From the NCBI GenBank assembly GCA_003139955.1, contig PLHK01000063.1, positions 1 to 34,218 on the forward strand: 34,218 nucleotides of DNA, in the 5' to 3' direction. The stretch's first letter is position 1. Each line of letters opens with the position of its first letter. A program made the translations under genes and the position numbers. Below are positions 1 through 34,218 of the stretch, piece after piece. The notes beneath the pieces are model-generated. The model searched no databases, was not told the origin of the DNA, and was given only the letters and a program-made list of their open reading frames with translations. The stretch is from Limisphaerales bacterium. Its GTDB lineage: Bacteria > Verrucomicrobiota > Verrucomicrobiia > Limisphaerales > UBA11358.

Positions 1-208
1 CTCATGAGAACTACAGTTGCAGTTATGGCTGTTTTGGCACAAGTGAACGAAATTATATTTTTCCTTCAGCTTGCGATATTCGGGTAGCGCACGACGCGCC
101 TGCCGCATCAGCCACACGGGCGGACGGCCAACGGTTTCGCAATAGCAGGCGGAAGCGAAACGCTGGCGGGCGGTCAATTCCGACCGGTTTATCGATGGAA
201 ATGTTCAT
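1..208 (-). pseudogene. hemE: uroporphyrinogen decarboxylase (HemE) N-terminal fragment, apparently damaged
   Basis: Reading leftward from about 180, one frame gives a clear HemE N-terminus: LTARQRF, then [10 protein letters not shown] followed by [12 protein letters not shown], matching the family pattern [17 protein letters not shown]. HemE decarboxylates uroporphyrinogen III in haem synthesis. Three things look wrong. The HemE-like frame has no ATG; the ATG at 206-208 is in another frame and only a TTG at 175-177 is available. The invariant glycine of MRQAGR is replaced by arginine. After VHLC the similarity seems to move to the +1 frame (KTAITATVV, compare the family's KTPELATEV). These suggest a decaying copy or a low-quality contig end. 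The gene runs off the left edge, so the rest cannot be judged. It lies just downstream of feoB on the same strand. Confidence 0.6.
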
Positions 209-235
209 CGGATTTTCAATTTACTCAAGCGAAGC

Positions 236-2299
236 TTAAATAATATGATAGACGATGAAGGCGGCAATGTAGGCGACACCGGTCATGTATAAAATTTGAA
301 ACAGTGGCCATTTAATGCTGTTCGTTTCGCGGCGGACGACCACAGACGTGGCAAAGCATTGCGCGGCGAGGATGTAATATACGAGCAGGCTCATGCACGT
401 CGCGGTGCTGAATACCGGAGCGCCATTGCTGCGGGTCGCATGACGCAGTTTGTCGTAAAGTGACGTGCGGTTTTGTTCCGCCGCATTTTCGCCCACGCCA
501 TAAACAACGGCCAGCGTGGAAACAATCACTTCCCGGGCGGCGAATGAACTGATGATGCCGATACCGATCTGCCAGTCAAATCCAAGCGGCTTGATCACCG
601 GCTCGATGACGTGGCCAATTTTACCGGCGAACGAATTTTGCAATGAGCTTTGCGCGGTCAGACGATCCGCCGTGGCGCGAAGCTCGTCCGCCTGTTTTAA
701 ATCGCCGGATTTTTCAAGTTGCGCGGCATGCACCGTCATCGCAACGGAAACGGCGGGCGGCGCGGATTTGGGATAATGTGACAGCGTCCAGAGCAGCAGC
801 GAAATCAGGAGGATGATCGTGCCAGCCTGTTTCACAAAAATTTTTGCGCGGTCGAACGTGTGCAGAAACGCCGTGCGCAGACCGGGCAGACGATACGGCG
901 GAAGTTCAATCACAAGCGGTTTGCTGCCGCCGGGCAAAATGGTGCGTTGAAAAATCCACGCCATGCCGAGCGCGAAAATAATTCCCATCGAATAAGCGCC
1001 GGTGAAAACCAGCGCCGCCTTGAACGGCGATTGCGGAAACAGCAGCGCCGTGATCATCGCATAAATCGGGATGCGCGCCGAGCACGCCATCAGCGGCGCG
1101 ACGAGAATGGTCGCCAGCCGGTCGCGCGGATTTTCCACCACTCGCGCGGACATCACGGCGGGAATCGCGCAGGCGTGCGCGGACAGCAGCGGCACAAACG
1201 CTTTTCCCGGCAGGCCGAACTTACGCATGATCTTGTCCATCACGAACGCGGCGCGTGCGAGGTAGCCGGTGTCTTCGAGCAGCGACAGCGCGAAAAACAA
1301 AATCGCGATCTGCGGCAGGAAAACGAGCACGCCGCCGACGCCGCCAATCACGCCGTTGACCAGCAGGCTTTGCAAATCGCTTTGAGTGACTTGTGTCGCA
1401 ACCCAATTTCCGATGGTCGCAAACCCGTGGTCAATGAGGTTCATCGGAATTTTTGCGGCCCAGAAAATCAAAAAGAAAAACGCGAGCATGACGACCAGAA
1501 ATGCGGCGACACCGGTGACGGGATGAGTCAGGATTTTGTCGAGTTTTTCAGTGCTCTGCGGACGGCGCGCGGCGGCGGCATTCATCACTTTTGCCGAAAT
1601 AGATTCCGTCCACTCGTAGCGCTTTTGATACGGACAGCCGGTGCAGGTCGTGGCGCAGTGCGTTTTGAAATGCGCGGGCGGTTCAATCGCCGCACAATCC
1701 GCGAGCCGTTCCATTTCCCGTCGCAATTCAGCAATGCCTTCGCCGCTGCGCGCCGCAACCGGCACGACGACACGGCCGAGTTCGGCGCGAAGTTTTTCCA
1801 CGTCAATGCGGATGCCTTCGCGCTCGGCCATGTCCATCATGTTCAGAGCGATGATGACGGGGCGCTTCAATTCCAGAACTTCGCCCGCGAGGAAAAGATT
1901 GCGTTCGAGATTCGTCGCGTCCACGACCACCAGCACGGCGTCCGGCATCGCTTGATCCGCGAGCCGTCCACGCACGGCGTCACTCGCCAGCTTTTCTTCC
2001 GGCGCGGAACTTTCCAGACCGTAAAGTCCGGGCAGGTCAACCAAAGTTATTTCTTGCCGGCCGATGGTCACCTTGCCGATTTTTTGCTCGACCGTCGTGC
2101 CGGGAAAATTGGCGGTCTTGGCGCGCAATCCGGTCAGCGCATTGAAAAGGGTTGTTTTGCCCGCGTTTGGATTGCCGACGAGCGCCAGAATGAATTCACG
2201 CTCCGGCAGCGGCGCGATTGAGATTTTTTCGAACCGGCGCTGGCGCGGGGAGTTTGCCGAAAGTGCTACTGCGTCACCGTTTGTAGGGCAATTGTTCAT
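236..2299 (-). CDS. feoB: ferrous iron transporter FeoB
   Basis: FeoB is an inner-membrane Fe(II) permease with an N-terminal GTPase domain. With the start used here the protein has 687 residues. The G1 loop GNPNAGKTT is at residues 42-50, the G2 region NFPGTTV near 64-70, G3 DLPG at 88-91 and G4 NMMD at 153-156. The Gate/core membrane domain follows from about residue 240 to the end, with several long hydrophobic helices. The start ATG at 2297-2299 overlaps the feoA stop (ATGA), which implies translational coupling; an upstream extension to 2521 is only the feoA region read in another frame. A cysteine cluster C-x3-C-x2-C (215, 219, 222) sits between the GTPase region and the first membrane helix, where it could bind metal; this is inference. 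The identification is very secure. Confidence 0.96.
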   Translation of the reverse strand: MNNCPTNGDAVALSANSPRQRRFEKISIAPLPEREFILALVGNPNAGKTTLFNALTGLRAKTANFPGTTVEQKIGKVTIGRQEITLVDLPGLYGLESSAPEEKLASDAVRGRLADQAMPDAVLVVVDATNLERNLFLAGEVLELKRPVIIALNMMDMAEREGIRIDVEKLRAELGRVVVPVAARSGEGIAELRREMERLADCAAIEPPAHFKTHCATTCTGCPYQKRYEWTESISAKVMNAAAARRPQSTEKLDKILTHPVTGVAAFLVVMLAFFFLIFWAAKIPMNLIDHGFATIGNWVATQVTQSDLQSLLVNGVIGGVGGVLVFLPQIAILFFALSLLEDTGYLARAAFVMDKIMRKFGLPGKAFVPLLSAHACAIPAVMSARVVENPRDRLATILVAPLMACSARIPIYAMITALLFPQSPFKAALVFTGAYSMGIIFALGMAWIFQRTILPGGSKPLVIELPPYRLPGLRTAFLHTFDRAKIFVKQAGTIILLISLLLWTLSHYPKSAPPAVSVAMTVHAAQLEKSGDLKQADELRATADRLTAQSSLQNSFAGKIGHVIEPVIKPLGFDWQIGIGIISSFAAREVIVSTLAVVYGVGENAAEQNRTSLYDKLRHATRSNGAPVFSTATCMSLLVYYILAAQCFATSVVVRRETNSIKWPLFQILYMTGVAYIAAFIVYHII

Positions 2300-2580
2300 G
2301 TCAGGACAATTTTTCGCTGCGTGCAATTGTCCGGCGTGCAAACCTCCAGCCAAACGTGCGCGGCGAGCGAGGCCGACAAGCCGATGCGCGAGCCAAAAAT
2401 CTTGACGATGAGCGGGTCTCCGGATTTGACGACCTCGATCTGCCGCCCGACGCAAAGTCCGAGCGATTTGAGGCGCTGGACTTCCTCGCCGTCGGTCTCG
2501 ATGCGGCGGATGATGGCGCACGTTCGCGGCGCAAGTTCGTCGAGCCGCGTCTTGCCAATGTCTGTGGAAGCAATCGTCAT
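2296..2580 (-). CDS. feoA: FeoA, SH3-like partner of FeoB
   Basis: This 94-residue cytoplasmic protein carries the FeoA pattern. It has an N-terminal LDELAPRTCAIIRRI strand region, the segment RLKSLGLCVGRQIEVV, a DPLIVKIFGSRIGLS core, and a final strand AHVWLEVC. FeoA proteins support FeoB-mediated ferrous iron uptake and are typically 75-95 residues long, so the size is normal. The stop codon overlaps the feoB start, so the pair is a two-gene operon. The 113 bases upstream (2581-2693) must hold the promoter; I looked for a Fur-box-like 19-mer there and did not see a convincing one. The C-terminal tail has two cysteines (CTPDNC) that are not part of the usual FeoA core. Confidence 0.93.
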   Translation of the reverse strand: MTIASTDIGKTRLDELAPRTCAIIRRIETDGEEVQRLKSLGLCVGRQIEVVKSGDPLIVKIFGSRIGLSASLAAHVWLEVCTPDNCTQRKIVLT

Positions 2581-2693
2581 ATCACTGACATGACTCTAGG
2601 CGATGAGGCGATTCGCTCTAACCGGATATTGCCATCCATTGAACAGTTTTTGCCTTGTCGTGAGCAGGGGTTTAAAAAAATAAAATTTTCCGA

Positions 2694-4430
2694 TCAATAC
2701 GCTGTGTTCTTGTGATCCACGCCATGGCACGTCAGCGAGCAGACGCCCTTGAACACGCCGGTTGAAGTGTAACTCAATACGCCCAGTGAATTGGGGCTCA
2801 CATACAACGTGTTGAAATTGACTAGGTGCGGCGTGTTGACGACACCATGCGAATCGTGGCAGGTCGTGCAGGCCGTCTTGTCTGTGACGACGTGCGAATT
2901 GTGGAATGGAAAACTGTTGTTGCCCAGCACGACGGAACGGTTGTGGCACTTGTAGCACAGCGCGTAGGCGGACGGATTTTCAGACTGGTAATCCGTCATC
3001 ACGAGGTCGCGTTCCAGCAACGGCCTGAACTCAGATCCGTGAGGCCCCTTCGCACCGCTGCCGCCCACGCCCGGCCCGGTGTCGCTATTGTGGCAGTCGG
3101 TGCAATACATCACGCTGTTCACGGTCCAAGCAGGCGCAATCAAACTCGGCACGCCGGTCGAATTTTTCCCGGCGGCCTCAACCGGATGATAACTCTGGTT
3201 GCCGGTGGCGAATTGCAGCCGTGTGTTCGTCTGCGGAAACTGCCGCATTACTGTTGCCTCGCCCCGGTCCCGGCTGTCGGCGTGGCAGCGGAAACAAACT
3301 TCGTATTCCTTCTGCGCCGGTTTGATGATACCGCCCGCCGCCGTGACGCCGGTGACGCCGGCCATCGCGCCGGAAATGTTCGGGGCGACGGCGATGGATT
3401 TGTTCGCCGCGTGCGGATTGTGGCAGTCGGCGCAGGTGACGTGGCGTTCCGGCGGATTGATCGGGTCTTCGTCCGGACTGTGGGAGTCGCCGTTGAGCGT
3501 GATCGGGTGGACGCTGATTTTTTGAAAATCTGAGGCGACGTCTTTTTGCAGCATGGTGCTGCCGTTATGGCAGACGAAGCAGTTCTGCTCGGCCACGTCG
3601 GATTGCATCAAAAATTTCCGACCGCCAGCGGCGTGATTGACATGGCAGATTTCGCAACCAACCGCCGCCAACGTGGTCGCCCGTGCCACCGGCATTTTCG
3701 CACTTGGCGAAATTTTTGCGTTGCCGGAAATTTTAGCGACCAGCGCCGCCGACACGATGGCCGGCGAGATGGCGTGCGCGGAACCGCTCCACGAATCCGG
3801 CTGATGACAGGCAAGGCAGAGCGCCGAGCCGGTATTGTCCATGACGAGAAAATTTCCGAACTGGTTGTTATGCGGGTCGTGACAGGCGGTGCATTGCAGC
3901 CGGCTTTCCTTGTCCAACTTCACCACGCCGTTTAACTGGCCGGGGTCTTTGATTTCCGAATCACGCGACGCCAGCGCGGAATCGTAGATAAACGAAATCG
4001 GATGATCGGCGGACAAATCCGTGCCCAGATTGTCCGCGCCCGCCGGCATCGTCGTCGTTCCGCCCTGCATGTTGATCGGCAGCGTGCGGCTGCTCACGCT
4101 GCCCAACGCGACCGTGCCATCGTGACAGCTCAAGCAGAGCCGCGAAGAGCCGTTCGGCTGCGGGACAATGACGTTCAGCGCCGTCAACCGCGCGCTGCTG
4201 TAGACGATGTAATTCGTCACGCCGGAAAGCGAATGGTTCCACAGTGGCGTCTCACCGCTCGCGCGATGAACGGTATGGCAAAAAATGCAGAGATCCGCCT
4301 CCGAACTCGCCTTGATCGTGCCGGAGCCATTGACGGACAGGTTGTGAACCGAGGTGACAATGCTCTCCGCACGCGCCGCCACCGCCGCGAACAGGAGCAA
4401 TCCGAAAATATATTTATGAAATGTTTTCAT
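2694..4430 (-). CDS. 12-heme c-type cytochrome, secreted
   Basis: The 578-residue protein starts with a Sec signal peptide (MKTFHKYIFGLLLFAAVAARA, no lipobox). It carries eleven CxxCH motifs (CIFCH, CLSCH, CTACH, CLACH, CEICH, CFVCH, CADCH, CFRCH, CTDCH, CYKCH, CTTCH) and one CxxxCH (CSLTCH) ten residues before the end, hence up to twelve c haems. Many motifs come in pairs followed by DPH, NPH or DSH, as in the doubled-CXXCH cytochromes. It should be periplasmic or, after export, on the cell surface. It is the last gene of the conduit operon; its ATG overlaps the stop of the NHL lipoprotein upstream. Its N-terminal haem pair (CHTVHRA, PLWNHS, CLSCHDGTVA) closely resembles that of the 4-heme protein at 9758-10486. 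It is a candidate terminal or cell-surface electron carrier; the role is inferred from context. Confidence 0.9.
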   Translation of the reverse strand: MKTFHKYIFGLLLFAAVAARAESIVTSVHNLSVNGSGTIKASSEADLCIFCHTVHRASGETPLWNHSLSGVTNYIVYSSARLTALNVIVPQPNGSSRLCLSCHDGTVALGSVSSRTLPINMQGGTTTMPAGADNLGTDLSADHPISFIYDSALASRDSEIKDPGQLNGVVKLDKESRLQCTACHDPHNNQFGNFLVMDNTGSALCLACHQPDSWSGSAHAISPAIVSAALVAKISGNAKISPSAKMPVARATTLAAVGCEICHVNHAAGGRKFLMQSDVAEQNCFVCHNGSTMLQKDVASDFQKISVHPITLNGDSHSPDEDPINPPERHVTCADCHNPHAANKSIAVAPNISGAMAGVTGVTAAGGIIKPAQKEYEVCFRCHADSRDRGEATVMRQFPQTNTRLQFATGNQSYHPVEAAGKNSTGVPSLIAPAWTVNSVMYCTDCHNSDTGPGVGGSGAKGPHGSEFRPLLERDLVMTDYQSENPSAYALCYKCHNRSVVLGNNSFPFHNSHVVTDKTACTTCHDSHGVVNTPHLVNFNTLYVSPNSLGVLSYTSTGVFKGVCSLTCHGVDHKNTAY

Positions 4431-5449
4431 GGGCCGCCTAGGTATTTGAAAATCTGCACGCGATGGTTGTAGCCATCGGCGACGTAAATCGTGTTATCCG
4501 GTGCGATGGCGATGCCGGCCGGCAATCCAAACTCGCCCGGCCCATCGCCGCTCTGGCCGAAGTTCAACAGCAACTGACCGGTCGCGTTGAAAATCTGCAC
4601 GTTGTCAAAAACGGCATCCACGACGTAAAGGTGGCCGAAGGAATCCGCCGCGATGCCTTTGGGTCGTCCAAAATGTCCCGACGTATCGCCGCCGCTGCCG
4701 AACTGCGAAATGAATTTCCCATCGTCGGAAAAAATCTGGATGCGGCAGTTAAGCGAATCGGTAACGAGCCAGTGTCGATCGGCGTCGCTGGCGATGTGGG
4801 TGGGAAAATTGAATTCGCCCGGCGCGGTTCCGCGTTTGCCGAACTTGAAGAGAAATTTTCCCGCGAGGTCAAAAACTGAAACGGCATGCGCCTGCGAATC
4901 CACGACAGCAAGCGAGTTGCCGTTGATGGCCAAGCCAACGGGGCGCACAAGCGAATTAGTGATTTCAAAAGCGGATTTGCCATTCTCACGAAACGCCAGC
5001 ACTTTGCCCAACGCGGAATCGGCGACGTAAAAAATTCCGTTGCGTTTCACGACGGCGACGGGTGAAGCGAAGGCGGTTTTTCCCGACGCCGGGTAGCGCC
5101 GCCATTTCCGGTTCGTGAAATCCAGATAGCAGACGAGGTTCGCGCCGGTGTCAGTGACACAAAGATTTCCCGATTCGTCGAGTGCGAGACCGAAGGGTTT
5201 TTGCAAAGCGAGGTTTTCGCCGTTTTCGCCGGTGAGCCAGTGGCCGAAGCGCGTGACGATGGAGAGGCTCTGGCCGATGTCGCGCGGGCCGTGCATGCTG
5301 CGGACATATGTGATGCGCGGCTGGTCGGGCGGTGCTGGCCAGACCGGCGCGGATTTTTCCGACGTGATCGGCAGCGGCGTGGCGCAAGATGCTAGCAGTC
5401 CCGCGATAAGCACCGTGAGCAGCAAGCCGGCTTGATGTTTAATTTTCAT
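4427..5449 (-). CDS. NHL-repeat beta-propeller lipoprotein (A)
   Basis: This 340-residue protein begins with a lipoprotein signal (lipobox LASC, lipidated Cys22). About six NHL-type blades follow, recognisable by repeats such as KPFGLALDESGNLCVTDTG, RPVGLAINGNSLAVVDS, GRPKGIAADSFGHLYVVDA and GLPAGIAIAPDNTIYVADG, each ending in an RVQIF-like strand. NHL propellers usually act as protein-binding scaffolds and no catalytic motif is visible. The start at 5447-5449 places the signal peptide correctly, one base after the barrel gene's stop; an upstream in-frame extension would bury the signal. It is paralogous to the lipoprotein at 8500-9591: both open with a PAPPDQPRITYV or PAPDAPRLQYL segment. 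NHL proteins often neighbour multihaem cytochromes, so an assembly role at the outer membrane is plausible but unproven. Confidence 0.87.
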   Translation of the reverse strand: MKIKHQAGLLLTVLIAGLLASCATPLPITSEKSAPVWPAPPDQPRITYVRSMHGPRDIGQSLSIVTRFGHWLTGENGENLALQKPFGLALDESGNLCVTDTGANLVCYLDFTNRKWRRYPASGKTAFASPVAVVKRNGIFYVADSALGKVLAFRENGKSAFEITNSLVRPVGLAINGNSLAVVDSQAHAVSVFDLAGKFLFKFGKRGTAPGEFNFPTHIASDADRHWLVTDSLNCRIQIFSDDGKFISQFGSGGDTSGHFGRPKGIAADSFGHLYVVDAVFDNVQIFNATGQLLLNFGQSGDGPGEFGLPAGIAIAPDNTIYVADGYNHRVQIFKYLGGP

Positions 5450-5450
5450 G

Positions 5451-7481
5451 TCAAAAATTTCGCCGGATTCGTAGGGAGACGAAGTTCCGCTGGCGAGTTT
5501 CGAAGGAATAGTCCTGATTTTGTAATTCGTAGTTAAGTCGGACATCGAGCTTGCCAATAAACCAGCTCAAGTAGCTGCGCGCGACAAACAAGTTTACATC
5601 CTGACCGGGCGCATTCTGTATTTCGTAGCCGGATTCGAGATTCCAACTCAAGCTTGAAACGGGACGCCATTCAAAGCGGCCAGTGAATGAATAATAACTG
5701 ACGTTGTCCGACTGGTTCGTGCCGGTGTTGGGGTAGATGTTCCACTGTTGGCGCAGGTCAATCCCCGCCGTGGTGCGCGGGCCGGTCCGCAAGGTGTAGC
5801 CTTGGGAAAAGCTGATGGATTGATAGCTGTAAAGCGTGGAGATCAGGTCGGAATAATTCGCATCGGCGCGGAAGCCCTTCCACGACAAATCCCCGCCGAA
5901 CTGGAGTTCGCTAAGGTCGTTAAGCACGGCTCCGGAGACGGTGGAATGGTTGCCGACATAATTATAGCGTGCATAAATGCCGGCGCGTTGCTGCCAGAAG
6001 TCGAGGCGGACCTGAAACTGGTCGGCGAATACAGTGTAATCGCCGCTCGGGTTCGGCTGTGCGGTGTAATTCACCAGCACGACCGGGTTGTTGGCCAGAT
6101 TGACATGGTTGGGGCCGGTGCTGAAAATCTGAATCTGCCAGGGATTGGAGGTGTTGATCACAACATAGTCGCCGGCGGGAGCCGCGCCCTCGACCAAGGT
6201 GACGGTGACCATGCCGTTGAAATAGGTGACGCTTTGCACGCTCTGGACGTTGGGCTCGTTCAGGTGGAAAATTCCGGTCGGCGGAACGGTGTGCGACTCG
6301 TTGTTGATGAAAATTTCCGAGCCGCTGCTTTCCTGACGCGTAAGGTCTAAATTGGCAGTATTGCCAATTGAAAGATGCCCCCATTCGCCCAGCCGTTTTG
6401 AATAATCCTCGGACAGAGACGTGCCGCCAGATTGCTGGTCGAGTGTGCCGCCGGTGGAATCGTTGTTCGCCAGGCTGCCATGGATGTCAAAGGTTGAAGA
6501 AAGGCTTTCGTAAAGCTGATGCTGCAACCCCGCCCGCGCCATCTGGTAGAGAGAATTAACGCCTTCAGTCGTGTAAACCGCGAAGGAATAATCGTAAAAG
6601 CTCCGCAGGGCCGGAGTGTGTCTCATGTCAAAGCTCAGCGTCCCATTGAGATTGTCCGACGAAACACCCTGAAAATCCTGATAGTTGTCGTAGATTGATG
6701 ACTGTAGACTGTTTTCCCCGAAATGCTCCACGTCCGACAACGTCAGATAATGCGTCGTGGTCGAATCCTGAAATTTATCCGTCCCAGAAGTGTAAGAACT
6801 GTCGTATTGCGAAAACTGGTAGGTCAGATCCGAGTAATTGTCCAGAGCCCGCGTGTTATGCGCCGCCACGCCTGCCGTCGTCTGGTTGGCCGTGGAGTTC
6901 TGGGACAGGCCGGAGCTGTCGGTCAACGACTGCTGGAACGAGCAGATTACCGGCACGGCACCTTCGCGATAGCCGCCGTTTGCGCCCCACGTCTGCACAT
7001 CCTCTGTCGCCGAGTTAAAGAAATCATATTGGAACTCGTCGTGCGTGCGACCGTAATTGAACGTGGTCGCATAAGGTTTGAGCTGGAGCAGCGTGGCGTT
7101 GAAAGTGCCGTCCAGCAGCAGGCTGTTCTGGTGGCTCTGCGCGCCCGTGTTGTCGAACTGCTGTAGGTTGTAACCCAACTCGGGCTGCAGTGAGAAAGTC
7201 AGCAGGTCGGGATGATACAAAAAATAATACCAGCCGAGGCCGACGGACGAAGAGAGATAAAAGCTGTCCGTGTAAGTTGCGCCACCGCCCGTTTTGGAGG
7301 TGAAGGTATCTCGCTCCAACTCGGCGTCCGTCTTGATGTATTCCAACCGGGGCATGGTGAAATCCGGTTCATTTTTGGCCAGATAGATGGACTGGGCCGA
7401 CGTGCGCGCCGCCCCAGCCGCGAGCACTGCCAGGGCGATTGGCAGGGGCAGATACCTCAACTGGGTAGGGCGGCGCAACAT
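5451..7481 (-). CDS. outer-membrane beta-barrel, candidate porin of a porin-cytochrome conduit
   Basis: This 676-residue protein has a signal peptide (cleavage likely near ARTSA-QS), long stretches of alternating hydrophobic and polar residues rich in Tyr, Ser, Thr and Asn, and a C-terminal phenylalanine after RNFVSLRIRR. These are hallmarks of an outer-membrane barrel. The size is close to that of the MtrB/PioB and OmbB type barrels of porin-cytochrome complexes, but I cannot see direct sequence similarity, and the N-terminal CxxC of some MtrB proteins is absent. An internal segment around residues 400-490 (from VTYFNGMVTVTLV to FADQFQVRLDFW) looks like an inserted beta-sandwich. It is packed between an 11-heme lipoprotein gene (3 bases away) and an NHL lipoprotein gene (1 base away). 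The barrel call is firm; the conduit role is inference from the neighbours. Confidence 0.8.
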   Translation of the reverse strand: MLRRPTQLRYLPLPIALAVLAAGAARTSAQSIYLAKNEPDFTMPRLEYIKTDAELERDTFTSKTGGGATYTDSFYLSSSVGLGWYYFLYHPDLLTFSLQPELGYNLQQFDNTGAQSHQNSLLLDGTFNATLLQLKPYATTFNYGRTHDEFQYDFFNSATEDVQTWGANGGYREGAVPVICSFQQSLTDSSGLSQNSTANQTTAGVAAHNTRALDNYSDLTYQFSQYDSSYTSGTDKFQDSTTTHYLTLSDVEHFGENSLQSSIYDNYQDFQGVSSDNLNGTLSFDMRHTPALRSFYDYSFAVYTTEGVNSLYQMARAGLQHQLYESLSSTFDIHGSLANNDSTGGTLDQQSGGTSLSEDYSKRLGEWGHLSIGNTANLDLTRQESSGSEIFINNESHTVPPTGIFHLNEPNVQSVQSVTYFNGMVTVTLVEGAAPAGDYVVINTSNPWQIQIFSTGPNHVNLANNPVVLVNYTAQPNPSGDYTVFADQFQVRLDFWQQRAGIYARYNYVGNHSTVSGAVLNDLSELQFGGDLSWKGFRADANYSDLISTLYSYQSISFSQGYTLRTGPRTTAGIDLRQQWNIYPNTGTNQSDNVSYYSFTGRFEWRPVSSLSWNLESGYEIQNAPGQDVNLFVARSYLSWFIGKLDVRLNYELQNQDYSFETRQRNFVSLRIRRNF

Positions 7482-7484
7482 GGC

Positions 7485-8483
7485 TCATTTGGGTTTGGCC
7501 GACGGTTTCAAAAGATTCATGTCCGTGCCGACGTGCGGATCGTGACAGGTCGTGCAACTTTTGCCCTCAAACCCAGCATGGCCTTTATCCGCCTTCAAAT
7601 CCTTGTCGTCATGGCAGTCGCCGCAGAGTTGGAAAATATTTTTCTTCAGCAATGCACCCTCCGCCGATTGGTGCGGGTCGTGGCAGGAAGTGCAATCCTC
7701 AACGACATCGTGCTGGAACTTCGCCTTCTCCAGAAAATTGTCGTGGCAGACCCAGCAGAGTTCCGGCACGGTCTTTTTTAAGAGATATTTTTTGTTCGAA
7801 GCGTGCGCTTCATGACAGGCGAGGCAATCGCCATCGCCGACTGGTTCGTGAACATCCTTCTTTTTCGTGAGGTCGTCGTGACAATCATCACAGGTGTCCT
7901 TGACGGATTGCTTCAGCAGGCTTTTGAAATTCGTCGCGTGCGGCGTGTGACAATCCAGACAGTCGCCCGACTCGACCGCCTGGTGTTTGAATTTGAAATT
8001 CTCCAGCGGGTCGTCGTGGCACGTCAGGCACAGCGCGTTCCCTTTTTGCAGCAAAAGATTTTTGTTCTCGGATTGATGCGGGTCGTGGCAACTCGCGCAA
8101 TCGCCGCTTTCGACCGGCTGATGCTTTACTTTCTGGCCGGCGAGAAAATCTTTGTGGCAGTTCCAGCAAAGCTCTGGCGGTTGCAATTTTAATCCCATTC
8201 CCGAACTCGATTGGTGACATTCCGCACATTGATGCTGTTGAAACGGCGGATGCACCGTGAAGGTGCCTTCCGGCGGAGGTTTCGGTGGCGAGGCAGCGAC
8301 CTGATTCGGCGTGGAATCAGGAACTGCGACCGGCGCGACGTTCGTCGCGGAACCGAGCGGCGGTACGCCGTCGAAGAAAGTTGTCAGCAGTTTATATCGC
8401 GTCGGCGTGTCGCAGGCTGTGACAAACAAAAGTCCGCCCAGCGCCAAAATCAGCAGCAGCCATTGGACTTTGCGGAATTTCAT
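7485..8483 (-). CDS. 11-heme c-type cytochrome lipoprotein
   Basis: The 332-residue protein has a lipoprotein signal with lipobox VTAC (Cys24), a Pro-rich linker to about residue 75, and then eleven CxxCH motifs: CAECH, CWNCH, CASCH, CLTCH, CLDCH, CDDCH, CLACH, CWVCH, CTSCH, CGDCH and CTTCH. They form a regular repeat of about 45-50 residues, each with a CxxCHDPH or CHTPH-type half and a xLCWxCH or xLCLTCH-type half, the pattern of the doubled-CXXCH family. The protein ends four residues after NLLKPS. A lipid-anchored multihaem cytochrome next to a barrel fits the cytochrome partner that plugs a porin from one face of the outer membrane. The stop is three bases before the barrel start. Haem count and lipidation are read from sequence; the conduit role is inferred. 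Confidence 0.9.
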   Translation of the reverse strand: MKFRKVQWLLLILALGGLLFVTACDTPTRYKLLTTFFDGVPPLGSATNVAPVAVPDSTPNQVAASPPKPPPEGTFTVHPPFQQHQCAECHQSSSGMGLKLQPPELCWNCHKDFLAGQKVKHQPVESGDCASCHDPHQSENKNLLLQKGNALCLTCHDDPLENFKFKHQAVESGDCLDCHTPHATNFKSLLKQSVKDTCDDCHDDLTKKKDVHEPVGDGDCLACHEAHASNKKYLLKKTVPELCWVCHDNFLEKAKFQHDVVEDCTSCHDPHQSAEGALLKKNIFQLCGDCHDDKDLKADKGHAGFEGKSCTTCHDPHVGTDMNLLKPSAKPK

Positions 8484-8499
8484 TTTGCCTCAAGCCGCT

Positions 8500-9591
8500 T
8501 CACTTTTTATGGCCGAAACCGAAAACGCTCACCTTGCGCGACCCGTATTGGCTCGTGACGATGACGAGGTGATCAATCTGAAAATCCGGCGCGGCGTATT
8601 TTTGGAAGAAGGCGACGTTGTCGTAATCCACCACGACTTTCGCGGGCAGATTCAAGCCAGCTTTGCTACCGTCCGGCGCGCCAAACCACATCAACAAACG
8701 GCCAGTGTCATCAAAAACTTGAACGAGTTGTCCGGCGGCATCCACAGCGTAAAGCAAATTATCGCGGTCGACGGCAATGCCTTTCAGCCGTGCGAATTCG
8801 CCGTAGTTGTCGCCATATTTCCCGACCGAGCGAATATAATTTCCGTCCTTGTCAAAAACTTGGATGCGATAAGCGCCGAAATCGCTCACATAAATCCGAC
8901 CGTGGGAATCCAGCGCAAGATTGATCGGCTGAAACAAACGCACGTTGATGTTCGTCGCCTCCGCGCGGCGCGGGATGTCGAACAATGGCGCGCGCGTGGC
9001 TTTGTCAAAAACATGAACGGCGTGCTGCGCAACGTCGGCGACGTAAATCCTGTCTTTGTCCAAAACCACGTCGCGCGGTTTGTTCACGCCCGGCTCGCCG
9101 AGGGTTCCGACAAAATTTTCCTTGTCGTCCACAATGACCACCTGGTCGCGCAAACTATCAGCAACGTAAAGCCAGCCATTGTCGTCCACCGAAAGGTTGA
9201 CCGGCAATTTCAACGTGCCTGGTCCGGTCGGCGCGATGGCAAAAATTCTCCGCTTCTCCAAATCCATCCGCAAAATCAAACCGACTCCGGTGTCGCAGAC
9301 GTAAATATTTTTTGGCGTCGTGGTCGCACCGTAAGGTTTTAGAATCGGCGTATTGGGCGGTGCTTCGCCGGTGATGAAGGTCATCAAAGTGTCGCCGCCA
9401 CTCCCGCGCAAATCTTTTTCCGAACCGAACGAGGTCAGATATTGCAGGCGCGGCGCATCGGGCGCGGGTGGATAAAAAGTGTATTTCGGACCGTTGTCCG
9501 GCGGAGTCGTGGTGCAGCCGACGGCGAGAAAAAAAATCCCCGCGACGGCGAGCACATTCGTGAAACTGAAAAGTTTTTGGTTAATTTTCAT
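8500..9591 (-). CDS. NHL-repeat beta-propeller lipoprotein (B)
   Basis: This 363-residue protein has a lipoprotein signal with lipobox AVGC (Cys26). Repeated blade motifs follow: KPYGATTTPKNIYVCDTG, LPVNLSVDDNGWLYVADS, KPRDVVLDKDRIYVADV, QPINLALDSHGRIYVSDFG and RLKGIAVDRDNLLYAVDA. They predict a six-bladed NHL propeller. The C-terminus has a short basic tail. It is a paralogue of the lipoprotein at 4427-5449, with a similar stretch after the lipid anchor and a shared TGExxxN feature before the first blade. The gene is 16 bases upstream of the 11-heme lipoprotein and 166 bases downstream of the 4-heme gene, with a terminator hairpin in that gap. The function is unknown; a scaffold for the cytochromes is the simplest guess. 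Confidence 0.87.
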   Translation of the reverse strand: MKINQKLFSFTNVLAVAGIFFLAVGCTTTPPDNGPKYTFYPPAPDAPRLQYLTSFGSEKDLRGSGGDTLMTFITGEAPPNTPILKPYGATTTPKNIYVCDTGVGLILRMDLEKRRIFAIAPTGPGTLKLPVNLSVDDNGWLYVADSLRDQVVIVDDKENFVGTLGEPGVNKPRDVVLDKDRIYVADVAQHAVHVFDKATRAPLFDIPRRAEATNINVRLFQPINLALDSHGRIYVSDFGAYRIQVFDKDGNYIRSVGKYGDNYGEFARLKGIAVDRDNLLYAVDAAGQLVQVFDDTGRLLMWFGAPDGSKAGLNLPAKVVVDYDNVAFFQKYAAPDFQIDHLVIVTSQYGSRKVSVFGFGHKK

Positions 9592-9699
9592 GGTTCCATT
9601 TTCACGGCGGCGGCGGCTTTCGACTAAACCTCTATTGTCCGATGCTGAACATTATTTGGTTAGTCCGGTCATGCGGGTCGTGGCAAAACGGCTGCGCAT

Positions 9700-9740
9700 A
9701 AAAAAATCCGGGGCGCCTGAAATTTTTCAGACGCCCCGGA
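9700..9740 (-). terminator. intrinsic terminator inside the conduit operon
   Basis: A strong hairpin has arms at 9707-9715 plus 9717-9720 and 9727-9730 plus 9732-9740 (nine and four paired bases with one mismatch, AT-rich loop). On the minus strand it is followed by seven T residues (plus-strand A run at 9700-9706). It lies 17 bases after the stop of the 4-heme gene and 109 bases before the next start codon, so it should end most 4-heme transcripts and allow some read-through. Confidence 0.85.
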
Positions 9741-9757
9741 GCGTTCAAACCGATGGC

Positions 9758-10486
9758 TTATTTGTTGTGGCAGCCGAGGCAGAGGTTCTGACCGGAGGCA
9801 ATCGTATAAATCCCGCTGGTCGTGGAGGTGCCTAGTGTGCGATGGATGTCATGGCAGCTTGAGCATTCCACGTTTCCGTTCTTCAACATATTGCCGACCG
9901 TGGGCGAGCCAGGCGCATTGAAGGCGGTGCCGGTTCCGTTCAGTTCACCAGCCGGAAGCTGCGCGATGCAGGCGTTGTAGCTCACTCCGATTGGATGCAT
10001 ATGAGTCAAGTCGTCTTGTCCACCATTGACCTCGATCACCACGGCTGAAGACTTGGTGTAGACCGGCGTGCCGCCTTTGACTGCTGTGGTGATGATGCCG
10101 CTGTTCAAGGCGTCCTGGCTGTTGATTGCCACTGTGCCGTCATGGCAGCCGAGACAGGACAAGCTGGACGAACCGAGTTGAACCGTGACGCCGGACGGAA
10201 AGGTTTCGCTCCCGCCTTGGTCGTAGGTTTTGAATGTTTGCGCCGTCGGCGTGTGAATCCAGAGCGGCCCGCGAGTTGGATCCGGGGCATGGTGAATGGT
10301 ATGACATTCGCCGCATACGTTCGTGCTGGAAGTGCTGAGCCAGTTCACCGTGCCGCCGATCCAGTAGTTGGTGGAAGCATAAAAATCGTGTTTGCTTCCA
10401 ATGATGGTGGCCTTGCTTGATTGCGGTATCAACATGATCGCCGCTCCCAACGCCAGTCCGCCGAGTATCAATGATATTTTTTTCAT
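9758..10486 (-). CDS. tetraheme c-type cytochrome, periplasmic
   Basis: The 242-residue protein starts with a Sec signal peptide (cleavage near SSKA-TI) and has four CxxCH motifs: CGECH, CLGCH, CSSCH and a C-terminal CLGCH three residues from the end. The first two match the 12-heme cytochrome's first pair, with CHTIHHA, a PLWIH segment, then CLGCHDGTVA. A conserved HP (MHPIGVSYN) before the third motif has a counterpart (ADHPISFIYD) in the 12-heme protein as well, so the 4-heme protein looks like a one-module version of it. It is the first cytochrome gene of the minus-strand conduit operon, 118 bases downstream of hemA. It is a likely soluble electron shuttle; the family assignment beyond doubled-CXXCH-like is uncertain. 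Confidence 0.9.
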   Translation of the reverse strand: MKKISLILGGLALGAAIMLIPQSSKATIIGSKHDFYASTNYWIGGTVNWLSTSSTNVCGECHTIHHAPDPTRGPLWIHTPTAQTFKTYDQGGSETFPSGVTVQLGSSSLSCLGCHDGTVAINSQDALNSGIITTAVKGGTPVYTKSSAVVIEVNGGQDDLTHMHPIGVSYNACIAQLPAGELNGTGTAFNAPGSPTVGNMLKNGNVECSSCHDIHRTLGTSTTSGIYTIASGQNLCLGCHNK

Positions 10487-10604
10487 AGTATTATTGCCTG
10501 TGCTTTTTTGGTTTGTTCAAAACAGCCCGTTGTCGCCTGATACCAGACTGCTCCAGCGAAAAACCAAGCACTGTGACCGCGCCCGATCCTTCGTTGAAAA
10601 TTTT

Positions 10605-11681
10605 TCACGCCGTCGCACCGCCCAAAATCCAATCCGGCAGCACCTCGACGTCCGCTTTTTGTTTTTTTGCGAATGGTGAATCGAACCGCTTCATCAATGC
10701 CGCCGCGCGTTCGTCAATTACAGAATTGCAAAATGAAAGTTCCTGTTCGCGATCCTTCGTGTTTTCGCGAACGACCGCTTCAAGGTCGTCAATGTCGTAA
10801 AGAAATACGTTTGGAAGTTTGGCAACGGCGGGATCAATGTCGCGTGGCACCGCGATGTCCACCAGCACCAGCGGACGGTTTTCGCGCGCGGGCAAAATCG
10901 CAGCCACATCTTCGCTCCGCAGAACGATGTCAGGACAGCCCGTCGAGCTGACCAGAATGTCCGCTTCAATCATCGCCGCGTGCGAATCTTCCAGTCGCAC
11001 CGCGCGCCCACCGAATTCCGCCGCCAATTTTTCAGCCCGTTCAAATGAACGGTTGGAAACCAAAACAGTTTTTGCGCCACGTTTGGCCAGATGCTTCACG
11101 CAAGCCTCGCCCATTTTTCCAGCGCCCAAAATCATCACCGTCTTGTCGCTCAAGTCGCGGTCGAAAACTTTTTCCGTCAATTCCACAGCGACGCTGCCGA
11201 CCGAAGTCGCGCCGCGTCCGATGGCGGTGTTTGTGCGGATGTTTTTAGCAACCTGCATGGCCGTCTGGAACAGCCGGTTCATTTTTTTGCCGGTCAATCC
11301 CGCGTCTTTCGCGGCTTGATACGCATTCTTCACCTGGCCGGTGATTTCCGTTTCGCCAAGCACCATCGAGTCAAGTCCGCTGGCCACAGCGAAGAGATGT
11401 TTCGCCGCGTCCGCGCCTTCTTTGATATAAATATGCGGCGTGAAATCAAAATCGCTGTTCGTCAATTCCTGAAACATTCGGATCACGCTTCCGTGAATCC
11501 ACGGTGACACGCCATAAATCTCCACGCGGTTGCAGGTCGAGAGCAGCACGACTTCGGAAAGTTTGCCGCGCAGCTTCAGGCGGCAGCCGCAGCATTGCAG
11601 CCGCGAACGATGCACCGCGATCTTCTCGCGCAACTCCACCGGCGTGGTCTTGTAGCTCAAACCTACGACAAAGATTTTCAT
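10605..11681 (-). CDS. hemA: glutamyl-tRNA reductase HemA
   Basis: HemA reduces glutamyl-tRNA to glutamate-1-semialdehyde, the first committed step of C5-pathway tetrapyrrole synthesis. The N-terminus GLSYKTTPVELREKIA and the active-site segment LSTCNRVEIYGV, with nucleophile Cys50, are diagnostic. The AVASGLDSMVLGETEITGQVK motif follows, and the NADPH-binding loop is GAGKMGE. At 358 residues it is shorter than the roughly 420 of E. coli HemA; most of the C-terminal dimerisation domain is missing, ending soon after the long helix NSVIDERAAALMKRF. It sits on the same strand and 118 bases upstream of the 4-heme cytochrome gene, with no obvious terminator between, so haem synthesis may be co-expressed with the conduit. 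The start ATG lies just beside one arm of a nested inverted repeat (11691-11759). Confidence 0.95.
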   Translation of the reverse strand: MKIFVVGLSYKTTPVELREKIAVHRSRLQCCGCRLKLRGKLSEVVLLSTCNRVEIYGVSPWIHGSVIRMFQELTNSDFDFTPHIYIKEGADAAKHLFAVASGLDSMVLGETEITGQVKNAYQAAKDAGLTGKKMNRLFQTAMQVAKNIRTNTAIGRGATSVGSVAVELTEKVFDRDLSDKTVMILGAGKMGEACVKHLAKRGAKTVLVSNRSFERAEKLAAEFGGRAVRLEDSHAAMIEADILVSSTGCPDIVLRSEDVAAILPARENRPLVLVDIAVPRDIDPAVAKLPNVFLYDIDDLEAVVRENTKDREQELSFCNSVIDERAAALMKRFDSPFAKKQKADVEVLPDWILGGATA

Positions 11682-11690
11682 GGTTTAATT

Positions 11691-11759
11691 ATTTTCAAAC
11701 CGAACCGATTTTTTGGCCCGGAAAGTTCTAACCGGTTCCAAACTTTCATGTTTGAAAAT
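11691..11759. repeat. nested inverted repeats before hemA (operator or leader structure)
   Basis: Three nested symmetric elements share one centre. The outer arms are attttcaaac (11691-11700) and gtttgaaaat (11750-11759), the inner arms gaaagtt (11721-11727) and aactttc (11741-11747), and aaccggtt (11730-11737) is a perfect palindrome at the core. A TCTAAT box on the minus strand (plus 11758-11763) could be a -10 element for hemA, which would put the outer arm in the promoter. The element could work as an operator in DNA or as a stem in the hemA leader RNA. Confidence 0.55.
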
Positions 11760-11954
11760 TAGACTTTCGGTGTCCGACCTGCTCACCGTCCTTTGTGAAA
11801 CATTCAACAATAATTGCCACCTCCATTTTCAGGCTTACCAAAAAACGCCGAGCCTTTGGCAACGGATGGTTAGCTGCTTTAGCTCCGACGGGCAAAATTC
11901 ATCTCGAACAAGGCGCAACCGCGCTACAACAAAAAATCAACCGGAGATATGACG

Positions 11955-12287
11955 ATGAAAAAAATAATTCTGTTAGCTGCGATGGCCGGCCTTGCCGCCA
12001 CGTTAAACGTGAAAGCGGATGATGCCAAAGACAATTGGGATGCCACATGTGCCAAATGCCACGGACCGGACGGCAAGGGCGACACCAAGATGGGCACGCG
12101 CCTTGGCTGCAAAGATTTCACCGATGCCACCGTGCAGGCCGGCTTCACGGATGACGCCGCCTTCAAGGCGCTCAAGGAAGGCCTGAAATCTGACGACGAT
12201 AAAACTCTGATGAAGTCGTATGGCGACACGTTGTCTGACGATCAAATCAAGGCGCTCGTGGCTTACGTCCGCACGTTGAAAAAATAA
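11955..12287 (+). CDS. small monoheme cytochrome c (class I), periplasmic
   Basis: A signal peptide (MKKIILLAAMAGLAATLNVKA) leads into a short class I cytochrome c domain. The haem motif CAKCH is followed by GPDGKGDTKMG, and a methionine in LMKSYGDTLSDDQIKALVAYVRTL is the probable sixth haem ligand, with the usual C-terminal helix. About 110 residues is typical of soluble electron carriers. Two in-frame ATGs exist, at 11949 and 11955; the second is preferred because ggag at 11943-11946 then lies eight bases upstream. It opens the plus-strand cluster and is divergent from hemA. It would carry electrons across the periplasm or between the membrane cytochromes encoded downstream; the partner is inferred. 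Confidence 0.93.
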   Translation: MKKIILLAAMAGLAATLNVKADDAKDNWDATCAKCHGPDGKGDTKMGTRLGCKDFTDATVQAGFTDDAAFKALKEGLKSDDDKTLMKSYGDTLSDDQIKALVAYVRTLKK

Positions 12288-12295
12288 ACATTCTG

Positions 12296-12372
12296 GGTTG
12301 CTGGCCGGAATTCGTCCCGATCCGAAACAGAATGAGCACAGCCCGGTGACGATGCACCACCGGCCAGCAACC
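12296..12372. repeat. long inverted repeat between cytochrome genes
   Basis: A perfect 13-base pair of arms, ggttgctggccgg (12296-12308) and its reverse complement (12360-12372), flanks 51 bases in the gap between the monoheme cytochrome and the 7-heme gene. There is no T-run, so it is not a standard terminator. It may stabilise the upstream mRNA or bind a regulator. The core gggttgctggc recurs at 16134-16144. Confidence 0.6.
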
Positions 12373-12394
12373 TGCGATTTGTCTGCACCACGCC

Positions 12395-13867
12395 ATGAAC
12401 ACTGAAAAGAAAGGGGAAACGCCGCATCGTTCATCGCTGCTGCGAAACTGGACCAGCCTCATCGGACTCGTCGTCAGCATCTGTGCGCTGTTCTCGTTCT
12501 TCCTGCTGTTCATACTGGATGCGATTTCAAAATCGGCGAATCCCTACGTCGGTATTTTGACGTTTTGCGTTGTGCCGGCATTTTTGATTTCAGGAATCGC
12601 GCTGACCATTTTCGGCGCCTGGCGCGAACGCCGCAAACGGGGAAAAGTTTCTGTTCCGCAAATTCAGATTGACCTCGCAAATCCGCGCGACCGCAGAACG
12701 CTTGTCGCCTTCATCGCGGGCAGTTTTGTTTTCATCATGCTTTCGGCGGTCGGCAGCTACAACGCCTATCACATCACGGAGTCGGTGCAGTTTTGCGGCG
12801 AAACCTGCCACACGGTGATGAAGCCGGAACTCACTACGCACGACCACGGCCCGCACGCACGCGTCGCCTGCGTGGAATGTCACGTCGGCGCGGGCGCGTC
12901 GTGGTATGTGAAATCCAAAATCGCCGGCATGTATCAATTATACGCCGTCGCGTTCAACAAATATCCGCGCCCGATTCCGACGCCGATAAAAAATCTACGT
13001 CCGGCACGCGAAACGTGTGAGCAATGCCATTGGCCGAAGGAATTCGTCGGCAATCTGGATCGCACATTCAATTATTTTCAAGGCGACGTTTCCAATTCGC
13101 CCTATTCCATCCGTCTGTTGCTCAAAGTCGGCTCGGGCAATTCCGGCGATGCGCCCGCCGGTGGAATTCACTGGCACATTTTGAGCGGCAACACGGTCGA
13201 ATACATCGCCACCGACGCCGCGCGCCAGAAAATCCCTTGGGTGCGCCTGACCGACGCGCGAGGTGTCGTCACCATTTTTCACGCGCCAAAATTCACCAAC
13301 GACATTTCCCAATACGAAATCCGTAAAATGGACTGCATGGATTGCCACAACCGCCCGTCGCACCGTTATGTCCCGCCAGATTTCGCGGTGAACCAGGCGC
13401 TGGCGCAAAAGCAGATTGACCCGGCGCTGCCGTGGATCAAGACCAATGCGGTTTATGTTTTAACTCGGCATTATCAAACCGACGACGAGGCGCGCAAAGA
13501 AATTGCCGCCGCGCTTTCCGAAAAATATCCAAATGACGCGCGCATCAAACCCGCGATTGCGACGCTGCAACAAATTTATTCTGACAATTTCTTTCCCGAA
13601 ATGAACGCCGACTGGAGCAAATATCCCGACAACGTCGGGCACATGATCTGGCCCGGCTGCTTCCGCTGTCACGACGGTTTGCACAAAACCGAGGACAAAA
13701 AACTCACCATCAAGGCTGACGATTGCAATTCCTGCCACACGATTCTCGCGCAAGGCAGCGGCAACGAATTGCTGCAACTGACGCCCGGCGGCCGACAATT
13801 TGAGCATCCGGCCGGCGATTTGGGCGGCGACAACAACTGCATAGAATGTCACAACGGTGGGCCGTAA
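12395..13867 (+). CDS. 7-heme NapC/NirT-family inner-membrane cytochrome, ImcH-like
   Basis: The 490-residue protein has three N-terminal membrane helices (about 22-42, 52-74 and 103-125) and then a periplasmic domain with seven haem motifs: CGETCH at 134-139 (a CxxxCH, followed by TVM), CVECH 159-163, CEQCH 208-212, CMDCH, CFRCH, CNSCH and CIECH. The segment from FCGETCH through HARVACVECH, ASWYVKSK and YPRPIPTPIKNLRPARETCEQCHWP is typical of NapC/NirT proteins that oxidise menaquinol and pass electrons to the periplasm. Three helices plus seven haems match the architecture of ImcH of Geobacter, needed there for high-potential extracellular acceptors. NapC and NrfH have four haems and one helix, so a nitrate or nitrite role is less likely, and no such reductase is nearby. 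The family is secure; the specific function is inferred. Confidence 0.9.
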   Translation: MNTEKKGETPHRSSLLRNWTSLIGLVVSICALFSFFLLFILDAISKSANPYVGILTFCVVPAFLISGIALTIFGAWRERRKRGKVSVPQIQIDLANPRDRRTLVAFIAGSFVFIMLSAVGSYNAYHITESVQFCGETCHTVMKPELTTHDHGPHARVACVECHVGAGASWYVKSKIAGMYQLYAVAFNKYPRPIPTPIKNLRPARETCEQCHWPKEFVGNLDRTFNYFQGDVSNSPYSIRLLLKVGSGNSGDAPAGGIHWHILSGNTVEYIATDAARQKIPWVRLTDARGVVTIFHAPKFTNDISQYEIRKMDCMDCHNRPSHRYVPPDFAVNQALAQKQIDPALPWIKTNAVYVLTRHYQTDDEARKEIAAALSEKYPNDARIKPAIATLQQIYSDNFFPEMNADWSKYPDNVGHMIWPGCFRCHDGLHKTEDKKLTIKADDCNSCHTILAQGSGNELLQLTPGGRQFEHPAGDLGGDNNCIECHNGGP

Positions 13868-13870
13868 CGC

Positions 13871-13999
13871 ATGGAGACTGAACTTGATTTCAACACGTCA
13901 AAAAACGCCAAGCAATGCACAACCCTCGGTAAGCGGATTCTTCTGATTTCCCTGATTTTGTTGGCGTATGAAGTTTTGCCGCCGACAAGAAAAGTTTAA
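13871..13999 (+). CDS. possible 42-residue single-helix membrane peptide
   Basis: A short reading frame starts with ATG three bases after the stop of the 7-heme gene and ends inside the start of the 11-heme/b-type gene, overlapping it by 32 bases in another frame. It encodes a polar N-terminus and one hydrophobic segment (RILLISLILLAYEVL). It could be a small subunit or a coupling leader that brings ribosomes to the next start, which has no visible Shine-Dalgarno. There is no homology I recognise, and it may be chance. Confidence 0.3.
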   Translation: METELDFNTSKNAKQCTTLGKRILLISLILLAYEVLPPTRKV

Positions 14000-16118
14000 G
14001 TTCCCGCAGTTGTTTTTGCTGGCGGCTTTTCTTTTCGCGCCTTCGACAACTTTCGCGGCGACGAACGCGGTTGAAAAATTTACCAGCACCGACTGCCTTG
14101 ATTGCCACACCGACCCGACGACCGTCCGCATTGTGAACGGCGAAAAAATTCCGCTCGCCCTTTTTCCGACGAACGGTTTTGCCAATTCCGTCCACAGCCA
14201 GTTGGACTGCATTGACTGCCATGACGGCATCAAAGAATTGGTTCACGATAAAAATGTCCGGCCGCCGAACTGCGGCAGTTGTCATGACAAGGAGGCGAAG
14301 GAATACGCCACGAGCATTCACGGAATGAGCCACGCGATGGGCGCGTCCGGCGCGGCGGAATGCTGGGACTGCCACGGCTCGCACGAGATTTTGCCGGTGA
14401 AAAATCCGACGTCGCCCGTCTATAAATTGAATTTACCAGCGACGTGCGCCAAATGTCACAGCAACACGAATCTCACGAAGGAATACCAGATTGAATTTCC
14501 CGAGGCGGCGAACCAATACATGGACAGCATCCACGGCAACGCGCTGTTGAAAATGGGGCTGATCGTTGCCCCGTCCTGCGACGATTGTCATGGCGTCCAC
14601 AACATCAAGCGCGCGGTGGACCGCGATTCCTCAATCAATCACGCCAACGTCGCCAAAACCTGCGGCAAATGTCACGTTGGCATCGAGCAGACTTACGATA
14701 AAAGTATTCACGGCCAGTTGCTCGCGCAGGGCGACCCGCGCGGCCCGGTGTGCATTGACTGCCACAGCGCGCATGAAATCGCCAACCCCACGAGCAATAA
14801 TTTCAAGGCCATCAGCGATGAACGCTGCGGCAAGTGCCATGCTGACCGGCTGGCAGGATATCGCGACACCTACCACGGCAAGGCAATGATGCTCGGCAAG
14901 GCAAATAACGCCCCAGAAGTCGCCGCGTGCTACGACTGCCACGGCTTTCACGACATTTTGCCGCCATCCAACCCGCAGTCGCACCTTTCGGCGACAAATA
15001 TTTTGGTGACCTGCCAGAAATGTCATCCGAGTGCGACGCAGAAATTCACGCAATATCAGCCGCATGCCAATCCGCTGGACGCGAAAAATTATCCGCTGCT
15101 GCACATGGTGTTCCTCGCGATGACCGGACTGCTCATCGGCACGTTCAGTTTCTTTGGCCTGCACACCCTCGGCTGGGGCGTGCGCGCCATCTATATGTAT
15201 CTCGCCGACACGAAAACTTTCCGCGAGGCGAAGTTCCAGACGCAGGTCGGCGATGAATGGTTCACTCGTTTCGCGCCGTTCGAACGCTTCCTGCATTTTC
15301 TTGTCGTGACCAGTTTCCTCACGCTCGTTGTGACGGGAATGCCGCTCAAATTTTATTACACCGACTGGGCGAAATTTATTTTCTCCGTCATCGGCGGACC
15401 AGAAACCGCGCGGATGCTGCACCGCCTCGGTGCGCTCATCACTTTTCTATATTTCTCGCTGCATTTGGCTTCGCTCGTTGGCAAATCCTGGAAAGGCCGC
15501 GTCAAGTTGCGCAATCCTAAAACCGGCAAATTGGAAATTAAGCGTTTCTACGCGGTCGTCTTCGGCCCCGATTCCATGCTGCCGTCGGTGCAGGACTGGC
15601 GCGATTTCGTAGCGCACAACAAATGGTTTTTTGGCAAAGTCCCGAAGCCGAATTTTGACCGCTGGACGTATTGGGAGAAGTTCGATTACTTCGCCGTGTT
15701 CTGGGGCGTCGCCATCATCGGCGCGTCGGGTCTCATCATGTGGTTCCCGGAATTTTTTACGCGCTTCCTGCCCGGGTGGATCATCAACATCGCCCTCATC
15801 CTGCACTCGGATGAGGCGCTGCTCGCGGCAGGATTCATCTTCAGCATCCATTTTTTCAACACGCATTTTCGTATTGAAAAATTTCCGATGGATACGGTGA
15901 TTTTCTCCGGCCGCATTTCCAAAACGGAAATGCTCCACGAACGCAAACGCTGGTATGACCGCCTCGTGGCGACCGGCAAGCTGGACGATTATCGCGTGCG
16001 CGACGAATGGTTCCGCTGGAAAAACATCGCCAAGACGTTCGGCTACATCGGCTTCATCCTCGGCCTCGTGCTGCTGGCGCTCATCATCTACGCCATGGTC
16101 TCGCGGCTCGTACATTGA
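13968..16118 (+). CDS. 11-heme c-type plus b-type membrane cytochrome, CbcL-like quinol oxidoreductase
   Basis: The 716-residue protein has a signal peptide (to about Ala30), then a periplasmic part with eleven CxxCH motifs between residues 43 and 353 (CLDCH, CIDCH, CGSCH, CWDCH, CAKCH, CDDCH, CGKCH, CIDCH, CGKCH, CYDCH, CQKCH) and repeated SIHG or TYHG histidines that could be distal ligands. A C-terminal b-type domain follows from about 376, with several membrane helices and histidines at H379, H399, H443, H485, H499, H613 and H628 as candidate haem b ligands; ERFLHFLVVTSFLTLVVTG and MLHRLGALITFLYFSLHL are typical of HydC/FdnI-type diheme cytochrome b. This fusion resembles CbcL of Geobacter, which has nine c haems and serves low-potential extracellular acceptors. 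It sits beside an ImcH-like gene. Architecture is read directly; acceptor and potential range are inferred. Confidence 0.9.
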   Translation: MKFCRRQEKFKFPQLFLLAAFLFAPSTTFAATNAVEKFTSTDCLDCHTDPTTVRIVNGEKIPLALFPTNGFANSVHSQLDCIDCHDGIKELVHDKNVRPPNCGSCHDKEAKEYATSIHGMSHAMGASGAAECWDCHGSHEILPVKNPTSPVYKLNLPATCAKCHSNTNLTKEYQIEFPEAANQYMDSIHGNALLKMGLIVAPSCDDCHGVHNIKRAVDRDSSINHANVAKTCGKCHVGIEQTYDKSIHGQLLAQGDPRGPVCIDCHSAHEIANPTSNNFKAISDERCGKCHADRLAGYRDTYHGKAMMLGKANNAPEVAACYDCHGFHDILPPSNPQSHLSATNILVTCQKCHPSATQKFTQYQPHANPLDAKNYPLLHMVFLAMTGLLIGTFSFFGLHTLGWGVRAIYMYLADTKTFREAKFQTQVGDEWFTRFAPFERFLHFLVVTSFLTLVVTGMPLKFYYTDWAKFIFSVIGGPETARMLHRLGALITFLYFSLHLASLVGKSWKGRVKLRNPKTGKLEIKRFYAVVFGPDSMLPSVQDWRDFVAHNKWFFGKVPKPNFDRWTYWEKFDYFAVFWGVAIIGASGLIMWFPEFFTRFLPGWIINIALILHSDEALLAAGFIFSIHFFNTHFRIEKFPMDTVIFSGRISKTEMLHERKRWYDRLVATGKLDDYRVRDEWFRWKNIAKTFGYIGFILGLVLLALIIYAMVSRLVH

Positions 16119-16160
16119 ACATCAATATTCCACGGGTTGCTGGCAAATTTATTTTTGAGG

Positions 16161-16189
16161 TTGTCCAATTTTGTTTATGCGATGACAAT
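16161..16189 (+). promoter_or_regulatory. candidate sigma70 promoter for the lipoprotein-resB-ccsA genes
   Basis: TTGTCC (16161-16166) and GACAAT (16184-16189) are separated by exactly 17 bases and match four of six consensus bases each. The predicted start would lie about 55-60 bases before the lipoprotein ATG. It would give the maturation genes expression separate from the cytochromes. Confidence 0.35.
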
Positions 16190-16254
16190 AAATGTTGATT
16201 CAACGCCAAAGAATGATGTGCGGCGCGGCGCGAGTTCGAGTAATAATTATACAA

Positions 16255-17406
16255 ATGATGAAAACATTTTTTAGCTGCACACTGGCCGCCGCTCTGGCGG
16301 TTTTGTCCACCGGCTGCAACCGCGACGGGGTGAAAGTTTATCACGTTGAGAACGACGACGCGATAACGCCGCCGCCTGCCGCCGCGCCCGCGGCGATGCC
16401 AACCACGATGCCCGCTGGTTTGCCTGTGCCGGATGCCAGCGCTCTGCCACAGTTGAAATATACATTGCCCGACGGCTGGGCGGAAAAAACTTTGACGCAG
16501 ATGCGCGTGGCGAGTTTTGGCGTTTCCGAAAATGAAAAAACGGCCGACATCTGCGTGATTCCGCTCGGCGGCATGGCGGGCGGTGATTTTGCGAACGTCA
16601 ACCGCTGGCGTGGACAAGTCGGATTGTCGCCGCTGGCGGATGACGATCTGCACGCGCTCGCGGAAAAAGTCGAGATTGCCGGGCAGCCCGCCGATTTGTA
16701 TGACATGGCTGGAACAGGGGAGCGGATTGTCGGCGTGATTTTCCATCGCGACGACGGGACGTGGTTTTTCAAGATGACCGGGGATGTGGATTTGGTCGAG
16801 AAGCAAAAGCCGGCGTTCGTGTCATTTCTGAAATCATTTCAATTCGGCGGACTCGCTGCGCCGGCCACGATGGATTTAAGCCAGTTGCCGCCGTCGCATT
16901 CGGCGATTGCGGGACTGGATGCGGGCAGCCAAAACAGTTTGGTTCCAAATCCAAACACGACGGTCATGGGTGGAAATAATTCCGATGGCAGCGGCGAACC
17001 GGCATGGACAATTCCTTCTGACTGGCAGCCTGCACCGCTGTCACAATTTTTGGTCGCAAAATTTTCTATCACGAATGCCGACGGCGCGCAGGCGGCGGTG
17101 AATGTCAGTTCGCTTGCTGGTGACGGCGGGGGTCTGCAACCCAACGTGAACCGCTGGCGCGCGCAACTTAGCCTACCACCCCTCGATGGTGGGTTGGTCG
17201 AAGTTGTTGTCGGGCAGACGAGTTCCATAGATCTTTCGGGAACCGATGTTCGCACTGGCAAGCCTGCACGGCTCATTGGCACCATCGTTCCGCAAAACGG
17301 CCAGACTTGGTTTTACAAATTGATGGGCGACCCGGACCTTGTGGCGCAGCAGAAAGATTCGTTCATAAAATTCGTGCAGTCGGCCAAATACCCCGATGCC
17401 CATTAA
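16255..17406 (+). CDS. lipoprotein with a duplicated domain, function unknown
   Basis: I do not recognise this family. The start is ATG at 16255 or 16258; the latter gives MKTFFSCTLAAALAVLSTGC with a weak lipobox (STGC). A Pro/Ala-rich linker follows, then two copies of a domain of about 120-130 residues. Both contain an N-terminal YTLPDGW or WTIPSDW, a strand (VASFGVS or VAKFSIT), then NVNRWRGQVGLSPL or NVNRWRAQLSLPPL, a GTWFFKMTGDVDLV or QTWFYKLMGDPDLV segment, and a closing helix (FVSFLKSFQF or FIKFVQSAKY). There are no haem motifs. The stop overlaps the resB start by 11 bases, so it is co-translated with cytochrome maturation genes, and it follows the CbcL-like gene. A periplasmic helper for cytochrome assembly or folding is possible, but that is a guess from position. 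Confidence 0.8.
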   Translation: MMKTFFSCTLAAALAVLSTGCNRDGVKVYHVENDDAITPPPAAAPAAMPTTMPAGLPVPDASALPQLKYTLPDGWAEKTLTQMRVASFGVSENEKTADICVIPLGGMAGGDFANVNRWRGQVGLSPLADDDLHALAEKVEIAGQPADLYDMAGTGERIVGVIFHRDDGTWFFKMTGDVDLVEKQKPAFVSFLKSFQFGGLAAPATMDLSQLPPSHSAIAGLDAGSQNSLVPNPNTTVMGGNNSDGSGEPAWTIPSDWQPAPLSQFLVAKFSITNADGAQAAVNVSSLAGDGGGLQPNVNRWRAQLSLPPLDGGLVEVVVGQTSSIDLSGTDVRTGKPARLIGTIVPQNGQTWFYKLMGDPDLVAQQKDSFIKFVQSAKYPDAH

Positions 17407-18643
17407 AAAAATAGTTTCGGTTTTCACGTCGCTCAAGCTCACGGTCACGCTGCTGGCGTTTTCGATCGTGCTCGTGTTCGTCGGCACGCTGGCGCAGGCG
17501 GATGAAGGGCTTTACGGCGCGCAGGCGCATTATTTCAAGCAGTGGATTGTGATCGGCGCGGATCTGTTCGGACATAAAATCCCGCTGCTCCTGCCCGGCG
17601 GTTATCTGCTCGGCGTGCTGCTGCTGGTCAACCTCGTTTGCGCGCACATTTATCGGTTTCAACTGACGACAAAAAAAATTGGCATCCAGCTCACGCACGC
17701 GGGCGTGATCGTCCTGCTCGTCGGCCAGCTCGCGACGGATATGCTGGCGCGCGAGATGCAGATGCATTTTTCCGAGGGTGAAACCAAGGCCTATTCCGAA
17801 AGCGCAACGGACTACGAGCTGATTTTTGCGAACGGCGACCAGGTCACCGCCATTCCGTCAAAATTGTTGAAGCCGGGCGACGAATTGAAAATAGATAGCC
17901 TGCCCTTCGCCATCCGCGTGAAAAGTTTCTGGAAAAATTCCGATGTGAGTTTTCGCGCGCCGATGACGCAAAATGCGCCGCCCATCGCCAGCAACGGCGT
18001 GGCGCTGGATTTCGATTTCATGCAGAAGCCCGACGTGAAAAAAATGGATGAAAGGAATATTCCGACCGCGATCATCGAATTGACGAGGACGAACGGTTCG
18101 CCCGGCGACTGGGTGATTTCCGAATGGACGGGCGACGCTTCACTGGTCGAGGCGGTGCAAAACAGTTATGTGGACCAAATCGGTGCGACCATGGCGCACA
18201 CCATAGCCAGCAAGCTGGCCGCGCCACAAGCGATTGAAAGCAACGGCCAAGAATACACTTTCGTCCTGCGGCCCGCGCGGATTTATCATCCGTTTTCGCT
18301 GACACTGCTCAAGGCGACGCACACGGTTTATCCGGGCACGGACATCCCGAAGGATTTTCGGAGCCGCGTGCGCATTGACAACCCGCAGGCCGGCGAGCGG
18401 CGTGAGGTGGAAATTTCCATGAACCATCCACTGCGCTACGGCGGCTACACTTTTTACCAATACCAGATGGACGCCGGGCAGATGGCGGAGCAAGCCGGGC
18501 GTGTGCCGTCGTCGGTGCTGTCGGTCGTCCGCAATCCAAGCTGGTTGACACCTTATATCGGCTGCGGAATGGTCGGCGCGGGCTTGCTGACGCAATTCAT
18601 GTTTCACCTCGTCGGCTTTGTTTCCAAAAGGAAATCGAAATGA
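17396..18643 (+). CDS. resB: cytochrome c biogenesis protein ResB (system II)
   Basis: ResB (CcsB, Ccs1) works with CcsA to move haem across the inner membrane and attach it to CxxCH motifs in the periplasm. This 415-residue protein has the ResB layout: an N-terminal pair of helices (SLKLTVTLLAFSIVLVFVGTLAQ with the family's typical SLK and GTL residues, then YLLGVLLLVNLVCAHIYRF), a third helix (THAGVIVLLVGQLATDML), a large periplasmic domain with NHPLRYGGYTFYQYQ near 345, a motif common in ResB, and a last helix near the C-terminus. It overlaps the lipoprotein gene by 11 bases and ends overlapping the ccsA start (ATGA). It serves the 46 haem sites encoded nearby and probably the whole cell. 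Confidence 0.9.
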   Translation: MPIKKIVSVFTSLKLTVTLLAFSIVLVFVGTLAQADEGLYGAQAHYFKQWIVIGADLFGHKIPLLLPGGYLLGVLLLVNLVCAHIYRFQLTTKKIGIQLTHAGVIVLLVGQLATDMLAREMQMHFSEGETKAYSESATDYELIFANGDQVTAIPSKLLKPGDELKIDSLPFAIRVKSFWKNSDVSFRAPMTQNAPPIASNGVALDFDFMQKPDVKKMDERNIPTAIIELTRTNGSPGDWVISEWTGDASLVEAVQNSYVDQIGATMAHTIASKLAAPQAIESNGQEYTFVLRPARIYHPFSLTLLKATHTVYPGTDIPKDFRSRVRIDNPQAGERREVEISMNHPLRYGGYTFYQYQMDAGQMAEQAGRVPSSVLSVVRNPSWLTPYIGCGMVGAGLLTQFMFHLVGFVSKRKSK

Positions 18644-20532
18644 AAAAGACGTTTCAAAAATGGCTGCCGCCAGTTCTAACTGCTATTGTAATTGGAATTC
18701 TTTTGTGGGCTAACTGGCCAACGAAGGACAAAGACAATGATTTTGCCTTCACGGAATTCGGCCAGTTGCCCGTGACGGCGAACGGTCGCATCGTGCCGCT
18801 GGATTCGCTCGCGCGCAATTCGCTCCTCGCCATCCGCGAAAAACAGACGCTCAACCTTGAGCCGTGGAAAGGCTGGAACGAAAATCCAAAAATCATCCCC
18901 GCAACCGAGTGGCTCGCGAACGTGATGATGAATTCATCCGTTGCGGACGATTGGCCGTGTTTCCGCGTGGACAACCCCGATTTGATCTCGCTGCTGAAAC
19001 TGCCGGACAAGGACGCGGCGAAACATTCGGACGGCAAGCATTATTCGTGGAACCAAATCGCGGCGAACATTGATACCTTCACAAATGAAAATAACCGCGT
19101 TGAGGCGATTGAAGCCGCCAACCGCACCGCCTACGAAAATGCCGTCGCCAAGATGCACGAGCGGCTGGTCCTTTACGCCCAGTTGAAAAACACCGTGCAG
19201 TTGGAGAACTCACCGGACTGGCCGGCGGAACTGGCCGCGTATGAAAAACTCATTCCCGACGGCATCGCGGCCGTGAACGCCCAGCAGGCCGGCCAAAAAT
19301 TCAACCAGACGAACTTTGACAGCCTGGTCGCCTATATCAGCGCATTTCAATACATGGCGAACCTAGAGCCGCCGCTGATCCTGCCGCCAACGGACGGCGC
19401 GCGCGAATGGCGGCGCATGGGCGACGCGCTGCTCGACGCGCCACGCCCGAATGGCGTGCCGATTGACGACTCCATTCATGATTGGGCGAAGATGGCCGGC
19501 GCGCTCACCGCGAACCAGCCGGACGCATTTAATTCAGCGCTGAAGGATTATTATTCCACGCTCGTGCCAACGCAGTCCAAGGCCTTGGCCAAGGCGCGCG
19601 CGGAAGTGTTTTTTAACCAGATGGAGCCGTTTTACAACGCGATGGTCATCTATGTTTTCGCCGGATTGCTCGCGATTTTTTCGTGGTTCAATTTATCCGA
19701 AACGCTGCGCCGCTCGGCGGTGTGGCTCGTGTGGCTGGCGTTTGTCATCCACACGACCGGTTTGATCTATCGCATGGTTTTGGAAGGCCGTCCGCCAGTG
19801 ACGAACCTTTATTCCTCGGCCATCTTCATCGGTTGGGGCGCGTGCCTGCTGGGAATCATCCTGGAAAAATTTTACAAGAACGGCATCGGCGCGGTCGTGT
19901 CAGCGGGCATCGGCTTCATCACGCTCATCATTGCGCACAATCTCGCGCTCACGGGCGACACGATGGAGATGATGCGCGCAGTTCTCGACACAAATTTCTG
20001 GCTCGCCACGCACGTCGTTGCCGTGACGACCGGCTACGCGAGCACGTTCGTCGCCGGCTTCCTCGCGCTGATCTACATCGTGCGCGGCGTGTTCACCAAA
20101 ACTTTGGACGAAGCGACGGGCAAATCGCTGGCGCGGATGATTTACGGCATTGTCTGTTTCGCCACGCTGTTCAGTTTCGTCGGCACGGTGCTCGGCGGCA
20201 TTTGGGCGGATCAATCGTGGGGCCGTTTTTGGGGCTGGGATCCAAAAGAAAACGGCGCGCTCATCATCGTTTTGTGGAACGCGCTGATCTTGCATCTGCG
20301 CTGGGGCGGCATGATCCGCGAGCGCGGCCTCGTCGTCTGCGCCATCGGCGGCAACATCGTCACGAGCTGGTCCTGGTTCGGTGTGAACATGCTCGGCATC
20401 GGCCTCCACAGCTACGGCTTCACCGACGCGGCGTTCAAATGGCTGCTGTTGTTCGTCGTCAGCCAGCTCGCCTTCATCGCGCTCGGTTTGCTGCCATTCA
20501 AATGGTGGAAAAGCTTTTCGGCAAGGGCGTAA
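18640..20532 (+). CDS. ccsA: cytochrome c biogenesis protein CcsA (system II), with long N-terminal periplasmic domain
   Basis: CcsA is the haem-handling membrane subunit of system II cytochrome c synthetase. The 630-residue protein has one helix near the N-terminus (VLTAIVIGILLWANW), a soluble region of about 300 residues, and then the polytopic CcsA core from about 335. The tryptophan-rich haem-binding motif WGRFWGWDPKEN is at about 527-538. Conserved histidines lie in FVIHTTGLIYRM, IIAHNLAL, WLATHVVAVTTGY and GIGLHSYGF. Typical CcsA proteins are about 300 residues, so the N-terminal half is an added domain seen in some longer CcsA homologues. It overlaps resB by four bases. The gene ends 47 bases from the converging response-regulator gene. 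Confidence 0.92.
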   Translation: MKKTFQKWLPPVLTAIVIGILLWANWPTKDKDNDFAFTEFGQLPVTANGRIVPLDSLARNSLLAIREKQTLNLEPWKGWNENPKIIPATEWLANVMMNSSVADDWPCFRVDNPDLISLLKLPDKDAAKHSDGKHYSWNQIAANIDTFTNENNRVEAIEAANRTAYENAVAKMHERLVLYAQLKNTVQLENSPDWPAELAAYEKLIPDGIAAVNAQQAGQKFNQTNFDSLVAYISAFQYMANLEPPLILPPTDGAREWRRMGDALLDAPRPNGVPIDDSIHDWAKMAGALTANQPDAFNSALKDYYSTLVPTQSKALAKARAEVFFNQMEPFYNAMVIYVFAGLLAIFSWFNLSETLRRSAVWLVWLAFVIHTTGLIYRMVLEGRPPVTNLYSSAIFIGWGACLLGIILEKFYKNGIGAVVSAGIGFITLIIAHNLALTGDTMEMMRAVLDTNFWLATHVVAVTTGYASTFVAGFLALIYIVRGVFTKTLDEATGKSLARMIYGIVCFATLFSFVGTVLGGIWADQSWGRFWGWDPKENGALIIVLWNALILHLRWGGMIRERGLVVCAIGGNIVTSWSWFGVNMLGIGLHSYGFTDAAFKWLLLFVVSQLAFIALGLLPFKWWKSFSARA

Positions 20533-20578
20533 AATTTAATTTTTTATACCGGACCACTTCTGAAGTTGGCGTGAAATT

Positions 20579-21259
20579 TTACGAGCCTGCACCTTGTGAT
20601 TCCGACCAGCGCACGGCGTAGCGGATCAATTCAGGCGACGACTTCAAATTCAATTTCGCTTTGATGTTCGCACGGTGAACCTCAACGGTCTTGATGCTCA
20701 AGTGAAGTTTTTCGGCGATGTCGCGAGTGCCTTTGCCCTGCCCGAGAAGCTGGAAAACTTCAAATTCGCGATCGGTCAATTTTTCCACCGGCGAACTTTC
20801 CGTTCCGGCGCGACGGCCGGAAAATATTTCAAGGATGTCCGCCGCCATTTTTTCGCTGACATAAATCTTCCCATCAAGCACCTGCCGGATGGCCAGCATC
20901 AGTTTTTTTCCACCCTCCTGCTTCATGATGTAGCCGCGCCCGCCGGCGCGCAGCACTCGCTCGGCATAAAGTGATTCGTCATGCATAGAGATGACGAGGA
21001 TGGGCAGATTGGGTTGAATTGCCTGAAAACATTTGATGAGTTCGAGGCCGTTTTTTCCCGGCAAGGAAATGTCTGCCAGCACGATGTCGGGTTTCAACAC
21101 GCCGATCATGTCGAGTGCGCGCTCCGCATTTTCCGCTTCGCCGCAAGCAGCCAGATCCGGTTCCGCACCGATCAGCTGGGCAAGTCCCTGCCGCATCATG
21201 GGATGATCATCCACGATCAGAATGCGCTTTTTTTCCTGCGCAACGGATTTCTTGCTCAT
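20579..21259 (-). CDS. NarL/FixJ-type response regulator
   Basis: This 226-residue DNA-binding response regulator has a receiver domain at about 12-128 (acidic pair D17-D18, phospho-acceptor D63 in LADISLPG, conserved Lys113 in GYIMKQ). A LuxR/GerE helix-turn-helix follows at about 161-205 (LTDREFEVFQLLGQGKGTRDIAEKL, then SIKTVEVHRANI). The start ATG at 21257-21259 overlaps the stop of the histidine kinase gene, so the two are a cognate pair; a slightly longer start at 21280 is less likely. The gene converges with ccsA, 46 bases away, with no clear terminator. It may control the haem and cytochrome genes next door; that is inferred from position. Confidence 0.93.
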   Translation of the reverse strand: MSKKSVAQEKKRILIVDDHPMMRQGLAQLIGAEPDLAACGEAENAERALDMIGVLKPDIVLADISLPGKNGLELIKCFQAIQPNLPILVISMHDESLYAERVLRAGGRGYIMKQEGGKKLMLAIRQVLDGKIYVSEKMAADILEIFSGRRAGTESSPVEKLTDREFEVFQLLGQGKGTRDIAEKLHLSIKTVEVHRANIKAKLNLKSSPELIRYAVRWSESQGAGS

Positions 21260-22371
21260 AGATTTTTTTTGAAAAAACAAACGACCGTCGTGCCCACGCC
21301 ATCCATGCCGGAGCGCACTTCCAACGCCGCAGCCAGCACGCTGGCGCGATATTTCATGATGTGCAGACCCATGCCGCCGTTTTTTTTCGTCTCATTTGAA
21401 AAGCCGACGCCGTCGTCGGTCACGTTCAGCACAAATCTGTCACCGGCCGGTTTCAATGAAATAAAAATCCGCTTGGCCTTGCCATGTTTAACGGCGTTAT
21501 TGATGGCTTCCTGAACGATGCGATACAGATGCGTCGCGAAAACATTGTTGCGGATCAAGACCGTTTCGGGGCATTCAAAATGGCATTCGATGTGAAACAA
21601 CTTTTGCGCGTTGACCGCCAGTTCGTTCAGCGCGGACATGAAGCCGTTGGCTTCGAGTTCCACCGGCGAGAGGCCGCGCGCCAGCTTGCGCGTGTGCGAG
21701 ATGGCGTCACGAATGTGCCGACCCATTTCTCCGGCCTGCTTCGCCTCGACTTTCGATTTTGCGGCCAGTTTTTGTTCGAGCACCTGGCACATCAATTCAA
21801 TGCCAGCCAATTCCTGGCACAAACCGTCATGTAAATCCTGCCCGATGCGGTGCTGTTCGCGGTTGCTGATTTCAATGATCTCCTTTTCAAGCCGTTTACG
21901 CTCGGTGATGTCGCGCGCGAAGCCGGTGAAAATCCGGCGGCTAGCCAGCTTCACTTCGCTCACCGATAAATCCATGGGAAATATTGTCCCGTCCTTGCGC
22001 CGCCCCATGACTTCGCGTCCGATGCCGATGATTTTGGCGTGGCCGCCCTGATGATAATGCTTGAGGTAGCCGTCGTGTTCGTGCCGGAACGGTTCGGGCA
22101 TGAGCAATTTGACGTTTTGTCCGATGGCTTCTTCCGCGGCGTATCCGAAAATTTTTTCCGCGGCGGGATTGAAGGATTCCACCAGACCGCGCTCATCAAT
22201 CGTGATGATGCCTTCAACCGCCGTCTCCAGAATGGCGCGCAACCACTCTTCGCTGTCATGCAAGTCGGCGGTATGCTTGATTTTTTGCACTTCGTTGCCG
22301 GTCGCTTTTTGTTGCAATTCCACGACGAGTTCAAGCAATTCGGCGCGCGTCAACTGGCCGTAATCTTTCAT
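21256..22371 (-). CDS. PAS-domain sensor histidine kinase, FixL-like sensor pocket
   Basis: This 371-residue kinase has no membrane helix, so it is cytoplasmic. A short N-terminal helix precedes a PAS domain at about 40-160, then a HisKA_3 dimerisation region with phospho-acceptor His181 in QDLHDGLCQEL, and a HATPase_c domain (N-box QEAINNAVKHGKAK near 287-300, G-box DDGVGFS at 319-325, GGMGLHIMKYRA). The PAS segment MPEPFRHEHDGYL to IIGIGREVMGRRKDG closely matches that of rhizobial FixL. His99 aligns with the FixL haem ligand (B. japonicum His200), and Arg119, exactly 20 residues later, with the oxygen-linked Arg220. It could therefore be a haem-based O2 sensor; many related PAS domains share this pattern without proof of haem. 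It lies 54 bases downstream of the AraC-type regulator gene. Confidence 0.92.
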   Translation of the reverse strand: MKDYGQLTRAELLELVVELQQKATGNEVQKIKHTADLHDSEEWLRAILETAVEGIITIDERGLVESFNPAAEKIFGYAAEEAIGQNVKLLMPEPFRHEHDGYLKHYHQGGHAKIIGIGREVMGRRKDGTIFPMDLSVSEVKLASRRIFTGFARDITERKRLEKEIIEISNREQHRIGQDLHDGLCQELAGIELMCQVLEQKLAAKSKVEAKQAGEMGRHIRDAISHTRKLARGLSPVELEANGFMSALNELAVNAQKLFHIECHFECPETVLIRNNVFATHLYRIVQEAINNAVKHGKAKRIFISLKPAGDRFVLNVTDDGVGFSNETKKNGGMGLHIMKYRASVLAAALEVRSGMDGVGTTVVCFFKKNL

Positions 22372-22425
22372 CAGCCGGATGGTAATAAATTCCGGCGGCG
22401 TGACACGCGAAAAGAAATCGCTCGC

Positions 22426-23301
22426 TCATGCGTGCGCCAGTTGCGCGCGATAATCGGTTGGCGAGCGACCGAGGATACGCTTGAACACCCGGTTGAAATG
22501 CGTCAGCGACTGGAAGCCAACTTCGTAGGCGATCTCGCTCACGCGTAGATTCGGGTTGAGCAGAAGATTTTTCGCCCGCTCCGTGCGCACGCGTGAAAGG
22601 TAATCGGTGAAATTGATGCCGGTGGCCTTTTTGAAGATTTTACAGAAATAAAATTTGTTCGTGTTGACCGACTTGGCGACCTGCCCCAGCGAAAGTTCCT
22701 CGGTCTGATGATCGGTGATGAATTGTTTCGCGCGCGTGATGATCGGCGCTTCGGCGTTTTGTTCCCGCACGACAATCTGGTTGCTGACCATCGAGAGATG
22801 CTCGGCAAAAATGGCCAGCAGTTTGACGACCGAATCATGCTCCCGCGACGAGAGCACACGCGTGGCGAAATAAGCCTCGCGCAATTCATTGATATTAGTT
22901 TCCAGTCCCCAATTGGCGAACAATTTGGCGGCGCGGTTGAACCGGGCTTCCGTCGGCTTTTTTCTGAAGATCTGCCCGGTCGTAAGAAAACCGACCAATT
23001 GGCCGCCCATCCGCACCGGCACGGCGGTGTCACACAAGCCGACCTGGCAGGTGACGGACTTCGCCTCATGGGTGGCAGTTTCGGAAAGTTTCTGCTGGGT
23101 TTGCAGACACGCGGCGCAGGCACGGCTTTTTTGCGAAATCATCGCGCACAATGGATTTTCAAAGTGCTTGCCGTGGTGCGGCAGTTGCCACGATTCCACC
23201 GAGCGCAGCATCATGGGCATTCCGGTCATTTCACTGAACGCACGTTCGTAGTCCTGATAAATTTTTGAGCCCGCCAACGCTTCAATCAAATGTTTTGCCA
23301 T
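22426..23301 (-). CDS. AraC-family regulator with PocR-like sensor domain
   Basis: The 291-residue protein joins an N-terminal PocR-type ligand domain (about 5-170) to an AraC DNA-binding domain (about 188-285: two helix-turn-helices, LSLGQVAKSVNTNKFYFCKIFKKATG and VSEIAYEVGFQSLTHFNRVFKRILGRSPTDYR). The sensor half has the PocR pattern of cysteines, C52, C62, C65, C85 and C90, with the GGQLVGFLTTGQIF strand. PocR domains are proposed to bind small organic ligands, and the cysteines could also bind metal or sense redox state (inference). It is the first gene of a likely three-gene regulatory operon with the kinase and response regulator. A 19-base inverted repeat 22 bases upstream of its start may be its own operator. 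Confidence 0.92.
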   Translation of the reverse strand: MAKHLIEALAGSKIYQDYERAFSEMTGMPMMLRSVESWQLPHHGKHFENPLCAMISQKSRACAACLQTQQKLSETATHEAKSVTCQVGLCDTAVPVRMGGQLVGFLTTGQIFRKKPTEARFNRAAKLFANWGLETNINELREAYFATRVLSSREHDSVVKLLAIFAEHLSMVSNQIVVREQNAEAPIITRAKQFITDHQTEELSLGQVAKSVNTNKFYFCKIFKKATGINFTDYLSRVRTERAKNLLLNPNLRVSEIAYEVGFQSLTHFNRVFKRILGRSPTDYRAQLAHA

Positions 23302-23323
23302 AGTCGTCTTCTTTCTCTTGGTT

Positions 23324-23342
23324 CAAAACAAAATTTGTTTTG
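23324..23342. promoter_or_regulatory. 19-base inverted repeat upstream of the AraC/PocR gene
   Basis: Nine-base perfect arms, caaaacaaa and tttgttttg, flank a single central base, 22 bases before the regulator's start codon. The AT-rich symmetric site in the promoter position suggests an operator, perhaps for autoregulation. No trans-acting factor can be assigned from sequence. Confidence 0.45.
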
Positions 23343-23413
23343 TTAAGAGCAAAATAAGAGAAGCCATCAAAACGGACAATTGGGGACGCACCTGATTGTT
23401 TTTGGGGAATAAC

Positions 23414-23443
23414 AACTAGAGGGACTAGGGGAATCCCTTAGTT
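23414..23443. repeat. hairpin between radical SAM gene and regulator gene
   Basis: The arms aactagaggga and tcccttagtt pair with one bulged base around a loop of about nine bases. It lies 28 bases beyond the stop of the radical SAM gene on the minus strand. There is no following T-run, so it is at best a weak or Rho-assisted terminator. Confidence 0.35.
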
Positions 23444-23470
23444 GAATCTCGGCGGCCGAATCAAATTCCG

Positions 23471-24373
23471 TCAAAAAACTTCAGCCTTCAGCCCGCTGAC
23501 ATCGCGCACACGCTCCGCGATGCGCGCGAGCGTGTTCAACGGCAGATGTCCGCAGTTTGGATGTGCCGGCGGGCGCGTGGCCGAATAAATTTGAACCAGC
23601 CGGATTTGTGCGCCTGCCCGCCGCAAATCATCCAACCGTTGCGCGTAGTGCTCAATTTCCTCGGCGGGCGGCTCCTTGCCGTTCAACAGCGGAAAAAGGC
23701 TTTGGATGATCACCGGTCGCTGCCGCGCAACCAGAAGGATGTTTGCCAGAATTTTTTCGATTGAGCAGGCCGGCCGGTTCACCTTGTCCATATAATCCTG
23801 CGTGCCGGCGTCGAGCTTGGCCCAGATTTCGTCCTGCTGCGTGAACAGTTTCAAACCGTCCTGCACTTCCCGCGACTCCAGCCGGGCTGCGTTGGTGATC
23901 AGCACGATCTTAAAAAATGGAAACCGTGCCAGCGCACGGACATGGGCGACGGTCCGCACGGCATCGAGAAAATTCGGGCAAATCGTCGGCTCGCCGTCGC
24001 CGCTCAATGCGACGTGCCGGAGCTCAAGCAGTTCGGCGGGCGTATCCTGTTGGTAATGGATGTCCCGCAGTTCGCCGGAATGTGCCAACCCCAACGTGCG
24101 CTGCAACTCTTCCGCCATCACGTCCACGTCCAATGATTTTTCCAGCGCGGATACTGTCCGATCCACTTCGCAATACTCGCAGCCGAATTTGCAGTGTTTG
24201 TCCGGGTTCATGTTCACGCCGATGGACAACCCGCGCGCGCGCGATGAAACGACGACATACACAAAACGATTGCCGAGAAATTCGCGTGGACGCGAAAACG
24301 CCGACATTGGCGTAACGTGAGCGCGAGCGGTTTTGCCCGCGATTTGTGGCGGCGATGGGGTTTTAGGAGTCAT
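23471..24373 (-). CDS. radical SAM protein, wyosine-type (TYW1-like) family
   Basis: The 300-residue protein has the cluster motif CKFGCEYC (Cys61, 65, 68; CxxxCxxC) that binds the SAM-coordinating 4Fe-4S cluster. Typical features follow: ALSGDGEPTICPNF (a GGE-like motif), FFKIVLITNAARL, then EIWAKLDAGTQDYMDKVNRP. This set is characteristic of the COG0731 radical SAM family related to wyosine synthesis enzymes; bacterial members are mostly uncharacterised. No second cluster or extra domain is visible. The start at 24373 overlaps the upstream small membrane-protein gene by about 11 bases; Met23 (24307) is an alternative start that would remove a basic, poorly conserved leader. Its substrate is unknown. 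Confidence 0.85.
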   Translation of the reverse strand: MTPKTPSPPQIAGKTARAHVTPMSAFSRPREFLGNRFVYVVVSSRARGLSIGVNMNPDKHCKFGCEYCEVDRTVSALEKSLDVDVMAEELQRTLGLAHSGELRDIHYQQDTPAELLELRHVALSGDGEPTICPNFLDAVRTVAHVRALARFPFFKIVLITNAARLESREVQDGLKLFTQQDEIWAKLDAGTQDYMDKVNRPACSIEKILANILLVARQRPVIIQSLFPLLNGKEPPAEEIEHYAQRLDDLRRAGAQIRLVQIYSATRPPAHPNCGHLPLNTLARIAERVRDVSGLKAEVF

Positions 24374-24654
24374 GCAACAATTGCAGAGACGCGTTGCGAG
24401 AGAATTTTTTCTTCACCGCAGTTGCGGCGGGCTGGCGTTGGATCGATTGCCGTTTCGACGCTTCTTCCGCATCGAACTTCGCCATTTCTTTTTCCAGCAT
24501 GAATGCAATCAAGGTCAGCCCTAAAAAAAACCGCTCCCAGCGGCAACACCAATAGCAGCGCTGAAGCCACATTGAACCCGCCGAAATCAATGATTCCTCC
24601 CGCCACAAATCCCGCCACCGAAGCTGAAGCCAGAGTTTTAGTCAACTTTGTCAT
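24363..24654 (-). pseudogene. small membrane protein gene split by a frameshift at an 8-base homopolymer
   Basis: From ATG at 24652-24654 one frame reads MTKLTKTLASASVAGFVAGG, then a hydrophobic helix ending LLLVLPLGAVF. At the run of eight A (plus 24523-24530; T on the coding strand) the sensible continuation jumps frame: LGLTLIAFMLEKEMAKFDAEEASKR and a basic tail ending QLLHDS and stop at 24363. The region is 292 bases, and removing one T gives exactly 97 codons. The joined product would have two hydrophobic stretches and a charged tail. A sequencing or assembly slip, a recent mutation or slippage by the ribosome are all possible. It overlaps the start of the radical SAM gene. The family is not recognised. 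Confidence 0.55.
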
Positions 24655-24764
24655 TTCATCGAAGATGCACAAAGACGGTGCGCCCCACTCCCCTGTTTTT
24701 GTCAGGAGCACAACATTTTTTGCAGGGGCAAGTAGCTGCCCTGAAAGGCAGGCGTGAGGTTTTT

Positions 24765-25799
24765 TTATTTCAACTCTGCCGCGATCTGCTCGCCCAGCGC
24801 GGTGGCCTCGGCGATCGGACGTTTGCCTTCGCCGCGTTTCACCGTTTCGTCACGGAAGGAAATGGCCTTAAGTAAAATCTTGTCGCCGGCAATTTCCGCG
24901 TGCGCGCCGACCGGACTCTGGCAGCCGCCGCCCATGCCGCGCAAAAATGCGCGCTCCGCCGTCACCGCATGGAAGGTGTTGAAATGATTCAGACGCTCGA
25001 CGATTGTTAGAATGCGCTCATCATCGGCGCGCGTCTCGATGCCGATCGCGCCCTGGCCGACGCACGGCAGCATTTCGTCAAGGCTCAAAATCGTCGCCAG
25101 CAAACCATCCGGCACGGCGTCGCCGCGAATCGTGCCGTCGGTATTGATGTCGAAATTCAGCCGCTTCATGCCGGCGAGCGCGAGAACCGTCGCGTCCAAT
25201 TCTCCGCGCTCGGCGACTTTTTGCATCCGCGTCGTCACATTGCCGCGAATCTCCACAATCTTCAAGTCTGGCCGCGCGGCAAGTAAAGACTGTTTCCGGC
25301 GCGTGCTGCTTGTGGCAATCGTCGCGCCCTGCGGAAAATCTTTCAGCTTCAGATGAGGGTTGTAACCGCGCAAATCACTTTGGCCCGGCGACCATTCGGC
25401 TTGCTCGTGAATAGTTTCTTTTTGCTTCGCCAAAAAATCGGCCGAGCGATAAATCAAAACGTCGCGCACATCCTCGCGTTTTGGCGTGGCGGCGAGAATC
25501 AGGCCGGCGGGTAAATCCGTCGGCAAATCTTTCAAACTGTGAACCGCGAGGTCGGCGTGGCCTTTGACGAGCGCGACCTCAAGTTCCTTTGTGAACAGGC
25601 CTTTCGGCAACGCCTCGGCCTTGTCGCCCTTTTTAGCCATCGAAGCCTTTTGTAATTTATCGCCGGTCGTCTTGATGATTTTCAGCTCGAAGCGCAGGCG
25701 CGGAAACACAGCGCGGCACTTCGCGGCGATCATGTTCGATTGCGCGAGCGCGAGCGCGCTGCCGCGCGTGCAGATGATTATGGGACGTTCTAACGGCAT
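24765..25799 (-). CDS. hemC: porphobilinogen deaminase HemC (hydroxymethylbilane synthase)
   Basis: HemC polymerises four porphobilinogens to hydroxymethylbilane. Diagnostic segments are TRGSALALAQ at 11-20, KTTGDKLQ, LFTKELEVAL, HADLAVHSLKDLPT with catalytic Asp91, TSSTRRKQSL, IRGNVTTRMQK, VGQGAIGIE and GGGCQSPVGAHAE, where Cys293 should carry the dipyrromethane cofactor. At 344 residues it is about 30 longer than E. coli HemC (about 313); the extra length is an insertion at about 121-157 (from SADFLAKQKETIHEQ to HLKLKDFPQ) before the TSSTRR motif. Its start is 90 bases downstream of the next gene's stop. With hemA and the hemE relic it is the third haem-pathway gene in the window. Confidence 0.96.
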   Translation of the reverse strand: MPLERPIIICTRGSALALAQSNMIAAKCRAVFPRLRFELKIIKTTGDKLQKASMAKKGDKAEALPKGLFTKELEVALVKGHADLAVHSLKDLPTDLPAGLILAATPKREDVRDVLIYRSADFLAKQKETIHEQAEWSPGQSDLRGYNPHLKLKDFPQGATIATSSTRRKQSLLAARPDLKIVEIRGNVTTRMQKVAERGELDATVLALAGMKRLNFDINTDGTIRGDAVPDGLLATILSLDEMLPCVGQGAIGIETRADDERILTIVERLNHFNTFHAVTAERAFLRGMGGGCQSPVGAHAEIAGDKILLKAISFRDETVKRGEGKRPIAEATALGEQIAAELK

Positions 25800-25889
25800 C
25801 TTCAGACAGAATTAGCAGGATTCACAAAAATTAGAAAGCGAACAGAAAATGAAAATTCCCCGCCTTTATTTGTGATGAGTGTGACGAGT

Positions 25890-28649
25890 TCATTTATAAA
25901 CAAACTGGGCCGTGCAGGTGCGTTGGTCGTCCTCGGTCACGATTTTGAAGCCGAGCTTTTTGCAGATGTGCTGCATGGCGTGATTGTCCGCCAGAATTTG
26001 CCCGACGATGCGCGTCAATTTTTCCGCGCGACCCACGGCGATGAGCTGCTTGAGCAACTCAAAACCGAGGCCCTGATTTTGCCAGTAGTCGTTGATGAGC
26101 ACGGCGAATTCCGCCTCGTTCGCGCCGTGCTGCTTGCTCAACCGACCGACGCCGAGAATCAATTTTTCGCCGTCATTCTTCGCCGGTTTCAACTCCGCCA
26201 CGAGCGCAATTTCGCGGTCGTAATCGTTGAAGCAAATGCGCTGCAATCGTTCGTGCGTGATGCGTTGCGACAAGTTTAGGGCGCTGAAATAGCGGTGATA
26301 AACGCTTTCTTCGGAGAGCGTCTCGTGAAACTTCACCATCTGCGGTTCGTCCTCCGGGCGGATCGGACGGATGGTCACGGGCGCTTTGTTTTTTAATTTC
26401 CACGGCGTGACATATTGCACCGGATACGGCCGGATCGCGGGCCGTGGCAATTGATCTTCCGGCGTTTTCGGATCGTGCAACACGACGCGACCGTCGAGCG
26501 CAAAAATCCGTTCGGAAGAGACGAGCAGGGGATTGATGTCAATTTCGGAAATCCACGGCTGCTCGACGACGAGCTGGCTGAAGCGCACGAGCAATTGTTC
26601 GAGCGCGGCGATGTCTGACGCCTTGCGCCCGCGCACGCCTTTGAGCGCGGTGAAAATTTTCGTCTTTTCCATCATGCGCCGCGCCAGCGTGGCGTTCAGC
26701 GGCGGCAATGCGAGCGCACGGTCTTTGAAAACTTCCACGAGCTGACCGCCGGTTCCGAAGAGCAGCACTGGGCCGAACTGCGGATCAACGCTGCTGCCAA
26801 CGATGAGTTCGTAGCCATCCAGCTTGATCATCGGCTGCACGGTAACACCGAGGAAATGTTCCTTGCCCGCTTTTTTCGTGCACGAAGTTTCAATCGCTTT
26901 CCACGCCCGCCGCACGGCCGAAGCCGTTCGCAAATTTAATTGCACGCCGCCCACATCCGTTTTGTGCGTGATCGTTTCGGAATACAATTTCAGCACGACC
27001 GGAAATCCCAGGCGCGCGGCTTCTTTCACCGCATCATTTTCCGTGAGCGCGATGTGCGTCTCAACGGTAGGGATGCCGTAAGCGAACAATAATTTTTTAG
27101 ATTCAAATTCCGTGAGGATCGTGCGGCCGGCTTTCCGCACTTCGGAAATAATTTTTCCCACCAGGTCGCGATCTACGTGCCCGCTGCCATTGAGCGCGGG
27201 CGCGGACGGCGTTTCGTAAAGCGAACGCAGATTTTCGCTGTAGCGCCACATGTAATAAAACGCTTTTGCGGCGCGATCAGGATATTTGAACGTCGGAATG
27301 TTCGCCGCATTGAGAATATTTTCGCCGGCTTCGACCTGGCCGATGCCCATCCAGCTCGCGATGATCGGCTTGCCTTCGATGTGCGCGAAAGGCTTGAGTT
27401 CCTCGGCGGTCGCAGTCGGATCGGTCATCGCTTGTGGCGTGAGAATCACGAGCAGACCATCGGTGTTTGGATCTTTCGCGGTGATGTCCACGGCTTTGGC
27501 GTAAATCTCCGGCCCGGCGTCCCCAATCACATCCACCGGATTATTGTGGCTCCATGTCGGTGGCAAAATCTGATTCAACGACGCCATTGTCTCGGGCGTC
27601 AAATCGGCTAGTTGCGCACCGCTGCCGATGAGTATGTCGGTCGCGAGCACGCCGGGTCCGCCGGCATTGGTCACGATGGTCAACCGCGGACCTTTCGGGC
27701 GTGGTTGTTTGGCGAGCACTTCCGCCATGTCGAACAATTCGGAAATCGTGTCCACGCGCAAAACACCGACGCGCTGAAACGCCGCTTGCAAGACTTCATC
27801 ACTGCCCGTAAGCGAACCTGTGTGCGACGCGGCGGCTTTCGCGGCGGCTTCGGTGCGGCCGGGTTTGATGATGATGATTGGCTTCGTCAACGCCACTTCG
27901 CGCGCCGCGGACAAAAACGCCCGCGCATCGCCTATGGATTCCATGTAGATGACGATGCTCTTGGTGTTCGGATCGTCGCCGAGATGATAAATCAAATCGC
28001 CCCAGCCAACATCGAGCATCGAGCCGAGCGAAACGAACGCGCTAAAGCCGACATTTTCTTTCAAGCTCCAATCTAAAATCGCCGTACAGAGCGCGCCACT
28101 TTGACTAAGAAATGCCACGCTGCCCGGCCGCGCCATATCGGCGGCGAACGTGGCGTTAAATTTCAAGCCCGGCACCATCACGCCCAGACAATTCGGCCCG
28201 ACGATACGGATGTTGCCGCGCCGGGCTTGTTCCAAAACTTGCTGTTCGAGCGCCGCGCCTTCCGGGCCGATTTCCTTGAACCCGGCGGAAATAATAATGA
28301 CGCCATAGATGCCGGCGGCGGCGCATTCTTTAATGATGCCCGGCACCGTTTTTGGCGGCGTGATGATGACCGCGAGGTCTGGAACTTCCGGAAGCGCGGC
28401 GACATTTGGATACGCTTTTTTCCCAAGAATGGATTCCTGAATTGGGTTCACCGGAAAAATTTTGCCGGCGAATCCGCCTTCAATCAAATTGGTCATCACC
28501 GTCCGGCCGACGCTGCGCTTGCGTTCCGTCGCGCCGATGACGGCGATACTTTTCGGTGCCAGAATTGGACGCAGCCCGCGCCGGTGCATCTGGCCAAGAA
28601 TATCGTGGGCGGGCTCGATCCGGGCAGAAGAAGCAATGGGAGTGTTCAT
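25890..28649 (-). CDS. ADP-forming acyl-CoA synthetase fused to a GNAT acetyltransferase (Pat/PatZ-like)
   Basis: The 919-residue protein has, in order, a CoA-binding domain (about 25-150, starting [19 protein letters not shown]), a succinyl-CoA-ligase-like domain with the phospho-histidine region [15 protein letters not shown] (His276), an ATP-grasp domain (about 500-720, with [20 protein letters not shown] and EIDINPLLV), and a C-terminal GNAT domain from about 745 ([18 protein letters not shown], the acetyl-CoA loop, then [17 protein letters not shown]). This is the architecture of the protein acetyltransferases PatZ/YfiQ, which acetylate lysines of metabolic enzymes such as acetyl-CoA synthetase. 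In those proteins the synthetase half is regulatory; here the histidine looks intact, so catalysis cannot be excluded. It is encoded alone, upstream of hemC. Confidence 0.92.
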
Positions 28650-28753
28650 ATTTTGTCATTTTTCTGAAGCACTACGCTGACATCGAAAATGCCGGATGTC
28701 TTTACCGGATTTGGCGATGGCTCACCATTTTTTGTTTTAGGATATCCCACTAA

Positions 28754-28936
28754 TCTCGTCGCCCAACTAATCTACGTTTGCGGATTGCGGGCACCTATGT
28801 CGTCATCGGTCTTTTTACCGGCCTGCGTTCCAGCGAAATTGAAAAACTTGACTGGAATCAAATTAGTCTGGTGAACAAACGCATCTAGGTAAAAGCTTAA
28901 ACTCCAAAACATCACATCTTCTGCTATGAAGCGTGA
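28754..28936 (+). pseudogene. tyrosine recombinase (integrase) remnant
   Basis: One plus-strand frame reads IAGTYVVIGLFTGLRSSEI then EKLDWNQISLVNKRI, followed by a TAG (28886), VKA, a TAA (28898) and TPKHHIFCYEA. The pattern LFTGLRxxEIxxLxW is the first catalytic-arginine region of tyrosine recombinases. There is no start, two stops lie inside, and the other catalytic residues are absent, so it is a small relic. It is 114 bases from the tRNA-Tyr gene, a common integration target. The rest of the 28650-29020 gap holds no other recognisable gene. Confidence 0.7.
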
Positions 28937-29020
28937 GTGACATTCGCGTGACACGATTAAAAGGAATATCGCGAAAAATCATCGAGACAGTGAAAATTAG
29001 AAAACAGGCTTAAAACAAGG

Positions 29021-29045
29021 CTTTCCATTGTCTCCCAATGGAAAG
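29021..29045 (-). terminator. hairpin after tRNA-Tyr
   Basis: Perfect ten-base arms, ctttccattg and caatggaaag, surround a five-base loop, beginning five bases after the tRNA 3' end on the minus strand. A short T-rich stretch (CCTTGTTTTAAG) follows. It probably ends the tRNA transcript, though the T-run is weak. Confidence 0.6.
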
Positions 29046-29049
29046 AAAG

Positions 29050-29135
29050 TGGTGGTAGGTGATGGATTCGAACCATCGAAGGCGTTAGCCGACAGATTTA
29101 CAGTCTGCACCCTTTAGCCACTTGGATAACCTACC
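29050..29135 (-). tRNA. tRNA-Tyr (anticodon GUA)
   Basis: An 86-base type II tRNA. The acceptor arms GGTAGGT and ACCTACC pair fully, discriminator A and an encoded CCA follow (29052-29050), the anticodon loop CTGTAAATC gives GUA, there is a long variable arm, and the T-loop is GATGG-TTCGAAT-CCATC. It resembles E. coli tRNA-Tyr in the anticodon arm. The nearby integrase relic suggests its 3' end once served as an attachment site. Confidence 0.95.
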
Positions 29136-29150
29136 ACGAAAAGGGCTGCC

Positions 29151-29179
29151 ATTAAGCCATGCCGCCGCACGCTTGTCAA
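29151..29179 (-). promoter_or_regulatory. sigma70-type promoter of tRNA-Tyr
   Basis: On the minus strand TTGACA (plus 29174-29179, perfect consensus) and CTTAAT (plus 29151-29156) are 17 bases apart. Transcription would start near 29144, about nine bases before the mature tRNA 5' end. Confidence 0.75.
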
Positions 29180-29330
29180 TCTGTTGACTTTCAAAAAAGC
29201 AAGTGTCGCGCGCGAAGGTTGAGAAGGAAACGCAGATGAAAACCTTGATTCTTTCGCCCCTCGCAACCTTTACCCGACATTTCCCCCCTTTGAAATTGTG
29301 CGGCAGATGAATCTGTTTTAAACTGGCCGG

Positions 29331-30674
29331 ATGTTCGATTCGTTAAGCACCAAGCTTCAAAACGCCTTCAAGAATTTGCGCGGCCTTGGAAAAATTTCCG
29401 AGAGCAACGTCGGCGACGCCCTGCGCGAAGTCCGGATGGCGCTCCTCGAAGCCGACGTGAATTTCAAGGTCGCGCGCGATTTCATCGAGCGCGTCAAAGT
29501 AAAATCGCTCGGAGTGGAAGTCATTTCCAGTGTCCAACCCGGCCAGCAGATCATCAAATTTGTGAGCGACGAGCTGACGGATTTGCTCGGTTCGCAAAAC
29601 GCGGCGCTAAATTTGAGCGGTAATCCGACTTCTATTTTGATGGTCGGTCTGCATGGTGCAGGTAAAACCACATCCAGCGGCAAACTCGCAAAATTGCTAA
29701 AAAAACAAGGTCGCGCTCCGTTGCTCGTCGCGGCGGACGTGTATCGTCCGGCGGCGATGGATCAACTGGAAACGCTTGGCAAACAAATTGACGTTCCCGT
29801 TTTTGTCAAACGCGGCGAAACGGATGTTTTGAAAATCGCGCGCGAGGCTTTGAGTTTTGCGCAAACAAATAATTGCAACGTCATCATCTTCGACACCGCC
29901 GGCCGTTTACAGATTGACGAACCGCTTGTGCAGGAACTCGTGCGTTTGCGCGACCTGGTGAAGCCGTCGGAAATTTTGCTCGTCCTCGACGCCGCGACTG
30001 GACAAGAAGCTGTCAACGTCGCCACACATTTTGATTCGGCACTCAACATTACGGGATCAATTTTGACCAAGCTCGACGGCGACGCACGCGGCGGCGCTGC
30101 GTTGAGTTTGAAAAGTGTCACCGGCAAGCCGATCAAATTCGCGGGCGTCGGTGAAAAATTGGACGAGTTCGAGCCGTTTCATCCCGAACGCATGGCGTCA
30201 CGCATTCTCGGCATGGGCGATGTCGTAAGTCTGGTTGAACGCGCCGCCGAAACCGTCAACGAAGAAGACGCGAAGCGCATGGAAGCAAAGATGCGCAAAG
30301 GCGAATTTTCGCTCGAAGATTTTCTGGAGCAATTGCGCGCGATGAAAAAACTCGGTTCACTCGAAAGCATCATGAAGATGCTGCCCGGCGGCGGCGATGC
30401 GTTGAAGCAGATTGATATCGGCAAGCAGGAAAAAGAATTCAAGCGCATGGAAGGCATGGTCTGCGCGATGACGCTGAAAGAACGACGCAATCCCGTGATT
30501 CTCAACGCGAGCCGCCGTCGCCGCATCGCCGCCGGCAGCGGCGTGACGGTGACGGAGCTGAACACGATGCTCAACAAATTTTTTCAGATGCAGACGATGA
30601 TGAAAAAGATGGGTAAGATGTCCAAACTGATGGGTAAGATGGGCGGCGCGATGCCGGGGATGTTCCGAAAATAA
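29331..30674 (+). CDS. ffh: signal recognition particle protein Ffh
   Basis: Ffh binds 4.5S RNA and signal sequences of nascent membrane proteins and delivers them to FtsY. The 447-residue protein has an N-domain (1-90), a SRP-type GTPase domain with GLHGAGKTTSSGKLA at 106-120, DTAGR at 188-192 and TKLDGDARGG at 246-255, and an M domain with a methionine-rich C-terminus (MQTMMKKMGKMSKLMGKMGG). The length is normal for bacteria (about 450). The start follows a run of AT-rich sequence with no strong Shine-Dalgarno. It is a single gene between tRNA-Tyr and hsp20 and is a housekeeping locus; it gives no sign of transfer. Confidence 0.97.
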   Translation: MFDSLSTKLQNAFKNLRGLGKISESNVGDALREVRMALLEADVNFKVARDFIERVKVKSLGVEVISSVQPGQQIIKFVSDELTDLLGSQNAALNLSGNPTSILMVGLHGAGKTTSSGKLAKLLKKQGRAPLLVAADVYRPAAMDQLETLGKQIDVPVFVKRGETDVLKIAREALSFAQTNNCNVIIFDTAGRLQIDEPLVQELVRLRDLVKPSEILLVLDAATGQEAVNVATHFDSALNITGSILTKLDGDARGGAALSLKSVTGKPIKFAGVGEKLDEFEPFHPERMASRILGMGDVVSLVERAAETVNEEDAKRMEAKMRKGEFSLEDFLEQLRAMKKLGSLESIMKMLPGGGDALKQIDIGKQEKEFKRMEGMVCAMTLKERRNPVILNASRRRRIAAGSGVTVTELNTMLNKFFQMQTMMKKMGKMSKLMGKMGGAMPGMFRK

Positions 30675-30683
30675 TCTACGCTT

Positions 30684-30728
30684 ACGGTTGTGCCAACCGT
30701 GACAGCAGCGACGCGATGCTGGCACAAC
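30684..30728. repeat. two alternative stem-loops downstream of ffh
   Basis: Hairpin 1 pairs acggttg (30684-30690) with caaccgt (30694-30700). Stem 2 pairs gttgtgcca (30687-30695) with tggcacaac (30720-30728). They share bases, so only one can form. There is no T-run, so the pair is an attenuator-like or mRNA-stabilising structure rather than a clear terminator. Confidence 0.4.
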
Positions 30729-30821
30729 AATTGCGCCAAAAATTTCCAGCGCGCACGTTCTCCGACAATTCAATTCTTCAAAAAACTTGGTTTTACAATG
30801 GTTTTTCACCGTTCCGGCAAT

Positions 30822-30837
30822 TGGCATTCCTCAAGCT
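30822..30837 (+). promoter_or_regulatory. possible sigma54-type promoter of hsp20
   Basis: TGGCA at 30822-30826 and GCT at 30835-30837 place GG and GC at the 12-base spacing of -24/-12 promoters, with a poor match between. The start would fall about 40 bases before the hsp20 ATG. This is a weak call. Confidence 0.25.
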
Positions 30838-30888
30838 AAAAGGGATGTGTCCGACAACTTTAACCATTAACCGAAAGGAAAATAAATT

Positions 30889-31317
30889 ATGAAACTAGTG
30901 CAATATCAACGCCCCGTCGCGTGGCCAACGTTTGGCCGGCTGGCAAACTTGCAAGATGAACTCGACCGGCTGTTTGAAGCGCCGCTCACCGCGTGGGCGC
31001 CCGCGCTCGACGTGCATGAAGACAAGGACAGCTTCAGCGTGCGCGTGGAATTACCCGGCATGAAACGTGAGGACATCGAGGTCGCGCTGCATGACGGCGC
31101 GCTCGTCATCTCCGGCGAACGCACGGCCGAAAAAATCCACGAGGACACGGAAGTTCACCGGCAGGAACGTTACTACGGGAAATTTTCCCGCGCGCTCACG
31201 TTGCCGGCGGCGGTCGCGGGCGACAAGGTTAAGGCGCAATACAAAGACGGCATTTTGACCGTCACGCTGCCCAAGGCCGAGGAAGCCAAGCCGAAAGCCA
31301 TTGCCGTCAGCGAATAA
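30889..31317 (+). CDS. Hsp20/alpha-crystallin small heat-shock protein
   Basis: The 142-residue cytoplasmic holdase chaperone has a short N-terminal arm (LQDELDRLFEAP), an alpha-crystallin domain at about 42-132 (ALDVHEDKDSFSVRVELPGMKREDIEVALHDGALVISGER, then YYGKFSRALTLP and AQYKDGILTVTLPK), and a C-terminal tail with the AIAV variant of the IxI motif. A good Shine-Dalgarno (aaagga near 30874-30880) precedes the ATG. It is followed by a clear terminator at 31340. The gene stands alone between ffh and the converging ketoacyl synthase gene. Confidence 0.94.
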   Translation: MKLVQYQRPVAWPTFGRLANLQDELDRLFEAPLTAWAPALDVHEDKDSFSVRVELPGMKREDIEVALHDGALVISGERTAEKIHEDTEVHRQERYYGKFSRALTLPAAVAGDKVKAQYKDGILTVTLPKAEEAKPKAIAVSE

Positions 31318-31339
31318 ATTCGTCGCGAAAAATCAAAAG

Positions 31340-31372
31340 GCCGGAACCGGAAAAACGGTTCCGGCTTTTTTT
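31340..31372 (+). terminator. intrinsic terminator of hsp20
   Basis: A nine-base-pair GC-rich stem (gccggaacc at 31340-31348, ggttccggc at 31357-31365) with an eight-base loop is followed by seven T (31366-31372). The A-rich flank on the left also makes it a possible weak terminator for the converging gene. Confidence 0.9.
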
Positions 31373-31415
31373 GCGGCTCCGATGTCCGACAATACGGCGA
31401 TTTTATTTTTCAAAA

Positions 31416-32666
31416 TTATTCCGCCCTGGAAAAAATCAGCGCGGCGTGGTAGCCCCAAAAACCAAGCGAGTTGGACATAGCGTGTGTCACTGGCGTGGCA
31501 GGCGGGTTCAGCGGCTGCGCGTTGATCGGACAAAGCGGGTCGGGCTGCGCGCAGTTGGCTGTGGGCGGAATTTTCTGCCGCCGCAGCGCCTCGATGCATA
31601 CTACGGCCTCAAACGCGGGCGTCGCGCCGAGGCAATGGCCGGTGACGGGCTTCGTGGAACTGCAAGGAACCGTCGCAGCGCGGTCGCCCAACAATTTTTT
31701 GATGGCGCACGCCTCCGCCTGATCGTTCATCTTGGTGCCGGTGCCGTGGGCGTTGATGTAATCAATTTGTTCCGCGCGCAGGCCGGCAATCTGCAAAGCT
31801 TGTTCCATGACTTGCAGCAGTCCGGAACCGTCTTCATGAACGCCGACGCGACCGGAATCATCCAGACAGCCGGCCCAACCGGCGAGCCGCGCCAGCGCCG
31901 TGGCTCCGCGCGCGGCGGCGGTGCGTGCGGACTCCAAAATCAAAAACGCGCTGCCCTCGCCGAGCGTGATACCGTTGCGCGCGACATCAAACGGACGGCA
32001 AACCTGCCGCGCGTCTTCGTGAAAACCTAATACGCCGGACGACTGCAATTGCGACAGCACGGCGAAATTCAGCGTCGCCTCCGTGCCGCCGACAATCATG
32101 GCGTCCGCCTTGCCGAGCAAAATCTGCTCCGCCGCCAGGCCGATGGCAAACGCCGCCGATGCGCACGTCGCGGAAACTGTCACGCCCGGCCCGCGCAGCT
32201 TGAACGGCTGGGCCAGCGCGCCGCCGATGCAGGCAAAAGTGTTGTTCGCGGACAGCGACGGCGGAAATTTTTGGTGGCCAGCCAAGCTGAAGGATTCGCT
32301 GCGTTTGCCAAGCGGCCCGCGCGATGAGCCGACCATGATGCCGACGCGTGCCGGTGGATATGCGTCGGTAAAGCGCGCCTGCTGCCACGCCTGGTTGGCA
32401 GCGAGCCACGCCATCTGCACACAGCGGTCTAGCTTGCGAACCGGGTGCAATTCCGGGCGCGTGGCGTCCAGTTCCGCCGCGCTGCAAACGGCGAACTGCC
32501 CGCGCTGCTGTTCCATTTCAAACTCGCGCCACGCCGCAGTGCTTTGTCCGGCCAGCGCCGCCGCCCACAGCGCCTCCACATTTCCGCCCGCCGCGCCGAA
32601 GCAGCCCTGACCCGTCACGACAATGGGATTTTCGTGGAGCAGATGGTTCAGGATGGAACTGGTCAT
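31416..32666 (-). CDS. beta-ketoacyl-ACP synthase (KAS II-like)
   Basis: This 416-residue condensing enzyme has the KAS catalytic triad: Cys168 in TVSATCASAAFAIG, His307 in INAHGTGTKMND and His344 in KPVTGHCLGAT. The N-terminal fold starts NPIVVTGQGCFGAAGG, and GIMVGSSRGPLGKR, LGEGSAFLILE and SNSLGFWGYHAALIF are standard. It extends acyl chains from malonyl-ACP. The start ATG at 32664-32666 overlaps the stop of the acyltransferase gene (ATGA), so the two are coupled; an in-frame upstream start is less likely. Pairing with an LpxL-like acyltransferase suggests a dedicated lipid or polyene pathway rather than the main FabF, but the window ends before the rest of the cluster. Confidence 0.92.
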   Translation of the reverse strand: MTSSILNHLLHENPIVVTGQGCFGAAGGNVEALWAAALAGQSTAAWREFEMEQQRGQFAVCSAAELDATRPELHPVRKLDRCVQMAWLAANQAWQQARFTDAYPPARVGIMVGSSRGPLGKRSESFSLAGHQKFPPSLSANNTFACIGGALAQPFKLRGPGVTVSATCASAAFAIGLAAEQILLGKADAMIVGGTEATLNFAVLSQLQSSGVLGFHEDARQVCRPFDVARNGITLGEGSAFLILESARTAAARGATALARLAGWAGCLDDSGRVGVHEDGSGLLQVMEQALQIAGLRAEQIDYINAHGTGTKMNDQAEACAIKKLLGDRAATVPCSSTKPVTGHCLGATPAFEAVVCIEALRRQKIPPTANCAQPDPLCPINAQPLNPPATPVTHAMSNSLGFWGYHAALIFSRAE

Positions 32667-33541
32667 GGCGCTGCTGATTTGGCGGCGGTTTTTTTCAGGC
32701 ACAGGATGAAATCCCTCCGGCACTGCTCCGGGTGTTTCTGCCAGTGCGGCATCATTGCCTCCAGCAAAAATCTTCCGGCTTGCGGCCAGCCATCCTCGGT
32801 AGACAGAAATTCTTTGGGCACGGGCCGGCCCAGTTCCAAACGAAAGCGCCAGCCGCCCTCGTCAATGAGAGTTGCGGGAACCAGCTCCGCCTGCTGCCGG
32901 CTGGCCAGCCGCAGCGCGCCGGTGTTCATCAAAAAATTCCAGCCGTCGCAAAACGGCACCTCGATTTTTTTGTCATTGGATTTGCCGACATCCGCCGCGA
33001 TGCACAGCGGGTTACCGGCGGCAACGAACGCCACCATTTCCCGCAACTGATCCTGGCAAAACACGGCGGGAATGTCCGGGTCGGGAAAACACCTGTCCAG
33101 ATACACCTTGGCTTTTCGGCGGTTGATGGATTGGATGCCAACGAAACTTGCCGCGGGAATCCCGACGCTGCGCAGCCAGACTCGGATTTGTCCGAACACT
33201 CCGAAATGGACGAAGACCAGCACGATGGCACGGCCGTTTTGTCGCGCCGGTTGAATATGCTCCAACCCGTTGATGCGGCAGCGCTCCCGCCATTTTGGTT
33301 CGGCCAGCCGATCCGGAAAATAGTCCACGGTGTTGTTCAGGTAGCCGTTCATGCGCAAACGCCGGTTGAGCCGGGGCGACCACGCGGCCTCAAGGCACTC
33401 CGGCAGCGGCACGCAAGGGCGGTAATTTTTGAAGGCCGTGCTTATCAAGGCGCGCACAAAGGCGAATGGCAGCAGGATCCGGTAAAGATTTTGCACCGAC
33501 AGCTTGCGCTCCAGCATGCGGATGATTCGGAGGCGCAACAT
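32663..33541 (-). CDS. LpxL/HtrB-like acyltransferase family protein
   Basis: The 292-residue protein has the shape of lipid A or related lysophospholipid acyltransferases: an N-terminal hydrophobic and basic region, ERCRINGLEHIQPARQNGRAIVLVFVHFG (catalytic-type His112), RVWLRSVGIPA, then AFVAAGNPLCIAADVG and PFCDGWNFLMNTGALRLASRQQAELVPATL. In LpxL-type enzymes the histidine is followed five residues later by an acidic residue; here that position appears to be glycine (HFGVFG). The protein may be a divergent member or use another acid. It is translationally coupled to the ketoacyl synthase gene downstream. The family is fairly sure, the substrate unknown. Confidence 0.75.
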   Translation of the reverse strand: MLRLRIIRMLERKLSVQNLYRILLPFAFVRALISTAFKNYRPCVPLPECLEAAWSPRLNRRLRMNGYLNNTVDYFPDRLAEPKWRERCRINGLEHIQPARQNGRAIVLVFVHFGVFGQIRVWLRSVGIPAASFVGIQSINRRKAKVYLDRCFPDPDIPAVFCQDQLREMVAFVAAGNPLCIAADVGKSNDKKIEVPFCDGWNFLMNTGALRLASRQQAELVPATLIDEGGWRFRLELGRPVPKEFLSTEDGWPQAGRFLLEAMMPHWQKHPEQCRRDFILCLKKTAAKSAAP

Positions 33542-33572
33542 GGGGTCGAGTCACATCGGCGACCATTTTCCT

Positions 33573-34218
33573 TCAGACATAAAGATAAACATAAATCGAG
33601 AACGACACCGCTGCCGCGCCCGCCGCCGCCGCGATGGACCAGAGAAAACTCCGCTTGCGCGCCGCGATGGCAAACGTCGAAATGATCACCGCCATCTGTG
33701 ACGCCAGCATCCCGTAGAAAAATTTCCCGCTGCGGCGATGGTGTTTCTCGGCGGAGTAATTACTCTGGCGCACCTGCAATTCATAGACGCTCGCCACCGC
33801 CTGATTCAGCCGCGCCTCGGTCTCGTAGCGCGCCGCCGTGTAGCGCAGCCGCGCGGCGGAGAAGCTGCGGAACACATTTTTGTCGCCCGCCATCAACGCG
33901 TCGTCCAGCCTGTCCACGGACTTGTTGACCGACTTGGTCACGTCGTCAAAGGCGTTCGCAGCTGCCTGTGCCGCGCTCAAAGCCTCGGCCAGTGCCGCCG
34001 GTTTGATTTTCACCAGCACGGCGGCGACTTCGGATTCCGGCTGGGAATTTTCCACGTCCGCCAGCGCAGTGTTGATGGCGTCGTCAAATGTCGCGGGCGT
34101 GGCGGCGGGCAACTCATTTTTCACCAGCGCCGCGACCGTTGCCCTATCGACATTGGTCAAAACCTCCGCCGTCAGCGGCGTGATGTCCACCGCCGCGGCC
34201 AGCAGGTCAAGTGAATTG
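33573..34218 (-). CDS. partial membrane protein of unknown function (5' end beyond window)
   Basis: I do not recognise this gene with confidence. The reading frame is open to the right edge with no stop (NSLDLLAAAVDITPLTAEV), so the start lies outside and an apparent GTG at 34190 is not convincing. The visible part has an Ala-rich amphipathic and probably coiled-coil region (from VKNELPAATP to YETEARLNQAVASVYELQVRQSNYS), then two membrane helices (YGMLASQMAVIISTFAIAA and FLWSIAAAAGAAAVSFSIYVYLYV) at the C-terminus. The last part loosely recalls DUF4337-type proteins. It is 31 bases upstream of the LpxL-like gene and probably in the same operon. Confidence 0.65.
   Translation of the reverse strand, partial: NSLDLLAAAVDITPLTAEVLTNVDRATVAALVKNELPAATPATFDDAINTALADVENSQPESEVAAVLVKIKPAALAEALSAAQAAANAFDDVTKSVNKSVDRLDDALMAGDKNVFRSFSAARLRYTAARYETEARLNQAVASVYELQVRQSNYSAEKHHRRSGKFFYGMLASQMAVIISTFAIAARKRSFLWSIAAAAGAAAVSFSIYVYLYV

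Follow-up and report, generated by a model that had tools for sequence, protein, structure and literature searches.

The window analysed here, the whole stretch of 34,218 nucleotides, lies on contig C130 of a Limisphaerales genome (2.79 Mb, 92% complete). It carries a compact gene block that probably encodes an electron conduit across the outer membrane, one that is coupled to an OmcE-type cytochrome filament and serves mainly outward (respiratory) extracellular electron transfer. The novelty is less in the barrel of this conduit than in the 12-haem protein, an OmcE-like unit fused, as judged from homology and a predicted structure, to an eight-haem domain, as a candidate nanowire anchor. The OmcE-like parts are the most interesting ones, and they were missed by the sequence-only reading of this DNA, which had described a new-looking module of a barrel flanked by an 11-haem lipoprotein and two NHL propeller lipoproteins.

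The genes of the block are read on the minus strand in the order NHL1, 11-haem lipoprotein, barrel, NHL2 and 12-haem cytochrome. They are separated by gaps of 16, 3 and 1 bases, followed by a 4-base overlap into the 12-haem gene, and the positions and packing given in the sequence-only reading are exact to the base. A co-directional tetrahaem gene 166 bp upstream, absent from that reading, is also part of the block. For NHL2, the mechanical open reading frame begins with TTG at 5557, and the start at 5449 (MKIKHQAGLL...LLASC) is likelier. The inner-membrane cytochrome and cytochrome maturation genes of the island are divergent from the block (window 12395-20532).

Features of the electron-transfer island (window positions)
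Feature	Position	Strand	Properties
12-haem cytochrome	2694-4430	-	578 aa, 11 CXXCH and 1 CX3CH; OmcE-like unit and 8-haem domain
NHL propeller lipoprotein 2	4427-5449	-	340 aa, PF01436 E 7e-28, paralogue of NHL1
Outer-membrane beta-barrel	5451-7481	-	676 aa, signal peptide, C-terminal Phe, 28 long strands predicted
11-haem MtrA-like lipoprotein	7485-8483	-	332 aa, 11 CXXCH, lipobox VTAC
NHL propeller lipoprotein 1	8500-9591	-	363 aa, lipobox AVGC, PF01436 E 7e-15, in 16/16 related loci
Tetrahaem cytochrome, OmcE-type nanowire subunit homologue	9758-10486	-	4 CXXCH, signal peptide, no lipobox
ImcH-like inner-membrane NapC/NirT cytochrome	12395-13867	+	490 aa, PF03264 E 5e-11
CbcL-like quinol oxidoreductase	13968-16118	+	11 CXXCH, then cytochrome b-type membrane part (weak PF01292, hydropathy)
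ResB and CcsA-type cytochrome c maturation genes	17396-20532	+	PF05140, PF01578

The tetrahaem protein matches the OmcE filament subunit over its full length (7tfs_A, E 8.6e-17; 9yuq_N, 2e-13; family profile, E 1.2e-40), and its four CXXCH histidines and the distal histidines 33, 65, 164 and 215 are invariant in 15 relatives. The N-terminal tetrahaem unit of the 12-haem protein (about residues 24–214) is also OmcE-like, with a phmmer E-value of 7.6e-28 against 7tfs over residues 11–210 and 8.5e-47 by profile. Consistently, the AlphaFold2 model of the 12-haem protein (74 sequences, pLDDT 88.9) aligned with OmcE in Foldseek at a TM-score of 0.77 by target and an rmsd of 2.9 Å over 204 columns. 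The C-terminal eight-haem domain, predicted at high confidence, matched nothing in the PDB by Foldseek. Its profile showed weak similarity to the multihaem proteins 6qvm and 6i5b, and Pfam places an MtrC/MtrF-like domain at residues 259–396.

Against MtrA from the solved Mtr complex (6r2q_A), the 11-haem protein gives an E-value of 1e-13, or 7.6e-21 with the family profile, and for TIGR03508 (DmsE/MtrA) it reaches 138 bits, under the cut-off of 192.2. Its haem motifs are spaced mostly every 23 residues, and a conserved FFDGVP motif follows the lipid anchor. The residue at lipobox +2 is Asp, which would favour the inner membrane in E. coli and so speaks against the conduit. At the corresponding position of related loci (L018–L033), 5, 11, 13, 15, 17 or 23 haem motifs were counted with much the same spacing, and in the 17-haem version (L032:11636-12164) the diheme unit occurs as a 138-bp DNA tandem repeat with about 75% matches. 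No DNA-level tandem repeats were found in the 11-haem gene of the window. Because the haem counts change in steps of two at much the same spacing and the repeats are present in L032, the rod seems to have lengthened in this lineage by adding diheme units, and the conduit cytochrome may thus be regarded as a molecular ruler whose length changes between species. In a wider set, a multihaem cytochrome is encoded directly before the barrel in 51 of 70 loci, most frequently with five haems (35 loci). Since the 11-haem gene is absent from three related loci (L021, L023 and L027) and the penta-haem gene is absent at that place from six gammaproteobacterial loci, different lineages may house different cytochromes in the barrel. 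One of these loci, L021, contains a single reading frame (1609-5583) in which an N-terminus resembling DUF6079 is joined to a cytochrome b-type part and to 23 haem motifs; the fusion may be genuine or an artefact of assembly.

Predicted alone with AlphaFold2 (17 sequences), the barrel gave a model with a mean pLDDT of 82.9 and a moderate pTM of 0.63. In this model 28 strands of transmembrane length were read from DSSP, of which 17 precede and 11 follow a small beta-domain (residues 390–474). MtrB has 26 strands. For 28 strands the free bore is about 38–45 Å, a value estimated by strand-number geometry rather than measured on the model, so the barrel is not predicted to be too narrow for a cytochrome. 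Among the 50 PDB matches listed by Foldseek, the best TM-score was to MtrB (6r2q_B, 0.42/0.43). The very large predicted barrel, this structural match and the MtrA match of the 11-haem protein support the conduit proposed by the sequence-only reading.

The statement of that reading that the barrel has no similarity to MtrB is true of direct comparison, whereas profiles do show a remote similarity. The barrel matched neither a Pfam nor an NCBIfam family, a sequence search of the PDB gave no match even with a 75-member profile, and none of 17 barrel family members matched PF11854 (MtrB/PioB family). When the 75-sequence profile was compared pairwise (not database-wide) with other families, it reached a probability of 96.6% against Uet-type barrels (n=3, picked by gene order and not including the named Tenderia sequence), 81.4% against MtrB/PioB, a remote similarity, and 1.7% against an LptD control. 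This comparison, with its MtrB and LptD controls, supersedes an uninformative value of 2.8% from a shallow barrel profile against two Uet-type barrels. As claimed earlier, the MtrB CxxC is missing: the barrel has a single cysteine (C180), and no CxxC was found in 75 relatives. A CxxC is present in only 5 of 10 MtrB/PioB proteins sampled, however, so its absence does not discriminate.

The two propellers are indeed paralogous (32% identity, E 1e-39; profile probability 100%). Their pairing, which had been called unusual, is already published for the Uet cluster (PMC10734462) and for a Geoalkalibacter cluster without a recognised barrel (PMC12016550).

The ImcH-like protein has three hydrophobic segments (18–48, 50–77 and 101–122), a CX3CH at 134 and then six CX2CH. 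This fits the published description of ImcH, with three N-terminal transmembrane helices, an adjoining CX3CH, six CX2CH and about 495–519 aa (PMC6295460); the assignment is by description. As the ImcH-like, CbcL-like, ResB and CcsA-type genes adjoin the conduit, inner-membrane, conduit and cytochrome-maturation functions are brought together in one island. The island is flanked by the haem synthesis genes HemA (10605-11681) and HemC (24765-25799) and by FeoB (236-2521), and many related loci also have HemA next to the block. In a genome-wide scan, all doubled-CXXCH matches fell on the contig of the window, within the cytochromes of the island.

The barrel was found in 14 of 40 related genomes, and 16 related loci share the order tetrahaem–NHL1–MtrA-like–barrel–NHL2–12-haem. 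Nearly all 16 contain the tetrahaem gene, NHL1, the barrel and the 12-haem gene, and a few lack the 11-haem-type gene or NHL2. A single-sequence scan of genome contigs with the barrel found nothing, whereas the 12-haem alignment, scanned against named genomes, returned at least 565 relatives. The best 80 of these, taken as loci, span well over ten phyla and include Verrucomicrobiota, Kiritimatiellota, Planctomycetota, Bacteroidota, Ignavibacteria, Calditrichota, KSB1, Nitrospirota, Nitrospinota, Gamma-, Alpha- and Deltaproteobacteria, Zixibacteria, Hydrogenedentes, BRC1 and others. Forty loci had flanks longer than 6 kb on each side, and of these the barrel was present in 40, NHL1 in 37, NHL2 in 39 and the OmcE-like tetrahaem gene in 34. 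Because the order is kept in the 16 loci of related genomes and in most of the 80 named loci, across many phyla, the block is not a chance arrangement. Named kin of the 12-haem gene of the window belong to Verrucomicrobia subdivision 3/Limisphaerales (a fragment in L075 is 91% identical), and the 12-haem tree places the window among Verrucomicrobia. The tree groups mostly by phylum, which suggests that the module may be old.

Some of the loci are elaborated or rearranged. In L025 and L028–L032 a cytochrome of 850–1100 aa with 8–9 haem motifs is inserted between the tetrahaem and NHL1 genes, and the one scanned, in L032 (14422-17067), carries PKD domains. Loci of Bacteroidota, Calditrichota and KSB1 (L055, L058, L061, L062, L063, L070, L072, L076 and others) are rearranged, often with NHL2 and the 12-haem gene first, and often have an extra multihaem gene after the barrel with 9–24 haems, mostly 15.

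The kit is thus not new to this genome, and the labels new-looking and unusual are justified only in part: the same kit occurs in many phyla, and a set of two NHL proteins, a barrel and multihaem cytochromes has been published as Uet (PMC10734462). Other known systems overlap with it in part. MtrCAB, MtoAB and PioAB likewise encode a large barrel alongside an MtrA-like cytochrome, but the barrel of the window is outside PF11854, and OmcE-like parts and propellers take the place of MtrC; no OmcA/MtrC surface decahaem protein was found in the block at the TIGR03507 cut-off. The OmcE nanowire of Geobacter sulfurreducens (7tfs) shares a full-length homologue in the tetrahaem protein and the predicted fold of the 12-haem N-terminus. 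The window copy differs in adjoining a barrel and an OmcE-fusion gene, and its filament is putative here. Three further clusters were compared by description. The Geoalkalibacter ferrihydriticus cluster Ga0056053_02426-02431 also has an MtoA-like cytochrome, an OmcE homologue and two NHL proteins, whereas its authors report no mtoB (PMC12016550). The Verrucomicrobia clusters of He et al. 2017 come from the same phylum and place a porin beside multihaem cytochromes, but have an 8-haem periplasmic cytochrome, and propellers and an OmcE-like protein are not described for them (PMC5615132). The OetABI conduit of ANME-partner SRB is also linked to putative filament cytochromes, although these are different ones (OmcX, OmcS-like) (PMC10553843).

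In the proposed mechanism, ImcH-like and/or CbcL-like cytochromes would carry quinol electrons out of the inner membrane and deliver them to the rod-like 11-haem lipoprotein, seated in the large barrel. The rod would pass them to the 12-haem protein at the cell surface, and its OmcE-like unit would hand them to a filament of the tetrahaem protein. At the barrel, the two NHL lipoproteins may serve as clamps or help in assembly. We infer that the products form one complex with this topology. A more tentative proposal, possible but doubtful at present, is that the 12-haem protein both anchors OmcE-type nanowires in the membrane and feeds electrons into them: its C-terminal domain would draw these from the conduit, and its OmcE unit would form the first link of the filament. 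The outward conduit is supported by the packed co-directional genes, their conserved order, the MtrA match, the 28 strands and the best listed TM-score to MtrB. Further support comes from the OmcE homologies, the adjacent ImcH- and CbcL-like genes, the doubled-CXXCH matches confined to one contig, and a search of the 92% complete genome in which the RuBisCO large subunit was not found.

The same conduit may run inward, with electrons supplied by Fe(II), a cathode or a partner cell; electron uptake of this kind has been proposed for Uet, which is the closest of the published clusters (PMC12575090, PMC10734462). CbcL/MtoC-type proteins are known in both electron directions (PMC6295460), and haem-copper oxidase genes found in the genome leave room for inward flow and for other uses. 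Nevertheless, this direction is considered unlikely, given the result of the RuBisCO search and the adjacent ImcH-like gene, whose family has so far been tied only to quinol oxidation, i.e. outward flow (PMC6295460). It is very improbable that the barrel is instead an usher-like export channel that secretes OmcE-like subunits, with the NHL proteins as secretion clamps and no electron conduit. Nanowire secretion is indeed unsolved (PMC12307469), some loci have no MtrA-like gene beside the barrel, and by Foldseek E-value ushers rank above MtrB with FimD first. The usher-type assignment was rejected, however, as the TM-score to FimD is only 0.28 versus 0.42 to MtrB. The cytochrome gene directly preceding the barrel in 51 of 70 loci and the profile relationship to MtrB/PioB, not LptD, also argue against export.

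It also appears quite improbable that the block is simply the Uet cluster, already described and with nothing further to it. Uet, the undecahaem electron transfer cluster uetABCDEFGHIJ of Tenderiales, Gallionella and Leptothrix, comprises a tetrahaem cytochrome, a PPIase, a barrel, trihaem cytochromes, two NHL proteins and an undecahaem cytochrome (PMC10734462, PMC12575090, PMC13386937). Three gammaproteobacterial loci whose genes are arranged as in Uet (L153, L154 and L155) stood in for the named Uet sequences in the comparison; Pfam confirmed the PPIase in L153 and L155. The tetrahaem (UetA), NHL (UetI) and UetJ-like proteins of these loci match the window-family profiles, and both clusters have a UetA-type tetrahaem cytochrome, two NHL proteins, a barrel and a terminal large multihaem cytochrome; going by the profiles, the barrels may be remotely related. 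The equal haem number invites pairing the 11-haem protein with UetJ, but that pairing was dropped because the profiles match the UetJ-like proteins with the 12-haem gene (242–267 bits in the three Uet-ordered loci). Even there the match spans only about profile positions 8–367 of 580 (roughly the first 60%), and the last gene encodes 11 haems in 830–912 aa in the Uet-ordered loci versus 12 haems in 578 aa in the window. The block has no rotamase corresponding to UetB and no trihaem genes corresponding to UetD, E and G, which are present in L153–L155, and has an MtrA-like rod that Uet lacks. As these two defining features, PPIase and trihaems, were tested and are absent, the block is not classed as Uet. 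Two gammaproteobacterial intermediates (L140 and L146) combine trihaem genes with a window-type barrel and 12-haem gene. As the kit is shared but the block has an MtrA-like rod and lacks the PPIase and trihaems, it is regarded as a sister architecture to Uet.

A 2025 review named the anchoring site of cytochrome nanowires and the entry of electrons into them as a key unanswered question (PMC12307469). The set conserved across phyla consists of a nanowire-type subunit, its haem-domain fusion and a barrel conduit, and because these share one conserved gene set, the question becomes testable by genetics and structure. The distribution suggests a wide occurrence of OmcE-type electron transfer among bacteria that are not known for extracellular respiration, such as subdivision 3 Verrucomicrobia. 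If the proposal is true, the 12-haem fusion, a testable candidate, would explain how OmcE-type wires attach to cells.
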